DNA of 64,000 bases from Salinivirga cyanobacteriivorans (lineage in GTDB: Bacteria; Bacteroidota; Bacteroidia; Bacteroidales; Salinivirgaceae): assembly GCF_001443605.1 (NCBI RefSeq), contig NZ_CP013118.1:4117001-4181000 (forward strand), read 5' to 3'. The position numbers were made by a program, and so were the translations under genes. The notes below the pieces were generated by a model that worked only from the letters and a program-made list of their open reading frames with translations, was not told the origin of the DNA and did not search any database. Position 1 is the stretch's first letter, and each line of letters begins with the position of its first letter. Below, one piece after another: positions 1 to 64,000 of this stretch.

Positions 1-411
1 CAGGGGTTGTGATACTGTGCTTTCTGCTGCCTTATTGATTTCGGGTGAAATATCATCATTGATCCTTTTCATAGCCTTGTCGATGGCTGTATCAAAGCGG
101 TTTTCGTCAAATGGTTTTAAAAGGTAATCCACGGCGTTGGTCTCAAATGCTCTGATGGCATACTCGTCATACGCGGTAGTAAAAATTACTGCCGGCATTG
201 GGTCTACAAGCTCAAGCATTTCAAAACCATTAAGCTTTGGCATTTCTATATCGAGTAAGATCAGTTCAGGGCGATGTTCATTAATGGCTTTTACTCCCTC
301 GAAACCATTGGTGCATTCGGCAACCAGGGAGAACTCTTCATGGCGCGAGAGGTAATGCTTTAATACATTTCGTGCGGGTAACTCGTCTTCTATGATGATA
401 GTTTTTATCAT
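1..411 (-). CDS. LytTR-type response regulator, N-terminal receiver part (cut by window edge)
   Basis: The minus-strand reading from the ATG at 411 gives a CheY-like receiver: an acidic pocket (IIIEDE) near residue 8, the phospho-acceptor in LILLDIEMP, the TTAYDEYA switch region and LLKPF with the conserved lysine. The YAIRAF..DYLLKPF pattern is typical of AlgR/LytR regulators, whose C-terminal LytTR DNA-binding domain would lie to the left of base 1. The start lies 2 bases after the stop of the upstream histidine kinase, so the two are translationally coupled and form a cognate pair. The LytTR domain itself is inferred and not visible here. Confidence 0.85.
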   Translation of the reverse strand, partial: MIKTIIIEDELPARNVLKHYLSRHEEFSLVAECTNGFEGVKAINEHRPELILLDIEMPKLNGFEMLELVDPMPAVIFTTAYDEYAIRAFETNAVDYLLKPFDENRFDTAIDKAMKRINDDISPEINKAAESTVSQPL

Positions 412-413
412 GG

Positions 414-1454
414 CTATGGAATCACAATTTTTACTGTAAAGAGTGTTTTTGTATTCTCTATGTGCAAACGCGCACGGTTCGAATATAATATTTTTAAGCG
501 GTTCGATAAATTTTTTAATCCGGTTCCGGTTCCCTTTTTTCTCGATTCGCCCTCTTTGGTGTTAGTAATGGTAATTACCAATTTGTCCTGATCGGTTTTG
601 GCATTGAGTGTAATTTTAACCGGGTCAATGCTTTGATTTACGCCATGTTTAATGGCGTTTTCTATAACGGGCTGAAGTACCAGGCAGGGAAGGAATCGTG
701 TTTCAGCCTCTGGCGATACTTTTTTTTCATATTTAAGGCGTTCCCCAAATCGGAGATGCTCAATGGCCAGGTACTGGTCAATATGAGATAGTTCGTCGCT
801 AAGTTTTACGAGTTGCTTTTCACTGTATTTGGTTGTGTAGCGCAGAAATTCAGAAAGTTTTATGAGCATTTGCCTTGTTTTTTCTGAATCTTCGAATGTT
901 AGTGAACTAATACTGTTCAGGGCATTAAACAAAAAGTGTGGCTGCATTTGCATTTGCAGTGTGTTTACTTTACTGCGTTGCAGCTCATTTTCGAGTTTGC
1001 TGGTTTTCAGTTCTTTTTGCTGATAGTTGCGATAATAATGAATGAGTTGCTGTACAATAACCACAATGCTAAACAAGAAGACACCAATTAAAGCCCGGTA
1101 GGTAATGCTGTCGTTTAATGCATGTAAATAATCTTCATCTTCGATAAGTATGGTCAGCATTGAATATGATGCCAGCAACCACAAAGTAACAATTAGTGCC
1201 AGCATGGGCAGGTATAAATACATTATTCTTCGCCAAAAGGGCTTTGCGGTACCCTCATATTCCAGTCCCATAAAAACGCCAATGCTGAAAATTACAAAAA
1301 GTGAATTAAAGACCACCGCATCAATGATGACCATTTTTATGGGCTGGTGGGCCAAAAAATATAAAAAAGCAATATGGACTGCAGTTGATGCAGTCCATAC
1401 CAGGCTAATAACGGTGGGAGAGGGTTTGGGTGTTTGTGGGTTAAAAATTTGCAT
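414..1454 (-). CDS. LytS/YehU-family sensor histidine kinase
   Basis: This 346-residue membrane kinase should phosphorylate the adjacent LytTR regulator. Four hydrophobic segments (about residues 15-35, 43-64, 78-104 and 120-138) are followed by a coiled linker and the His_kinase block with the phospho-acceptor H173 in MQPHFLFNALN. The N-box is PVIENAIKHGV and a glycine-rich ATP lid (GTGTGLKNLSNRL) lies near the C-terminus. There is no periplasmic sensor domain, so the signal is probably sensed within the membrane. Its start overlaps the stop of the LiaF-like gene by one base (TAATG), and its stop is 2 bases before the regulator. The three-gene order suggests an envelope-stress system similar in plan to LiaFSR; that function is inferred. 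Confidence 0.9.
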   Translation of the reverse strand: MQIFNPQTPKPSPTVISLVWTASTAVHIAFLYFLAHQPIKMVIIDAVVFNSLFVIFSIGVFMGLEYEGTAKPFWRRIMYLYLPMLALIVTLWLLASYSMLTILIEDEDYLHALNDSITYRALIGVFLFSIVVIVQQLIHYYRNYQQKELKTSKLENELQRSKVNTLQMQMQPHFLFNALNSISSLTFEDSEKTRQMLIKLSEFLRYTTKYSEKQLVKLSDELSHIDQYLAIEHLRFGERLKYEKKVSPEAETRFLPCLVLQPVIENAIKHGVNQSIDPVKITLNAKTDQDKLVITITNTKEGESRKKGTGTGLKNLSNRLKILYSNRARLHIENTKTLFTVKIVIP

Positions 1455-2197
1455 TAGCTTAATATTTCGCCGCCACCAAAAATGGCTGCTCCTTTAATAA
1501 CTAATGTATTGGTGTTCACGGTTTCTGTTACATCTAATTGTCGTTTATCATTTATTCCACCAAAAATTGATGTGGCTTCGATGCGGATGTTCCAGTTTTC
1601 GGGTACATAGAGTTTCGAACCGCCAAAAATTGATGTCATTTCAATTTCGGCATAGCCGTTTTTAAGTTTTACATTTTTCAGGTTTACTGAGGACCCGCCA
1701 AAAATGCTGGTTATTTTTCCACCTTCAAAGAATTCAGAGTTCAGTATTCGCTCACTACCACCAAAAATATTCAATTCATCAATAAAATCTTCAGAGTGTG
1801 AATGCTCATGGTGTGAACTCATGAAATTGCGCCTGCGAAGGATTAATGTAAGGCCAATTACAATTATTACCAGTGGCCAGAATACCGAAACAAAATCGAT
1901 TCTCAGATTTGTGAAGATATCAGGCAATAGGAAAAATCCGCCAATGGCAAATAATATGATAGCTCCGGTGTAATTGCGCCCTGCCAGGCTAATGAAACCT
2001 ATGGCGATGAGCAACATTTGCCATGAGAAAATGATATCTTCTAAATACCAGGATAAAAGGTCAAAATTACTGAGCAGAAGTAAGCCTCCTGTAGCAAGTA
2101 ATAATACTCCTGTCATTAGACGTTTTGCTCCTCCTGTGTTTGAGGTTTGTTTGTTAAAGTGTTGTGGGTCCTTTTTTGTCTCTGCAGTGTGTGTCAT
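1454..2197 (-). CDS. LiaF-like membrane protein (four TM segments plus repeated IFGGS domain)
   Basis: The protein has 247 residues from the ATG at 2197. An upstream ATG at 2254 would add 19 residues without family resemblance, so the internal start is preferred. The N-terminal half has four closely spaced hydrophobic segments like LiaI/LiaF-type membrane domains. After a basic stretch (LRRRN) and a His-rich linker, the C-terminal half repeats the motif IFGGS four or five times, each followed by a short beta strand. This is the pattern of the LiaF C-terminal (cell-wall-active antibiotic response) domain. Coupling to the kinase suggests it restrains or feeds signals to it. Confidence 0.8.
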   Translation of the reverse strand: MTHTAETKKDPQHFNKQTSNTGGAKRLMTGVLLLATGGLLLLSNFDLLSWYLEDIIFSWQMLLIAIGFISLAGRNYTGAIILFAIGGFFLLPDIFTNLRIDFVSVFWPLVIIVIGLTLILRRRNFMSSHHEHSHSEDFIDELNIFGGSERILNSEFFEGGKITSIFGGSSVNLKNVKLKNGYAEIEMTSIFGGSKLYVPENWNIRIEATSIFGGINDKRQLDVTETVNTNTLVIKGAAIFGGGEILS

Positions 2198-2395
2198 GGT
2201 TTTATATTTTTTTGATTTCAGTACAAATATAGAAGCACTCCATTCATTACACAATATGAAATCGGTTAATGGTTACTTTTGGCAGGTGAATGGTTCATGA
2301 AAGAGGTGGAATGTATTGTAATGTTTTTACTGCATTGTGAGTATTATAGTGAAAACAATTTACTCTTATCTGCGTCATAACTAATAAATTGACAA

Positions 2396-2821
2396 ATGGG
2401 ATATTTATACACAACATTGCAGTTTGTATTGTTGGGGCTTATACTTTTTACTCCGCCTTTTTTACCTGAGTCTATTGCCGCACAGGTAATACTGGCTATT
2501 AGTGTTTTGTTCGGATTGTGGGCAATTTGGGTTTTCCGGCATACACGTATTAATGTTTTTCCTTACTTGCGAAAAGGTGCCAGGTTGGTGCGAACCGGAC
2601 CTTACCGGTATGTGCGACATCCTATGTATACTGCTGTTTTGCTTTTTATACTTGCATATTGGATCGATCGGCCAAATATTTTTTATAGCATATACCTGGG
2701 GGCTTTATTAGCAGTTATGGTATTGAAAATACGCTTTGAGGAGGTGCAGCTTAAAGCCCGTTTCGAACAATACGAAAGCCAGTTTTATAACACATACAGA
2801 ATTGTACCCTGCATATATTAA
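2396..2821 (+). CDS. Isoprenylcysteine carboxyl methyltransferase-like / PEMT-family membrane methyltransferase
   Basis: This 141-residue integral membrane protein has three or four hydrophobic segments. It carries the conserved S-adenosylmethionine/substrate region of the ICMT/PEMT superfamily: LVRTGPYRYVRHPMYT at about residues 62-77, and the late FEE followed by F..Y..QFYNTYRIVP. Bacterial relatives methylate small lipophilic or phospholipid substrates; the substrate here cannot be told. The gene stands alone on the plus strand, divergent from the LiaF/LytS set. An alternative reading frame inside it is a shadow. Confidence 0.8.
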   Translation: MGYLYTTLQFVLLGLILFTPPFLPESIAAQVILAISVLFGLWAIWVFRHTRINVFPYLRKGARLVRTGPYRYVRHPMYTAVLLFILAYWIDRPNIFYSIYLGALLAVMVLKIRFEEVQLKARFEQYESQFYNTYRIVPCIY

Positions 2822-2870
2822 ATTGTATATGCAATAATCGCTAATTGTAAAATTTTAAAAATTCAATAAT

Positions 2871-3392
2871 ATGGCAAAGCAACCGAAAAAAGTTGTAACA
2901 CTGGTACATGAAGTTTTCGAAGATCTTGAACTTTGGTACCCGGCGATTCGTTTACGCGAAAGCGATGTGGAAGTGGTCTTTGCCGGAGAAGAAGCCGGCA
3001 AAACCTATACCGGCAAGAATGGTCTTAAAGCAACTGCAGATATTGCATTTACGGACCTGAATGCCGATGATTTTGATGGCGTACTGGTGCCGGGTGGGTA
3101 TGCCCCGGATAAATTGCGCCGCTACAGTTATGTGCTTCATTTTCTGCAGCAGATAGATGAACAGGGCAAGCCCATAGGAATAATCTGTCATGCCGGTTGG
3201 GTATTGATTTCTGCAAACATTCTAAATGGCAAAAAGGCCACCAGTACACCCGCTATTAAAGACGACATGAAAAATGCGGGTGTGCAATGGGTGAATGAAG
3301 CTGTTGTGAAGGATGGTAACATTATTTCGAGCCGCAACCCGAATGATTTGCATTTGTATGTGCCTGCCTTTATTGAAAGCTTAAGGCAATAG
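2871..3392 (+). CDS. DJ-1/PfpI-family protein (type 1 glutamine amidotransferase fold)
   Basis: The 173-residue protein matches the PfpI/YhbO class in length and motifs. It has VLVPGGYAPDKLR around residues 70-82, the nucleophile elbow IICHAGW with the catalytic Cys-His pair near residues 106-107, and the closing ISSRNPNDLHLYVPAF. Family members act as protein or nucleotide deglycases, glutathione-independent glyoxalases or proteases. Deglycation or stress protection is the likeliest role, but the exact activity is unresolved. The gene follows the methyltransferase by 50 bases and is followed by a hairpin terminator. Confidence 0.88.
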   Translation: MAKQPKKVVTLVHEVFEDLELWYPAIRLRESDVEVVFAGEEAGKTYTGKNGLKATADIAFTDLNADDFDGVLVPGGYAPDKLRRYSYVLHFLQQIDEQGKPIGIICHAGWVLISANILNGKKATSTPAIKDDMKNAGVQWVNEAVVKDGNIISSRNPNDLHLYVPAFIESLRQ

Positions 3393-3427
3393 CCTACAGA
3401 TAAAAGTTTTTATTAATCAATAAAATG

Positions 3428-3457
3428 GAAGCCTTTGGACGGGCTTCTGTTTTGTTT
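3428..3457 (+). terminator. Rho-independent terminator after the PfpI gene
   Basis: The stem GAAGCC / GGCTTC with an 8-base loop is followed by the T-rich run TGTTTTGTTT. It lies between convergent genes and ends 5 bases before the stop of the SpoIIE-type gene on the other strand. The stem is short, so efficiency is uncertain. Confidence 0.6.
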
Positions 3458-3462
3458 ATGCA

Positions 3463-5967
3463 TTAAACTTTAAAGCCCATCACCAACACGTCGTCTACCT
3501 GATCGTGATCTCCTTTCCATGCTTCGAAAAATTCATTGAGCTTTTCTTTCTGTTTGCCCATTGGCAGATGGTTTTGTTCTGTAATTAGGCTTTTGAATTT
3601 CTTTTTGCTCAGCTTTATGCCTGAGCTACCACCAAACTGATCAGGATAACCATCTGAAAGCAAATACACCGCATCATTCTGTTCCAATTGAATGTCGTGA
3701 CTGGTAAAATGTGGTTTTTCTTTAATATGAGCGCCAATGGGCATTTTATCTGCTTTGTACTCTGTAAGATTACCTTCACGAATGAGGTAGATTGAGTTAT
3801 AAGCCCCGGCGTATTGCATTGCATTGGTTTCGTGGTTTATGATGCAAAGCGACATATCCATGCCATCTTTAGCTTCATTTTTTTTGTCGTTTTGTGATAG
3901 TGTAGCTTTCAGATTATTCCTAAGCTGGTCAAGTATTTCTCCTGCCGGCGTTGCTGGATTACGGTTCACAATTTCATTGAGTAAAGCTACGCCCAACATG
4001 CTCATGAAAGCTCCGGGTACTCCATGACCTGTGCAGTCAGATGCAACTACTATGGTCCTGCTGTTGTCCGCTTTCATCCAGTAAAAGTCACCGCTGACCA
4101 CATCACGCGGTTTATATAGCACAAAACTATCACTAAATCTTGATGATAATCTGGCTATTGATGGTAAAACAGCTCCCTGTATTCTGGATGCATACTGAAT
4201 GCTGCTGTCGATGGATTGCTTTTGCTTGCGTATTTTTTCTTCGGCATGTTTTCTTTTGGTGATATCTGAACCGTATGTTTGTACAACACCCACATCTGGT
4301 AATCCGCGAAGAATAAATCTGTAAATACGGTCGTGCACGGTTGCTTCCATGATCTCGATTTTCTCCTCTGTTATGAATTGTTCGCAATCGAACTGCTGCA
4401 TTTCGGGCAGGAGCTCTTCAATTTTTCTACCTGTAATATCGTCTTCTTCAAAAGCGAGGTTAGCGGCCGGGTTCGATTTTAAAATTTCTCCTTCGGCATT
4501 GAAACGAAATACCGGTTCGGGGTTCAGCTCAGCAAATAGTGCCATGCTCTCTATCTCTTTCTGAATTTGCCGTTTTTTAGTGATGTCTGATCCGTAGGTT
4601 TGTACAACACCATAATCAGCCAGTCCCCGCATAATGAAACGGAAGATTTTACCATGTATCGTCACTTCGATTGTTTCAATATGTTCTTCACTAATCATTT
4701 CTTCATAACTGTATGCTTCCAATTCCGGCACCAGGTTTTCAATTTGTTTACCTTCAATATTATCTTTTCCAAAAGCTTCATTGGCAGCCGTATTGGCTTT
4801 AATAATCATACCATTGCTATCGAAACGGAAGACCGGTTCGGGGTTCAACTCGGCAAATAGCGCCATGCTGCGTAATTCTTGTTTGATTTGGCGTTTTTCG
4901 GTCACATCTTCTTTGATGGCAATGAAGGTATCAATTTGGCCATGTTCATCAAATACTGGAGAAATGGTAGATGATTCCCAGTAAGTAGTTCCGTCTTTGC
5001 GCCTGTTGAGCATTTCTCCATGCCATACTTCTCCATTTGAAATGGTTTCCCAAAGATTTTTGTACTCGTCATCGGAGGTGTGTCCGGTCTTCAGGAATCG
5101 AGGGTTTTTGCCTAAGACTTCCTCTTTTTTATAGCCTGATATTGCTTCAAAAGCTTTGTTTACATATTCAATATCTCCATTTTTATTTGTAATCATAATG
5201 GAGTTTGAGGTCTGCTCTAAACCTGTGAGGAATTTATTGGCTTCCTGACGGGCAGCTATAACTTTTGTGATATCAGCACCATACATTTGAATGGCACCAT
5301 ATTGGGGGAGTCCCCTTAATTCAAACCGGAAGGTAAGTCCGTGCTGGTTTTCTGCTGTTATATTTCTTATGTCTCCGTTATGGATTAAATTTTCCAGATC
5401 AATATTATTGATGGTGGGTACATAAGAACTTATGTTTTTACCTTCCAGTCTTGTTTCTTCAAAAGCATTTTGTGCTGCAGTGTTGGCTTGGGTAATCTTT
5501 CCATTTACATCGAATCTTAAAACAGGAGCAGGGTTCATTTGGGCAAAAAGCGCCATGCTTTCGTGCTCATTTTCAATTTGCCGGTATTGGTTATGGCCTG
5601 TTTCTACAATGTGCCACCTGGTTTTCTCATGACCGCAAGTTCGACAGGGCGGAACCACTTCTCCTTTATTAACAAAAATTTTTGTTTTATTACATGATTT
5701 GCACTGCAGTACAGCATCCATTGAGCTGACTTCGTTCACTTTGAATGTTAGTCTTGTTTTTGCGCTGCTGTAGGTTGAAACGATGTATGGCACCAGGAAA
5801 GTTAAAGCCATCTTTATGTAGTTGATGTGGTTAAAATCGGCATGTGTTATAGCCCAACCCTGATTGATAAGGTTCAGAATGGCCCCAACAATAATGGAAA
5901 CTTGCAATGCTCTTTTTACGACTCCTTTGCTTGTAATAACCTGGCAGTAAATTTTAAATAGTTTCAT
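3463..5967 (-). CDS. NrtS-like membrane head + zinc ribbon + four PAS domains + SpoIIE-type PP2C phosphatase
   Basis: This is an 834-residue signalling protein. Residues 18-70 form two membrane segments (VGAILNLINQG, LVPYIVSTYSS) that resemble the small nitrate transporter family NrtS. A zinc ribbon follows with Cys 89, 92, 108 and 111. Four PAS domains come next, starting near residues 138, 245, 370 and 480. Three of them share the repeated block MALFAELNPEPVFRF, a sign of internal duplication. The last 220 residues are a SpoIIE phosphatase: VVSGDFYWMKAD, ASDCTGHGVPGAFMS and LLSDGYPDQFGG carry the metal-binding aspartates. Such proteins dephosphorylate anti-sigma-factor antagonists; no partner is encoded next to it. 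The NrtS resemblance is from memory of the family. Confidence 0.88.
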   Translation of the reverse strand: MKLFKIYCQVITSKGVVKRALQVSIIVGAILNLINQGWAITHADFNHINYIKMALTFLVPYIVSTYSSAKTRLTFKVNEVSSMDAVLQCKSCNKTKIFVNKGEVVPPCRTCGHEKTRWHIVETGHNQYRQIENEHESMALFAQMNPAPVLRFDVNGKITQANTAAQNAFEETRLEGKNISSYVPTINNIDLENLIHNGDIRNITAENQHGLTFRFELRGLPQYGAIQMYGADITKVIAARQEANKFLTGLEQTSNSIMITNKNGDIEYVNKAFEAISGYKKEEVLGKNPRFLKTGHTSDDEYKNLWETISNGEVWHGEMLNRRKDGTTYWESSTISPVFDEHGQIDTFIAIKEDVTEKRQIKQELRSMALFAELNPEPVFRFDSNGMIIKANTAANEAFGKDNIEGKQIENLVPELEAYSYEEMISEEHIETIEVTIHGKIFRFIMRGLADYGVVQTYGSDITKKRQIQKEIESMALFAELNPEPVFRFNAEGEILKSNPAANLAFEEDDITGRKIEELLPEMQQFDCEQFITEEKIEIMEATVHDRIYRFILRGLPDVGVVQTYGSDITKRKHAEEKIRKQKQSIDSSIQYASRIQGAVLPSIARLSSRFSDSFVLYKPRDVVSGDFYWMKADNSRTIVVASDCTGHGVPGAFMSMLGVALLNEIVNRNPATPAGEILDQLRNNLKATLSQNDKKNEAKDGMDMSLCIINHETNAMQYAGAYNSIYLIREGNLTEYKADKMPIGAHIKEKPHFTSHDIQLEQNDAVYLLSDGYPDQFGGSSGIKLSKKKFKSLITEQNHLPMGKQKEKLNEFFEAWKGDHDQVDDVLVMGFKV

Positions 5968-6201
5968 TGGCGCTAATTGGCTGTTTTTTTAGTTGGTTTG
6001 TAAGTTAAGCTTCCGTTTGGTTGAAAGGTTTAATGTTTAATTAAACACTAATGTAAATTAAAATAGTTACAAATGAAACTAATTTCATGGTTGGTTGTTT
6101 ATTTTTTAACAGCTAATTAACTAATTTATCATTCGGACCTCGTTTTATTGTTTTGATGGGTTTAGCCCCTGGTTTAAAACGATTAGTTGTGTACATTTTA
6201 T

Positions 6202-6209
6202 TATTTTTG
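6202..6209 (+). promoter_or_regulatory. Possible -7 element for the MarR-family gene
   Basis: TATTTTTG matches the Bacteroidota -7 consensus TAnnTTTG and sits 19 bases before the ATG of the MarR gene. No convincing TTTG is found 19 bases upstream, so the call is weak. The rest of the 260-base divergent intergenic region shows no further structure. Confidence 0.35.
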
Positions 6210-6227
6210 TGATATAATAAGCATAAA

Positions 6228-6665
6228 ATGAAATATACCTATAAAAAATCGTTAGGATTGTTGTCCCTTGCTATTTCTAAGGGATTGGGAAATAGACTTG
6301 AGCAAAAACTCAAAGCCCAAAAAATAAACATTACGGCTGATCAATGGAGTGTGTTATCAATGCTTCGACATGAAGGAGAATCTAGTCAAAAAAACATATC
6401 AGATGTATTTGGGTACGATAAAGTAAGGGTGCTGAGAATTGTTCGTAATTTGGAGGATAGAGGTATATTAAATAAGCGTGTTTGTAGTCATGATAAGAGA
6501 ACTCGCATTGTATCGCTAACTTCTGAAGGAATGAGCTTGTATGCAAAAATACACCCAATAGCTGAGGCGACAATTAATGAGGCTACAAAATCATTATCCA
6601 ACAGGGAGGTGCGTTTATACACGGAGATATCTCAAAAAATCATCATGCATCTTAAAGAAAATTAA
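6228..6665 (+). CDS. MarR-family transcriptional regulator
   Basis: This 145-residue winged-helix protein has the recognition helix in QKNISDVFGYDKVRVLRIVRNLEDRGIL.. and the wing in ..CSHDKRTRIVSLTSEG, the most conserved MarR block. N- and C-terminal helices would form the dimer interface. The gene is divergent from the SpoIIE-type phosphatase gene and convergent with ferritin. Control of the phosphatase gene or of itself is possible. No palindromic operator stands out by eye in the intergenic region. The ligand is unknown. Confidence 0.87.
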   Translation: MKYTYKKSLGLLSLAISKGLGNRLEQKLKAQKINITADQWSVLSMLRHEGESSQKNISDVFGYDKVRVLRIVRNLEDRGILNKRVCSHDKRTRIVSLTSEGMSLYAKIHPIAEATINEATKSLSNREVRLYTEISQKIIMHLKEN

Positions 6666-6689
6666 AGGACGCATTTTGAAGTGTAATGA

Positions 6690-6724
6690 TAAAAAATAAG
6701 CCGGTGGTATACCGGCTCATTTTA
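6690..6724 (-). terminator. Bidirectional hairpin terminator between the MarR gene and ferritin
   Basis: The perfect 7-bp stem AGCCGGT / ACCGGCT (6699-6717) with a 5-base loop is flanked on the left by an A-run, which reads as a T-run on the minus strand, and on the right by CATTTTAT. It would end the ferritin transcript and possibly the MarR transcript. Confidence 0.75.
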
Positions 6725-6733
6725 TATAAAAAA

Positions 6734-7249
6734 CTATTCTTCTGATGAATCTGCTGATTCTGCCGAGCGTCCTTTCATTTCACGATCGAGCATAAACAGA
6801 CCATGTCCGCTACCTTCCATGAGTTTGAGTTGATCTAAAATTTCATTTACAGATGCTTCCTCTTCTACCTGCTCATCTACGTACCATTTAAGGAAACTCT
6901 GAGTGGCATGGTCTTTCTCTTCAATGGCAATTTCCATGAGGTTGTTGATCATTGAAGTAACTTTTTGTTCATGTTTGAGTGTTTCTTCAAAAACCGTAAG
7001 TGTATCCATCCAATCGGTGGGGACTTCTTCTATGGGCTTCAGATATACACGGCCATCTCTTTCATACACATAATCGAAAAATTTCATGGCGTGCATGTTT
7101 TCTTCGTCTGCCTGCAGGCGCATCCAATGGGCAAACCCTGGGAGTCCTTTGTCCTCAAAATAAGCACTCATTGAAAGGTACAGGTACGACGACCACATTT
7201 CTGCGTTGATTTGGTCGTTAATAGCATCTTGCATTTTCTTACTTAGCAT
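6734..7249 (-). CDS. ftnA: Ferritin (non-haem iron storage)
   Basis: The 171-residue protein is the usual length for bacterial ferritin. Helix A contains EMWSSYLYLSMSAYFE and helix B contains ADEENMHAMKFFDYV, giving the ferroxidase ligands E17, E50 and H53. Further acidic ligands follow in FEETLKHEQ and VDEQVEEE. It oxidises ferrous iron and stores it in a 24-mer cage in the cytoplasm. The gene lies 27 bases downstream of icd on the same strand, so it may be cotranscribed. A terminator follows it. Confidence 0.93.
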   Translation of the reverse strand: MLSKKMQDAINDQINAEMWSSYLYLSMSAYFEDKGLPGFAHWMRLQADEENMHAMKFFDYVYERDGRVYLKPIEEVPTDWMDTLTVFEETLKHEQKVTSMINNLMEIAIEEKDHATQSFLKWYVDEQVEEEASVNEILDQLKLMEGSGHGLFMLDREMKGRSAESADSSEE

Positions 7250-7275
7250 AGGTGTTTGATTTTTAAATTAAGGAT

Positions 7276-8505
7276 TTATTGATTCAGTTTTGTTTGCAAA
7301 CGGTTATCTATTTCATTTAAGAAATCTTGTGTATTAAGGTAGTCGTCTTTGGTCATCTTATCCTGGTGAATAAGTAATGCCAGGTCTTTGGTCATTTTGC
7401 CATCTTCTACTGCTTCTATGCATACTGATTCCAGTGCGTGCGCAAAGTCAATTAGTTCCCGGTTTTCATCAAGTTTTCCGCGGTGCTCAAGTCCGCGTGT
7501 CCATGCAAAAATAGAGGCAATTGGGTTTGTAGAAGTTGGTTTGCCTTGTTGGTGCAACCTGTAGTGACGTGTTACTGTTCCATGTGCTGCTTCAGCTTCA
7601 AGTGTTTTCCCGTCTGGCGTCAACAGTGTTGATGTCATTAATCCGAGTGAGCCAAAGCCCTGTGCAATGGTATCTGATTGCACATCGCCATCGTAATTTT
7701 TGCAGGCCCATACAAATCCGCCTTCCCATTTTAGCGCGGCAGCTACCATATCATCAATCAGACGGTGTTCGTAAGTAATACCAACTTCTTCAAATTTGTC
7801 TTTAAATTCGTTGTCATAAACTTCCTGGAAGATATCTTTAAACCTTCCGTCATATTTTTTAAGTATGGTGTTTTTGGTCGACAAATACAGTGGCCATTGT
7901 TTCTCAAGTGCTTTATTCATGCTTGAGCGTGCAAATCCGTAAATTGATTCGTCTGTATTGTACATCGACATGGCTACGCCGTCTCCCTGGAAATCATAAA
8001 CTTCGTGTGTTACAGGTTCCCCTCCATCTTCGGGTGTGAATGTAATGGTTAGTTTTCCTTTACCTTTGGTCACAAAGTCAGTGGCCTTGTATTGGTCTGC
8101 ATGTGCATGACGGCCAACCACAATAGATTCTTTCCAGCCGGGAACGAGTCTTGGTACATTTCGGATCATAATGGGTTCTCTGAATATGGTGCCGCCAACA
8201 ATATTACGAATTGTTCCGTTTGGTGAGCGCCACATTTCTTTCAGTCCAAATTCTTCAACACGTTTTTCATCGGGTGTAATGGTGGCACATTTTATACCTA
8301 CATAATATTTTTTTATGGCCTCGGCTGCATCAACAGTAATTTGATCATTGGTTTCATCACGTTTTTCAATACCCAGATCAAAATATTTAATGTCGAGATC
8401 GAGGTACGGAAAAATTAACCGCTCTTTAATAAATGACCATATTATGCGGGTCATTTCATCCCCGTCCATTTCTACTACCGGATTTTTTACTTGAATCTTT
8501 TGCAT
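7276..8505 (-). CDS. icd: NADP-dependent isocitrate dehydrogenase, eukaryote-like (IDH1) subtype
   Basis: The 409-residue enzyme converts isocitrate to 2-oxoglutarate and CO2 with reduction of NADP in the citrate cycle. Diagnostic blocks are [14 protein letters not shown] at the N-terminus, [22 protein letters not shown] for isocitrate binding, [25 protein letters not shown] for the metal aspartates and [15 protein letters not shown] for NADP binding. Length and motifs fit the homodimeric IDH1/IDH2-like class found in many Bacteroidota, not the E. coli type. Transcription runs towards ferritin. Confidence 0.96.
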
Positions 8506-8599
8506 AGAATAAATGTTTTATGTTGAATTTTTATGAATTTGGTTCGTAAATAAAACCTTGTTTTTATCAATAACCATTTCTTTTTAAATAAGTTTTGAC

Positions 8600-10269
8600 C
8601 TAATTGTTATTTTTTATATCAAGATTGAATTTTTTACGTAGTGCTTCCAATGCAGGGTTGTGCTCGCTCAGTTTTTTATATTTTTGTGCATTTGTAAGTG
8701 GTCTTTTGCTTTCAATTTCATTCTCTACTTGTTTAAATTCAAATGAGAGGTCCTTGTTATTCATTTGTTGCCGCAGCACATCTATAATTTTATGTGCAAA
8801 TTTTTTGTACAAATCTTTATGGGATTCGGCTCCAATGTGAATGAGGATTTTGTTCTCTGCCAACTGTTGGGGTTTTGCTTGTTGAATAGCAGCATTAATG
8901 CGCGGACCATCATCTTTTAACGATTCTACGATGCTGCTCCATATTTCATTAAAGGCTTTGTCTGGCTGTTTTTCTTCTTTTGTTGGCTGTTGTTCTTCGG
9001 GTTTTGGAACAGGTTCTTCAGCAATCTGCCTGGAATGATCTTTTTCATCGGCTTCTAACTGTTTTTTGAGCGAAACACTTTTGGGCGCTTTATAAACCTG
9101 TTTGCGTTTTTTCTCTGATGGTCTGCCCTGGATTGCTTCGGATGAATTGCCTACGTCCGAACTACTTTTTTTTTTTCAACGGTGACTACTCCCAATTCGT
9201 AGAGTGAGAGTTCTACAGTAAGGCGTTGGTCTTTTGAAGTGCGATACCGTGATTCTGCTTCGGATAGTAATTTAAGTCCCTTAAAAAGGAAATGTATAGG
9301 ACATTTTTGCGCCTGCTCAAGGTATTTTTCCCGTATATCGCCACTTACATCCAATAACTTTAGCGAGTTGGGGTTCTTACTTACTAACAGATCGCGTAAA
9401 TGTTTGGCGAGGCCTGTAATGAAATGTTGTCCGTCAAAACCTCTCTGTAAGATTTCATCGTAAATCAGAAATAGTTCGCTTACTTCATTGGCAAGGCTAT
9501 GATCTACGATACGGAAAAAGAAGTCGTAGTCCAGTACATTGAGGTTTTCAATGGTTTGCTGATAACTAATACTTCCACCTGAGAAACTGGCTATTTGATC
9601 AAATATCGAAAGAGCATCACGCATTCCGCCATCTGCTTTTTGGGCAATTACATGTAGTGCAGATTCTTCGTAAGTGAGATTTTCTTTTTCGGCCACAAAT
9701 TTAAGATGCTCAACCGCTTCTTCTACCGTAATTCGGTTAAAATCAAAAACCTGGCATCTTGAAATAATTGTGGGGAGAATTTTGTGTTTCTCGGTTGTTG
9801 CGAGTACAAATATGGCGTGCGCCGGGGGCTCTTCCAGTGTTTTAAGAAATGCATTAAAGGCCGATGCTGAGAGCATGTGCACCTCATCGATGATGTAAAC
9901 GCTGTATTTTCCAACTTGTGGAGCAATTCTGACCTGTTCAATGAGTCCATGAATATCTTCTACCTTGTTTTTTGAGGCAGCATCAAGTTCATGAATGTTG
10001 TATGAGCGGTTTTCGTTAAATGCCTGGCATGATTCGCATTCTCCACATGCCTCGAAGTCTTCGGTTGGATTGAGGCAGTTGATTGTTTTGGCAAAAATGC
10101 GTGCAATACTTGTTTTACCAACACCCCTTGGTCCGCAGAACAGATAGGCATGTGCCAACCTGTTATTTTGAACTGCATTTTTAAGGGTTTTGGTAACAGA
10201 ACGCTGTCCCACCACTGTGTCAAAAGAGTGGGGGCGGTATTTACGTGCCGAAACAATGTAATTTTCCAT
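8600..10269 (-). CDS. dnaX: DNA polymerase III subunit gamma/tau; long form needs a -1 frameshift
   Basis: Frame 0 from the ATG at 10269 encodes 372 residues (stop at 9151-9153). It contains the clamp-loader ATPase: Walker A GPRGVGKTS, the four-cysteine zinc module (CLNPTEDFEACGECESC), the DEVHMLS Walker B, the SRC sensor and the collar domain. At an A11 run (9166-9176) the reading frame can slip by -1. It then stays open for about 190 further residues to 8600, giving a Lys/Gln-rich linker and a conserved tail domain (ILIHIGAESHKDLYKKF...). The short product would be gamma-like and the long one tau-like. The tau tail normally contacts polymerase alpha and DnaB. The break could also be a homopolymer sequencing error. 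Confidence 0.9.
9137..9176 (-). other. Candidate recoding site in dnaX: A11 slippery run plus stem-loop
   Basis: On the coding (minus) strand an A11 run is followed after four bases (GTAG) by TTCGGA at 9161-9156 and its exact complement TCCGAA at 9142-9137, a 6-bp stem with a 13-base loop. The frame-0 stop TAG at 9153-9151 lies in the loop. This matches the general layout of dnaX recoding signals in E. coli (ribosomal) and Thermus (transcriptional slippage on an A-run). Confidence 0.6.
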
Positions 10270-10355
10270 ATCTTAACGTCTCGAAAACAAAGATAGAAAA
10301 AAATCCAGGGATACAATGATGGGCTCAGACGTAAAAAAGCCTTTTTTTATCTTTT

Positions 10356-12149
10356 TCATTTTTGTTTTTGATGCTCGGCTTTATTGGTATTTTTAACTTC
10401 TTCTTCCTCACGTTTTTCGTCTTCAGTCATTTTAAAACGATCCAGAATACTGTCGTCATTTACTTCTTTCGACAGCGATTCAATCATGTTAAATGGTACC
10501 TCATAAAGATCAAGAATCACAAGGCCGTCTAGCGCATTATTGAATTTAGGATCGATATTGAATCCAATGATTTTGGCGTTTTGTTTTAAATACTTTTTTA
10601 GCAATACAGGCATACGGTAATTTGTGGGTTCAATATCGCTGATGAAACGATCGACTTTGTTAATATCGTTGCGTGTGTTTTCAAGCACGATGTCGGTATC
10701 GTAGCGCGACTGCACTTTAAATTTTTTGCGTGGTGTAATGAGCCTGCCGAGTTCGTGGTTAAAATGGTTTTGTTTGAGGAATTTTATGATTAAATCTTTA
10801 GAAAATTTCGAGAACTGATTACTTATGCTCACCGGTCCGATTAGATATCGGTATTCGGGGTGTTTGAGTAAAAAGTACAAAATGCCCTTCCAGAGTAAGA
10901 AAAGCGACATTGGTTTGCGTTGATAAGGTTCGGTTATAAAGCTACGGCCCAGCTCAATGCTTTCTTTGAGTATAGGTGTAAAATCTTTATGTATTTTAAA
11001 CAGGCTGCGTGTATAAAACCCTTTTACTCCGAATTGGGCTATTATCTCTTTGCCTTTGCCTACCCTGTAAGCGCCAATGAGTTGTTCTTCTTCGTTATCC
11101 CATATAAAGAGCTGATTGTAGTAAAGATCGAATTCGTCGATGTCAATGCTACGGTTTGTTCCTTCGCCCACTGCACGGAAGGTAATTTCTCTTACGCGGC
11201 CAATTTCCCGGTGTATGTAGGGTATCAGAAGTGTAGGAGCACAATAAACAGTGTATTTTTCACTGGTAAACAACTCGTACTCCTTTATCCGGTTAAGTTC
11301 TGCTTTAATAGTTTCTGTGGGAACTGCATCGATAATTTTGGCTGGTTCTTTTTCGCGTTTCAGGGCAGTTTTGAAAAACTTTTTGACCTCGATTTCTGAT
11401 TCAAGGGCGTATGTTTTTGCTCTCAGGTAACGGCCGTATTTATCCAGATCGTCAATTCCTGCGGTTTCAGATGCATTAATTGGGCTACCAATACGTACAC
11501 GGATCTCTTTCTTTTTACCAAAAAACTCACCGGCCGACCCCAGAATCGGATGTATTGAGCTTACCATATGAAATAAATTGCTGTTTTTGCCCTGGAAGTA
11601 TATTGGTATGATGGGTATTTCAAGGCTTTTAAGCAGTTTAAGGTAAGCGCTTTTCCATCTGCGATCTGCTACCATTTTAGTATCAGCATCATAACTTGCC
11701 ACTTCGCCTGCAGGGAAGAAACCCAATGCTTTATCTTTGCCAATATGGGCGACAACCTGTCGCATACCTGAAATGCTTGGTTTTACTTCTGACCGGCGTT
11801 GGCTCGAATCAAACCGGATGAAATATTCGCTTAATGGGTAAATTTTCCATAAAATGGGGGTGGCCAGGATTTTAAAATCGGGCCTGCGTCGCAAAAGTAA
11901 ATGAAGCAGAATTATGCCATCAATACCGCCGAACGGGTGGTTTGAAATTGTAACAAATGGACCGTCTTTGGGTATTCTGTCCAGATCTTCATCTTTTACA
12001 TTTATATTGAGTCCAATGTCATTAATGATTTTTTCTATATACTCAGGATTCCCTTTCTCTTCTGTTGCCTCGGCCCCTAAACCCGATGTTTTGAGTAGAA
12101 AATCTAAAAATCGCTTTGTGATATGAATAGACGAGCTTAATATAGACAT
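10356..12149 (-). CDS. OlsF-like bifunctional acyltransferase (PlsC-type O-acyltransferase + GNAT-type N-acyltransferase)
   Basis: The start is placed at the ATG at 12149, which has AAAGGA six bases upstream; a TTG at 12164 would add five residues. The protein has about 597 residues. The N-terminal half is a lysophospholipid-type acyltransferase with NHPFGGIDG (the HP-x4-D motif, with D at the fifth position after H), FFPAGEVASY and IIPIYFQGKN. The C-terminal half (from about residue 290) resembles OlsB/hemolysin-like N-acyltransferases, with VREITFRAVGEGTNRS, DEFDLYYNQLFIWD and IGAYRVGKG. The fusion order matches OlsF, which makes ornithine or glycine lipids by N-acylation then O-acylation. 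Product identity is inferred. Confidence 0.8.
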   Translation of the reverse strand: MSILSSSIHITKRFLDFLLKTSGLGAEATEEKGNPEYIEKIINDIGLNINVKDEDLDRIPKDGPFVTISNHPFGGIDGIILLHLLLRRRPDFKILATPILWKIYPLSEYFIRFDSSQRRSEVKPSISGMRQVVAHIGKDKALGFFPAGEVASYDADTKMVADRRWKSAYLKLLKSLEIPIIPIYFQGKNSNLFHMVSSIHPILGSAGEFFGKKKEIRVRIGSPINASETAGIDDLDKYGRYLRAKTYALESEIEVKKFFKTALKREKEPAKIIDAVPTETIKAELNRIKEYELFTSEKYTVYCAPTLLIPYIHREIGRVREITFRAVGEGTNRSIDIDEFDLYYNQLFIWDNEEEQLIGAYRVGKGKEIIAQFGVKGFYTRSLFKIHKDFTPILKESIELGRSFITEPYQRKPMSLFLLWKGILYFLLKHPEYRYLIGPVSISNQFSKFSKDLIIKFLKQNHFNHELGRLITPRKKFKVQSRYDTDIVLENTRNDINKVDRFISDIEPTNYRMPVLLKKYLKQNAKIIGFNIDPKFNNALDGLVILDLYEVPFNMIESLSKEVNDDSILDRFKMTEDEKREEEEVKNTNKAEHQKQK

Positions 12150-12188
12150 TATAATTCCTTTCAATTTTTTCCTATGCAGTAAAACATT

Positions 12189-12890
12189 TTAAAGGTTGTC
12201 GAACTCAATGATTTTATTTTCCCGCTCATTGAGTTTACCATCTTCAATTTTCATAGTTGGCGCACTGAATTTTTTCAGCATTTCATAATCGTGTGTTGCC
12301 ATAATAACGGCCCTGCCACTATTTTTAATTTCAAAAAGCAGCTCCATTATGCCGCCTGATGTTTCGGGGTCGAGGTTTCCTGTGGGCTCATCGGCCAGAA
12401 TAATTTCGGGGTCGTTGAGCAATGCACGTGCAATTGATAGCCTTTGTTGCTCTCCACCAGATAACTCGTGTGGCATTTTGTAGCCTTTATAACCTAACCC
12501 GACTTTCTCAAGTACATCCTGAATTCTTTGTTCCATCTCCTTTTTTTTCTTCCAGCCCGTTGCTTTTAATACAAATGTCAGGTTTTCATTTGCTGAACGG
12601 TCGGTAAGCAGCTGGAAGTCCTGGAATACAATACCAATTTTGCGGCGTAAAAATGGTATTTGTTTCTTTTTTAAGTTGGCCAAATCGTAGTCTGCTACTC
12701 TTCCTACTCCTTTTTGCAAAGGAATTTCAGCATAAATAGTTTTAAGCAGGCTTGATTTCCCTGTGCCTGTTTTCCCGATTAGATAGACAAACTCACCTTT
12801 ATTAACCGTAAAGTTTACATCACTCATTACAAGATGGTCTTTGTGGTAAATATCGGCGTTTGTTAGTTCTATTATTTTATCCAAGGCCAT
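12189..12890 (-). CDS. ftsE: FtsE-type cell-division ABC transporter ATPase
   Basis: The 233-residue ATPase has Walker A GKTGTGKSS, Q-loop IVFQDFQLL, signature LSGGEQQRL, Walker B IILADEPTGNLDP and switch ATHDYEM. The phrase FQDFQLLTDRSANENL is typical of FtsE. With FtsX it regulates peptidoglycan hydrolases at the septum. An ftsX gene is not adjacent; in Bacteroidota the two genes are often apart. It is transcribed in the same direction as the OlsF-like gene, 39 bases downstream. Confidence 0.88.
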   Translation of the reverse strand: MALDKIIELTNADIYHKDHLVMSDVNFTVNKGEFVYLIGKTGTGKSSLLKTIYAEIPLQKGVGRVADYDLANLKKKQIPFLRRKIGIVFQDFQLLTDRSANENLTFVLKATGWKKKKEMEQRIQDVLEKVGLGYKGYKMPHELSGGEQQRLSIARALLNDPEIILADEPTGNLDPETSGGIMELLFEIKNSGRAVIMATHDYEMLKKFSAPTMKIEDGKLNERENKIIEFDNL

Positions 12891-13005
12891 AGTTCAATTT
12901 TGGGTAAATATAATGTTTTAAAGCATTCCAATCAAATATGCAAATATAACTTAACATGTAATCGGTGCTTAATTTTTTGTATAGAAATTCATGCTTGTGT
13001 GAAAT

Positions 13006-14421
13006 TCAAACAGAAAATTCTTTGTTTGCTATTATATCCGGTATGTGCGGTTTTACTTCGCCAATGAGTTCCCGTATTTTCTTTTCTTTATGTTTATTCC
13101 TTTTCATTTCAGTGATTGATTGAACAAGACGCTCCCGGGTATCAGGGAGATTGGCTTCTGTTTCGAGGTATGAACTAACCCAATAGTACCACTGTATGGT
13201 GGGGAGGTATCTGGCTTTGCCCAGAAATTCCCGTTCTTTATCTACCAGGTGGCTTCGGCGTATAGTGGTGAGTATTTTTTTGTATTTGTGCTGTGCCAGC
13301 AGAGTTTGTAAATATGCAGTGTAAAATGTGTGCCACCGATGCTCAAATATCTCTTTGCGATAGGTATGACTAAATGTTTCACCATAGCTTTCTGCTTGCT
13401 CAACTTTCCCGTTTAGCATTAGTGTACGCAGGTATAATGACACAAATCCCACACGGTTATAAAAGCTATTAGTCTTTTTAAGCTCAATAATTGCATTTTG
13501 CATTAGCTTCAGTGCATCCTTGTATTTTTGTTGCTTTAGTAAGATACCGCACAGGTTATTAACATAAAACAGGTAGTCACTGTTTTTTTGGCGTACCGAT
13601 AAATAACCGTATTCGGCTGCTTTTTCAAGCTCTCCGCGTTTTTGGTGCATCATAGCGCGATTGGCATAAAAATTTGCCAGTATGCGTTTGGAGTAAAAGT
13701 GTGGTGATTTGAGTACCCTGTCCAGCTCATCTGTTATTGCTTTCATATCATCGAACCGGCGATAATTATAATAAACATATAGCAAACGAACCACAGCACG
13801 GTACCGGGTGTAACCATCAAGTTGCTCATTACGGAATGTTTTGGCAAGGAATTTTATCCATTGTTCTGATTCCTGTGTGGATGAGCTGTATTGTTGTATT
13901 ATGTCGAAGCTGGCATTATTCAGTTTGTTGTTCGTTGCAACTATACGTTTATAGAGTTGTTGATGTTTTTCCAGAAAATTTGAAACCTGCGTGTAGTAGA
14001 TCATGCGAATCCGGATAATCAAAAAATCGCGAAAGTTTTGCACCAATTCGTAAAACTGCGGGAAGTAATATTGATTGGGATTTACTTTGTTCAGGTACTG
14101 TATTAGTGCTTTTTCTTCGTCGGCTGAAATGGCATCTGTCATAATTTTTTGTTCCAAATCTTTTATCCATGCAAAAAATCGGTCCACATCCAGGCGCTCC
14201 AACTTTTGTTGTATCCATTTCTTGAGGTTGGAGTATTTTCTTTTATCAATAGAAGGATCAAATGGTAATCTATTTGCCGGGTTCTGACTATTATAGTGTA
14301 TGAGTTGCAGTATCCTGAGAGAATCTTCTCCCTGCAAATGATTATCTGCTAATAAATAATGAATCTCGTGCGGGTAAAGGGCGTGGGCAAAATTTGTAAA
14401 GCTCTCAAGTTGTGCGCGCAT
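13006..14421 (-). CDS. Uncharacterised helical-repeat (TPR-like) protein
   Basis: No family is named with confidence. The protein is almost wholly alpha-helical with Tyr/Leu/Ala-rich repeats, for example NFYANRAMMHQKRGELEKAAEYGY and the following NNLCGILLKQQKYKDALKLM.. block, which read as TPR units. It resembles a type of Bacteroidota protein that starts with a helical block and ends in TPRs. The start at 14421 is preferred; an in-frame ATG at 14478 would add 19 hydrophobic residues. It has no signal peptide and is probably a cytoplasmic scaffold. It is divergent from the thiolase operon. Confidence 0.6.
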   Translation of the reverse strand: MRAQLESFTNFAHALYPHEIHYLLADNHLQGEDSLRILQLIHYNSQNPANRLPFDPSIDKRKYSNLKKWIQQKLERLDVDRFFAWIKDLEQKIMTDAISADEEKALIQYLNKVNPNQYYFPQFYELVQNFRDFLIIRIRMIYYTQVSNFLEKHQQLYKRIVATNNKLNNASFDIIQQYSSSTQESEQWIKFLAKTFRNEQLDGYTRYRAVVRLLYVYYNYRRFDDMKAITDELDRVLKSPHFYSKRILANFYANRAMMHQKRGELEKAAEYGYLSVRQKNSDYLFYVNNLCGILLKQQKYKDALKLMQNAIIELKKTNSFYNRVGFVSLYLRTLMLNGKVEQAESYGETFSHTYRKEIFEHRWHTFYTAYLQTLLAQHKYKKILTTIRRSHLVDKEREFLGKARYLPTIQWYYWVSSYLETEANLPDTRERLVQSITEMKRNKHKEKKIRELIGEVKPHIPDIIANKEFSV

Positions 14422-14662
14422 ACTATAGGTTTTCTGTGCAAGATAGTATTTAGATAAATAAATTACAATGTATGCCATGTCATTGGCTTATTATTTTTAG
14501 TCAGTGCGTCTGGTTGTGTGGTTAATGTTTTGTTACTCAGTGGTTTGCCAGGCTCTGTTGTTTGTGTTTTTTATTTAGTCAGCCCTACTTATAAATTCGG
14601 GTTTTCTGTTGGTTTACCGACTTTACATTTATTTCACATCAAAAATTAAAATATTGATCATT

Positions 14663-15850
14663 ATGAGAGAAGTTGTAATAGTATCTGCTGCACGCACAGC
14701 AATAGGCTCTTTTGGAGGCGGATTAGCCAGTTTGAGCGCTGTAGATTTGGGCGTGCATGCTGCAAAAGAAGCTATAAAGCGTGCCGGAATTGCTCCGGAA
14801 GAAATTCAGGAATCAATTATTGGAAATATTTTATCAGCCGGGCAGGGCCAAAATGTGGCCCGCCAAATTTCTATTCACAGCGGAGTTCCTGAAACCACAC
14901 CTGCTATGACCATAAATAAACTTTGTGGGTCCGGGTTAAGGTCTGTTATAATGGCCGCTCAATTCATTGCCCTGGGTGATGCCGATGTGATACTGGCCGG
15001 AGGTACAGAAAGTATGTCTAACGCTCCATATATATTGCCACGGGCACGTTTTGGCTATAAAATGGGTCATGGCCAGCTTGAGGATAGCATGATTAAAGAT
15101 GGTTTATGGGATATTTTCAATGATTACCATATGGGTGTAACTGCTGAAAATATTGCTGAGCAATGGAATATCGGGCGCGAGGAGCAGGATCAATTTGCTG
15201 CTCATTCACAGCAAAAAACAGAAGCGGCTCAAACCAATGGCCGTTTTAAAGATGAAATTGTTCCTGTAGCTATTCCACAGCGTAAAGGTGATCCAATAAT
15301 AGTCGATACGGATGAATTCCCACGCCATGGAACTACCGCTGAAAAATTGGGTAAACTTAAACCAGCCTTTAAAAAGGATGGAACAGTAACAGCTGGAAAT
15401 GCTTCCGGTATCAACGATGGCGCTTCTATGCTCATTGTAATGTCTGCTGACAAAGCAGAAGCTTTAGGCATAAAGCCGCTTATGCGTATAAAATCATACG
15501 GTAATGCAGCATTAGATCCAAAGATTATGGGATATGGACCAGTACCCGCCACTCGTCAGGCACTCGAACGTGGAAATATGACAGTTGATGATTTGGATTT
15601 GATTGAGCTTAATGAAGCCTTTGCTGCACAGTCACTTGCTGTGGTTAAGGATTTGGAAATCAATCCTGAGATTGTGAATGTGAATGGCGGCGCAATTGCG
15701 TTGGGCCATCCAATAGGAGCAAGTGGTGCAAGAATATTGACTACGCTTATTTATGAGATGCAAAAGCGCAGCGCTAAAACAGGTCTGGCTTCACTTTGTA
15801 TTGGAGGAGGACAAGGTTCTGCACTTATTATTGAAAATTTGAATGCATAA
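14663..15850 (+). CDS. Acetyl-CoA C-acetyltransferase (thiolase)
   Basis: The 395-residue enzyme starts at the ATG at 14663; upstream in-frame codons lie outside the family alignment. Catalytic residues are visible: Cys88 in [10 protein letters not shown], His in [17 protein letters not shown] and Cys in [11 protein letters not shown]. It condenses two acetyl-CoA or thiolyses acetoacetyl-CoA or longer 3-oxoacyl-CoA. As first gene of a same-strand cluster with a hydrolase, SDR, KAS III-like proteins, symporter and CoA ligase, a degradative role seems more likely than biosynthesis, though direction cannot be read from sequence. Confidence 0.93.
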
Positions 15851-15871
15851 TACTTAACAAGCGCAATTTTT

Positions 15872-16942
15872 ATGGTGCGATCACATTTTTTACATAGTAA
15901 TCGTATAAAAATGCATTATCTGGAACGGGCCGGCGATGGACCGGTTCTGTTCCTTATTCACGGTAATGGCTCATCATCTGTGTTTTGGCGGAAACTGATG
16001 GGCAGGTTACCGGCATCATATCGCGCTATAGCTCCAGATATGAGAGGTTATGGGCATAGCGAGGCGGCTGTTGTGGATGCTACCAGGGGATTTGACGATT
16101 TTGTGGAGGATATTGCAGCTTTAATGCGCTCGCTTGAAATAGAGCAGGCTCATTTTATAGGACATTCATTAGGCGGAGGAATGCTTTTTGCTTTCGCCTC
16201 TGTTTATTCAGAGAAAGTGCAATCACTTACACTTGTTAATCCTGCTTCGCCATATGGATTTGGAGGCACAAAAGGTGTTGATGGTAAACCCTGTATGCCC
16301 GATTTTGCTGGCTCCGGAGGGGGGATTGTTAATCCTGAATTTGTGCAAAGATTGATAAAAAAAGACCGTAGCCTGGCCGACTTAAATGCCAGCCCAAAAG
16401 CAGTAATAAACCGCTATTACTGGAGGCCTCCGTTTGTGCCAAACAATATAGAAGAGTTGCTGGAAAGTCTTTTTCAGGAAAAGATTGGAGAAAAGCATTA
16501 CCCGGGCGATTTTTATAAAAGTTCCAATTTCCCATTTGTAAAACCTGGTATTTATGGTCCGATGAACGCTGCATCGCCAAAATATTTGAACGGCATGGCC
16601 AGTGCATTTATTTATGCAGAAAAAAAGTTTAAAGTGCTATGGGTGAGGGGAGCAGATGATGAGGTTGTAAGCGATGAATCTGTTTTTGATCCCGGCACTC
16701 TGGGGAAGCTTGGATTATTGCCTGATTACCCGGGAGCTGAGGTTTACCCATCACAACCAATGGTTAGCCAAACACGATATGTGCTAGAACAGTATGCTGA
16801 ACACGGAGGTAGTTTTCAGGAGGTAGTGATGCAGGAAACCGGACATACCCCATTTATAGAAAAACCACAAGAATTTATCACACATTTAGATACGTTTATT
16901 CAAGAACTTAAAATAGATAATTATGAAAAGATTAGAAAATAA
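15872..16942 (+). CDS. Alpha/beta-hydrolase fold protein
   Basis: The 356-residue hydrolase has the oxyanion region LIHGNGSSSVFW, the nucleophile elbow GHSLGGG (Ser) and a late acid/histidine pair in VRGADDEVV and ETGHTPFIEKP. An enlarged lid between about residues 130 and 240 distinguishes it from simple esterases. There is no signal peptide, so it is probably cytoplasmic. Its 3' end overlaps the SDR gene by 20 bases, so the two are tightly coupled. It may cleave an ester or a C-C bond of the substrate handled by this operon; the substrate is unknown. Confidence 0.85.
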   Translation: MVRSHFLHSNRIKMHYLERAGDGPVLFLIHGNGSSSVFWRKLMGRLPASYRAIAPDMRGYGHSEAAVVDATRGFDDFVEDIAALMRSLEIEQAHFIGHSLGGGMLFAFASVYSEKVQSLTLVNPASPYGFGGTKGVDGKPCMPDFAGSGGGIVNPEFVQRLIKKDRSLADLNASPKAVINRYYWRPPFVPNNIEELLESLFQEKIGEKHYPGDFYKSSNFPFVKPGIYGPMNAASPKYLNGMASAFIYAEKKFKVLWVRGADDEVVSDESVFDPGTLGKLGLLPDYPGAEVYPSQPMVSQTRYVLEQYAEHGGSFQEVVMQETGHTPFIEKPQEFITHLDTFIQELKIDNYEKIRK

Positions 16943-17666
16943 AGTAGCCATTATTACAGGTGGCGCCGATGGCCTGGGAAAAGCCGGTGCAGAAAAATTT
17001 GCCAGTGAAGGTGCAGAAACAATAATTTGGGATGTAAACAGCGAAAAAGGAGAAGAGGTTGCCAAGGCAATCAATAATCAAGGAGGTAAAGCCCGTTTTA
17101 TGAATGTAAATACGGCTGATCTTGGGGCTGTAGAAAAAGCAACAAATGAAATTATATCTCAGAGCGGTAAAATTGATATTTTAGTAAATAATGCCGGAAT
17201 TACCCGCGATGCAAGTCTGAAAAAAATGACACCCGAGCAATGGCAACAGGTGATAGATGTAAACCTGACAGGTGTGTTTAATTGTACCAAGATTATAGGT
17301 ATTCATATGACTCAAAATAAATATGGGCGCATCATTAATACATCTTCGGTTGTGGCGCTTTATGGAAATTTTGGACAAACAAATTATGTAGCCACAAAAG
17401 CCGGTGTTATTGGAATGACTAAAACATGGGCACGTGAATTAGGTTTTAAAGGCGTTACTGTAAATGCGGTAGCACCTGGTTTTATCATGACAGATATGGT
17501 GCGCAAAATGCCTGAAAATGTGCTTGAAACCATGCAGAGCAAAGTGCCGTTGGGGCATTTAGGTGATCCGGAAGATATTGCCAACGCATATTTATTCCTG
17601 GCAAGTGATGAGGCGCGCTATGTAAACGGAGCAACTTTGAGTGTGGATGGCGGAATGACTATTTAA
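16923..17666 (+). CDS. Short-chain dehydrogenase/reductase, FabG/PhaB-like
   Basis: The 247-residue protein has the classical SDR marks: TGGADGLGKAG for cofactor binding, NNAGI, the catalytic Ser in INTSSVVALYG, the Tyr-Lys pair in NYVATKAG and the C-terminal VNGATLSVDGGMTI. It is closest in pattern to 3-oxoacyl-ACP reductases and acetoacetyl-CoA reductases. Sandwiched between a thiolase/hydrolase and KAS III-like genes, it probably interconverts a 3-hydroxyacyl and 3-oxoacyl thioester. Cofactor preference is not resolved. It starts inside the hydrolase gene (20-base overlap). Confidence 0.9.
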   Translation: MKRLENKVAIITGGADGLGKAGAEKFASEGAETIIWDVNSEKGEEVAKAINNQGGKARFMNVNTADLGAVEKATNEIISQSGKIDILVNNAGITRDASLKKMTPEQWQQVIDVNLTGVFNCTKIIGIHMTQNKYGRIINTSSVVALYGNFGQTNYVATKAGVIGMTKTWARELGFKGVTVNAVAPGFIMTDMVRKMPENVLETMQSKVPLGHLGDPEDIANAYLFLASDEARYVNGATLSVDGGMTI

Positions 17667-17756
17667 ATGATAAATATTGAGGATGATGACATAAAATCCG
17701 AGGCTTCATTGCGTGGGGTATATACCGAAGCAAGAACTGCGGACTCAAAGATGTAG
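17667..17756 (+). CDS. Possible 29-residue small ORF after the SDR gene
   Basis: An ATG directly abuts the SDR stop (TAAATG) and opens a 29-codon frame (MINIEDDDIKSEAS...) in the 137-base gap before the KAS III-like gene. The product would be acidic and soluble, and I recognise nothing in it. Abutting codons allow translational re-initiation, but the frame could be chance. Confidence 0.2.
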   Translation: MINIEDDDIKSEASLRGVYTEARTADSKM

Positions 17757-17803
17757 GGTTTTAAAGTCATTTATCCTCATTTCTAACACTAAAACTTAAT
17801 AAC

Positions 17804-18793
17804 ATGCGAAATGCAATAATCCATTCCAATGGCATGTATGTACCTGAAAGGGTTGTGCCTAACAGTTATTTCGATGAATTGTTGGGCGAAAATGTAAGTG
17901 ACTGGCTTGAAGAGTTTGTGGAGATTTATGAACGCAGGTGGGCCGCAGAAGATGAATCAACAGCTGATTTGGCGGCTGCTGCCGCACGCCAGGCAATGGA
18001 GCGTGGCAATGTGAAACCCGACGAGGTTGATTTGCTCATTATATCGACTGATACGCCTGAGTTTATATCACCATCGACCTCATCGAAAGTGCAGCATATG
18101 CTAGGTCTAAGGAATGCAGGTACTTTTGATATCAATACAGCATGTGCTGGTTTTGTAACCGCTCTTGATGTTGGGTCAAAATATATCAAAGCAGATGAAC
18201 AATACCAGACTGTATTGATAATTGGAGCCTATGCCATGAGCAAATACATCAATAAGCTGGATAAAAAAACAGCCAATTTGTTTGCCGATGGAGCAGGAGC
18301 ATTTATTCTGAAAGGAGAAAAAAATAGTAGACGTGGTCTTCAGGCCAGCAGGCTAATTACCCATGGGCAATATCACGATTACATGGGTATTTTTGCCGGG
18401 GGAACCGCCCAGCCTGTGAATCATGAAGCACTTGAAAAAGGAGACCATTTATTGACAATTGCCAAAAAGTTTCCTCCTGAAATTAACCCTGAAACCTGGT
18501 CTGCAATAGCGAGGGAGCTCAGTGGTCGTGCAGGTACAGATTTAAAGGATTATGCCCAGTATTTTCTTACGCAGATTAACATTAACAGTATCAGAGAAAC
18601 CATGGACCGACTGGAATTACCCCACGAAATGGCACAAACCAGTATGCACAATTATGGATACACGGGATCAGCCTGTATTCCATTGGCTTTTGAAGATGCC
18701 CTGCAGGCCGGGAAAATTACTCGTGGCGATTCGCTTATGTTTATAGGCTCAGGTGGCGGATTAGCCTTTGCAGGAGCAAGTTTTATTTATTAA
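17804..18793 (+). CDS. KAS III-like (FabH/thiolase-superfamily) protein 1 with altered active site
   Basis: The 329-residue protein has the KAS III fold marks: the nucleophile Cys114 in DINTACAGFV, LFADGAGAF and the C-terminal GSGGGLAFAG. The FabH His motif (HQAN) is replaced by TQIN at about residue 256, and the FabH Asn block (GNTSAAS) reads GYTGSAC at about 285. The decarboxylating triad Cys-His-Asn is therefore incomplete. It may transfer or cleave acyl groups without malonyl decarboxylation, as some PqsD/OleA/acyltransferase relatives do. It stands between the SDR and a sodium symporter in one operon. Confidence 0.8.
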   Translation: MRNAIIHSNGMYVPERVVPNSYFDELLGENVSDWLEEFVEIYERRWAAEDESTADLAAAAARQAMERGNVKPDEVDLLIISTDTPEFISPSTSSKVQHMLGLRNAGTFDINTACAGFVTALDVGSKYIKADEQYQTVLIIGAYAMSKYINKLDKKTANLFADGAGAFILKGEKNSRRGLQASRLITHGQYHDYMGIFAGGTAQPVNHEALEKGDHLLTIAKKFPPEINPETWSAIARELSGRAGTDLKDYAQYFLTQININSIRETMDRLELPHEMAQTSMHNYGYTGSACIPLAFEDALQAGKITRGDSLMFIGSGGGLAFAGASFIY

Positions 18794-18811
18794 TCAACAA
18801 ATTTTTATACC

Positions 18812-20365
18812 GTGGATACGCAATCTTTTATCACAGGAACCTGGATTTTAATATCACTTTACATCGCTGCAATTTTATTTTTTGTAATCAGGGGAGCTCT
18901 TAAAACTCAGTCTATAGCTGATTTTGCTGTAGGCAATATCAAATTCTCACCCACTGCAGTAGGACTTTCGTTGGCAGCTTCCATCACAAGTGCTGCTACT
19001 TTTGTTGTAAATCCAGGGTTTATTGCCAATTATGGTTTAAGCGGGGTGCTTTCTTTTTGTGTTTTCTTCCCTTTTGCAGCCATGGTTTCACTTGTGGTGC
19101 TCACTAAAAGTTTTCGCAAGTATGGACAAAAAATTAAGGCACTAACGCTGGCACAATGGATAGGCGACAGATATAACAGCAAAACATATTCACTAATTAT
19201 GGCATTCCTCTCTTTGCTCATGATTACTTTTATTGTACTGATTGTAGTAGCTATTACAAAGGTACTTAGTAAAGCGCTCAATGTGGAGGAAATGTATGTG
19301 CTAATTGGCCTGGTAATTTTTGTGTTTGGATACATGATGTTTGGTGGCGCAAATTCTATGGTTTACACAAATTCTATACAGGCTATCGTGATGCTTGTGG
19401 TTGCCATTATTTTACTCACTTCAGGTTATGAGCATTTTAAGGGAGGTATCGATGCTTTTGTAGAACGTTTGCGAAGTATTGATCCTGTGCTTGTAAAGGC
19501 TACAAACCCTGAAAGCTGGCTTTTTAGGGATTTTTACGAGATCATATTCGCCCAAATAGTAGTGGGTATTGCTGTTGTTGTACAACCACACATTATTACA
19601 AAATCCTTGCTGTTGAAAGATGAAAAGCAGGTTAATAAGTTTCTGATAATTGCCGTAGCTGCCGAAGCGTTGTTTTTTATAGTGGCTTTTGCCGGACTGT
19701 ATGCACGTATTACATTTCCTGATCTGACTTTTCAGGGAGAGGCCTTAAAAAACGATGGTATAATTCCTGCCTATGTGGTTGCTGCCTTTTCGCAGGGGTG
19801 GGTTTCTGTAATTATTGGTCTGATTGTAATTCTGGGACTTATATCAGCTGGTTTATCTACCCTCGAGGGGCTCATCCAATCGGTTTCAACCACCATTACT
19901 TCTGATATTGTCAAGCGTTTAAGCCCCGTAGCCCTGCGCGAGAAACAATTAATGTGGATCAATAAGGTTGCAATTATTACACTGGCCGCAATCACCATAG
20001 TTATTTCATGGGAACAAATTGTTTCGCCTAAACTGAGCGTTGGGATTTTGGCCCAAAACGGCGTGTATGCTTACTTTTCAGCAGCCTTTATTCCGGTGCT
20101 ATTCGGGATTTTTCTCAAAGAGGTTGATTACAGAGCACCTTTAGCGGCTACTTTAACATCTATTTTTATACATTTTAGCGTATATTACGTACTGCCTGTT
20201 TTTGTTGAGAATTACGGGTTAGATCTTGGATTCTTTACAAAATACCTGCAAGGAACAGTGCGCAACCCGGCAATTGCAGCTTCTACAGCAATTGTTTTAA
20301 GTACCATTGTTGGTATTGTTGTGCATCGTATTACAAAACGAAAAAAGATGGTTCAGGCCGCCTGA
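18812..20365 (+). CDS. Sodium:solute symporter (SSS family)
   Basis: The 517-residue integral membrane protein has about 13 hydrophobic segments. SSS features include the N-terminal DFAVGNIKFSPTAVGLSLAAS, the TLAQWIGDRYNSK segment and ISAGLSTLEGLIQSVSTT, where the sodium-site serine/threonine residues lie. The start is GTG at 18812, 18 bases after the KAS III stop. Within this operon it most likely imports a carboxylate that the downstream ligase turns into a CoA thioester. The solute is unknown. Confidence 0.88.
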   Translation: MDTQSFITGTWILISLYIAAILFFVIRGALKTQSIADFAVGNIKFSPTAVGLSLAASITSAATFVVNPGFIANYGLSGVLSFCVFFPFAAMVSLVVLTKSFRKYGQKIKALTLAQWIGDRYNSKTYSLIMAFLSLLMITFIVLIVVAITKVLSKALNVEEMYVLIGLVIFVFGYMMFGGANSMVYTNSIQAIVMLVVAIILLTSGYEHFKGGIDAFVERLRSIDPVLVKATNPESWLFRDFYEIIFAQIVVGIAVVVQPHIITKSLLLKDEKQVNKFLIIAVAAEALFFIVAFAGLYARITFPDLTFQGEALKNDGIIPAYVVAAFSQGWVSVIIGLIVILGLISAGLSTLEGLIQSVSTTITSDIVKRLSPVALREKQLMWINKVAIITLAAITIVISWEQIVSPKLSVGILAQNGVYAYFSAAFIPVLFGIFLKEVDYRAPLAATLTSIFIHFSVYYVLPVFVENYGLDLGFFTKYLQGTVRNPAIAASTAIVLSTIVGIVVHRITKRKKMVQAA

Positions 20366-20401
20366 TATAAGTTAGAATTGAATAGCATCAAAAAATATAG
20401 C

Positions 20402-21940
20402 ATGCAAAATATAAAAGATAAAATGGAACATTTCGATTGGTTCAAAAAATGGAGTGTTTATAATCCGGACAAAGTAGCCTTTAAAGAATATGAAACCGGA
20501 AGGGAGTATACCTTCGCACAGGTTAATCATCTGGCAAATCTTACTGCACAATATTTTATAAACGATTTGGGCGCAAGTACCGGTGACAGAGTGGCTGTGT
20601 TATCGGAAAACAATTTAGAGTACATGGTGCTTTTTGCTGTGGCCCAAAAAACCGGATTGACTTTGGTTCCGCTTAATTACCGGCTTACATCGCGAGAACT
20701 CGATTTCATGCTTGCAGATAGCGATCCTGATATAGTACTGTGGGAAAAACACTTTGCCGATAAAATTCAAAATGCAGCAGCTTATAAAACCATCAGCCAC
20801 AAAATACCTATGGAGAAGTTGTCGGAAATGCATAAAAAGTATTTGTCTATTGATGCGTTTAGCTATGTGGGCGTACATGAATTCGACGATGACCATCCCC
20901 TTTTTTTAATTTACACATCGGGTACTACTGCTTTTCCTAAAGGTGCTAAATATACCCACAAAATGTTATTGTGGAACAGCCTGAATACTGAAATTCGTTT
21001 AGATATTACATCTTCGGACAGGGCTATAAATTGTGCACCGCCATTTCATACAGGGAGCTGGAATGTGCTACTTGCCACTTTTGTGCTACATGGTGCCTAC
21101 ACACTGCTGATGCGGAATTTTGATGCTGATGCTGTGCTGGAGCAAATGGAGTCTGATAAGCATACCATATTTTGGGGCGTACCCACCATGCTTAAGTTAA
21201 TGGTCGATTCCTCTAAATTTGAATCTGTTGATTTAAGCCGCATACGATACTTTGTCATTGGTGGCGAGGCCATGCCCATTCCTTTAATAAAAATATGGGA
21301 TAGAAAAGGTGTGCCGGTTCGGCAGGGCTATGGTCTAACAGAAGTTGGTCCCAATGTTACATCACTGGATCATAGTGATGCTATACGCAAGCAGGGGTCT
21401 ATTGGTACCCCAAATTTCTTTTACCAGACCAAACTGGTTAATGAGCAGGGAAAAGAAGTTAAAAACAATGAGATTGGCGAATTAATTATAAAGTCAGCTA
21501 CGGTTACCCCGGGTTACTGGAAAAATGAAGAAGCAACTCAAAATACGATTATTGATGGCTGGTTTCATACCGGCGATTTGATGAAGATAGACGATGAGGG
21601 ATATTTGTACGTGGTCGATCGCATTAAAAATATGTACATCTCGGGTGGAGAGAATGTGTATCCGGCTGAAGTGGAACATTTGATCAGGCAATTAGAAGAT
21701 GTACGCGATGTGGCAATTATTGGTGTTCCGCATGAGAAATGGGGTGAAACCGGGAAGGCATTTATTGTAAAAAAGAGTGGAAGTGATTTGAGCGAAAAAC
21801 AGGTCATTGACTATTGTCGTAAGAACCTGGCCAAATATAAAACTCCCGCATATATTAAGTTTCTTGAACAATTGCCAGTGAATAATGCCGGAAAAATAGA
21901 TCGCAAAACGTTGCGCGATCAGGAAAAAACAGAAGCGTAA
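20402..21940 (+). CDS. AMP-dependent acyl-CoA synthetase/ligase
   Basis: The adenylate-forming enzyme has about 512 residues from the ATG at 20402; a TTG at 20378 and an ATG at 20423 are alternatives. Motifs appear in order: the P-loop YTSGTTAFPKGA, substrate loop GYGLTEVGPN, GWFHTGDLMKIDDEGYL, the hinge VDRIKNMYISGGENVYP and the catalytic lysine in NNAGKIDRKTLR. It activates a carboxylic acid to its CoA ester through an acyl-AMP. The length fits medium/long-chain or aryl ligases, not acetoacetyl-CoA synthetase. It lies between the transporter and the second KAS III gene. Confidence 0.9.
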   Translation: MQNIKDKMEHFDWFKKWSVYNPDKVAFKEYETGREYTFAQVNHLANLTAQYFINDLGASTGDRVAVLSENNLEYMVLFAVAQKTGLTLVPLNYRLTSRELDFMLADSDPDIVLWEKHFADKIQNAAAYKTISHKIPMEKLSEMHKKYLSIDAFSYVGVHEFDDDHPLFLIYTSGTTAFPKGAKYTHKMLLWNSLNTEIRLDITSSDRAINCAPPFHTGSWNVLLATFVLHGAYTLLMRNFDADAVLEQMESDKHTIFWGVPTMLKLMVDSSKFESVDLSRIRYFVIGGEAMPIPLIKIWDRKGVPVRQGYGLTEVGPNVTSLDHSDAIRKQGSIGTPNFFYQTKLVNEQGKEVKNNEIGELIIKSATVTPGYWKNEEATQNTIIDGWFHTGDLMKIDDEGYLYVVDRIKNMYISGGENVYPAEVEHLIRQLEDVRDVAIIGVPHEKWGETGKAFIVKKSGSDLSEKQVIDYCRKNLAKYKTPAYIKFLEQLPVNNAGKIDRKTLRDQEKTEA

Positions 21941-21968
21941 ACAAATAATTGTTAAAGATACCTTTACC

Positions 21969-22991
21969 ATGAATAAAGATAAAGCAATTGGAATCGTCGG
22001 ATACGGGATTTATTTGCCAGAGGGCCGGCAGTCTGCTGAAGAGATTGCCGCTGCAACGAATGGTGTGTGGACTGCTGATGCAGTGCATGAAAAACTGGGT
22101 ATAGAACAAAAAGTAATTCCCGGCAAGCATGATGGCACCCAGGAAATGGGCGTAAAAGCTGCTAAAGACGCTTTAGCGCGTACCCAAACCGATCCAATGG
22201 ATATCGATCTTTTGCTTAGTGTAGGAGAAGAATGGAAAGAATATCCACTGACTACTTCCGGAATTTACATTCAGGAACAAATTGGTGCCCGCAGGGCCTG
22301 GGCAATCGATGTACAGCAAAGATGCTGCTCTACCATTAGTGCACTAAAAATGGCCAAAGATATGATGTTGGCCGATGAAAATATCAATACGGTTATGATT
22401 GCCGGTGGTTACCGGAATGGCGATTTTGTCGATTATACAGACATAACCATGTCGATGATGTATAACCTGTCAGCAGCCGGGGGTGCTTTAATTCTAAAAA
22501 AGGGATACGAACATAATCTTCTTCTTGGATCACATGTGATGAGCGATGGATCTATGGCTCGTGATGCCGGAGTTGTTTATGGTGGAACCGAAAAACCAAT
22601 TACATGTGAAAATGCCGGTAAAGCATATAAATCGTTGACATTAATGAATCCGGCACATATGAAAGAGCGGCTCAATTCAGTATCGATGGACAACTGGATG
22701 AATTGCATCGACCTGGCTTTGCAAAAATCAGGTTATCAAAGAAAAGATATTGATTATTTGGCTGTGTTGCATTTCAAACGATCTATGCATAAAGTGATGC
22801 TAGAGGAGTTAGGGCTCTCAGAGGATCAAACTGTTTATCTCAGCCAGTATGGACATGCCGGACAGATTGATCAAATATTATCGTTGCACCTTGGGCTGGA
22901 AAGTGGTAAAATAAAAAACGGAAGTGTGGTGTCAATGATTGCAGCTGGTATCGGATATGCCTGGGCCGCAAATGTAATTCGTTGGGGATGA
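21969..22991 (+). CDS. KAS III-like (thiolase-superfamily) protein 2 with altered active site
   Basis: This 340-residue relative of FabH/HMG-CoA-synthase-type enzymes starts GIVGYGIYLPEGR and has the nucleophile region QQRCCSTISA (Cys119/120). The histidine region reads AVLHFKRSMH instead of the HQAN consensus, and the Asn region reads QYGHAGQIDQ. It differs strongly from the first KAS III-like protein of the operon, so the pair is not a recent duplication. The two might form a heteromer, as seen for other thiolase-superfamily pairs; that is inference. It is the last gene of the tight cluster. Confidence 0.78.
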   Translation: MNKDKAIGIVGYGIYLPEGRQSAEEIAAATNGVWTADAVHEKLGIEQKVIPGKHDGTQEMGVKAAKDALARTQTDPMDIDLLLSVGEEWKEYPLTTSGIYIQEQIGARRAWAIDVQQRCCSTISALKMAKDMMLADENINTVMIAGGYRNGDFVDYTDITMSMMYNLSAAGGALILKKGYEHNLLLGSHVMSDGSMARDAGVVYGGTEKPITCENAGKAYKSLTLMNPAHMKERLNSVSMDNWMNCIDLALQKSGYQRKDIDYLAVLHFKRSMHKVMLEELGLSEDQTVYLSQYGHAGQIDQILSLHLGLESGKIKNGSVVSMIAAGIGYAWAANVIRWG

Positions 22992-23129
22992 TTTTTTGTT
23001 AGTCAGGCATGATTGAAAAGGGATTATGTTCTTCATTATTAGGGGTTTGTGTTGATTTGGGTCGTTTGTTTTAGTGAAAGTCAGACCAGTAAAACAAGTT
23101 GAGGCATTATGGTAACATTAAGAACATGC

Positions 23130-23137
23130 TAAATTTG
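23130..23137 (+). promoter_or_regulatory. Possible -7 element for the lipoprotein gene
   Basis: TAAATTTG matches TAnnTTTG exactly and lies 37 bases before the ATG at 23175. The expected TTTG 19 bases upstream is replaced by TTAT, so support is partial. Confidence 0.4.
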
Positions 23138-23174
23138 TATTAAATGATTGTAAAAAACCAATAATTAATTTATT

Positions 23175-24002
23175 ATGAAAAAACTATTTTATTTAATGAT
23201 GATTGCACTGCTTTCAAGCGCAGTTTTCATTAGTTGTAACGACGACGATGATGATGATACGTCGAATCCACCTGAATTTGCGGGTGCAAATTTATCCGGT
23301 GATAACATGACTGTAACAGTCACATTTACACAAGGTGTTTACGGTGACGAAGCTGCTACAGAACCACTGACAGCCAACAGCTTTGCCGTGGTGCTGGCAG
23401 GTGGTACTGCTGTAATGGATGGCATTACTGTAGAGCATACTGCAGGAGCCGAAATTGCTGAAATTATGATTAATTACACTGAGCCGGCAAATGGCGAAGA
23501 AGTAATTACCGTTGAACCTTTGTTCATCTATAATTCAGAAGGCGTTGCTATGAGTACTGACCAAATGGCTACTGTACAACTGGCTGAACTAGGTATAATT
23601 GGAGAGTGGTATTCTTCTGGAAATAATGTAGCTCCTTTGCTTGCTACGTATTTTAATGTAGATTCTATTTATGCCAATTTCAATAGCGATCAAACTTATG
23701 TGGTAGAGAGCTATGACCCGGATGGTGTTAAAACAGAGTATACCGGTACGTATACCCAAACCAAATCTGATGTGGGTAATATTTATACAATTCTACTTAA
23801 TCAGAGTACTCCAAGCTCAATTACAAGCGAGGGTATATTTGAAGTAGTACCCAATGGCGATGGCTTTGACCTTAAATATGAAGTTGTACAAACTGAGCCC
23901 GACATTGGTAATACTCCACCAACACCCACAGGAGGTTTCGGATCATCGAATAATGGTGAGTTAGGCGATTCAAATATTCAAAAGTTCTTAATATTGAATT
24001 AA
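23175..24002 (+). CDS. Secreted lipoprotein of unknown function
   Basis: The 275-residue protein has a lipoprotein signal peptide (KLFYLMMIALLSSAVFISC). The lipidated Cys is followed by a run of aspartates, common in Bacteroidota lipoproteins and possibly influencing surface export. Residues 35-140 look like an Ig-like beta domain (NLSGDNMTVTVTFTQGVY). The second part (IGEWYSSGNN... TGTYTQTKSD) resembles lipocalin-type periplasmic domains. The gene follows the acyl-CoA cluster by 180 bases but has its own likely promoter and a strong terminator, so it is probably separate. Confidence 0.75.
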   Translation: MKKLFYLMMIALLSSAVFISCNDDDDDDTSNPPEFAGANLSGDNMTVTVTFTQGVYGDEAATEPLTANSFAVVLAGGTAVMDGITVEHTAGAEIAEIMINYTEPANGEEVITVEPLFIYNSEGVAMSTDQMATVQLAELGIIGEWYSSGNNVAPLLATYFNVDSIYANFNSDQTYVVESYDPDGVKTEYTGTYTQTKSDVGNIYTILLNQSTPSSITSEGIFEVVPNGDGFDLKYEVVQTEPDIGNTPPTPTGGFGSSNNGELGDSNIQKFLILN

Positions 24003-24014
24003 AAAAACATATGC

Positions 24015-24053
24015 GGTTATGTGTCTTCTATGAGGACACATAACCTTTTTTTT
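24015..24053 (+). terminator. Strong rho-independent terminator
   Basis: A perfect 11-bp stem (GGTTATGTGTC / GACACATAACC) with a 9-base loop is followed immediately by T8. It ends the lipoprotein transcript. Confidence 0.92.
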
Positions 24054-24137
24054 AAGTGTTTTTTTAGATTTTCCATACCTTTAGTGCCATGTCGGTTTAT
24101 ATACACCTGATGGCAAACCCCATTTAATATTTAATTT

Positions 24138-25736
24138 ATGAGACGTTTTTATTTAATTCTGCTGATTGCCCTGCTTGGGGTATTATGGGTCGTGAAGCCT
24201 GTGCGGGCGCAGCAACAACCAGTGCAGGTTTTTAAATATGATCTTCCGCGCGAACATGAAGATGAGTTTCAGTTTCTTGCATTTTTCCTGAATCAGGGGG
24301 TTGTGTCCAATTTTCATCCTAATAACACATTGCTCAAAGGGCAGGTGATTGGTCGTATGTTTGGACAAAATTCTACAAATACAAGCGATTCGCTCACATC
24401 TGCATATTTTGAACAGCGTATACTGCCTTTTTTTATTTATAAACCCAAGCTTTTTAATGGGAAGGCCATTTTAAGAGCTTCATTTGAAATAGACTGGACC
24501 TGGGGTGATGTAGCCTATGGAACAGGAGGAAATTTTGGTTCGGCGCCGGCTGGTGACCAGGTAAACCTGCAAACCCAAAATGTAGAACTAGAATTTATTC
24601 CTGCCAAAGGATGGTTCATTAACCTGGGACTTCAGCGAATGTACGATTCTCCCTACAACCCATATCGTACTACCGTGGATAAAATGCTTGCCACAGGCTA
24701 TCGCCTGGGTTATTGGGGTACAGAAGGTGTAGGGCTTACAGTTCGCCACGATGCTGATTATTATCGATTCAAAGCCGGGTTTTATAAGTTGTATGAATCA
24801 TTGATTCAGGAAAATGATGATGTTACAATGGGGGAGTTGTTTTTTGAAAAAACACTAACCAAACAATGGCGCTGGGGCGGATCTGTAAATTATGTGCGTG
24901 ACAGGGCCAATGGTAAAGGTGGCGTTTCTATTTTAGGTCAGGGGCTCAATGCAACACAGTTGAATGCATACAATGGCACTTTCAAATTTAATTTTGGCGA
25001 TAATCCTTACCGCGCCGATATTTTATGGTTTGGTACATTCTTTAGCCGGAATCCCGATTATATGATGGATCGTGTATATCTGAACGGATTTTTTAATTAC
25101 AATTATGGTCTGGCAGAGGTCGATAACGACGGTAACTGGGAGAAAGGTGCCGATATTGCCGGATTCGGTGCTAATCTAAGCGCGGGATATCGTTATGGGC
25201 AAACCAAAGATGATATGATTTCTGTAGATGTAATCTATGCAAGCGGCGATGACGATGCTCTGAATGATAAAACCTATAACGGTGTACTCACAGGGAATAT
25301 GTGGGCTTCACCGGGTAATGTTTTTATTGGTAGTGGTGCGCATTTACTTTTTCCGCATGGGAATGTGGTCAACAGATTTACACCCGTGGTAGCCGACTTT
25401 TCAAATATGGGTTATGGCCTTTTTGGAGGAACTTTTAATGCCTCGCGTGACCTTATACCACATAAACTGAACGTGAAGGTTGGCGCTGCTTACGCCATGA
25501 GTGTGGCAGAACCAATTGGTGGAGGCACAAATCTTGGTACAGAAGTCAACGGCGTTGTAGCCTATAATTTTGGTCCGTTTATGAGTCTGGAATTGCACGG
25601 AGCATACATGAGTTTAGGTGATTTTTTCGATAGTAATGATATTCGATACGGGGCTGATGTAAACAGTACATTTAATGAAGAACGACCAGTTGACCCTTGG
25701 ACTGCATTTATAGTGTTTAAATGGCTTATGTTTTAA
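24138..25736 (+). CDS. Outer-membrane beta-barrel (porin-like, alginate-export-type) protein
   Basis: The 532-residue protein has a signal peptide ending around VRAQ. It has many alternating hydrophobic strands, frequent aromatic girdle residues and a terminal aromatic residue (FKWLMF), as in outer-membrane barrels. Blocks such as WFINLGLQRMYDSPYNPY and RYKAG-like strand pairs recall the large alginate-export porin family, though I would not name a substrate. It may admit the substrate of the neighbouring acyl-CoA operon. A weak -7-like element TACCTTTA lies at 24076-24083. Confidence 0.75.
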   Translation: MRRFYLILLIALLGVLWVVKPVRAQQQPVQVFKYDLPREHEDEFQFLAFFLNQGVVSNFHPNNTLLKGQVIGRMFGQNSTNTSDSLTSAYFEQRILPFFIYKPKLFNGKAILRASFEIDWTWGDVAYGTGGNFGSAPAGDQVNLQTQNVELEFIPAKGWFINLGLQRMYDSPYNPYRTTVDKMLATGYRLGYWGTEGVGLTVRHDADYYRFKAGFYKLYESLIQENDDVTMGELFFEKTLTKQWRWGGSVNYVRDRANGKGGVSILGQGLNATQLNAYNGTFKFNFGDNPYRADILWFGTFFSRNPDYMMDRVYLNGFFNYNYGLAEVDNDGNWEKGADIAGFGANLSAGYRYGQTKDDMISVDVIYASGDDDALNDKTYNGVLTGNMWASPGNVFIGSGAHLLFPHGNVVNRFTPVVADFSNMGYGLFGGTFNASRDLIPHKLNVKVGAAYAMSVAEPIGGGTNLGTEVNGVVAYNFGPFMSLELHGAYMSLGDFFDSNDIRYGADVNSTFNEERPVDPWTAFIVFKWLMF

Positions 25737-25765
25737 ATTTTATCCTTATGCAAACAAAGAAAAAT

Positions 25766-26719
25766 ATGACAAAAAATATAATCCCGCTGTTATTCATTTT
25801 TACGATGATTTTTACGGCGTGTAGTCCGTACAGCAATTTAACACCAATGGACAGTATGCGTGAGGATTTACAGTATCCTTTTGATGTAAAATATGCCGAT
25901 ATTTCTGGTAATCAGAGTGTTGCCTATGTGGATGAGGGACGGGGTTCTGAGACTATAATTTTTATCCATGGTCTGGGTACCTATTTGCGAGCCTGGGAGA
26001 AGAATATTGCTGAATTAAAAAGTGATTACAGGTGTATTGCCATTGATTTGCCTGGTTATGGAAAATCTACTAAACTGCCCCATGATGGCAGCATGACATT
26101 TTATGCCGACGTAGTTATGGAGGTGATGAATCATCTCAATATAGAGTCTGCAATACTTGCCGGTCATAGCATGGGCGGACAAATATCTATGGTAGCAGCT
26201 TTGCGTTACCCGCAAAGAGTGGAAAAACTGATACTCGCTGCTCCGGCCGGATTCGAACGTTTTACTGAGGGACAAAAAGAGTGGTTTCGTGAGGTTATGA
26301 GCCTTTCCGGAGTAAAAAAGACAACAGCAGAAGCCATTATGACCAATGCAGCTTACAACTTTTACAATATGCCCGACGATGCTGAGTTTATTATTACCGA
26401 CCGGCTGGCTATGCGCAGTGCAAATGATTTTGATCATTATTGCTATACTGTGGCCCAATCTGTTGATGGTATGGTAAATGAGCCAGTGATTGATAAGCTG
26501 GATATGATTAAACAACCAACACTAATTGTATTTGGCGAAAATGATAACCTTATTCCTAACCGTTATCTTAATCCGGGATGGACAAAAGACATAGCAATGG
26601 TAGGACATAATAGAATTCCAGATAGCAAGCTTATTATGTTGCCTAAATGCGGACATTTTTTGCCATTCGAAAAGGCGAATGAATTTAATTCCGCAATACG
26701 TCAGTTTTTAAGTAATTAA
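25766..26719 (+). CDS. Alpha/beta-hydrolase lipoprotein
   Basis: The start at 25766 gives a compact lipoprotein signal peptide (IIPLLFIFTMIFTAC); further upstream starts would run into the porin gene. The catalytic triad is visible: Ser in LAGHSMGGQ, Asp in VFGENDNLIP and His in KCGHFLPFEKA, with the oxyanion region FIHGLGTYLRAW. The mature enzyme would face the periplasm, probably anchored to the outer membrane. It follows the porin closely and precedes a STAS-like gene by 7 bases. Ester or lactone hydrolysis is the general role; the substrate is unknown. Confidence 0.85.
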   Translation: MTKNIIPLLFIFTMIFTACSPYSNLTPMDSMREDLQYPFDVKYADISGNQSVAYVDEGRGSETIIFIHGLGTYLRAWEKNIAELKSDYRCIAIDLPGYGKSTKLPHDGSMTFYADVVMEVMNHLNIESAILAGHSMGGQISMVAALRYPQRVEKLILAAPAGFERFTEGQKEWFREVMSLSGVKKTTAEAIMTNAAYNFYNMPDDAEFIITDRLAMRSANDFDHYCYTVAQSVDGMVNEPVIDKLDMIKQPTLIVFGENDNLIPNRYLNPGWTKDIAMVGHNRIPDSKLIMLPKCGHFLPFEKANEFNSAIRQFLSN

Positions 26720-26726
26720 ATCCAAT

Positions 26727-27131
26727 ATGCCTCAAGTATATTTAAATACAGCGTATTGCCGCATTGAATTGGATGAGGATATTAAGGCTGTAATAATTGA
26801 GTGGTTTGGTGCTCCGAAAAGTGAAAGTTTTCGGAGTGCCTGCCTTTTGGTAACTAAAGCGCTTAAAGAAAATGGCTATTCCAGGGTGTTGACCGATAAC
26901 ACCAATGCTGTGATTTTTAAAAGGGAGGATCAACAGTGGTTGAACGAAGTATGGTTGCCCGAAGCTGAAGCAGCCGGCTATCGAGCTTCTGCCACGATAA
27001 TCAAAAAAGATCCGTTTGTGCGATTCGCAGTGGATAATATCGTAAAAGACCGTGACAATGTTAAATTCTTAAACCAACGGTTCGAGTCTCGCGAAGAAGC
27101 ACGAAGCTGGTTGAAAACGCTGGTTTTATAG
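26727..27131 (+). CDS. SpoIIAA/STAS-like domain protein
   Basis: This 134-residue cytoplasmic protein has the alternating beta-alpha pattern of SpoIIAA-like proteins: strand CRIELDEDIKAVIIEWFG, helix SFRSACLLVTKALKENG, strand VLTDNTNAV and the C-terminal FESREEARSWL, a very common ending in this family. Such proteins occur in Bacteroidota as single-domain STAS-like units of unknown role. It lies 7 bases after the hydrolase lipoprotein stop and is probably cotranscribed with it. Confidence 0.6.
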   Translation: MPQVYLNTAYCRIELDEDIKAVIIEWFGAPKSESFRSACLLVTKALKENGYSRVLTDNTNAVIFKREDQQWLNEVWLPEAEAAGYRASATIIKKDPFVRFAVDNIVKDRDNVKFLNQRFESREEARSWLKTLVL

Positions 27132-27170
27132 CCTTTCGTACTTCTTTAGTTATGTGATGCAGAATTGAGC

Positions 27171-27686
27171 TTAAATCACATTTTCATTTCTCAGACGGTC
27201 AATAATGATCCGGAACCATACCGTGTACTGTTCTGGATGCAATCGTACTTCCCGATGCAACTCATTTACACTCATCCATTTCCATGAATGTACTTCCTCC
27301 GGATTGATAATGGGTGTTCCGTCATAATGGCCAAAAAGTACATGATCATATTCATGCTCGATCAAATCGTTTTCAAACTGCGAATGATATATGATGCTGA
27401 TCTCTTCATTCAGGTCACAGGTAAAACCCATTTCTTCCTGAAGTCTTCTATTTGCTGCCTGCTGCACAGTTTCACCCGGTTTGGGATGACTGCAACAGGT
27501 ATTGCTCCAGAGGCCCGGAGTGTGATATTTAGTTTTGGCCCGTTGTTGCATCATTAACTGGCCTTCTTTATTCCAAACAAATACTGAAAAAGCCCTGTGA
27601 AGTATACCTTTGCGGTGTACTTCCATCTTTTCTCCGGTTCCTATCTGATTGTCTTGCTTATCTACTAATATGATATCATCTGCCAT
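27171..27686 (-). CDS. idi: Type I isopentenyl-diphosphate delta-isomerase
   Basis: The 171-residue Nudix-fold enzyme interconverts isopentenyl and dimethylallyl diphosphate. Key features are the active-site Cys in NTCCSHPKPGE with metal-binding histidines, the Nudix-like helix AANRRLQEEMGF, the metal-binding glutamates in HEYDHVLFG and HSWKWMS near the end. The length is typical of type I. It is convergent with the STAS-like gene. Confidence 0.94.
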   Translation of the reverse strand: MADDIILVDKQDNQIGTGEKMEVHRKGILHRAFSVFVWNKEGQLMMQQRAKTKYHTPGLWSNTCCSHPKPGETVQQAANRRLQEEMGFTCDLNEEISIIYHSQFENDLIEHEYDHVLFGHYDGTPIINPEEVHSWKWMSVNELHREVRLHPEQYTVWFRIIIDRLRNENVI

Positions 27687-27890
27687 AATTCACTAAATTA
27701 AAAAGTTGTGCAAGTTACATAAAATTTGAATTGTTGCTATTCAAAGCAATGTATTCTTATGAACAATTTAAAGTTGGACTTGCTGTTTTGGATAGGCAAT
27801 TTTGCCAAATCCCTGGCTGCAATCTGCTGATTGAATCGATCAAATGGACAATTGAATTTCATTTTCACCATGCAATGCTGATGCTTTTTT

Positions 27891-27898
27891 TACCTTTG
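27891..27898 (+). promoter_or_regulatory. Possible -7 element for the MATE exporter gene
   Basis: TACCTTTG matches TAnnTTTG exactly, 27 bases before the ATG chosen for the exporter. This placement argues against the earlier GTG at 27898 as start. No clear -33 TTTG at the usual distance. Confidence 0.4.
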
Positions 27899-27924
27899 TG
27901 TTGCTCAAAGCTGAAAGAACTTTT

Positions 27925-29274
27925 ATGCCAGAAAAACACAAGGAGCTTGGTAAGGCCAATATAAACCGGCTATTGCTGAAATTGTCATTTCCTTCAATGA
28001 TTGCCATGTTTGCCAATGCCATCTACAATATCGTGGATACAATATTTGTTGGCAGGGGTGTTGGAGCACAGGGAATTGCAGGAGTGGCAATTGTGCTTCC
28101 GGTTGTTGCCATTATTTCATCTTTTGCCCATATGATTGGTATTGGAACCGGTACACTTATTTCAAGGCAGCTGGGACGAAAAGAAGAGGAAAAAGTGAAT
28201 CGTACTGCCGGGAATGGTTTTTTGCTGGTGATTTTGGTCGGTGCTTTTTTTAGTACCATCGGATTGTTGTTTACGAATGAAATTATGCGTGCTTTTGGTG
28301 CCACACCTACAATTTTACCGTATGCCAGTGATTATGGACAAATTGTTTTTATCGGCATGCTGTGGTTTCCGTTTTGTGTAAGTACAAGTAATTACTTGCG
28401 TGCCGAGGGTAATGCCAGAGATGCTATGAACGCTATGCTTTTGGGGATTCTTGTGAATGTGGTACTTGATTACATTTTTATTTTTCCACTGCAAATGGGC
28501 ATGCATGGAGCTGCATTGGCTACCATATCCGGCAAGTTTACAACACTCATTTACCTGATCGTCTATTTCAGGCAGCCCAATCATGTAATTAATTTCAGAT
28601 TTCGCTGTTTACGATTGAATAAGCATGTGTTGAAACCGGCCTTATCAGTAGGGTTGTCGGGTTTTGGTATGCGTTCATCGAGCAGTGTGGCCAATGTGGT
28701 GTTAAATCATACACTGGGTGCGCTCGGAGGCGATATAGCAATTGCTGTGTTTGGTGTAATTTATAAGATCACCCTCTTTTTTGGTATGCCACTTTATGGT
28801 CTTAACCAGGGTATGCAGCCCATTGTCGGGTTTAATTTTGGTGCTGATAAACCTGAGCGCATTAAAAGAACCATTAAACTTGGTTTTATGTATGCTGTAG
28901 GATATGGTATTTTGGCCATTATCTTTTTTCAAATATTTGCCGAACCCATTTTCGGTCTTTTTACTAAAGACCAGAATCTGATGCAGGAAGGACCTCGTGC
29001 TTTGCGAATTATTATTTCAATGATGTGGCTCATGGGTATTTACCAAACCACTATGGGTGCTCATCAGGCAATGGGCCAGCCCAGGGCAGCTTTTGTGTTG
29101 GCTATTCAAAGGTGGGTACTACTTGTAACGCCACTAGTGCTCATTTTACCCCATGTTTTTAATCTCGGGCTCGATGGCGTTTGGCTTGCATTTCCACTGG
29201 CCGATTTTCTTGGAACCATAATCGCGCTGATTTTCTTATTTGTAACGCTAAGGCGAAGAAATATAGTTCGGTGA
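27925..29274 (+). CDS. MATE-family efflux transporter
   Basis: The protein has about 449 residues and 12 hydrophobic segments in two related halves. The opening NINRLLLKLSFPSMIAMFANAIYNIVDTIFVG and the repeated loop pattern GLNQGMQPIVGFNFGA are characteristic of MATE transporters. It exports drugs or cationic metabolites in exchange for protons or sodium ions. It is single-gene, with no regulator adjacent apart from the idi gene on the other strand. Confidence 0.92.
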   Translation: MPEKHKELGKANINRLLLKLSFPSMIAMFANAIYNIVDTIFVGRGVGAQGIAGVAIVLPVVAIISSFAHMIGIGTGTLISRQLGRKEEEKVNRTAGNGFLLVILVGAFFSTIGLLFTNEIMRAFGATPTILPYASDYGQIVFIGMLWFPFCVSTSNYLRAEGNARDAMNAMLLGILVNVVLDYIFIFPLQMGMHGAALATISGKFTTLIYLIVYFRQPNHVINFRFRCLRLNKHVLKPALSVGLSGFGMRSSSSVANVVLNHTLGALGGDIAIAVFGVIYKITLFFGMPLYGLNQGMQPIVGFNFGADKPERIKRTIKLGFMYAVGYGILAIIFFQIFAEPIFGLFTKDQNLMQEGPRALRIIISMMWLMGIYQTTMGAHQAMGQPRAAFVLAIQRWVLLVTPLVLILPHVFNLGLDGVWLAFPLADFLGTIIALIFLFVTLRRRNIVR

Positions 29275-29319
29275 AAATCCCCTTAAGACTATTGAATAAT
29301 CAGTGTGTTTTTTTAATCA

Positions 29320-29475
29320 TTAGTAATTATTTGTTTCCCCTGATTTAACAGGTGTCGCTGCCTTTATTTTTAATTCTTCAAACACATCAATGGCATTGAA
29401 TCGTAATTGATTTAGGATTTTATCCATGCTCATTCTATTAAATTGCAGGTTCATTCCTTTTAAATACACGTTCAT
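29320..29475 (-). CDS. Possible 51-residue small protein
   Basis: In the 277-base gap after the MATE gene the minus strand has an open frame from ATG 29475 to TAA 29320. It encodes a Met/Asn-rich, amphipathic peptide (MNVYLKGMNLQFNRMS... KIKAATPVKSGE). Its amino-acid make-up looks protein-like, not random, and VFEELKIKAATP could be a helix. I recognise no family. It may be a small gene or the remnant of one. Confidence 0.3.
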   Translation of the reverse strand: MNVYLKGMNLQFNRMSMDKILNQLRFNAIDVFEELKIKAATPVKSGETNNY

Positions 29476-29551
29476 CTACTTAATTTATGTGGCTTGCTGA
29501 GGCTCAACTAAATTTGTGTTGTCATTATTAATTAACCTAAAACCCAAAAAG

Positions 29552-30190
29552 ATGAAGACAAAACAAATTTTAAGTATGGTAATTTTGGTATTATTCGCCA
29601 TTAACCTTACAGCACAAACAACTGATTCTAAAAACCACTTGTGGACCATGAAAACCGGTAAAAAAACGCATGAAGTAGGATTGTATGGTTCTATCTCCGG
29701 ACAGTATACCGAATTATTCGATAATTCTGCTTTTCTTTTGGGAGCAAGGGTTGGCTTTGTATTTAATCATAAATGGGTGATTGGCCTGGAAGGTCATGCT
29801 TTAAATTATGATCATAAACTTACGGAATTTGCCACTGAAGGGCATTATCGGTTAGAAGGGGGTTATTCAGGAACTTTTGTAGAATATCTGCAACCTATTG
29901 GAAATCGAATTAAGCTGAGTGCCGCAATCCTTACGGGCCGAGGTATCGTTCAATATCGTTATGATAAAGAAACGGCTGAAAGTCTTGAGTGGTATGAAGA
30001 GTTTTTGGACAGGGATCAATATGCAGTTTTTCAACCAGAAGTAAGAGTGTATGTGAATATTGGTGGCAACTGGTGGGCAGCAGCAGAAGCTTCATATACA
30101 ACCACATCCCCCGTGAAGTTAAAAGGAGCAGACGAGGATTTGCTTGAAGGGCTTAATTATGGTCTATCGTTCAGTTATGGAATATTTTAG
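29552..30190 (+). CDS. Outer-membrane beta-barrel protein, unknown function
   Basis: The 212-residue protein starts at the ATG at 29552, giving a signal peptide that ends VLFAINLTAQ. The mature part alternates short amphipathic strands (VGLYGSISGQYTEL, FLLGARVGFVFNHKWVIGLEG, NRIKLSAAILTGRG) and ends on an aromatic residue (FSYGIF), consistent with an 8-10 strand barrel. It precedes a lipoprotein and a LytS/LytTR pair on the same strand. Regulation by or signalling to that pair is possible but not shown. Confidence 0.7.
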   Translation: MKTKQILSMVILVLFAINLTAQTTDSKNHLWTMKTGKKTHEVGLYGSISGQYTELFDNSAFLLGARVGFVFNHKWVIGLEGHALNYDHKLTEFATEGHYRLEGGYSGTFVEYLQPIGNRIKLSAAILTGRGIVQYRYDKETAESLEWYEEFLDRDQYAVFQPEVRVYVNIGGNWWAAAEASYTTTSPVKLKGADEDLLEGLNYGLSFSYGIF

Positions 30191-30221
30191 TGCTAAATCA
30201 ATTCTATATTAAAAAACATTG

Positions 30222-30980
30222 ATGATGAATAATAAAATTACAGTACCGCTCCGTTTCGTTTATGTTTTAATTGTAGTCCTTTTTCTATTTTCTTGCAAGA
30301 ATCAAAAAACAGAGGTGACCGTTTGCGGCACACTACACGGCTATCATAAAAAGAACCCTGAATACAGTTATCAAAGTTTGTATCAGTTCATTGAGACTTA
30401 TAATCCTGATGTTATAGGAGTTGAAATTAGAACGGAAGATATAAACAGTACTTTTAATTTCTTGAGTAACTATTATCCTCGCGAGATGGTAGAAGCCGCA
30501 AACAGATTTTCAGATCGGAAAATTTATGGTGTTGACTGGTGGAATGCTGATATAGCAGGATTGAAAATGTCTGATGAAATAATTTCCAATGTGCCTAATA
30601 TTGCATGGGAGAGGGCTTACCAGGCAGATACAATTTTTCTAAAAAGAAAACCCAACATAATTGATGAACTTTTTAAAAAGAAGATTGCCATTGTAGCTGA
30701 TGCTTCAATAAATGAAATTGTAATGGGTGATTATGATTCACTGAACTTTCGTTATTATACAGAGCTTGGAAACTTCTTAATAAATTCCCCACATGAACAG
30801 CTTTACCGTTCTTATATGGAACGGCATGAGATGATTGCTCAGAGGATGGTAAATGTGGTGAATGAAAATCCCGGTAAAAAAATTATGTTTCTAACCGGAG
30901 CCGATCATCAGGTATATGCAAAGATGAAATTAAAAGATGCTTTTGGAAGTCAAATTCAATTGAATGCTGCTTTTCAATAA
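30222..30980 (+). CDS. TraB/TIKI-like lipoprotein (putative metalloprotease-like fold)
   Basis: The protein has about 252 residues and a lipoprotein signal (VLIVVLFLFSC). After the lipid Cys, GTLHGYHKKNP, then VIGVEIRTE and the late TGADHQVYAKM resemble the GxxH...E...GxxH arrangement of the TraB/PrgY/TIKI superfamily, from memory of that family. If correct, it is a periplasmic hydrolase or a peptide-binding protein. It lies 31 bases after the barrel gene and precedes the histidine kinase. Confidence 0.5.
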   Translation: MMNNKITVPLRFVYVLIVVLFLFSCKNQKTEVTVCGTLHGYHKKNPEYSYQSLYQFIETYNPDVIGVEIRTEDINSTFNFLSNYYPREMVEAANRFSDRKIYGVDWWNADIAGLKMSDEIISNVPNIAWERAYQADTIFLKRKPNIIDELFKKKIAIVADASINEIVMGDYDSLNFRYYTELGNFLINSPHEQLYRSYMERHEMIAQRMVNVVNENPGKKIMFLTGADHQVYAKMKLKDAFGSQIQLNAAFQ

Positions 30981-31104
30981 TGATTTATGTTTTAAATCCC
31001 GCCCGCTATTAACCCAGCCCCGATTATTTATAAATGACGTTTTTATTGGAGGTATAATTTTTTCTAATATGAGTTTTATTAACTTTAACCGGAAAGAAAT
31101 TGTA

Positions 31105-32169
31105 ATGGAAAATCTGAACCCAATTAAAATTATCAAGTTGCCTCGAGTACTCTTGTTGTTGGCTCTCTTTTCTTTTGTATTGCAATTAATCATAATATCT
31201 TATAACCAATTTACAGGTTACATCAATATTAAAAGTGGGCTGGAGTATATTGTCAGACTCGCGTATGGCACTACTTTCTCATTTTTTGCAGCAAACTTAT
31301 TATTCTGGCCCAATTTAAAAATTGTGCATTGGCTGAATCTACATCTTAACTGGAGTTCAAAAGCTACGCTACGCGTTTTTGCTGAGTTTATGGCCACCAT
31401 AATAGTTGGAGGATTAATTGCTTTCTTCATAACACTGCTTGCACATTCCATAGATCAATATGAACAAGGCTTTGGAAATGTGCTGTTTAATAATGTACTT
31501 ATAGTAGCTGTGATTAATCTCATTTTAATGATTGGCATTGAGGCCTGGCTGAATTTTAGTATTGGTCAAACAGAGGAGAAAAAAGCCAAAGAGTTAAGCC
31601 AGGAGCTTGAGTTGACAAAATTTGAAGTGCTAAAAGACCAGCTTAAACCCCATTTTATGTTTAACAGTCTCAATGTATTGTCAGGTTTAATAGATGAAAA
31701 TACAGATTTAGCCCAGGATTTTATTGGTGAGTTTTCGAAAGTTTACCGTTATGTGCTCGATACCATAGAGTATAATTTAATATCTATTAGAGAAGAACTC
31801 AATTTTGCTTCGTCTTATATGTTTTTGCAACAGGTACGATATGGAGATATGCTTATTTACAATGTAAGCGTACCTGATAAATTATTTTCTTACCATCTAC
31901 CTCCACTGACACTGCAGGTAGTTTTGGAAAATGCAATTAAGCACAACGAAATTAATGAAGGAAGTCCTTTAAATGTGCGCATTTATTGTGATGAAGATTA
32001 CCTGATAGTCGAGAATAATCTTAACCCAAAGGCATGGCCGGGACATAGTACAGGTATAGGTCAGCAAAATCTGAGAAAAAGATTCAATATGATGGGTGCA
32101 CCTGAACCCTCATTTACCTTGATCGCCGAGGCTTATATTGTGAAATTACCTTATATTAAACCTGATTAA
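31105..32169 (+). CDS. LytS-family sensor histidine kinase (second pair)
   Basis: The protein has about 354 residues from the ATG at 31105, with GGAAAG upstream; ATGs at 31069 and 30964 are alternatives, the last overlapping the previous gene. Four hydrophobic segments occupy roughly residues 12-140. The kinase block follows: the phospho-acceptor His in LKPHFMFNSLNVL, the N-box LQVVLENAIKHNEI and the glycine-rich STGIGQQNLRKRF. It is followed after two bases by its LytTR regulator. Its small ligand-free membrane domain suggests sensing in the membrane. Confidence 0.88.
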   Translation: MENLNPIKIIKLPRVLLLLALFSFVLQLIIISYNQFTGYINIKSGLEYIVRLAYGTTFSFFAANLLFWPNLKIVHWLNLHLNWSSKATLRVFAEFMATIIVGGLIAFFITLLAHSIDQYEQGFGNVLFNNVLIVAVINLILMIGIEAWLNFSIGQTEEKKAKELSQELELTKFEVLKDQLKPHFMFNSLNVLSGLIDENTDLAQDFIGEFSKVYRYVLDTIEYNLISIREELNFASSYMFLQQVRYGDMLIYNVSVPDKLFSYHLPPLTLQVVLENAIKHNEINEGSPLNVRIYCDEDYLIVENNLNPKAWPGHSTGIGQQNLRKRFNMMGAPEPSFTLIAEAYIVKLPYIKPD

Positions 32170-32171
32170 CA

Positions 32172-32927
32172 ATGAATGTACTAATAGTTGAAGATGAAGA
32201 TTTTGCCGCAAAGCGATTAATAAAAATGGTAAACGAGGTTTTGCCGGAAGCTCATGTCAGCGCGCATGTTAAATCGGTTAAAGAAACCATAAGCTGGTTG
32301 CTTAAAAATACGCCTGACCTCATTTTTATGGATATTCAACTATCAGACGGGATTAGTTTCAATGTTTTTGACCAGATAGATCTGCAAACACCTGTAATAT
32401 TCACTACAGCGTATGACCAGTACGCCATTAAAGCATTTGGAGCCAATAGCCTTGGCTATATCTTAAAGCCGGTGCAGCGCAAAAACCTTGAAAAAGCCGT
32501 GGTAAAGTACAAGCACTTTTACCAGGGACAAAAAGTTGATTTGAAAGAAGTTTGGCAGCAAATTAAGTCAGGGCAGGATGTGTACAAACAGCGATTTTTA
32601 GTTCAACGAGGAGAAAAACTTGTTTACATAAAAACTGCAGATATTGCATTTTTTTACGCCATTCAAAAAGATGTGTATGCCAACACTTTCGAAGGTAAAA
32701 CTTATGCCATGGACAATAGCCTCGATGCTATTATTGAAAAGATTGACCCGAAAGATTTCTTCCGTATCAACCGTAAGTTTATTATTCATATAGCTGCCAT
32801 TGAGAGTATGGTTGCGCGCAGTAGAGGACGTGTAAAAGTGAACTTAAATCCTCCGGCCGACGACCCCGAAGAAGCTGTTGTGAGTGTGGAGCGGGCCGCT
32901 GATTTTAAAAAATGGTTGAATCGCTAG
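32172..32927 (+). CDS. LytTR-family response regulator (second pair)
   Basis: The 251-residue regulator has a receiver domain (MNVLIVEDEDFAAKRL, phospho-acceptor in LIFMDIQLSDG, TTAYDQYAIKAF, YILKPVQ). Its LytTR DNA-binding domain starts near residue 140 (RFLVQRGEKLVYIKTADIAF.. and FFRINRKFIIHIAAI). It lies two bases after its kinase. Candidate targets are the downstream outer-membrane gene remnant or the upstream barrel and lipoprotein genes; no binding repeats could be recognised by eye. Confidence 0.9.
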   Translation: MNVLIVEDEDFAAKRLIKMVNEVLPEAHVSAHVKSVKETISWLLKNTPDLIFMDIQLSDGISFNVFDQIDLQTPVIFTTAYDQYAIKAFGANSLGYILKPVQRKNLEKAVVKYKHFYQGQKVDLKEVWQQIKSGQDVYKQRFLVQRGEKLVYIKTADIAFFYAIQKDVYANTFEGKTYAMDNSLDAIIEKIDPKDFFRINRKFIIHIAAIESMVARSRGRVKVNLNPPADDPEEAVVSVERAADFKKWLNR

Positions 32928-33021
32928 TTTTTATTTATCATTGTTAGCAACATTGTGCCTCCGATTTGGAAAAGATTACTATTTTTGGATGCATATTTTT
33001 GAAAAATATAAATCCTGAAAA

Positions 33022-33691
33022 ATGAATAAGCTAATTTGTTAGAATGCGGTTCTTCTAATAACATTATTATTTACAAACGGTTTAAGCGCTCAAAGGTGGT
33101 TCGATGTCCAAGCAAATTTGTCTATCCCTGTAGGTGATTTTGGCGATGACGATGAAGGTGGAGACGGAATTGGAGCCAGTGGTGGTTTAAAGTTAAATTA
33201 CCTTTTTAACGAAAATGGTGTGGGTGCATTTGGTGCGGTAGATTTTTTTATTAAGGGGCTTCACAAGACGTACAGGAGGATATGGAAGATATGTTCGATG
33301 AAGCTTTGGTGTACAGGCAAATTATGATTTCCCGCAGTTTCGCAATATCCCGGCTAGTCTGGGACTCCAGTTTTACATAGATACCCATGAAGGTGTCGAG
33401 ATTCTTTTAAATGGTGGATTAACAGCCAATTATTTTAGTTTTAGCGATTTTGAGATTGAGATAGAAGGTGATGTACTTAAGGTAAGTGCAGATCCTGTTT
33501 TTAATGTGGGGTTTAAAGTTGGGGCAGAACTACTGATCGCCAAAAGAATTAGTTTGCAGGTCGTGTATTTCGGTTTAGGCGATCATGAATTAAATATGAC
33601 AACCTCTGCTCCTGGAATACCTGATGAACTGGCCGAATCTGATATGAAGGTGAGTATTTTGACTGTTGGCTTTGGCTATCATTTCAGGTAA
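33022..33691 (+). pseudogene. Decayed outer-membrane beta-barrel gene
   Basis: A plausible start (MNKLIC) hits TAG at 33040-33042. Reading on in the same frame gives a signal-peptide-like stretch and mature barrel text (AQRWFDVQANLSIPVGDFG). Around 33257 the sense switches to a second frame (ASQDVQEDMEDMFDEALVY), and near 33312 to a third (ANYDFPQFRNIPASLGLQFY), which runs to the stop at 33691 and ends in TVGFGYHFR. One nonsense and two frame changes make function unlikely. Confidence 0.72.
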
Positions 33692-33781
33692 GCTGTTGAG
33701 TGTTTCGGTATTGTATATTATAAAGTGTTTTTTCGCATATTGTTATGCACATCAATCAGGAATTTTAATACCTTTATCTTT

Positions 33782-34711
33782 ATGAAGTATAGTATTTTAT
33801 TGTTGGCCCTTTTGGCAGGTTGTATAAGCACAAATAAAGAAAAAATGGCACAAAAAAATGTGGTTGGGACATTCGAACGCATAGAAAAATTCCATTCCGA
33901 ATACATATCGAGCCGCACGGTGGATATATGGTTGCCAAATGGGTATGATAAAGGTAAAAAATATGCCGTGCTTTACATGCACGATGGTCAAATGCTTTTT
34001 GACTCCACTACCACCTGGAATGGGCAGGAGTGGAGTGTGGATGAAACACTCCAACAGTTAATTGATGAAGATCAGGTGCGCGAAACCATTGTGGTTGCAC
34101 TATGGAATGGGGGCGAAACCCGGCACGCCGATTATTTCCCTCAAAAACCTTTTGAGGCGTTGCCTGATGAGATGCGTAAATACTTAATTGATGAGGCACA
34201 ACGAAATGAGGAAACATCACTTTTTGCTACTGATGTACGATCAGACGATTACCTGAAATTTATTGTAGAAGAGCTTAAACCATACGTTGACAGTCATTTT
34301 TCTACCCTGACAAATCGCGAAAATACCTTTGTAGCCGGTTCCAGCATGGGTGGGTTGATTTCAATGTATGCCATTTGTGAATATCCCCAGATTTTTGGTG
34401 GTGCAGCCTGCTTATCCACCCATTGGCCCGGTACTTTTGCCATTGAAAACAATCCTATTCCGGAGCAGTTTGCAACTTATATGCGGAATAATTTGCCAGA
34501 TCCGCAAACACACAAAATTTATTTCGATTATGGAACTGAAACGCTTGATGCTATGTATCAGGAGCTTCAGCCAAAAATCGACAGTGTGATGGTTGAAAGC
34601 GGTTACGATAGCGCTAATTGGATGACACGGAAATTTGAAGGACACGATCATTCTGAACGGTCATGGCAGTCGAGATTGCATATTCCATTAAAGTTTTTGC
34701 TGGGTAGTTAG
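33782..34711 (+). CDS. Esterase (Fes/EsD-type alpha/beta hydrolase) lipoprotein
   Basis: The start at 33782 yields a lipoprotein signal (SILLLALLAGC). The 309-residue protein then has the enterochelin-esterase/esterase D layout: RTVDIWLPNGYDKGKKYAVLYMHDGQ, the nucleophile Ser in VAGSSMGGLISMYA and the histidine near GHDHSERSW. It would act outside the inner membrane on esters, possibly siderophore or polysaccharide acyl esters. Its stop overlaps the stop of the convergent glycosyltransferase gene by four bases. Confidence 0.82.
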   Translation: MKYSILLLALLAGCISTNKEKMAQKNVVGTFERIEKFHSEYISSRTVDIWLPNGYDKGKKYAVLYMHDGQMLFDSTTTWNGQEWSVDETLQQLIDEDQVRETIVVALWNGGETRHADYFPQKPFEALPDEMRKYLIDEAQRNEETSLFATDVRSDDYLKFIVEELKPYVDSHFSTLTNRENTFVAGSSMGGLISMYAICEYPQIFGGAACLSTHWPGTFAIENNPIPEQFATYMRNNLPDPQTHKIYFDYGTETLDAMYQELQPKIDSVMVESGYDSANWMTRKFEGHDHSERSWQSRLHIPLKFLLGS

Positions 34712-35619
34712 CTTGCCATTTTTTTGTTTTCAATATATTTCATCAGCATCCAACGCCTGAAATGTTTGTACATTCTGAGTGATGTACGCAGTGAAAAATA
34801 GTTGTCACTGAAGAGTCTGGCAGCATTGAGTTTATAAGTGTTTTTTAGCAATGGTGCCATTTTCCATTTTTTAGCTTTGAGCAAGTGTCGATATTCCGGA
34901 ATTGCTACATGCTCCATCTCTTCTTTAGTTAATTTTTTAATCCAGTAGGCAATTTGTTGCATTTGCATTCTTGTAATGGCCAGGAAACGCATGGTTTCTA
35001 AAAAGCGTGATGTTGCAATAGGGTTATCGATATGTATGACCGGAATTTTGTTGTTTTTAAGCTCGAAGGAGTAAGGCAGTAAACCTGAAAAATCATCGCT
35101 GTCAGGGGTTGGATATTGTAAAAAGAGACCCCGCGGAATCATCATGTTGTTGGTGCACAGGTGGTAATACGGGTGTTTATTGCGTTCATCAGATGTGTAA
35201 GTTAAAAGGTTGTGCATTGCCAACCAGTGTAACTCATAATCCGGAGCGGGGCGCCGGCCCGATGCAGATACGCCTCCATGCACAACAACACCCGGTTGCA
35301 TTACTTCGGTGTATGAACTAAGAAATTTTCTGTGGGTAATGTGCATGCTGCCATGAACAAACAGGAGATAAGAACCCGATGCCTGTTGTGCCAGCATATT
35401 CTTCATTTGTCCGTGGCTCCAGTACTGGTTGTGCCTGATGTATTTAATGTTCAGGTTGTTGCAAAGTGCTTCGTTTTGTCTGCTTATACTGGATTTACTT
35501 GCTGATTCAGCAACGCAAATTTCAGTGTCTACATCAAGTTTTTCCGCCTGCTCCTTTAGGCGTGTAATAAGTTCGTTTAAGGCAACGTCCCGGGCGGTTA
35601 TACAAATACTGAGCATCAT
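34708..35619 (-). CDS. Glycosyltransferase, family 2-like (GT-A fold)
   Basis: The 303-residue protein begins LSICITARDVALNELITRL and continues with TEICVAESASKSS, the pattern of the nucleotide-binding half of GT2 enzymes. SYLLFVHGSMHI occupies the place where the metal-binding DxD is usually found; here the motif is replaced by HGSMH, so activity or metal dependence may be unusual. NNMMIPR and the C-terminal basic helices fit a membrane-associated transferase. Donor and acceptor are unknown. It is a single-gene unit. Confidence 0.65.
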   Translation of the reverse strand: MMLSICITARDVALNELITRLKEQAEKLDVDTEICVAESASKSSISRQNEALCNNLNIKYIRHNQYWSHGQMKNMLAQQASGSYLLFVHGSMHITHRKFLSSYTEVMQPGVVVHGGVSASGRRPAPDYELHWLAMHNLLTYTSDERNKHPYYHLCTNNMMIPRGLFLQYPTPDSDDFSGLLPYSFELKNNKIPVIHIDNPIATSRFLETMRFLAITRMQMQQIAYWIKKLTKEEMEHVAIPEYRHLLKAKKWKMAPLLKNTYKLNAARLFSDNYFSLRTSLRMYKHFRRWMLMKYIENKKMAS

Positions 35620-35730
35620 AACTATTTGTTGTCAGAACAAAGATAAGAATTTGGCAAAAGGAACAAGCCAATTTCTGCTTCAGAAATGTCAATTAGTATT
35701 AATATGTCACTAAAATGGGAATGGCATGTA

Positions 35731-35766
35731 TAAAAAAGCCCCGGAGTATTTATAAAATCCGGGGCT
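35731..35766 (-). terminator. Rho-independent terminator of the T9SS cargo gene
   Basis: A perfect 9-bp stem AGCCCCGGA / TCCGGGGCT with a 12-base loop. On the minus strand it is followed by a T-run (the A6 at 35732-35737), 30 bases after the stop of the upstream minus-strand gene. Confidence 0.88.
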
Positions 35767-35795
35767 ATATAAAAAGTATTGTATTCGTATTAGTG

Positions 35796-36821
35796 TTATT
35801 CGACAATTAGTTTGTGCATCTTATTATTGACCCTCACAAAATAGAAACCTTTTTCAAAATTATCGTTGCGTGTGTATTCCACACCATATTGATTGAAAAT
35901 GCGGTAATCTACACCTTGCAGATTATTGAATAATACATTCATTTGATCAGCTTTTACGGGGTTGGGGTAAAGTTTAAAACCATCGTTCACGATGTGTATG
36001 ATTTTAAGTACTTCGTTTTTACCATCATAATCAAACTGTTTAAGCTGAATGTAGAATTCACCGTGTGCGCTGAAATCGAAAGTATAGTCAGATCTCACGG
36101 ACGTGGTTCCATTCCCGTTCACTCGTCCAACTTCCGTCCAACTATCCATATCAGTTGATTTTTCTATAATAAAATAGTCGTTATTGAGCTCTGAGAGGGT
36201 GTACCACTCAAGTCTGACTCTGTCGTTTACAATTTCGTGTGTAAGGTTTCCAAATTCCACTGGGAGCGGGTTGGTGTGTCCGTCGTCAAGTGTGCCTGTT
36301 CCTGTTGTATTCCCGGTATCAAAGTATGTTCCGCCTACATTAATGTTACCATCGTTGGCCACATCACCTAAATTGTAAAAGTCTCCGGTAACACCAATTG
36401 TACCTTTACTACTTACGTTTACATCAGATGTTCCAGTATTATAAAAGTTACCGTCAACCAAAAGTTTACCATCAACAATTATGCTTCCCCAAAATGCATT
36501 TGAAATATCGCCATTTAATCGCATTATGCCGTCGCTATTTACCTGAAGTGTTGTGCCTCCTGCTGAGATGAGTTCACCGTTAACTATCAAACTATCTACA
36601 GGGCCATTGTTGTTCCCAACATTTAATGACCCCATGAGTAAAATGTCAAGTCCGCTACTTACTGAAACAATATGTTCTATGTTTACATCTGAAGCAAATG
36701 TGGTACCCGGAGCAGCGCCCTGCCAGGTCGCATTATCTTCCCAGTCGCCATTTTGGTTGGTTGTTTGTGCTGTTAAGCCAATACTTAAAATTAGCAGTGT
36801 GTTGAGTAAAAAGCCTTTCAT
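35796..36821 (-). CDS. Secreted protein with type IX secretion C-terminal sorting domain
   Basis: The 341-residue protein has a signal peptide ending GLTAQ. The central region is rich in short beta repeats with Gly/Asn turns (VDGKLLVDGNFYNTG, KGTIGVTGDFYNLGD), suggesting a right-handed beta-helix. The last 75 residues form the Por/T9SS sorting domain: FKLYPNPV, ..YRIFNQYG and KGFYFVRVNNKMHKLIVE. The protein would cross the outer membrane by the type IX system and be attached to the surface or released. Its presence implies a T9SS elsewhere in the genome. Confidence 0.86.
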   Translation of the reverse strand: MKGFLLNTLLILSIGLTAQTTNQNGDWEDNATWQGAAPGTTFASDVNIEHIVSVSSGLDILLMGSLNVGNNNGPVDSLIVNGELISAGGTTLQVNSDGIMRLNGDISNAFWGSIIVDGKLLVDGNFYNTGTSDVNVSSKGTIGVTGDFYNLGDVANDGNINVGGTYFDTGNTTGTGTLDDGHTNPLPVEFGNLTHEIVNDRVRLEWYTLSELNNDYFIIEKSTDMDSWTEVGRVNGNGTTSVRSDYTFDFSAHGEFYIQLKQFDYDGKNEVLKIIHIVNDGFKLYPNPVKADQMNVLFNNLQGVDYRIFNQYGVEYTRNDNFEKGFYFVRVNNKMHKLIVE

Positions 36822-37094
36822 TTTTCACTGTTTTTATGGTGTTTTTGCAAAATTACGGAATTATTGCATAAGCACCTAACTTCTTTTGCGTTAGCAAGAT
36901 GCAGGTAGGCGGGAGGTGGCTTTAGACAGGGAGTTTCATTATTGCAATTATGCTTCATTCGTTACTTGTTTTATGCTTTTAATGACAAAAAAACTGAAGT
37001 TCATCCCACAATATATTTTGTTGCTAAAATGGATTTTAGTTAATCACATGATTGCACAATAAAACGTTAATGCAATATAAAGTTTACTATCAGG

Positions 37095-37125
37095 TTTGGA
37101 ATTTTGCAACAATGTATTAACTTTG
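37095..37125 (+). promoter_or_regulatory. Bacteroidota-type promoter of the cas operon
   Basis: TTTG at 37095-37098 and TAACTTTG at 37118-37125 are separated by 19 bases, which matches the -33/-7 consensus. The predicted start near 37132 leaves about 120 bases of leader before cas6. The remainder of the 430-base gap 36822-37252 shows only this promoter and the palindrome at 37199-37215. Confidence 0.6.
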
Positions 37126-37198
37126 GTATACTCCACCAACCACTAAAAGCTACGACAATCATTGTGGTAGTGATAATTACCTAAATAATTTGTATTGA

Positions 37199-37215
37199 CC
37201 GACACTAGTTGTCGG
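37199..37215. promoter_or_regulatory. Palindrome in the cas operon 5' leader
   Basis: CCGACA and TGTCGG flank a 5-base centre (CTAGT), a perfect 6-bp dyad, 38 bases before the cas6 ATG and downstream of the predicted transcription start. It could be an operator or an mRNA hairpin. No T-run follows, so it is not a terminator. Confidence 0.5.
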
Positions 37216-37252
37216 AGCATGATTGTATAATTGTAAAAAAAAATAGACGCCT

Positions 37253-38059
37253 ATGCGATTTCATTTAACACTCAACCGCACCACAAAGCAGCGCATGCTG
37301 CCCATGGATTACCAGTACTACATTAGTGCGTGGATTTATAAAACCATTGGCAAAGCTGATATGGAATTTGCCCGTTTCCTTCATGATGAAGGTTATGGCA
37401 ACGACCCCGGCAAACTTTACAAACTGTTTTGTTTCTCAAGGCTCAATTTTGGCAAGCCCAAACTGTGGAAAGAGAAAAAACTGTTTGAGATTAACACTCA
37501 CGATATTGGTTTGCAAATTTCATTTGATGTAAAAGAAGCAGCTTCCAATTTTGTAAAAGGCCTTTTCTTAGAGCAGAAGTTTTTTCTCGGTGACAAATTT
37601 AATGGAATTGATTTCCGTGTAGCCCAGGTAACCGTGCTTGACGAGCCCGACTTTGACGAAACCATGAATTACCGCCTGCAAACGCCGTGGGTAGTAAGTT
37701 ACCGTCCCGAAGGCCGCAAACACGCGCTGTACCTGAGCCCTGATGATGAAATGTTTCACGAACTGGCCTTAAAACACCTCACCGAAAAATTCAAAAACAT
37801 ACACAATAAAGAAATACCGCCTGACTTACTTGGATTTGCAATTAACGGCAGTTTCAAACGCTCCGGCTTCACCCTAAAACCCGGCAGCCCCGACCAAACC
37901 CGCGTAATCGGCAACCTGTTCAACTTCCAACTCACCGCTCCCAAAGAATTACATCAAATGATTTGGAATGCGGGTGTGAGTGAGAAGAGTAGCAGTGGGT
38001 TTGGGTGGGTAGATATTGCACCTCAGCAGAATAATAATTTAAGCCCTAAAAAGTCATGA
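37253..38059 (+). CDS. cas6: CRISPR endoribonuclease Cas6
   Basis: The 268-residue RAMP protein cuts pre-crRNA within the repeats, leaving an 8-base 5' handle (here ATTGAAAT). The glycine-rich loop near the C-terminus (NAGVSEKSSSGFGWV) is diagnostic. Y29, H44 and K54 lie close to where the catalytic Tyr-His-Lys set sits in archaeal Cas6; this alignment is by eye. It is the first gene of the operon. Its stop overlaps the next start in ATGA. Confidence 0.92.
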   Translation: MRFHLTLNRTTKQRMLPMDYQYYISAWIYKTIGKADMEFARFLHDEGYGNDPGKLYKLFCFSRLNFGKPKLWKEKKLFEINTHDIGLQISFDVKEAASNFVKGLFLEQKFFLGDKFNGIDFRVAQVTVLDEPDFDETMNYRLQTPWVVSYRPEGRKHALYLSPDDEMFHELALKHLTEKFKNIHNKEIPPDLLGFAINGSFKRSGFTLKPGSPDQTRVIGNLFNFQLTAPKELHQMIWNAGVSEKSSSGFGWVDIAPQQNNNLSPKKS

Positions 38060-38691
38060 AAATAGAAAAACAGCATATACAACAATTCAAGGCTGTACAG
38101 CAATATATACAAACAGCTAAAAGTAAAGCACACAAAGCGGTAAATACTGCACTCATTGACTTATATTGGAATATTGGAGCGTTTGTACACAATAAAATCA
38201 AAACTAGTGAATGGGGAAAGTCGGTGGTGCAGGAACTATCCAATTATATTTCAGAGAACGAACCGGATAGCAAAGGATTTTCCGCGCAAAATATCTGGCG
38301 AATGAAGCAGTTTTACGAAATGTATTACCAAAATGAAAAACTCTCACCACTGGTGAGAGAAATTAGCTGGACTCATAACCTGTTGATTATGAGTAAAACA
38401 ACAAGTGAAGAAGAAAGAGCATTTTATATTCAGCTAACTAAAAAAGAAAACTACAGCAAACGGGAACTGGAACGCCAGATAGACAATGGCATGTATGAGC
38501 GGACTATTTCTGACAAGCAATTTCTCTCAGCACTGCTGAGAGAAATACATCCTAAAGCAGAGAATACTTTCAGAGATAGTTATATGCTTGATTTTCTTAC
38601 GTTACCGAAACACCACTCTGAAAAGGATTTTCAGAAAGCTATTGGAGCAAAAGCTGGACGAGTTTTACCGTCTGGAAGAACCAAGGGTTGA
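38056..38691 (+). CDS. DUF1016 (YhcG-type) N-terminal domain protein; PDDEXK nuclease domain deleted
   Basis: The 211-residue frame matches the DUF1016 N-terminal domain: ALIDLYWNIGAFVHNKI, GFSAQNIWRMKQFYE, REISWTHNLLIMSK and RELERQIDNGMYERT. Full-length relatives have about 340-350 residues with a C-terminal PDDEXK nuclease. Here the text runs to LPKHHSEKDFQKA and then frameshifts. Another frame from 38639 reads LLEQKLDEFYRLEEP to a stop at 38731, which is like the extreme C-terminus of the full protein. The whole catalytic domain is thus missing and the remaining tail is out of frame. The ATGA overlap with cas6 shows it was part of this operon. It may be inert or act as a DNA-binding remnant. 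Confidence 0.8.
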   Translation: MKIEKQHIQQFKAVQQYIQTAKSKAHKAVNTALIDLYWNIGAFVHNKIKTSEWGKSVVQELSNYISENEPDSKGFSAQNIWRMKQFYEMYYQNEKLSPLVREISWTHNLLIMSKTTSEEERAFYIQLTKKENYSKRELERQIDNGMYERTISDKQFLSALLREIHPKAENTFRDSYMLDFLTLPKHHSEKDFQKAIGAKAGRVLPSGRTKG

Positions 38692-38735
38692 ATATGTAAC
38701 TGCGAAATCAAACGAGAATCAAATAATTTAAAAAT

Positions 38736-40139
38736 ATGAACTTCAAAATAAACTATAATAATACCCCTGATCAAACCAAACTTGATTTTTTAAACGAAAG
38801 TATTATGAACGACCCTGCATTACAAGCCCGTTTTATCGCGTTTATTAATTCATCGGAAAAAAATAATCGAGCAGTAATAAACAGTAACGAGTTTGATAAT
38901 TTGGTTAACAGGGCGCAGAAAAAGTACCAGTCGATATTCGAAGAAATAGATACCGAAAACCCCGATTGGGACAACTACCATCCGCCACACTCAGGTTATA
39001 TTGAGGAATGGGAAGCCTACCAATTAGCCACCGAGCAAGAAATACAGGATATCTTAAACAATTTTAAGGAAGAAGCAATTAACCTGGTGCTAGGTCAAAA
39101 AATAGCTGAGTTATTGGCTTTGGGAACTGGTGTTTATTTTGCTTGCGAAAACGCCGATATTGATGACCCTGTAGATAGTTTTGATACTATAAACGACGAG
39201 CTTTTGATATATTTTAAAATGGCACTAAACGACATTAACGAAAAAATTAGCCTGTCGGTAGTGCCCGGAAATGTTAATAGTGCATTCGAACCGTTCCTGT
39301 CGTTTTATGACAAGAATCAAATTGTAGGCACTTCGTTTTTCGAATATTTGGAACCTATGATGCTTGCTCTGTCCGAAAAAACGACACAGCCACAAGAGTT
39401 GCTTGCTGCATTCGACAACTCGAACATAAAACGTAGCGATGTTCCCAAGTTATTACTTTTACTTAACAAAAATAGCGGTGACGATAGTGCCTGGCTCGAA
39501 AGCGCCGAAAAATACTACCAAACCAATGACGATATTGCCAAACAATTAATTGATTATTATTTAAAAAACGACCGGCAAAAATACCTGGAATGTGCCCGCA
39601 AACTTTTTGAAACCAACAAAAGCTATTGGGCCGAATACCTGCAAAATTCCATCACTCACGAACTCGACAAACAGTTGTATGTCGATGTATTTTATGAGCT
39701 TTGCACATATCACCAGGATATTAAGTATTACAAAAAAATAAGTGCCTTCCTATCCGACATACAAAAAGAAAGGCTGCTAACAGAAATGAGTACATACGCT
39801 CGTTTTGCGGTGGAAATACTTACCGTTGAAAAACGCTACACAGAAATAAAAGATGTGGTAACCAGCAATATGCACTCGTATGATTTTGTACAATTGGTTT
39901 CGCCCATAATCGAAATCTACCCCGAATTTTGTTTCAATGCCATAAAACAACAGGTTACCAAAACAATAGCCTCTGAACGCGGACGCCATGTATACGAGCG
40001 TATTGTTGAAAAAATGCAATTGGCTAAAAAAATACCGGGATTTACCGACCAAACCAACGAATTAATTAACCAACTATATAACCACAAACCAAATTTACCG
40101 GCGCTTAAAAGCGAGTTCCGGATTGGGGGTTTGGTTTGA
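38736..40139 (+). CDS. Uncharacterised helical-repeat protein in the cas operon
   Basis: The 467-residue protein is acidic, largely helical and has no signal or catalytic motif visible. Its C-terminal 220 residues are built of helical pairs (AKQLIDYYLKNDRQKYLECARKLF, VDVFYELCTYHQDIKYYKKIS). It ends LYNHKPNLPALKSEFR, a pattern I associate with the C-terminal part of SWIM zinc-finger proteins; no SWIM motif is present here. It starts 4 bases after the original end of the DUF1016 gene and precedes cas8b by 139 bases. No known Cas family is matched. Confidence 0.6.
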   Translation: MNFKINYNNTPDQTKLDFLNESIMNDPALQARFIAFINSSEKNNRAVINSNEFDNLVNRAQKKYQSIFEEIDTENPDWDNYHPPHSGYIEEWEAYQLATEQEIQDILNNFKEEAINLVLGQKIAELLALGTGVYFACENADIDDPVDSFDTINDELLIYFKMALNDINEKISLSVVPGNVNSAFEPFLSFYDKNQIVGTSFFEYLEPMMLALSEKTTQPQELLAAFDNSNIKRSDVPKLLLLLNKNSGDDSAWLESAEKYYQTNDDIAKQLIDYYLKNDRQKYLECARKLFETNKSYWAEYLQNSITHELDKQLYVDVFYELCTYHQDIKYYKKISAFLSDIQKERLLTEMSTYARFAVEILTVEKRYTEIKDVVTSNMHSYDFVQLVSPIIEIYPEFCFNAIKQQVTKTIASERGRHVYERIVEKMQLAKKIPGFTDQTNELINQLYNHKPNLPALKSEFRIGGLV

Positions 40140-40278
40140 TGAATGGGATGTAAAATATAGTGTGATGAGGAAGATGATTTTAATTTTTTTGAGAAATAGG
40201 TGCGGCCCAAAAGTGGTTCCATCTTTATCTCTAACAGAGTTTATTTTTAAAAAGATATAAAATAATAAAACAGTATAC

Positions 40279-42138
40279 ATGATAACTGAACTAACAAATT
40301 TTGTAGATACAATACCACAAGAGATATTTGCGAAATATCTAAAGCCAAAGGAAGGTCTTTATATTTTATTGGAAATTGATAAAAACGGAAATCTTATTAA
40401 TGCCAATGAAGATGGTTCCATAAAAGAAGAGGATGTCGGAAAATATTCAGAAAAAGACGAAAAAGAAAATGGGCTTAAAGAACACATGAAGAAGTGCAAG
40501 ACCCTTTTCCTAAATTCAAAAGTATTTGGAAAAGGGACAAATAAAAGCTTTAATTCATCATCTGGGTTATTTTCCACAACTGCAACTCCATTTGGAATCG
40601 GTTTTACTAAAAAGAATTATACTAACCCTGATAGAGATAGAAGCAAAGATTATATAAATAATCAAATTGAAGCGTATTTTAAATCTGCTGAATCATTTTT
40701 AGGGGACAATAAAAAGTACGCTGAATGGATGAACAAGTTTAAGCTTTTCTTAATATCAAATTTGTTCGATTATATTAACAAACATGATATACTATCTGAT
40801 GTCAAACAGACAGAGAATGTTTGCTTTTTTTTGAAAGACCCAACTAGTGAAGATTACAAAACAGTAAACCAACTGTATATTTCTGATAAAATTTTTAATG
40901 AAACATATAAAACAGAAACAAACGAAGTTGGCATTTACGCTGTCACACATAATTTTAATGATAATAAGTCCTTTTTAAAGCATAAAACTGGAATTTCAGA
41001 GTCGGCAAAGTGGATAGTAGGAGAAACTGCAGCAAAACTTGATAAGTTTTACTCAATTCAAAAATATCTCCCCAACCCTTTCCCTTTATTTATATATAAG
41101 GATGAATTAGACGAATTCAATAAAGCTTTTAAAGTTTTCAAAAGTGATGAAAAAATAAAATATTCTGAAATAGTAAAAACAATTCTCGATGACAAGAGAG
41201 AGAGTCTGCATAACTTTTATTTGCTATTTTTTAAGGGAACTGACTACAGCCGTGTAGTTGATATTGATTTTATACCAATGTTCAAATACAAAATAGATCT
41301 TACAATAAAATCGCTTTTTTATATAAACGAAAATGAGAAGTTTGATAAAAAATTAAACAGTGTTTTTCAATTCGAGCAAAAGGTACTTAAAGAAGTATTA
41401 AACATTCATACTGACTATTCTATCGATTATTTTGGTGATGTGAAATTTAATAGTCAATACCAAACACATAACGATTACACTCAACTTTTAAAATACCGAA
41501 AAGCATTTTATGATTATATCTACAAATCACGAAAAGAAGCCATTACACAACAGATGTTTGATGACATTTTGCTAAAAGGCATTTTAGATGATATCAGACA
41601 CGATGAATATGATGCAAAAGGTAATTATCACTCAAAAAGCAAACCAATTTTAAACAAACTAAATATTTGGTTTAGCCTATATAACTATTTCAATAATTCA
41701 AATAAAAAAGAAAATATGATTACAAAAATTGAGAATCACAGAAATGTTATTGATACAATCATTTCTGACAAAACTAAACTTATTAATACCGATGATGAGT
41801 TTGCGTATGCATCGGGGCATTGCATTCGTTATTTATTTACTAAAAGCGAAACGAAAGATAAGAGTTATAATCGTTTGGAAACATTTTTACAAAAAACTGA
41901 TTGTAGAATATTTCAGAAAGCTCTTGCTAACTTTTTTGCAATGTACAAGCATAAAAATATGACAGATAAATTTGGACGAGTTTTTTCACAAGTAATGGAT
42001 TACGAAACAGAAGCCAATATTAAAGATTTCTTACCTGAATTCTTAGCCGGATTTTTTGACCATAATAAATTGTTTTCTGAGACAGAGAAAAAAGAAAACG
42101 AAACAAAAATAAATGAACCTGAAAACAACGTTAATTAA
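40279..42138 (+). CDS. cas8b: Type I-B Cascade large subunit Cas8b (Csh1-like)
   Basis: The 619-residue protein sits directly before cas7 and cas5, the fixed place of Cas8b/Csh1 in type I-B operons. Its C-terminal text (YASGHCIRYLFTKSETK, RIFQKALANFFAMYKHKN, FLPEFLAGFFDHNK) fits the Csh1 family. Cas8b recognises the PAM and forms the large subunit of the surveillance complex. It has unusually low GC and high lysine/asparagine content compared with the housekeeping genes, as do cas7, cas5 and cas3, consistent with horizontal origin. The assignment rests on context as well as sequence. Confidence 0.85.
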   Translation: MITELTNFVDTIPQEIFAKYLKPKEGLYILLEIDKNGNLINANEDGSIKEEDVGKYSEKDEKENGLKEHMKKCKTLFLNSKVFGKGTNKSFNSSSGLFSTTATPFGIGFTKKNYTNPDRDRSKDYINNQIEAYFKSAESFLGDNKKYAEWMNKFKLFLISNLFDYINKHDILSDVKQTENVCFFLKDPTSEDYKTVNQLYISDKIFNETYKTETNEVGIYAVTHNFNDNKSFLKHKTGISESAKWIVGETAAKLDKFYSIQKYLPNPFPLFIYKDELDEFNKAFKVFKSDEKIKYSEIVKTILDDKRESLHNFYLLFFKGTDYSRVVDIDFIPMFKYKIDLTIKSLFYINENEKFDKKLNSVFQFEQKVLKEVLNIHTDYSIDYFGDVKFNSQYQTHNDYTQLLKYRKAFYDYIYKSRKEAITQQMFDDILLKGILDDIRHDEYDAKGNYHSKSKPILNKLNIWFSLYNYFNNSNKKENMITKIENHRNVIDTIISDKTKLINTDDEFAYASGHCIRYLFTKSETKDKSYNRLETFLQKTDCRIFQKALANFFAMYKHKNMTDKFGRVFSQVMDYETEANIKDFLPEFLAGFFDHNKLFSETEKKENETKINEPENNVN

Positions 42139-42150
42139 AACAATATTATC

Positions 42151-43185
42151 ATGACAACCACACATAACAAAACAAAATTCAACAATAGAGTCTTTGGTGG
42201 AATAGTTGTAAAATCAATCAACTCGAATTACAACGCCGATTTTAGCGGGCAGCCAAGAACATTGCCTGATGGAACTGTTTATGCAACCGACAAAGCACTA
42301 AAATATGCAATTCGTAATTATTGGGATAAAGTACATAACGAAAAAGAAAAAGTATTCTATTTTACTCAATACGATACAAACGGTAATCCAATGACATTGG
42401 ATAGTCTTGTAGAATATCATTTTGATAAATTTCCAACAAAAAAAGTAATAAGGGAAACTGGCTCAGGAAGAAATAAAAAGGATGAAGAAGTTGAAGTCTT
42501 AGACAAAGTTAAATTAAAAACCAAATTATTGGGTTGCATTGATATTAAATGTTTTGGTGCTACTTATGCAGGCAAAACGAATGTTTCAATCCATGGAGCT
42601 GTTCAGATAAATCATGGTGTAAATATCTGGAAAGAAAACAATATTTTCAGTGAACAAATAAAATCACCGGTTGCGACGGATGAAGGGGATGAAATGACAA
42701 CCATTGGACGTAGTACCAAATTACAAGAGGGACATTATTTGCATCATTTTTCGGTAAACCCGATTAACACCGATAACACTTTAACTCCTGATGATATTGC
42801 AAAATTGAAAGAAGCAATGTGTAAAGGAGTTACGTTTTACGACAGTGTAGCTAAAGCTGGAACTGACAATGAATTATTAATTTGGATACAGCTTAAAAAA
42901 GATTCAAAAATTGTTTTGCCAAATGTTTCATCACTTATTACTACCCATAATATTTCGAAAGAAACCAACAAAATAGTTTTCGACCTTTCCGAAGTATCTG
43001 CGTTGGTAAAAAAATATGCAAACAATATTGAACAATACGAAGTATATTATCAAAGCGAAAATGTGGAAATAAAAAATGCGGATATCAAATATGATAAGTC
43101 AGAAGGAAGCGGCAAATTAAATGTTGATACATTTGATTTAAATTGTATTGCTGTTAAGAAAAATCAAGATGAAAATGAAGGATAA
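42151..43185 (+). CDS. cas7: Type I-B Cascade backbone Cas7 (Csh2-like)
   Basis: The 344-residue RAMP-fold protein forms the crRNA-binding filament. The start (NRVFGGIVVKSINSNYNADFSG) and middle (CIDIKCFGATYAG, SIHGAVQINHGVNIW, GRSTKLQEGHYLHHF) match the Cas7/Csh2 family closely. It lies 12 bases after cas8b and its last 17 bases overlap the start of cas5. Confidence 0.94.
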   Translation: MTTTHNKTKFNNRVFGGIVVKSINSNYNADFSGQPRTLPDGTVYATDKALKYAIRNYWDKVHNEKEKVFYFTQYDTNGNPMTLDSLVEYHFDKFPTKKVIRETGSGRNKKDEEVEVLDKVKLKTKLLGCIDIKCFGATYAGKTNVSIHGAVQINHGVNIWKENNIFSEQIKSPVATDEGDEMTTIGRSTKLQEGHYLHHFSVNPINTDNTLTPDDIAKLKEAMCKGVTFYDSVAKAGTDNELLIWIQLKKDSKIVLPNVSSLITTHNISKETNKIVFDLSEVSALVKKYANNIEQYEVYYQSENVEIKNADIKYDKSEGSGKLNVDTFDLNCIAVKKNQDENEG

Positions 43186-43975
43186 AATTATTTCATTTGA
43201 TATACAAGCCGATTTTGGTTTTCTGAAACAACCTGACACAAACGAGCCAATGTATTTAACTTATAATATGATACATAAACCGTTTGTCTTGGGCATGTTT
43301 GGAGCAATTCTCGGCAAAAAAGGTTTTCAAGAAAACAAAAAGTTTCCTGAATACTATAAAGACTTAAAAAAAATTCAGGTGGGAATAAAGCCTCTTGGTT
43401 CTGAAAATGGTAATTTTCAAAAAACTATTATCAAATATAATAATTCAACAGGGGCTGCGAACAAAGGCACTTTCAAAGGTACTAATACTAAAGGGAAAGC
43501 TGTCGAGTTTGAAATAGGAGCAACTTTAAATATTGTTGAACAGACCCTGGTAAAACCATCCTATAGAATCTATTTTTTATCCGACAATGTGGAATTAATT
43601 TCGCGAATAGAAAATAACGAAGCCGTTTATTTACCCTATTTAGGGAAGAATGATTTTTCTCTATGGTGGGATAATGTAAAAAATTACAATTACGAGAATT
43701 TTTATTATGAAAATAGCTATCAAGTAAGTTCAATCTTTGCAAAGAAAACAGCAATAAAAGATGGCAAAGAAATCGAGGAAGAAGTTCCTGCCTGGGAAAT
43801 GGATTTTTCGAAAAAGTGTTTTATGTATTTTGAGCGTTTGCCAGTCGGCTATGATGCTGAATTATACCAATATGTTTATAAACCATTTGTTTATACAACA
43901 TTCAAATTAAAATCGGATTACAAAATAGATAAGCTATTTCATCTTGATAATGGAGAAGTTATTCAACTCTTTTAA
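43169..43975 (+). CDS. cas5: Type I-B Cascade subunit Cas5
   Basis: The 268-residue protein starts at the ATG at 43169 (a TTG at 43148 is upstream), giving MKDKIISFDIQADFGFLKQP, a typical Cas5 opening for the RAMP fold. It caps the 5' handle of the crRNA. The mid-region GMFGAILGKKGFQ and late PVGYDAELYQYVYKPF fit type I-B members. It overlaps cas7 upstream and cas3 downstream, so the Cascade genes are translationally coupled. Confidence 0.92.
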   Translation: MKMKDKIISFDIQADFGFLKQPDTNEPMYLTYNMIHKPFVLGMFGAILGKKGFQENKKFPEYYKDLKKIQVGIKPLGSENGNFQKTIIKYNNSTGAANKGTFKGTNTKGKAVEFEIGATLNIVEQTLVKPSYRIYFLSDNVELISRIENNEAVYLPYLGKNDFSLWWDNVKNYNYENFYYENSYQVSSIFAKKTAIKDGKEIEEEVPAWEMDFSKKCFMYFERLPVGYDAELYQYVYKPFVYTTFKLKSDYKIDKLFHLDNGEVIQLF

Positions 43976-46652
43976 GGAGATATATCAGAATGGAAATCGT
44001 ATCGAGGAAATTCTACCTCGATACGATAATTATTATTCCCATACCCATTTAAGTAAAGAAAAGGAAAAATTGCATGAGCATATTCATGTAGTAATGCACT
44101 ATGCGATGAAGCTAATTGAAGTTCATCAATTAGATATGGTAATAGATAATCTTATAAATGATTGGTTGAAAATCAATCCAAAGATTAATCAAACTAAAAT
44201 TATAGGTGATTTCATAAAAGAATTATTTGTAAACACTATTTCGTATCACGATTATGGAAAAGTAAATGAAAACTTTCAGGTCGAAAAAATGAATAATGAA
44301 AGTTTTTTCGAGCGAAATACCTTAAATAAAATTGGCTCCAAGCATTCAATTTTAAGTGCTTATGTTTATTTAAACACACATTTAAATAGAATAATAAAGT
44401 CGAAAAACTTAGCAGTAGCAGAAAAGAACTTTCTTATTGCAACAGCGTTCTTATTCTCAAATTCAATAACAAAACACCATTCATATTATTTTGAGAATCA
44501 TGTAGATTATACTGAAGAAATAATTGATTCATTAAAAAGTTATCTTCATTTATTTGACGTGGAACTAACAAAAGAGTCCAAATTTATTATATCAGAAAGT
44601 ACGAAAATCTTTACTGAAATAATGATTAAAATTGAAAGTAATGGTAAAAACTATTTTTCAATTTTTGCCCTGCTTAAACTTAATTTTTCATTACTGACTG
44701 CTTCCGATTATTATGCAACTAATGAATTTGCACAAGGAATTAAGATTAAAGATTATGGAATTCTCCTTGAAAAAGACAAGAACAAATTACAGGATAATTT
44801 TATTAATAACAGTAATACTCCTTACAATGGAGATTTAATCAGGAATTTGGATTCGTACAATAAATTAGATTTCGATAAATTATTAGAAATAAGTAATAAC
44901 AATCTTAATCTAATTCGTCAAAAAATAGCAGCAGAAGCCGTATTTACTTTAAAGAATAATCCAGATAGTTTTCTTTATTATATTGAAGCTCCAACAGGTG
45001 GAGGGAAAACTAACATTTCTTTTGCCTGTACACTGGAACTATTGAAAATGGATGATAATTTGAATAAAGTTTTTTATGTATTTCCATTTACAACACTAAT
45101 AAATCAGACGTTTACAAGTATAAAGAAAACATTAAAGCTTGAAAGCAAGAGCATTATTCAATTACATTCAAAAAGTGGATTTCACACAACTGAGCATGAA
45201 AAGAACGAAGATGGAGTATATGGTAATGACAAGTTAAATTACATCAATAACTTATTTATTAACTATCCATTTACATTATTATCACACGTTAAATTTTTTA
45301 ATATCCTAAAAGGAAACGATAAAGAGAACAATTATATATTACATCGGTTAAGTAATTCAATTATTATCATTGATGAGTTGCAAGCGTATACCCCAGAACA
45401 TTGGGATAAAATTATTTTCTTTTTATTTAATTATGCAAAGTACTTCAATATTCGATTTGTCTTAATGTCTGCAACTCTTCCTAAAATTGACAAATTAAAT
45501 AAGGAAGCGAAAGGTATGGTTACTTCATTAATTCCAAATAAAGATAAATATTTTACAAACCGAAATTTTAGAGAACGTATCACATTTGATTTTTCATTAT
45601 TAGGGGATAATGGAACCAAAAAAATTACTTTAGATGAGCTGAGAGATATTGTTTTCAATGAATTAGAAAAATATTGTTCAACAAATAATGATTCAAATGG
45701 ATTAGTTGAATTTATTATTAAAAAATCGGCATCACGCTTTTATACAAATATTTGTAACGATGAAAGGTTTAATGATTACCAGAAATTTATAATATCAGGA
45801 ACAATACTTGAACCAAGACGTCAAGAAATTATCACAGCATTAAAAGAAAAGAAATATAAAGGGCAAGCTTTTAAAAAATCGATTGTGATTACAACTCAAG
45901 TTATTGAAGCCGGAGTTGACATTGATATGGATATAGGATTTAAAGACCGCTCCATAGTTGATAGCGATGAACAGTTAGCTGGCAGAATAAACAGAAATGC
46001 CAAGAAAAGAAACTGTAAAGTATTTATTTTCAATTACGATAAAGAATATTTGATATACGGAAAAGACAATCGCTATCAACAAAAATTACCATTTGGTGAT
46101 TATAAAAATATTTTAGAAAGTAAAAACTTCGATATTTTATATGACAGAGTAAACAGTAATATAGAATCTAAGAATAAAAGCGACCTGATTATTAACATTA
46201 ATGACTATTGGGATTATTTCAAACAAATCCATTTCAAAGGAATCAATGATAGTTTCAAATTAATCGACGCTGATACCACTTCTGTATTTGTACCATTAAG
46301 TATTGATTGTAAATGGTTTTCTGAATCAGAAATTGATTTCATCTCAAATTTTCAAATATCTATCTATAATTCAATTAACGGGAACGATGTTTTTGAGATT
46401 TATAAAAATATTGTTTTGGGAAATAGCAACTTTATTGAAAAAGAAATAGATAAAAAACAGATAAGTGGGATAATGTCGAAATTTACATTTTCCATATATA
46501 CGAATTCGAATATGACAAAAGAACTAATGGAGTACTCCGATTATGAAATATATCAACAGTTTGGAATAATATTTTTAACTCATTTTAAAGAAATATATTC
46601 TTTAGAAGATGGCATCCATGATGAAAAATTTAAAGAAGCTGTATTTTTATAA
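43950..46652 (+). CDS. cas3: CRISPR helicase-nuclease Cas3 (HD + DExD/H)
   Basis: The protein has about 900 residues. The N-terminal HD nuclease has HEHIHVVMHYAMKL, the SYHDYGKVN motif and KHSILSAYVYL. The superfamily 2 helicase follows: Walker A APTGGGKTN near residue 345, the DEXH-like IIIDELQAYTPEHW, motif III MSATLP and motif VI DEQLAGRINRNAKK. The order and size fit a full-length Cas3 that degrades DNA bound by Cascade. No frameshift or truncation was found, so interference capacity appears intact. The start is the ATG at 43950, inside cas5. Confidence 0.95.
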   Translation: MEKLFNSFKEIYQNGNRIEEILPRYDNYYSHTHLSKEKEKLHEHIHVVMHYAMKLIEVHQLDMVIDNLINDWLKINPKINQTKIIGDFIKELFVNTISYHDYGKVNENFQVEKMNNESFFERNTLNKIGSKHSILSAYVYLNTHLNRIIKSKNLAVAEKNFLIATAFLFSNSITKHHSYYFENHVDYTEEIIDSLKSYLHLFDVELTKESKFIISESTKIFTEIMIKIESNGKNYFSIFALLKLNFSLLTASDYYATNEFAQGIKIKDYGILLEKDKNKLQDNFINNSNTPYNGDLIRNLDSYNKLDFDKLLEISNNNLNLIRQKIAAEAVFTLKNNPDSFLYYIEAPTGGGKTNISFACTLELLKMDDNLNKVFYVFPFTTLINQTFTSIKKTLKLESKSIIQLHSKSGFHTTEHEKNEDGVYGNDKLNYINNLFINYPFTLLSHVKFFNILKGNDKENNYILHRLSNSIIIIDELQAYTPEHWDKIIFFLFNYAKYFNIRFVLMSATLPKIDKLNKEAKGMVTSLIPNKDKYFTNRNFRERITFDFSLLGDNGTKKITLDELRDIVFNELEKYCSTNNDSNGLVEFIIKKSASRFYTNICNDERFNDYQKFIISGTILEPRRQEIITALKEKKYKGQAFKKSIVITTQVIEAGVDIDMDIGFKDRSIVDSDEQLAGRINRNAKKRNCKVFIFNYDKEYLIYGKDNRYQQKLPFGDYKNILESKNFDILYDRVNSNIESKNKSDLIININDYWDYFKQIHFKGINDSFKLIDADTTSVFVPLSIDCKWFSESEIDFISNFQISIYNSINGNDVFEIYKNIVLGNSNFIEKEIDKKQISGIMSKFTFSIYTNSNMTKELMEYSDYEIYQQFGIIFLTHFKEIYSLEDGIHDEKFKEAVFL

Positions 46653-46707
46653 TTATGAACCCAATGAAAATCTGATTAATACAAAAATAAACCCATGACC
46701 TTTTATT

Positions 46708-46728
46708 AACCAAAACCACATTTTGGTT
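46708..46728 (+). repeat. Inverted repeat downstream of cas3
   Basis: AACCAAAA and TTTTGGTT flank a 5-base loop, 55 bases after the cas3 stop. No T-run follows, so it could only be a weak terminator or an mRNA-stabilising hairpin. The rest of 46653-46859 shows no further structure. Confidence 0.4.
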
Positions 46729-46859
46729 ATGGTTAGCAACTTATAAGGTTATTCAAAAAAACATCAACCATTGTCAGTGTGAAATTATAAAATTTACAAA
46801 ACGGCGATAACCAATAATAGAATGCAACCAAAACAAACAAGATAATATCGGCACAAACG

Positions 46860-48278
46860 ATGAGTTCAAAACAGAAAAAGAGCGATTATAAAGCCAGGAA
46901 GCATAAAGAAAAAGCTAAAGCACAGCAGGAAAAGAAGCGGCTTAAAGCACTTCCAAAAGCGCTACGGAAATTAGAAGCTGAACTTAACCAACATGTCGAG
47001 TTTCTGAAAATATACGATGGCTATATTGGCGACTTTACAGGTGAAATCATCCCTGTTGAGCCGGTGAAAAATCCGTTTGATGTGTTAAACCAAATGGAAC
47101 TGAACCTCCAACACCCCAACGCACTTAATGCAGACATGTTAAAGCAACACATCCTCGCTATTGATGATGCTTTTAGTAAGATGGGATTTTTCATAAACCC
47201 CATTTCTAAAACCGAAGATATGCATGCGGATGTCTATGAATTGCTGTATTTCTTCATAAATAATCCGCCAAAAGAAAATTTCGACAGACAAGCTGAACTT
47301 ACGTATAAAAATAATTCGATCATCATAGAAAGAGACGATTCTGACGATTCGTTCTATGACAGTTCCGAACTCGCTAATCAAAAAAAGAAAATTCAGCCGT
47401 ACATCAATCAGCTTGTCGAAGATTTGGGAAAAGTGGCTCAAAACCCACCTAAACCTACTTATTTCGAAACGCCTCCACACTTTGAGGAATTGCCCCACAT
47501 AGCTGAACTTTCCCTAACCCCATACAAAACCATTGAAGAACTAACGGGCATAAAGCAAATGGTTTTTCCCGAAATGACCGACCTTTTTGCCGATCAGTGC
47601 CAACAGGTGAACGATGCTATTTTTAAGGTTTTCGAAGGGTTAAATATTGAGCTGATTGATGTCCCGGAAGATATTCCACCCGAGTGGCTCTACGAAGTGC
47701 TTTCTACCAATTGGAAACACTACGTGCAGCATTTACCCGAATCCGGCATGGATCTGGAACTGTGCACCGGCGACCCAATAACCTGTCCTTATGGTAATTA
47801 TTGCACCTGTGGCGACGATTGGGATACCTACGAGCTACCCGATAAGTTTGATTTGCCACTGATAGAGCGGATAATTGAGATCATTGAAAAGGACCAATTT
47901 TGCTACCTAAATCCGGATACGTTGGAAATTGAATCTATTCCACAAAAAACGGTGAACCAGCCCTCAAAAGAAGGATTTAAACACGAAAATTGGGAAGAAT
48001 GTTACGTTTTTAAACCCTTCAGCAAGAAGGAGAAACTGGAAATTATGATCCATTTCTCGACAAACAACAAAGACGAAAGCCTTTCGGAAGAACTGTTTTG
48101 TGCATTGGAAAGCAAGGAGCCAATACAAAATTTTGGTGAATTAATAAACACTTCAAATCAAAGAAATATTTGGTATAACTATTACATAGAGAGCCTAAAA
48201 GACCGCATTCGTCATAGTATTTACCAGGAACTACAAAAGAAAATAGAACCGCTCGACGAAAGCCAATTACCTTTTTGA
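46860..48278 (+). CDS. UPF0158-domain protein with basic N-terminal helix
   Basis: The 472-residue protein starts with a Lys/Ala-rich helix (KARKHKEKAKAQQEKKRLKAL), probably a nucleic-acid or coiled-coil segment. A central part contains a four-Cys cluster (LCTGDPITCPYGNYCTCGDD), reminiscent of a zinc knuckle. The C-terminal 140 residues match UPF0158 (CYLNPDTLEIESI, VFKPFSKKEKLEIMIHF, NQRNIWYNYYIESLKDRIRH). The function of UPF0158 is unknown. It lies between cas3 and the adaptation genes on the same strand, so it is either a passenger or an accessory gene. Confidence 0.65.
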   Translation: MSSKQKKSDYKARKHKEKAKAQQEKKRLKALPKALRKLEAELNQHVEFLKIYDGYIGDFTGEIIPVEPVKNPFDVLNQMELNLQHPNALNADMLKQHILAIDDAFSKMGFFINPISKTEDMHADVYELLYFFINNPPKENFDRQAELTYKNNSIIIERDDSDDSFYDSSELANQKKKIQPYINQLVEDLGKVAQNPPKPTYFETPPHFEELPHIAELSLTPYKTIEELTGIKQMVFPEMTDLFADQCQQVNDAIFKVFEGLNIELIDVPEDIPPEWLYEVLSTNWKHYVQHLPESGMDLELCTGDPITCPYGNYCTCGDDWDTYELPDKFDLPLIERIIEIIEKDQFCYLNPDTLEIESIPQKTVNQPSKEGFKHENWEECYVFKPFSKKEKLEIMIHFSTNNKDESLSEELFCALESKEPIQNFGELINTSNQRNIWYNYYIESLKDRIRHSIYQELQKKIEPLDESQLPF

Positions 48279-48338
48279 GCTAGAAATAAGAAAATGTAAA
48301 ACAAACTCAGACTATAAGAAATAAATTATGAATCCATT

Positions 48339-48488
48339 ATCAATCTCCATCAATCTCTTTCAATCTTGTATCAAACCCATCAATCTCTCATCAATCTCCA
48401 TCAATCTCTTTCAATCTTGTATCAAACCCATCAATCTCTCATCAATCTCCATCAATCTCTTTCAATCTTCCATCAAACCCATCAATCT
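48339..48488 (+). repeat. Three-copy 51-bp tandem repeat built of TCAATCT motifs
   Basis: Copies lie at 48339-48389, 48390-48440 and 48441-48488 (last slightly shortened and changed). Each unit holds four to five TCAATCT-like heptamers separated by about three bases. It occupies the whole gap between the UPF0158 gene and the first cas4 remnant. Related motifs recur around cas1 and cas2. Confidence 0.9.
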
Positions 48489-48497
48489 AACTAAACC

Positions 48498-48746
48498 ATG
48501 CAAATAACCGGCACACACTTTAATTATTACCTGATTTGCCACCGAAAATTGTGGTTATTTGCCCATCATGTACAGATGGAACCGACCAGCGATGCCTTTG
48601 CGGAAGGCCGATTTATACACGAAACCACCTACTTGCAACGAAACAGTAATTTTTGGGAATTGGAAATTGTCGAAATTGAAAAGATGAAAGAACACATTGA
48701 GCAAATAATTCATTATACAAAAAAAAAATCGAGAATAGCTTTGTAA
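48498..48746 (+). pseudogene. cas4: cas4 remnant, copy 1 (internal deletion)
   Basis: The 82-residue frame keeps the Cas4 N-terminus (THFNYYLICHRKLWLFAHH, FAEGRFIHETTYL), including the first iron-sulphur Cys. It then jumps from FWELEI directly to VEIEKMKEHIEQII, which corresponds to a point about 75 residues later in the second copy. The catalytic Asp and Glu-x-Lys segment is lost and the three C-terminal cysteines are missing. Nucleotide divergence from copy 2 (roughly four of five bases shared by eye) argues against a very recent duplication. Confidence 0.82.
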
Positions 48747-48778
48747 AGGCGAAATGATGGTTTCAAGCGGGAAAACAA

Positions 48779-48809
48779 TTGCCCATGATATAATTATAAG
48801 CTATATTTA
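48779..48809 (+). promoter_or_regulatory. Possible abiE promoter with an AT palindrome
   Basis: TTG at 48779-48781 and TATATTTA at 48802-48809 approximate the -33/-7 consensus with 20 bases between. The palindrome TATAATTATA (48789-48798) lies between them and is a candidate AbiEi binding site. The sequence is very AT-rich, so chance is possible. Confidence 0.35.
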
Positions 48810-48838
48810 CGTTTTTGCACAAAATAAACAATAATTTT

Positions 48839-49603
48839 ATGACAAATTTGCAAGCCCAATTTCTAAAAATGCTGGATGAATACGGTTACGATATTTTTAA
48901 CCTGGATATGGTCAGAGATACCGGTAGGTTCTCTAATGCACAAATTTCACAAGCTTTGCGTAGCCTGACAAATTCCGGCATTATTAATAAATTGGAAAGG
49001 GGAAAATTTGTGAAAGACGGCTTCAGCGATGAATTTGTTATCGGAAACTTTCTGGCACCCGACGGAGGTATAGCATATTGGTCGGCACTTAATGCCCACG
49101 GACTTACCGAGCAATTTCCAAATGTTGTATATGTACAGACATCACGCAGAGCCGGTGAGTTTACGCATCAAAATTTACGTTATAAATTCATTAAAGTAAA
49201 TGCAAGCAAAGTAACAGGTTATGTGAAAAATGGTTATGGTAATCATATTTACCAGATTACTGATGTGGAGAAAACCATTGTCGATTGTTTTGATTTGCCA
49301 CATCATGCAGGTTGGTACCCTGAAATTATTAAGGCTTTTAACCGTGCAAAGATTAATGCAAAGAAACTGGTAAAATCTTGTAAAGCGATTGATAATCTAT
49401 CTGTTACAAAGCGACTTGGATACCTGAGTGAGGCACTTAATAAAACCGGAATGGAATTTTTTATTGATTATGCCCAAAGTATACTGGGAAATGAATACTC
49501 ACTTTTTGAAATAGATGGTAAATCAAACGGCAATTATCATTCGCGCTGGAAACTAATTATTAATATGCCTGAAAAAGAAATATTAGAAATGGCCAATTCA
49601 TAG
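48839..49603 (+). CDS. abiEi: AbiEi-family antitoxin / transcriptional regulator
   Basis: The 254-residue protein starts at the ATG at 48839. An N-terminal winged-helix (FSNAQISQALRSLTNSGIINKLERGKFV) is followed by the AbiEi body with IAYWSALNAHGLTEQFPNVVYV, the TDVEKTIVDCFDLP block and a C-terminal domain. It neutralises the AbiEii toxin and represses the operon in characterised systems. The toxin gene starts four bases after its stop. The pair lies between two damaged cas4 genes. Confidence 0.88.
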   Translation: MTNLQAQFLKMLDEYGYDIFNLDMVRDTGRFSNAQISQALRSLTNSGIINKLERGKFVKDGFSDEFVIGNFLAPDGGIAYWSALNAHGLTEQFPNVVYVQTSRRAGEFTHQNLRYKFIKVNASKVTGYVKNGYGNHIYQITDVEKTIVDCFDLPHHAGWYPEIIKAFNRAKINAKKLVKSCKAIDNLSVTKRLGYLSEALNKTGMEFFIDYAQSILGNEYSLFEIDGKSNGNYHSRWKLIINMPEKEILEMANS

Positions 49604-49607
49604 CTTC

Positions 49608-50459
49608 ATGAGACAAACAGAATTAATAAACATAGCCACCGAAAAAAAAGTTAGCGTCACCACAATTGATAAGGATTGGGTTTTGGGCCATTTCTTAAAT
49701 GCGCTATATGCTCAAAAGGAAGTTCAGGAGAACTTTGTGTTTAAAGGTGGCACATGTTTGCGAAAATGCTATTTTGAAGATTACCGATTTTCTGAAGATC
49801 TTGATTTTACATTACTCGATAAAGAATTTAACGTCGACAACAAATTCTTACAATCAATAATTGAATACGCCGAAATAATGAGTGGTGCTAAGTTCCATAT
49901 TGACAAAATTAAACCCCAGCAGTCTGCCAATGAAGATCAAGGATATGAAATAAAAATCAAATATTGGGGAGCCAACCATAAACCGAATCAAAAACCCTTG
50001 CCAAAATCACGCTGGCTCACTTCAATAAAATTGGATATCAGTTTCTCAGAAAAGATTTTCTCCACACCTATTGAAAAAAAGATCATTCATAATTATTCTG
50101 ATTATCAGAAAATTAGTAGCGCTGTTGTGTCTTATGACCTGAAAGAGTTAATAGCTGAAAAATTACGATCCTTAATACAACGAAACAGACCCAGAGATAT
50201 TTATGATATTTGGTATTTGCAATCAATTATTGACCCTGCCGAATACTCCGAAATTCATCATCTTTTGAGGGAAAAAGCAAAAATTAAAAGCATTGACATT
50301 AATAATGCAAATGACTTTGTTAATCCTGATAAACAAAAAGCCAATAACCGTGCCTGGCAGAGTAGTCTGGGAAATCATTTACCCATAGAGCAATTGCCGG
50401 ATTTCGAGTCTGCTTATGCTAAATTGAAACCTTTTGTTACACAAATTTTAAACACATAG
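49608..50459 (+). CDS. abiEii: AbiEii-family nucleotidyltransferase toxin
   Basis: The 283-residue protein has the nucleotidyltransferase signature VFKGGTCLRKCYF followed by FSEDLDFTLLD (DxD-type metal ligands), then SIKLDISFSE with a third acidic residue and YDLKELIAEKLRSLIQRNRPRDIYDI, a hallmark of AbiEii. The type IV toxin modifies tRNA or another NTP-accepting target and causes growth arrest or abortive infection. All catalytic motifs look intact. It probably stabilises this stretch of the CRISPR island and may add phage defence. Confidence 0.92.
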   Translation: MRQTELINIATEKKVSVTTIDKDWVLGHFLNALYAQKEVQENFVFKGGTCLRKCYFEDYRFSEDLDFTLLDKEFNVDNKFLQSIIEYAEIMSGAKFHIDKIKPQQSANEDQGYEIKIKYWGANHKPNQKPLPKSRWLTSIKLDISFSEKIFSTPIEKKIIHNYSDYQKISSAVVSYDLKELIAEKLRSLIQRNRPRDIYDIWYLQSIIDPAEYSEIHHLLREKAKIKSIDINNANDFVNPDKQKANNRAWQSSLGNHLPIEQLPDFESAYAKLKPFVTQILNT

Positions 50460-50463
50460 CTCA

Positions 50464-50977
50464 TGTACATCACCGGCACACATTTTAATATTACCTGATC
50501 TGTCATCGCAAATTGTGGCTATTTGCGCACCATGTGCAAATGGAACCCACCAGCGACACCGTAGCGGAAGGACGGCTAATTCATGAAACCACCTATTTGC
50601 AGAGAAACAGCAATTTCAGGGAATTGGAAATTGGCGGAATTAAAATTGATTATTTCGACCATCAGAATAAGGTGATTCATGAGGTGAAAAAATCGGCCAA
50701 ACTGGAAGATGCGCATGTGTGGCAATTGAAATATTACATCTACGTGATAGAAAAGGCAGGATTAGAGGGCGTTACAGGTATTCTGGAATATCCTAAACAG
50801 CGGCAAAAAGAGGAAATTTTGCTGAGCGAGCGCGATATTATCGAAATTGAAAAAATGTGTGAACACATTGATCAAATAATTAATCATGATACCTGTCCGG
50901 ATGTTATTAATATGCCTTTTTGTAAAAGATGTGCCTATTATGATTTTTGTTATGTCGGCGAAAGTGAAACCCTTTAG
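50464..50977 (+). pseudogene. cas4: cas4, copy 2, with 1-base deletion near the start
   Basis: From ATG 50464 the frame reads MYITGTHFN and then meets a stop at 50497-50499. Comparison with copy 1 shows one missing T in the AATTATTAC context. Downstream the gene is complete: EVKKSAKLEDAHVWQLKYYI carries the catalytic Glu-x-Lys, IDYFDHQ the Asp, and the C-terminal cluster CPDVINMPFCKRCAYYDFC the last three Fe-S cysteines. The only open start in frame is TTG at 50513, which would drop the first cysteine (LICHRK). It is therefore either inactive or rescued by frameshifting, or the deletion is a sequencing error. Cas4 sets PAM choice during spacer acquisition. Confidence 0.78.
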
Positions 50978-51021
50978 TAGGTTACAAAAAGTAACTTGCT
51001 TTTAGTAACCTGAGAAAAGCA

Positions 51022-52032
51022 ATGCGTATGAAAAAGAATTACTATTTATTTAATCCCGGGCGCATGTCGCGCAAAGACAATACATTGAAATTTGAACCTG
51101 TTACGGAAGACGGTAAATTTCAGAAGCCTCGTTATTTGCCGGTTGAACAGGTAGATCAGTTGTTTTGTTTTGGATCTGTGGATGCGAATTCGGCTGTCTA
51201 TAATTTTCTGGGAAAAAATGATATTTCAGTTCATTTTTTCGATTATTATGAAAATTACACAGGAAGTTTTCAACCCAAGCGGAAATTACTGGCAGGAGCC
51301 GTGCAAATAGCACAAGTAAAAACGTACCTTTCCGAAGAGGAGCGGATATCGTTGGCACAACAATTCATAGAAGGAGCAGCACATAATATTTTACGCAATC
51401 TCAAATATTATAATACGCGGGGCAAAGATGCGACCCCGTTTATTGAAAAAATAGAAGGACTTCGTAAGCAAGTTTCACAAAGCAAAAATATAAGAGAATT
51501 AATGGGCATAGAAGGAAATATACGTATGACCTATTATGATGCATTTCCACTTATTGTGAACGATTTTAATATGAATGGACGCACTATGCAACCACCGCAG
51601 GACGAAGTGAATTCACTCATTTCGTTTGGAAATATGCTGTGTTATGCAGAATGCTTACGTTCCATACATCAAACCCAACTCGATCCAACCATAAGTTTTT
51701 TGCACGAACCCGGATATCGCCGGTATTCACTGGCTTTGGATTTAGCAGAAATATTTAAACCTGTGCTGGTCGACCGGCTTATTTTCAAGGTACTCAATAA
51801 AAAAATTGTTCAAAAAAACGACTTCGATACTGATTTGAATCGCATAGTCTTAAAAGAAAAAGGAAGAAAAGCATTTATTTCCGGTTGGGAAGAACGTATG
51901 GGGCAAACTATTATGCACAGAAGCCTGAAACGCGAAGTAAGCTACAAACATCTGATAAAACTGGAGTGTTACAAAATTGTAAAAGATTTGATGAAATTGG
52001 ATAATTACAAACCTTTTAAAGCCTGGTGGTAG
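51022..52032 (+). CDS. cas1: CRISPR integrase Cas1
   Basis: The 336-residue integrase inserts new spacers next to the leader together with Cas2. Metal ligands E164 (MGIEGNIR), H228 (SFLHEPGYR) and E243 (LDLAEIFKP) are present, as is the SFGNMLCYAECLRSI helix. The length is standard for type I-B. It lies 44 bases after the cas4 stop; the gap contains a small inverted repeat (GTTAC-AAAAA-GTAAC at 50981-50995). The gene is full-length. Confidence 0.95.
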   Translation: MRMKKNYYLFNPGRMSRKDNTLKFEPVTEDGKFQKPRYLPVEQVDQLFCFGSVDANSAVYNFLGKNDISVHFFDYYENYTGSFQPKRKLLAGAVQIAQVKTYLSEEERISLAQQFIEGAAHNILRNLKYYNTRGKDATPFIEKIEGLRKQVSQSKNIRELMGIEGNIRMTYYDAFPLIVNDFNMNGRTMQPPQDEVNSLISFGNMLCYAECLRSIHQTQLDPTISFLHEPGYRRYSLALDLAEIFKPVLVDRLIFKVLNKKIVQKNDFDTDLNRIVLKEKGRKAFISGWEERMGQTIMHRSLKREVSYKHLIKLECYKIVKDLMKLDNYKPFKAWW

Positions 52033-52115
52033 ATTAGTGGGAGATTGAAGTGAGATTGATGGGAGATTGGTGGTAGATTGAAGGGAGATTGATAGGAGAT
52101 TGGTGGGAGATTTGA
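52033..52115 (+). repeat. AGATTG-type tandem repeat between cas1 and the four-helix gene
   Basis: Eight or so copies of (G)AGATTGA/G are spaced 9-11 bases apart with GTGG/TGGG linkers. This is the reverse complement of the TCAATCT motif found at 48339-48488. It occupies nearly the whole 112-base gap. Confidence 0.85.
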
Positions 52116-52144
52116 TTTATATTAATTTTAAGTAAATAGTCATT

Positions 52145-52522
52145 ATGAAGGAATTATCAAATTGGGTTCAATATAAAATAGGAACCAGGGATCGGTTGAA
52201 GGTTTTTGCTTTAACCATTCTTGAAATTTCAGAGGTATTACCGAAATCGACCAGGGCAAATGTTATTAATTACCAGCTGACGAAATCCGGAACATCGATA
52301 TATGCAAATTATAGAGCAGCATTACGAGGAAGATCGAAAAAAGAATTTTATAGTAAGTTGTGCATTGCAGTTGAGGAAGCAGATGAGACAGAAATGTGGC
52401 TTGAATTGTTGCTGAGTGCTAATATTTCAAATAAAGACATAGTGAAAGATGCCCATAAAAATAGTATCGAAATTGTTAAAGTATTGGCAAATATGAGGAA
52501 GAGAATGGAAGGTAAAGATTGA
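52145..52522 (+). CDS. Four-helix-bundle protein (23S rRNA intervening-sequence / Avd-like family)
   Basis: The 125-residue protein belongs to the S23/four-helix-bundle family. Typical blocks are LPKSTRANVINYQLTKSGTSIYANYRAALRG, EFYSKLCIAVEEADETEMWLELL and the final VKVLANMRKRM. Relatives form pentameric barrels and bind nucleic acid; Avd acts in diversity-generating retroelements. No reverse transcriptase or variable repeat is found nearby. The position between cas1 and cas2, framed by repeat islands, is unusual. Its stop codon lies inside the first AGATTGA unit. Confidence 0.85.
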   Translation: MKELSNWVQYKIGTRDRLKVFALTILEISEVLPKSTRANVINYQLTKSGTSIYANYRAALRGRSKKEFYSKLCIAVEEADETEMWLELLLSANISNKDIVKDAHKNSIEIVKVLANMRKRMEGKD

Positions 52523-52735
52523 TGGGGAGATTGATGGGAGATTTATGGTAGATTGGTGGTAGATTGGTGGTAGATTGGTGGTAGATTGGTGCTAGATTGA
52601 AGATTGCAGAGTTCAATCTTCTTCAATCTTCTTCAATCTTCTTCAATCTTCTTCAATCTTCTTCAATCTTCTTCAATCTTCTTCAATCTTCTTCAATCTC
52701 AATCAATCTAAAATCAATCTTAATCAAATCTATAC
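52516..52735 (+). repeat. Two opposed repeat tracts (AGATTGG then CTTCAATCTT) before cas2
   Basis: AGATTGR units run from 52516 to about 52608. After GTTCAATCTT at 52611, seven perfect CTTCAATCTT decamers run from 52621 to 52690, then degenerate TCAATC units to about 52735. The two tracts are mutually complementary, so an RNA or single-stranded DNA could fold into a long imperfect hairpin. They fill the gap between the four-helix gene and cas2. Confidence 0.9.
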
Positions 52736-52765
52736 TAACTTTATTTTACAAAAAAAAACAGGAAT

Positions 52766-53029
52766 ATGTACATAATAGCCGTCTACGATGTAGGACAAAA
52801 ACGAGTTGGAAAAATGCTTAAGCTGTGCCGCAGATATTTAAATTGGATACAAAACTCTGTATTTGAGGGTGAAATTACAGAAGTTAAGTTCAAGCAATTA
52901 AAATATGAAGCAAGGAGCATTATGGACGAGGAAGAAGATAGCTTTATTATTTTTAGTTCGCGCGATGAAAAGTGGTTAGAAAAAGAGATTGTAGGAAAAG
53001 AGCGGGGTTCAATTGATAATTTTTTATAA
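52766..53029 (+). CDS. cas2: CRISPR adaptation protein Cas2
   Basis: The 87-residue ferredoxin-fold protein starts MYIIAVYDV with the conserved Asp8, and contains RRYLNWIQNSVFEGE, the classical Cas2 helix-strand. It bridges two Cas1 dimers in the integration complex. It is the last cas gene, 223 bases from the first repeat. Confidence 0.95.
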   Translation: MYIIAVYDVGQKRVGKMLKLCRRYLNWIQNSVFEGEITEVKFKQLKYEARSIMDEEEDSFIIFSSRDEKWLEKEIVGKERGSIDNFL

Positions 53030-53252
53030 ATGTCGTCGAAGTTGATGTTTCAGAAAGGAAGGTAAAAAATCGGAAGATACACAATTAGACGAAATGCTCT
53101 TTGAAATCTTGATAATCATAATATTAACAATTATCGTCGTTATGCTGTTGTTACCATGCAATTAACCATCGACGACAAAAAACGAAGCTACATAAGCGTA
53201 AACGGTTTTGTTATGCCAATAAAACCGTTTATTTTTACACAAAGGCAAACGC
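53030..53252 (+). promoter_or_regulatory. CRISPR leader with hairpin and candidate pre-crRNA promoter
   Basis: The leader lies between cas2 and the first repeat. AAACGGTTTT (53200-53209) and AAAACCGTTT (53221-53230) form a perfect 10-bp stem with an 11-base loop. TTTG at 53207-53210 and TATTTTTA at 53230-53237 are 19 bases apart and match the -33/-7 promoter consensus except for the last G, placing a start about 10 bases before repeat 1. The hairpin overlaps these promoter elements. Confidence 0.6.
53094..53165 (+). CDS. Possible 23-residue hydrophobic peptide in the CRISPR leader
   Basis: The ATG at 53094 opens a frame for MLFEIL followed by a run of Ile/Val/Leu to a TAA at 53163. It could encode a single membrane helix. 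The reading frame is open upstream for about 14 further codons without an ATG, so it may be the tail of an older gene. Confidence 0.2.
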   Translation: MLFEILIIIILTIIVVMLLLPCN

Positions 53253-56200
53253 CTTCCAACCGCACCAAAATGGAATTGAAATCGTAATTCCCATCTGGGG
53301 TTAGGGTAAATGTACCCCCTTCCAACCGCACCAAAATGGAATTGAAATGAGGGTAAAATTGTTGATAATTCAACAATGCAATTACTTCCAACCGCACCAA
53401 AATGGAATTGAAATAACCGCCTGATTAACTCAGATTTTAATTCGCTGCCCTTCCAACCGCACCAAAATGGAATTGAAATTTGAGTATGCCTGACAAGGCG
53501 GACTTGCGTGTATCGCTTCCAACCGCACCAAAATGGAATTGAAATTCGTTGCAGCTTCCTTTGTTGTCGCTTCCTTTGTTGCTTCCAACCGCACCAAAAT
53601 GGAATTGAAATTTCCAACAAACTTTTGAAGGATTATTACTAATACCCTTCCAACCGCACCAAAATGGAATTGAAATAAAGCAATATTTCGGCTTAACTTA
53701 GCCCTCACACCACTTCCAACCGCACCAAAATGGAATTGAAATTAATTTCCAACCAATCCTCCAGTGCATAATGAATTTCTTCCAACCGCACCAAAATGGA
53801 ATTGAAATCTCGTACGCCAAGTGCTACTAATTACAATCTTCGCACTTCCAACCGCACCAAAATGGAATTGAAATACGAAAATTAAGTATAGCCCTGAAAA
53901 AAATAGGTTACTTCCAACCGCACCAAAATGGAATTGAAATATAACCCGTCCTTGTACTTCAGTAGTAGTTCTACAGCTTCCAACCGCACCAAAATGGAAT
54001 TGAAATAAAACAACGTGTGCCAACATCACATAAATGTTCATTCTTCCAACCGCACCAAAATGGAATTGAAATCTTTTTCTTTATCGGATACGCTATATAA
54101 TTCAGGCCCTTCCAACCGCACCAAAATGGAATTGAAATGTCAATATCTTCCATCTTGTAAGAATTATTTACATGCTTCCAACCGCACCAAAATGGAATTG
54201 AAATCTCATACGCCAAGTGCTGCTAATTACAATCTTCGCACTTCCAACCGCACCAAAATGGAATTGAAATTATTTTTTGGAAAATGTATCTTCAAAAGAA
54301 ATTAAACTTCCAACCGCACCAAAATGGAATTGAAATATCCTTGTCGCCCTCAGTGAATCTGGTTGCCTTATGCTTCCAACCGCACCAAAATGGAATTGAA
54401 ATTTTTTACCCCTACTTGTAATTACAGGATTTTCAATGCTTCCAACCGCACCAAAATGGAATTGAAATTCCATCGAGAGCTGGGCTTTCATGGCATCTGA
54501 CATCCTTCCAACCGCACCAAAATGGAATTGAAATTGCCTCAACTTTTTTGCCTGAACATGTTTGTGTAAACTTCCAACCGCACCAAAATGGAATTGAAAT
54601 ACGATAACACCTATGGGGCGCCTGGCATCATTAACCACTTCCAACCGCACCAAAATGGAATTGAAATCTGCTACTTGCAGATGCAAAGCCCATAAATGAC
54701 CGACTTCCAACCGCACCAAAATGGAATTGAAATGTAATCAATAGAGAACCTAAATTATATGATTTAATTACTTCCAACCGCACCAAAATGGAATTGAAAT
54801 ATAAACGGGCATGTAGTAAGAGTCCCTGGTTATGGCTCTTCCAACCGCACCAAAATGGAATTGAAATAAAGTATGGCAAGATGGTGAATGCTGGATTATG
54901 GGACTTCCAACCGCACCAAAATGGAATTGAAATTGAGCAGGAACCAGGCAGCGGGGGAAAGCAATCCGCCTTCCAACCGCACCAAAATGGAATTGAAATA
55001 TTATGACTTTTACCACATTTTCAAGAAATGCTTCTCTTCCAACCGCACCAAAATGGAATTGAAATGTATTTTTGCACGACGTTCAGCTGGTATATATCTA
55101 CCCTTCCAACCGCACCAAAATGGAATTGAAATATTAGCTTTATATTCAAGCATTGTGTAAAATGCACCCTTCCAACCGCACCAAAATGGAATTGAAATCT
55201 GGAACGCCGAAGTATCTGGCAGGTGAAAGATAGTCTTCCAACCGCACCAAAATGGAATTGAAATTTCAAAACTCCCTCCAGCTTGTTCTAACAATTCACA
55301 CTTCCAACCGCACCAAAATGGAATTGAAATTTTTTACCCCTACTTGTAATTACAGGATTTTCAATGCTTCCAACCGCACCAAAATGGAATTGAAATACAT
55401 TACATAAATGTTCATTGCCGTTTTCGTCTTTACTTCCAACCGCACCAAAATGGAATTGAAATATCAATTCAGCATATTTAGCAAAATTTTCTCGTGTTCT
55501 TCCAACCGCACCAAAATGGAATTGAAATTGTGTACTCTATTAAATCAACGTATTCCTTCCCAGCCTTCCAACCGCACCAAAATGGAATTGAAATCGTTAT
55601 GCGAACTTTATTCATCTCTTTTTTTTCACCCTTCCAACCGCACCAAAATGGAATTGAAATAACAGTTGGACAGGAATTCCGCACACTATCATCATTCTTC
55701 CAACCGCACCAAAATGGAATTGAAATATTTCATTTGTAACTGAATAAAAACAAAGTATATGGGCTTCCAACCGCACCAAAATGGAATTGAAATTACTGAT
55801 AGGTTGTGTTAGTAAACAACATGTCATCCCTTCCAACCGCACCAAAATGGAATTGAAATCCGCTTGCAGGACTAACAACTGTACCATCATCAAATCTTCC
55901 AACCGCACCAAAATGGAATTGAAATACTCAAAAAACGGAGAAAATGTGGAAATAACTGAAACTTCCAACCGCACCAAAATGGAATTGAAATGATATTAAT
56001 AATTTGAAATCATTACCCGATTTGCGGCTTCCAACCGCACCAAAATGGAATTGAAATCAATATGATTCGATGGGGCGATTGGCTAAATGCAGCCTTCCAA
56101 CCGCACCAAAATGGAATTGAAATTAATTAATCCTTTTTATATATTAATTTTGAACTCGACTTCCAACCGCACCAAAATGGAATTGAAATGGCAAATTTCC

Positions 56201-59200
56201 ACCTGTTAAGCCTATAAGGGATTGGCTTCCAACCGCACCAAAATGGAATTGAAATAACATTGTTGTCCGCTGTACTTATCCAGTTTTCATTCTTCCAACC
56301 GCACCAAAATGGAATTGAAATTTAAGAGATTTTATACGAACGGAATTTACTTCTGTTCCTTCCAACCGCACCAAAATGGAATTGAAATAATGGGAGGAGC
56401 GTTGAGCATCACCCTCGCAGGAATGCTTCCAACCGCACCAAAATGGAATTGAAATTTCTGCAACGGCACAATAGCAACCACTTTTTGAAACCTTCCAACC
56501 GCACCAAAATGGAATTGAAATACTGTCTCAATGTTTTTTTTCAGGTCTATATATGAACTTCCAACCGCACCAAAATGGAATTGAAATATTTTTAATCTCA
56601 AAACGACCATAGCGAGGGCGGTAACTTCCAACCGCACCAAACTGGAATTGAAATATTTATCCCGTACCCAATCCCGTATAGGCTTAACACTTCCAACCGC
56701 ACCAAAATGGAATTGAAATCTCGAAAAGTATGAGGCTTATTGTGATTTGAAGTTTTCTTCCAACCGCACCAAAATGGAATTGAAATACTTTAAGGGTAGC
56801 GAGGAAGGACAGAACAAATTGACTTCCAACCGCACCAAAATGGAATTGAAATAAAACACAACCGAAACAAAAAGAGAAAAGCAAAAAACTTCCAACCGCA
56901 CCAAAATGGAATTGAAATCTTGCTCTTTAATTGCCTCATCCTTATCAATTCCAGCTTCCAACCGCACCAAAATGGAATTGAAATTACTTGGAAGTCCGTA
57001 TAATAATTGTGCCTTTTATTCTTCCAACCGCACCAAAATGGAATTGAAATGGATTATCTTTGCCGACTGGAACCCGGATGCTGAATCTTCCAACCGCACC
57101 AAAATGGAATTGAAATACGTTTCTGCTTCCTTCGTTGTCGCTTCCTAAGTTGCTTCCAACCGCACCAAAATGGAATTGAAATTCGGCAACAGAAATTTTA
57201 CGTCCGTCCTGCAATTCCTTCCAACCGCACCAAAATGGAATTGAAATTCTTTGGATAATCGGTTAAGCCAAGGCAGATCTGGTTCTTCCAACCGCACCAA
57301 AATGGAATTGAAATACTTGTACGGCTGCAAGTGATGATTATAGCAGTGGCTCTTCCAACCGCACCAAAATGGAATTGAAATTCGGGTGAGTGGGCTTTGG
57401 GTGATGTTAAAGTATTTACTTCCAACCGCACCAAAATGGAATTGAAATCAAGTAACCGCGATGGGGGGTACGTATCATGGCACTCTTCCAACCGCACCAA
57501 AATGGAATTGAAATAGGTATGGTTATTAGATGAGTGTCATAAGTTATCTACTTCCAACCGCACCAAAATGGAATTGAAATACCTATACAGTACCAATTAC
57601 TAATCATTAAACTAAACTTCCAACCGCACCAAAATGGAATTGAAATTACTTTGAGTAAAAGTTAAAGTAGTATCTACTCCTGCTTCCAACCGCACCAAAA
57701 TGGAATTGAAATACCTGAGAGCTTTGAGTCGCCCAGCTTTGTAGTATCCTTCCAACCGCACCAAAATGGAATTGAAATATTACAGACCCGACAAATGGTT
57801 TTTTGTACATTGTTCTTCCAACCGCACCAAAATGGAATTGAAATAAAATACGGAATCTCAAAAAAACAGTGGCTAAAAAACTTCCAACCGCACCAAAATG
57901 GAATTGAAATAACCTAAACGCCTGTATGTTTTGGCATCATTAGCATACTTCCAACCGCACCAAAATGGAATTGAAATACAAGAAATGGCGGGTCGAACAT
58001 TATCACATTCATACTTCCAACCGCACCAAAATGGAATTGAAATTTGACAAATGCAATTTTAGAGAATATTGATATTGAACTTCCAACCGCACCAAACTGG
58101 AATTGAAATCCCATACTTCAATATAAATATTCTGTCCTTCTTGTCCTTCCAACCGCACCAAACTGGAATTGAAATAGCACTTGAAAAGCGTTCATCCCCT
58201 TGAGCTGCACACTTCCAACCGCACCAAAATGGAATTGAAATGGCTTCCCGCATGAACGCCTTCAACCATCATAACCCTTCCAACCGCACCAAAATGGAAT
58301 TGAAATGCATTAACCGATTTCATGTATCTGCTGGCTGGTGATCTTCCAACCGCACCAAAATGGAATTGAAATAATAATTTTGCAAATAATTTCATAATTA
58401 ATTAATTTCTTCCAACCGCACCAAAATGGAATTGAAATCTATATAACCATATTCAGTACGCCCTAACAATGAGCCTTCCAACCGCACCAAAATGGAATTG
58501 AAATAGTACGTCTTAGTAAATTGCGCAAGAAGGGTGCGCAGCTTCCAACCGCACCAAAATGGAATTGAAATAACAAGTCCGCTAGGGCTTGTAATGTCAC
58601 ATTATAACTTCCAACCGCACCAAAATGGAATTGAAATCTGAGTAAAGGCAAGGCTAGCTTATTGAGACATGATTCTTCCAACCGCACCAAAATGGAATTG
58701 AAATTAACAACTATGAACTCTATGTTTCGTGGATGTACGCTTCCAACCGCACCAAAATGGAATTGAAATGATCTAATGTTAAATTCATTGAGTGCGTCAA
58801 ATCGGCTTCCAACCGCACCAAAATGGAATTGAAATATCGGATTAATTTTTCATCTGTCATGACCCTTTGGTCTTCCAACCGCACCAAAATGGAATTGAAA
58901 TTTTAATGAAAGAAAACAATTTATTGGCACGGATTGACTTCCAACCGCACCAAAATGGAATTGAAATCGGAAACTTTGGCGGTGCGGTTTTTAATGTTGT
59001 GTTCTTCCAACCGCACCAAAATGGAATTGAAATAACTTGAAACACGGAACCTGAAACCTGAAACATGGACTTCCAACCGCACCAAAATGGAATTGAAATA
59101 ACATTGATGGTGGACAACTTGCAGACATGATTGCACTTCCAACCGCACCAAAATGGAATTGAAATATCCAATCATAATTGACCCAACCAACATTGTGTTT

Positions 59201-59356
59201 GCTTCCAACCGCACCAAAATGGAATTGAAATGACCAAAGGGATGCAACAACAATTTCATTTAATGCACTTCCAACCGCACCAAAATGGAATTGAAATAAT
59301 TTTAGATGAATTGCAACTTTCCCCCCCCCGTCGCTTCCAACCGCACCAAAATGGAA
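53253..59356 (+). CRISPR. CRISPR array, leader-proximal part (92 full repeats and the left part of a split one)
   Basis: The 30-bp repeat (first at 53253-53282) starts CTTCCAACCGCACC and ends with the 8-base handle ATTGAAAT. Spacers are 35-37 bp, period about 66 bp. My hand count gives 92 complete repeats plus a 23-base left part at 59334-59356. Three repeats, starting at 56625, 58080 and 58146, carry the same A-to-C change at position 18; all others that I checked are uniform. Transcription is expected left to right from the leader, giving crRNAs of type I-B form. Two exact spacer duplications and several near matches exist. Confidence 0.98.
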
Positions 59357-60853
59357 CATACCGTCCAAAAAAGTGTGTCTAAAACACATGGTTCCCAACT
59401 ATTATTAGTTTTGCAATGAATTAAAAAGTAAAACAATAAAAGTCAGAAACCATGATGTTTACAAAGAAACAAACAGAAGAAGTATTAAGCAAGTTTATTT
59501 CACGAGAAAATGGTCTTCATGATGTAATGGAGATGGTCTTAAATGCAATGATGTATTCAGAACGGGAAGCCTTTCTGTCAGGAGCAAAAAGCAACAAGGG
59601 AAATGGTTACAGACCCCTAAGTGCCTTAGGTCATGGACACCAACTTGAGCTGCAAGTCCCTAGAGATCGCTTAAGTCAATTTACTCCAAAAATATTAGCT
59701 ATATTTCGAGAACAAGAATCTTACTTAAAAGAAGTCTCCTTTAAGCTATATTCAAAAGGTTTAACCACGCGTGATATATCCTCAGTCATGGATACCATTT
59801 ATGGCGGACATTATAGTAAAAGTAAGATTAGTGATATTAGTACCAGTTTTTATGATCAAATGCAAGCATGGAGAAACAGAGAACTGGACTCCCATTATCT
59901 TGCACTTTATATTGACGGCCTTCATGTAAAATTAAAAAGAGGAAATAAATATGAAACAGAATGTTTTTATATCATTCTTGGCTTGCGTGAAGATTTTAAG
60001 CGAGAAGTCATATCTATCGTTAATTTTCCCGTAGAATCAGCTAATTCATGGGAAATAATATTTGATCAAATCAAAGCAAGAGGAATAGAGACTGTTGGTA
60101 TTATAATATCAGACGCTCTAAGCGGTATTGATAAGAGCATAGCAAAAAAATTTAGTTGCCCGCATCAGAAATGCATTTTACACTTGCAACGTAACCTATT
60201 AAGTTATGTCCGCATGAGTGATAAAAAAGAGGTTGCTAATGACTTTAGAGAAGTTCTCAGTGCTGCTGATCCGCACCATAACAAAGCTATAGCTGTGTCA
60301 AAATTTAAAGAATTTAAAGAAAAATGGCGAAAGAAATACAGGTCTTTTGGGCAATATCTTGATAACCTGGATATTTACCCATATTTAACCTTTTTAGATT
60401 ACGATGTCAGAATACGTCGTATGCTTTATACGACCAACTGGATAGAGCGATTTAATAAAAGCGCCAGAAGAACATTGAAAATAAGAGGTGCATTACCATC
60501 TGAAGAGGCAGTTCTATCACTGATAACAAGTGTGGCAAAAGAACAAACAGAGGGTCATTACTCATATCCTATTTATAATTTTAGATATGAAGAAAAACTA
60601 TTAGCAAACAAATATTAACCTGGATTTGATTTATTATCTCAAATGCAAAATTAATTTGACTAGGAAAGTTGTCAAGAGCAAGACAAGTGGCCCCACATGC
60701 CACTACACAACACCTAAGCCACTATTGACAACATCCTTCGTCAAATTTTAAAAGCATTTAGAACAAATAAATCAACGAAAAAATATAAGTTTGTATTGAA
60801 AGAATGCATTACTAATAATAAGTCAACCCAGACACACTAATCTGGACACTACC
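59357..60853 (+). mobile_element. IS256-family insertion sequence inside a CRISPR repeat
   Basis: The element is 1497 bp long. Its ends are imperfect inverted repeats of about 24 bases; both contain GTCCA and then AGTGTGTCT on the inward-reading strand. The 8-bp target duplication AAATGGAA lies at 59349-59356 and 60854-60861, and both copies derive from the repeat. Removing the element and one copy restores a perfect 30-bp repeat (23 + 7 bases). It holds one transposase gene; the last 235 bases before the right end show no gene. Confidence 0.93.
59452..60618 (+). CDS. IS256/Mutator-type transposase
   Basis: The 388-residue DDE transposase has D155 (LYIDGLHVK), D221 (GIIISDALSGI), the C-x2-H pair (CILHLQRN, C241/H244) and E332 in NWIERFNKSARRTLKIRGALPSEEA, the signature of the Mutator/IS256 family. 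It is complete and intact, so the element may still be active. Adjacent ATG codons at 59452 and 59455 both serve as possible starts. It reads in the same direction as the CRISPR array, so read-through from the leader could include its mRNA. Confidence 0.95.
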   Translation: MMFTKKQTEEVLSKFISRENGLHDVMEMVLNAMMYSEREAFLSGAKSNKGNGYRPLSALGHGHQLELQVPRDRLSQFTPKILAIFREQESYLKEVSFKLYSKGLTTRDISSVMDTIYGGHYSKSKISDISTSFYDQMQAWRNRELDSHYLALYIDGLHVKLKRGNKYETECFYIILGLREDFKREVISIVNFPVESANSWEIIFDQIKARGIETVGIIISDALSGIDKSIAKKFSCPHQKCILHLQRNLLSYVRMSDKKEVANDFREVLSAADPHHNKAIAVSKFKEFKEKWRKKYRSFGQYLDNLDIYPYLTFLDYDVRIRRMLYTTNWIERFNKSARRTLKIRGALPSEEAVLSLITSVAKEQTEGHYSYPIYNFRYEEKLLANKY

Positions 60854-60861
60854 AAATGGAA
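60854..60861. repeat. Right copy of the 8-bp target-site duplication
   Basis: AAATGGAA here is identical to 59349-59356 on the left of the insertion sequence. Confidence 0.92.
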
Positions 60862-63800
60862 TTGAAATGCTCAGAGGTATTCGGGGGGTTAAAAGAAAAC
60901 TTACTTCCAACCGCACCAAAATGGAATTGAAATCTTCCTATAGTGCATGCGGATTATGAGATTAATATGACTTCCAACCGCACCAAAATGGAATTGAAAT
61001 GTCGTATCAATTGATACAGCATTTTGCCCGTAAAAGCTTCCAACCGCACCAAAATGGAATTGAAATGTCATCAGGCATGGTGAAAAATTGATTGGTTTTA
61101 ATACTTCCAACCGCACCAAAATGGAATTGAAATCAATTTACTAAGACGTGCTTGGCTCTTAACCATACGCTTCCAACCGCACCAAAATGGAATTGAAATA
61201 TTGTTGCGAGAGTTAACTTAATGACGTCTTTCCACCTTCCAACCGCACCAAAATGGAATTGAAATTTAAACAGCAATTAAAACGCGATCTCGAGAAATGG
61301 GCTTCCAACCGCACCAAAATGGAATTGAAATAAAATTGATACAATTACAGGAATTAAAGCACCGACACTTCCAACCGCACCAAAATGGAATTGAAATCAG
61401 GATAATTGAAGACAAATCCTGGCAATCGGGGGCGCTTCCAACCGCACCAAAATGGAATTGAAATCACAAATACAGGGCAGTAACGATGGAACTTTTTGGA
61501 CTTCCAACCGCACCAAAATGGAATTGAAATCAGAAACAGTTGATGTTGACCATGGTTTGGACTGGCTTCCAACCGCACCAAAATGGAATTGAAATATACC
61601 CCGTCAATGATACTAGCTTTTTTTATCAGTACTTCCAACCGCACCAAAATGGAATTGAAATCTTATAGTCCGAGGATTCTTATCGTTTACTTTTATTCTT
61701 CCAACCGCACCAAAATGGAATTGAAATACCACCAACTATCCATGAATCATATTTTAATTTTAACTTCCAACCGCACCAAAATGGAATTGAAATAAACAAA
61801 AAGAGAAAAGCAAAAAAAATCCCGTGCCTCCTTCCAACCGCACCAAAATGGAATTGAAATAAAAATATTATCTCTCAACAAATATAACTCCATCAACTTC
61901 CAACCGCACCAAAATGGAATTGAAATACGAAGGCGAAACTGTTCTTGATAATACAATGGGTACTTCCAACCGCACCAAAATGGAATTGAAATCAGTTTTT
62001 TTTGTCCCTTCGCTGGCTTCGCTCAATCCTTCCAACCGCACCAAAATGGAATTGAAATATCGTCAAAAATTCAGAAGGGTACGGCTATAATTACCTTCCA
62101 ACCGCACCAAAATGGAATTGAAATTCCGCCAGTTAGTAGGATAGTCTTATATCGGGCAACCTTCCAACCGCACCAAAATGGAATTGAAATAATTGTATCA
62201 CTCTATATTGAAGGAAATGGAAAATGCTTCCAACCGCACCAAAATGGAATTGAAATTACATATCCATCATGCTTTCCCGTATCAATCCCATACTTCCAAC
62301 CGCACCAAAATGGAATTGAAATCAATAAATTAGATTTTACAAATGGCCGAGTAAATACTTCCAACCGCACCAAAATGGAATTGAAATATTGAAGCTTCCC
62401 CAGTTGAAGCTTCCCCAGTTGACTTCCAACCGCACCAAAATGGAATTGAAATGCCTGATGTTAGTCAACGTGAAACTGTAGGATATGCTTCCAACCGCAC
62501 CAAAATGGAATTGAAATTAAGAAGCCCCACCGCCACAACAGTATAAATCAAGCCTTCCAACCGCACCAAAATGGAATTGAAATGAGAAAGTGGATGAATT
62601 GATTGCGCATAAGGCAACTCTTCCAACCGCACCAAAATGGAATTGAAATTTGAAATTGAATACAATAGTAGTGAAAATGATGGTGCTTCCAACCGCACCA
62701 AAATGGAATTGAAATATATAATTTTTCAGGCACTTATGATGGAAATGAGTTCTTCCAACCGCACCAAAATGGAATTGAAATTGAGCAGGATGACAAGATA
62801 AAGGATTTACAGATCAACTTCCAACCGCACCAAAATGGAATTGAAATAAATATGATTGTCATTATTATACTAATCTAGGGGATACTTCCAACCGCACCAA
62901 AATGGAATTGAAATACCTGAGAGCTTTGAGTCGCCCAGCTTTGTAGTATCCTTCCAACCGCACCAAAATGGAATTGAAATGTTGTTGAATTTAAAATTTA
63001 AAAATATGAAAACTACCTTCCAACCGCACCAAAATGGAATTGAAATCCGCTTTCAGGACTAACAACTGTGCCATCATCAAATTCTTCCAACCGCACCAAA
63101 ATGGAATTGAAATTACACATCATGAAAAATTTAACAAAAATTATCGATTCTTCCAACCGCACCAAAATGGAATTGAAATGGTTTACTGTACACTAAAACA
63201 CGTGAATTATGGCAACTTCCAACCGCACCAAAATGGAATTGAAATATGATGGGAATTCTGAATACTATCAACGGAGCTACGCTTCCAACCGCACCAAAAT
63301 GGAATTGAAATCCAGAATGTTGGCCGGTTTTAGGGCTTATGCAGAACCTTCCAACCGCACCAAAATGGAATTGAAATTACCTTCCAAATCCTCAGATTTG
63401 AATTCTTCATTACCTTCCAACCGCACCAAAATGGAATTGAAATATGCTAACGGACCTAATGCGGCAGTCAATCCTCCTACTTCCAACCGCACCAAAATGG
63501 AATTGAAATGAAATTAAAAGCTTTTTTAGTTTCTCGTATTCGTTCTTCCAACCGCACCAAAATGGAATTGAAATATGTCATCAATTGCCATAAATTGCAT
63601 ATCAGGATCACTTCCAACCGCACCAAAATGGAATTGAAATAATGTATTCATCGTAGGCGCTGCATAACTCATTGCCTTCCAACCGCACCAAAATGGAATT
63701 GAAATATGCAGGCACATCTTAGCGCCTTTGTACATCCATGGCTTCCAACCGCACCAAAATGGAATTGAAATTCAAAATAATGATCCATGTTTTCATGCAT

Positions 63801-64000
63801 CACTGCTCTTCCAACCGCACCAAAATGGAATTGAAATGAACAAGTTTTAGGCAGGCATTATTTTTTATGGCTTCTTCCAACCGCACCAAAATGGAATTGA
63901 AATATGCTAATCGAACAATTACTTCATACAATTCATAATCTTCCAACCGCACCAAAATGGAATTGAAATTAATGCTTCGCAGCAATGGAGGCTTTTTTCA
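60862..64000 (+). CRISPR. CRISPR array, leader-distal part (right part of the split repeat plus 47 full repeats; cut by window edge)
   Basis: The 7-base rest of the split repeat (60862-60868) is followed by a spacer and 47 complete repeats from 60904 to 63969, then 31 bases of a spacer at the window edge. Repeat sequence and 30+36 spacing are the same as in the left part, so both parts are one array. No degenerate terminal repeat is seen, so the array continues beyond the window. The whole array has 140 repeats within view and 139 complete spacers. Confidence 0.98.

Follow-up and report, generated by a model that had tools for sequence, protein, structure and literature searches.

Why does an intact toxin-antitoxin (TA) pair lie between two broken copies of cas4 in a CRISPR operon, and is the pair there by chance or as part of the operon? 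We addressed this question in a stretch of 64,000 nucleotides (the window), taken from a single-contig genome of 4.81 Mb. The genome belongs to a member of Bacteroidota, and its nearest relatives by cas4 are Bacteroidales.

The type I-B operon and its AbiE pair

The operon runs on the + strand in the order cas6, a truncated DUF1016 gene, hyp467, cas8b, cas7, cas5, cas3, hyp472, a cas4 remnant, abiEi, abiEii, a second cas4, cas1, a four-helix-bundle gene, cas2 and a CRISPR array. It was assigned to type I-B by the presence of cas6, cas8b, cas7, cas5, cas3, cas4, cas1, cas2 and the array (PADLOC Cas8b/7b/5b/3b/1b/2b; Pfam Cas6 and Cas1), with both cas4 copies damaged. The features are as follows.

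40279-46652, + strand: AT-rich type I-B effector block cas8-cas7-cas5-cas3 (PADLOC Cas8b 5.6e-70, Cas5b, Cas7b; GC3 0.23-0.28)
43950-46652, + strand: cas3, final gene of the effector block (PADLOC Cas3b 9.8e-236)
46860-48278, + strand: hyp472, a cargo gene; in many cas operons of Bacteroidales its relatives lie close to cas4 (tblastn matches near cas4 in other loci)
48338-48488, no strand: short-unit tandem array with a 51-bp higher-order unit, CAATCT orientation, directly before the left cas4 (TRF)
48498-48746, + strand: left cas4 remnant, 82 aa (Pfam Cas_Cas4 4.7e-15, PADLOC Cas4b 3.1e-24)
48779-48838, + strand: putative abiE promoter/operator, consisting of TTG (48779-48781), 20 bp, TATATTTA (48802-48809) and a segment also conserved at other abiE loci
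48839-49603, + strand: abiEi, antitoxin and predicted DNA-binding repressor (PADLOC AbiEi 2.5e-76; Pfam AbiEi_1 0.0017, below cut-off)
49608-50459, + strand: abiEii, nucleotidyltransferase toxin (Pfam AbiEii, PF08843, 7.3e-40, over cut-off; PADLOC AbiEii 1.9e-85)
50463-50977, + strand: right cas4, starting 3 nt past the abiEii stop, frame broken near 50488 after 9 codons
51022-52032, + strand: cas1 (Pfam 1.4e-91, PADLOC Cas1b 1.8e-159)
52027-52740, + strand: cas1-cas2 insert, a four-helix-bundle (23S rRNA IVP) gene at 52145-52522 between short tandem arrays, the last one inverted (Pfam 23S_rRNA_IVP 7.2e-15, TRF)
52766-53029, + strand: cas2 (PADLOC Cas2b 2.9e-44)
53253-64000, + strand: CRISPR array, 139 repeats inside the window and reaching its end (spacers of 35-37 bp; 3 repeats deviate from the consensus)

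The AGATTG pattern of the tandem arrays was confined, within the genome, to this cas locus. The cas1-cas2 insert has a predicted long stem (fold z -3.3, 20 shuffles). No match to hyp472 was found in Pfam or NCBIfam, and searches gave no Rfam match and no tRNA.

The cas8-7-5-3 block had a GC content of 0.27-0.32 versus ~0.40 in its neighbourhood, and cas4, cas1 and hyp472 (0.37-0.40) were closer to the genome's value. In a tree, cas3 was sister to that of a Saprospiraceae locus (support 100/100). Best matches of cas4 and cas1 were within the same order; the cas1 tree gave no resolved placement of the window copy. Judged by GC content and nearest kin, the operon is a mosaic of the effector block and the cas4/cas1 part.

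In established AbiE systems, AbiEii acts as a nucleotidyltransferase toxin that arrests growth, with AbiEi as its antitoxin and repressor. Both genes are open in the window, and the pair spans 48839-50459, abiEi lying directly upstream of abiEii on the same strand with 4 bp between them. The start of abiEi is more likely ATG 48839 than TTG 48815. In an alignment, the abiEii motifs (FKGGTCLRKCYFEDYRFSEDLDF; EKLRSLIQRNRPRDIYDIWYL) were intact and matched those of relatives. An earlier note, made from the sequence alone, had described an intact type IV TA pair between two cas4 copies, and the open frames and strong family matches agree with that description. AbiEii also gave a weak match to PDB 6y56, which we take to be the MenT3 structure, over the KGGT...RFSxDLDF motif. 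That motif is the likeness to MenAT, the M. tuberculosis relatives of AbiE; overall similarity to AbiEii is too low for carrying over the tRNA target.

Damage and divergence of the two cas4 copies

The left cas4 retains its N-terminus (first ~56 residues), including the first Cys; however, ~200 bp of the nuclease core is gone, in frame, and the gene stops short of the C-terminal Cys cluster. The right cas4 has one T fewer than the left copy (AATTATTACC in place of which it has AATATTACC) at about 50488, and its ATG at 50463 reads MYITGTHFNIT* (11 codons, then a stop). The remaining frame encodes a full Cas4 (Pfam 1.7e-47), in which the first ATG, GTG or TTG is the TTG at 50513, beyond the first Cys; the start of the gene is 50463, not 50513. 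We considered a programmed frameshift and rejected it: the site lacks an XXXYYYZ slippery heptamer, and the one T missing relative to the left copy accounts for the break. Thus the two lesions that the earlier note had reported, loss of the core on the left and a one-base deletion on the right, are both present in the assembled sequence.

The right cas4 might nevertheless be intact in the living cell, the deletion being a sequencing or assembly error and the left copy alone a remnant. We give this reading some weight, at less than an even chance. The gene is otherwise full length and conserved, the 4.81-Mb genome holds no further cas4 match beyond these two, and the CRISPR array, as far as its cas2-proximal end, consists of near-perfect repeats with spacers of a uniform 35-37 bp. 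However, the deletion falls in a TT pair rather than a long homopolymer, and other cargo at the locus is damaged too, namely the truncated DUF1016 gene.

The two copies were identical at 50 of 55 N-terminal residues (91% aa), whereas their next-closest relative matched at 40 of 55 (at most 73%). At the nucleotide level they differed by 30 bases in 55 codons, distributed 7/0/23 over codon positions 1/2/3. NG86 estimates were dN 0.05 and dS 2.9, the latter saturated and to be read only as "large"; GC3 was alike in the two copies (0.41-0.42). Synonymous sites are saturated while the protein is conserved, so both copies were functional long after their separation and were damaged later. By their codon differences, then, the copies diverged under purifying selection before they decayed. 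They are clearly divergent, as had been claimed, yet they are each other's nearest known relatives.

The AbiE lineage and the origin of the second cas4

We searched 393 genomes of the order (a sampled set, many of them fragmented) with AbiEii as query, and 17 had a match at E<=1e-40. Thirteen of the 17 lay in cas operons of type I-B or in what remains of them, and these 13 loci are partly non-independent owing to shared operon history. Nine were inside I-B cas operons, with cas4 also present in the genome (the window, G018, G021, G090, G184, G236, G268, G320 and G346; in G021, AbiEii is in a separate I-B operon on the same contig). Another was at the cas7/cas5 junction on a cut contig (G022), one followed cas3 (G149), and two adjoined cas remnants (G203 and G253). 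No cas gene was in view of AbiEii in G027, G042, G272 and G331, the G272 contig ending 86 bp past abiEii. Nor were cas genes found near AbiEii matches outside the order (39-43% identity).

Thirty AbiEii proteins were placed in a tree. Of the 13 members of one clade (support 98/94), 12 were cas-linked, including that of the window, and the other was G272; in the sister clade, 0 of 13 were cas-linked. The cas-linkage label required 3 changes on the tree versus a mean of 10 after shuffling, and none of 500 shuffles was as low. The AbiE pair of the window therefore belongs to a lineage resident in type I-B cas operons of Bacteroidales. Its members were inserted at cas7/cas5 and at cas3/cas4, in distinct I-B variants (HMARI-like, TNEAP-like and a third Cas8b/Cas7b set). 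Because of these two junctions and several variants, a single ancient insertion passed down with one type of operon is no simple explanation. Branch order within the clade was without resolution, and we claim no number of moves.

A single clade for all cas-linked AbiEii was not recovered, since G022 branched outside; at least one further entry is therefore likely. An AU test with the 12 other cas-linked rows held together without G272 gave p 0.097. A Microscillaceae contig (L039) from an assembly of low coverage carries abiE-cas4-cas1-cas2, the frames being broken, and its AbiEii groups weakly with non-cas rows. AbiE has probably entered cas operons more than once (G022, L039).

All abiE insertions were co-directional with the cas genes. 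In the window, 3 nt (TAG CTC ATG) separate the abiEii stop from the cas4 start. The gap between the abiEii stop codon and the start of the cas gene that follows was 3-7 nt in G090, G184, G320, G022 and G021 and 27 nt in G018, and the two genes overlapped by ATGA in G268. The gene after abiEii in G346 and G236 is other cargo, about 110 nt away. At most non-cas AbiE loci such junctions were wider or missing, L159 being among the exceptions. The 5′ side of the abiE insertions leaves room for a promoter.

A neutral account would be that AbiE hitchhikes, with no regulatory or protective tie to CRISPR, only because defence genes tend to lie together and insertions are tolerated at the junctions between cas genes. 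Other cargo does lie between cas genes (PDDEXK_3, four-helix-bundle, SWIM and AAA proteins, hyp472), and AbiE survives without cas. Such drift does not readily yield one AbiEii clade that is almost wholly cas-linked beside a sister clade that is not, nor insertions that all share the direction of the cas genes and mostly lie within 8 nt of the next one. We consider the neutral account doubtful.

None of 60 other cas4 loci examined had two cas4 genes, and in G018 abiE is directly upstream of a single intact cas4. The unusual element of the window is therefore the second cas4, not abiE beside cas4. One way to obtain two copies is an old tandem duplication within the operon lineage, after which both worked for a long time, AbiE entered later and both decayed. 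The copies being each other's closest known relatives, well ahead of any other, and their shared GC3 speak for this course of events; the absence of a second cas4 from all 60 loci and the occurrence of abiE right before a lone cas4 in G018 speak against it, and we regard it as unlikely. The joining event is better read as recombination between related cas loci, given these same two observations and the mosaic operon. That the process which left the operon a mosaic also made this particular junction is a step that we infer. No intact sister locus was found, both genomes of the same genus being without cas1.

A simple insertion of abiE into one cas4 with target duplication, which the bracketing of the pair by two partial cas4 copies might suggest, is so improbable that we treat it as ruled out: the duplicates would begin identical, whereas these are synonymously saturated yet conserved in protein, and both begin at the cas4 start. 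The earlier note had proposed recombination between CRISPR loci or TA capture rather than simple insertion. Its rejection of simple insertion stands on the dS saturation and the mosaic operon; capture, however, has to be recast, because it was not a one-off event but concerned an AbiE clade already resident in I-B cas operons.

Control, persistence and relation to known systems

The -7 motif of Bacteroidetes promoters has the consensus TAnnTTTG. Of 18 loci, 11 had a sequence of this form (TANNTTTG) in the 120 bp before abiEi, versus 2.06 expected from resampled sequence. The segment upstream of the window abiEi aligned with two in-operon copies, the G203 remnant locus and G272. It contained no exact inverted repeat of at least 7 bp, and across loci only scattered matches were found. 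By eye, looser patterns were seen elsewhere (ACCTTT...AAAGGT in L093, L108, L146 and L152; AACCC...GGGTT in L101, L151, L155 and L156), and these were absent from the window copy.

We propose the following course of events, which we hold to be moderately probable as a whole. The AbiE cassette of a cas-resident lineage would consist of its own promoter, abiEi and abiEii, tightly joined to the next cas gene. Recombination of two related I-B loci would have set an abiE-cas4 junction beside the resident cas4; the resident copy would then have lost its core and end, and the incoming copy one base, while the TA pair stayed intact. By analogy with AbiE biology, AbiEi would repress its own promoter. 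The abiE transcript would continue into cas4-cas1-(insert)-cas2 here, and into cas5-cas3-cas4-cas1-cas2 at cas7/cas5 loci. A drop in AbiEi, e.g. during infection, would let AbiEii slow growth or abort infection and would raise transcription of the downstream adaptation genes. Selection would maintain the TA itself, not necessarily its neighbours.

The position of abiE and its tight junctions suggest read-through into cas genes; the pair likely acts as a TA that regulates its own expression and supplies the cas genes downstream from the same promoter. Both the read-through and the action of the toxin are inferred. At this locus, coupling is weakened by the cas4 frameshift and by the lack of a perfect inverted-repeat operator. 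Two observations count against the account: the promoter box of the window (TATATTTA) is one base off TAnnTTTG, and the clade includes G272, with no cas gene in view. We put forward only tentatively the stronger claim that Bacteroidales have a dedicated CRISPR-resident AbiE lineage in which AbiEi and its promoter control downstream cas genes (adaptation at cas3/cas4; effector and adaptation at cas7/cas5), one switch thereby coupling abortive infection to CRISPR expression.

Remnant loci serve as natural experiments on the idea that the TA guards the operon. In G203, a genome without cas1, an intact abiE pair lies between a 42-residue cas7 tail and a 31-residue cas5 head. Its abiE region was 82% identical to that of G184 over 1807 bp, with dN/dS of about 0.1 for both abiEi and abiEii, a value part of which may predate the cas loss. 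G253 has an abiEii copy at a contig end, followed by cargo, a relative of hyp472 and a cas4 head fragment (40-62 residues). The window is a milder case of the same kind, with both cas4 copies broken and the TA whole. The earlier note's idea that cells losing the island may die because of the TA is weakened by these loci, in which AbiE genes outlast cas genes. A narrower claim may hold, namely that losing the TA itself is costly: the persistence of AbiE beside cas remnants suggests a TA that protects itself and not the operon.

RNA guards of the CreTA type exist in type I CRISPR loci (PMC12737573, PMC10097628), and the window pair resembles them in being a TA housed by a type I cas locus. If it worked likewise, Cascade with a crRNA-like RNA would repress the toxin, and loss of Cascade would free it. 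We judge this very unlikely. The AbiE antitoxin is a protein, there is no crRNA-like antitoxin RNA and no sign of Cascade control over the toxin, and in G203 AbiE persists without cas genes. Within 37001-53230 no CRISPR-repeat-like sequence was found beyond chance (the best CreA-like candidate had 11 mismatches, the same as shuffles), and no spacer shared >10 nt with the abiE promoter region. The candidate was rejected for want of both a repeat-like element and a spacer match. The earlier note had also suggested that the pair may serve as a second layer of defence should Cascade fail; the search gave no CreA-like repeat linking the toxin to Cascade.

In known type IV systems, AbiEi is a two-domain antitoxin-repressor and AbiEii a DUF1814 nucleotidyltransferase (PMC3985639, PMC7319586; see also PMC7725324 on AbiE biology), and autoregulation by AbiEi via inverted repeats is established (PMC7319586). 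The window pair has in common with them an antitoxin-first bicistron, matches to both families, intact toxin motifs and its own promoter-like upstream region; it differs in being embedded in a cas operon, in being joined to cas4 and in belonging to a clade nearly always found in cas operons. The two known ties between TA systems and CRISPR, RNA guards and array adjacency, would not set this clade apart from ordinary AbiE. In open-access literature, to which our search was confined, we found no description of AbiE inside cas operons, though an earlier mention may exist.

Innate immunity by abortive infection and adaptive immunity by CRISPR are usually treated as neighbours in defence islands. 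An AbiE lineage built into cas operons at set junctions makes a regulatory link between them directly testable. TA modules near cas genes have been reported from large-scale clustering as modules that "could safeguard cas genes" (PMC10910872), and AbiE is absent from the main text of that work. The pair described here shares with those modules its place near cas; it differs from them in a linkage that holds at the level of a clade and in remnant loci where the TA has outlasted the CRISPR genes, which suggests self-guarding.

Effector block and cargo genes of the cas operon

The cas8-cas7-cas5-cas3 block (40279-46652) had a GC content of 0.27-0.32, compared with ~0.40 nearby, and the closest relative of the window cas3 was in a Saprospiraceae locus. 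On these two sequence features, the block is probably a foreign effector module. The same type I-B operon carries three further genes:

38056-38691, plus strand: DUF1016/YhcG gene following cas6, truncated
38736-40139, plus strand: cargo gene hyp467
46860-48278, plus strand: cargo gene hyp472

The DUF1016/YhcG gene has a complete N-terminal domain, and its PDDEXK domain ends after ~31 of 157 positions. Pfam and NCBIfam searches revealed no significant match for hyp472 or hyp467. Relatives of hyp472 adjoin cas4 in more than 10 other cas operons.

Repeat arrays and the transposase interval

Immediately 5′ of the left cas4 remnant, the damaged copy upstream of the abiE pair, lies an array (48338-48488) of three copies of a 51-bp unit built of CAATCT decamers. 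Further downstream, two CRISPR repeats are separated by a 1606-bp interval (59298-60903) containing an IS256-family transposase gene (59452-60618); the CRISPR array runs on at both sides of this interval.

At three compared loci (L078, L036, and L035), PDDEXK_3 genes between cas4 and cas1 adjoin AATCCTGTA/AATCATGTA-type 9-bp arrays, whose unit family is distinct from that of the four-helix-bundle insert arrays.

Four-helix-bundle inserts

More four-helix-bundle genes with flanking 7-11 bp tandem arrays were observed within and outside cas operons. Six cas-operon loci (L079, L083, L086, L092, L100, and L034) have such a gene at the cas4-cas1 or cas1-cas2 junction, and four other loci (L068, L069, L071, and L073) are in the window's own genome. 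The arrays are often inverted in orientation, and their unit differs from place to place. These genes look like a class of insert bearing short-repeat arms. The window insert comprises:

52027-52740: insert between cas1 and cas2, with a four-helix-bundle gene (23S rRNA IVP family)
52027-52112 and 52516-52600: AGATTG arrays bounding the gene, unit ~11 bp
52612-52720: TTCAATCTTC array, also bounding the gene, in the opposite orientation to the AGATTG arrays

A search of the whole genome showed that the AGATTG array pattern is confined to the window cas locus. Fold prediction for 52027-52740 gave a long stem with the four-helix-bundle gene in its loop (z −3.3), a predicted arrangement that recalls 23S rRNA intervening sequences.
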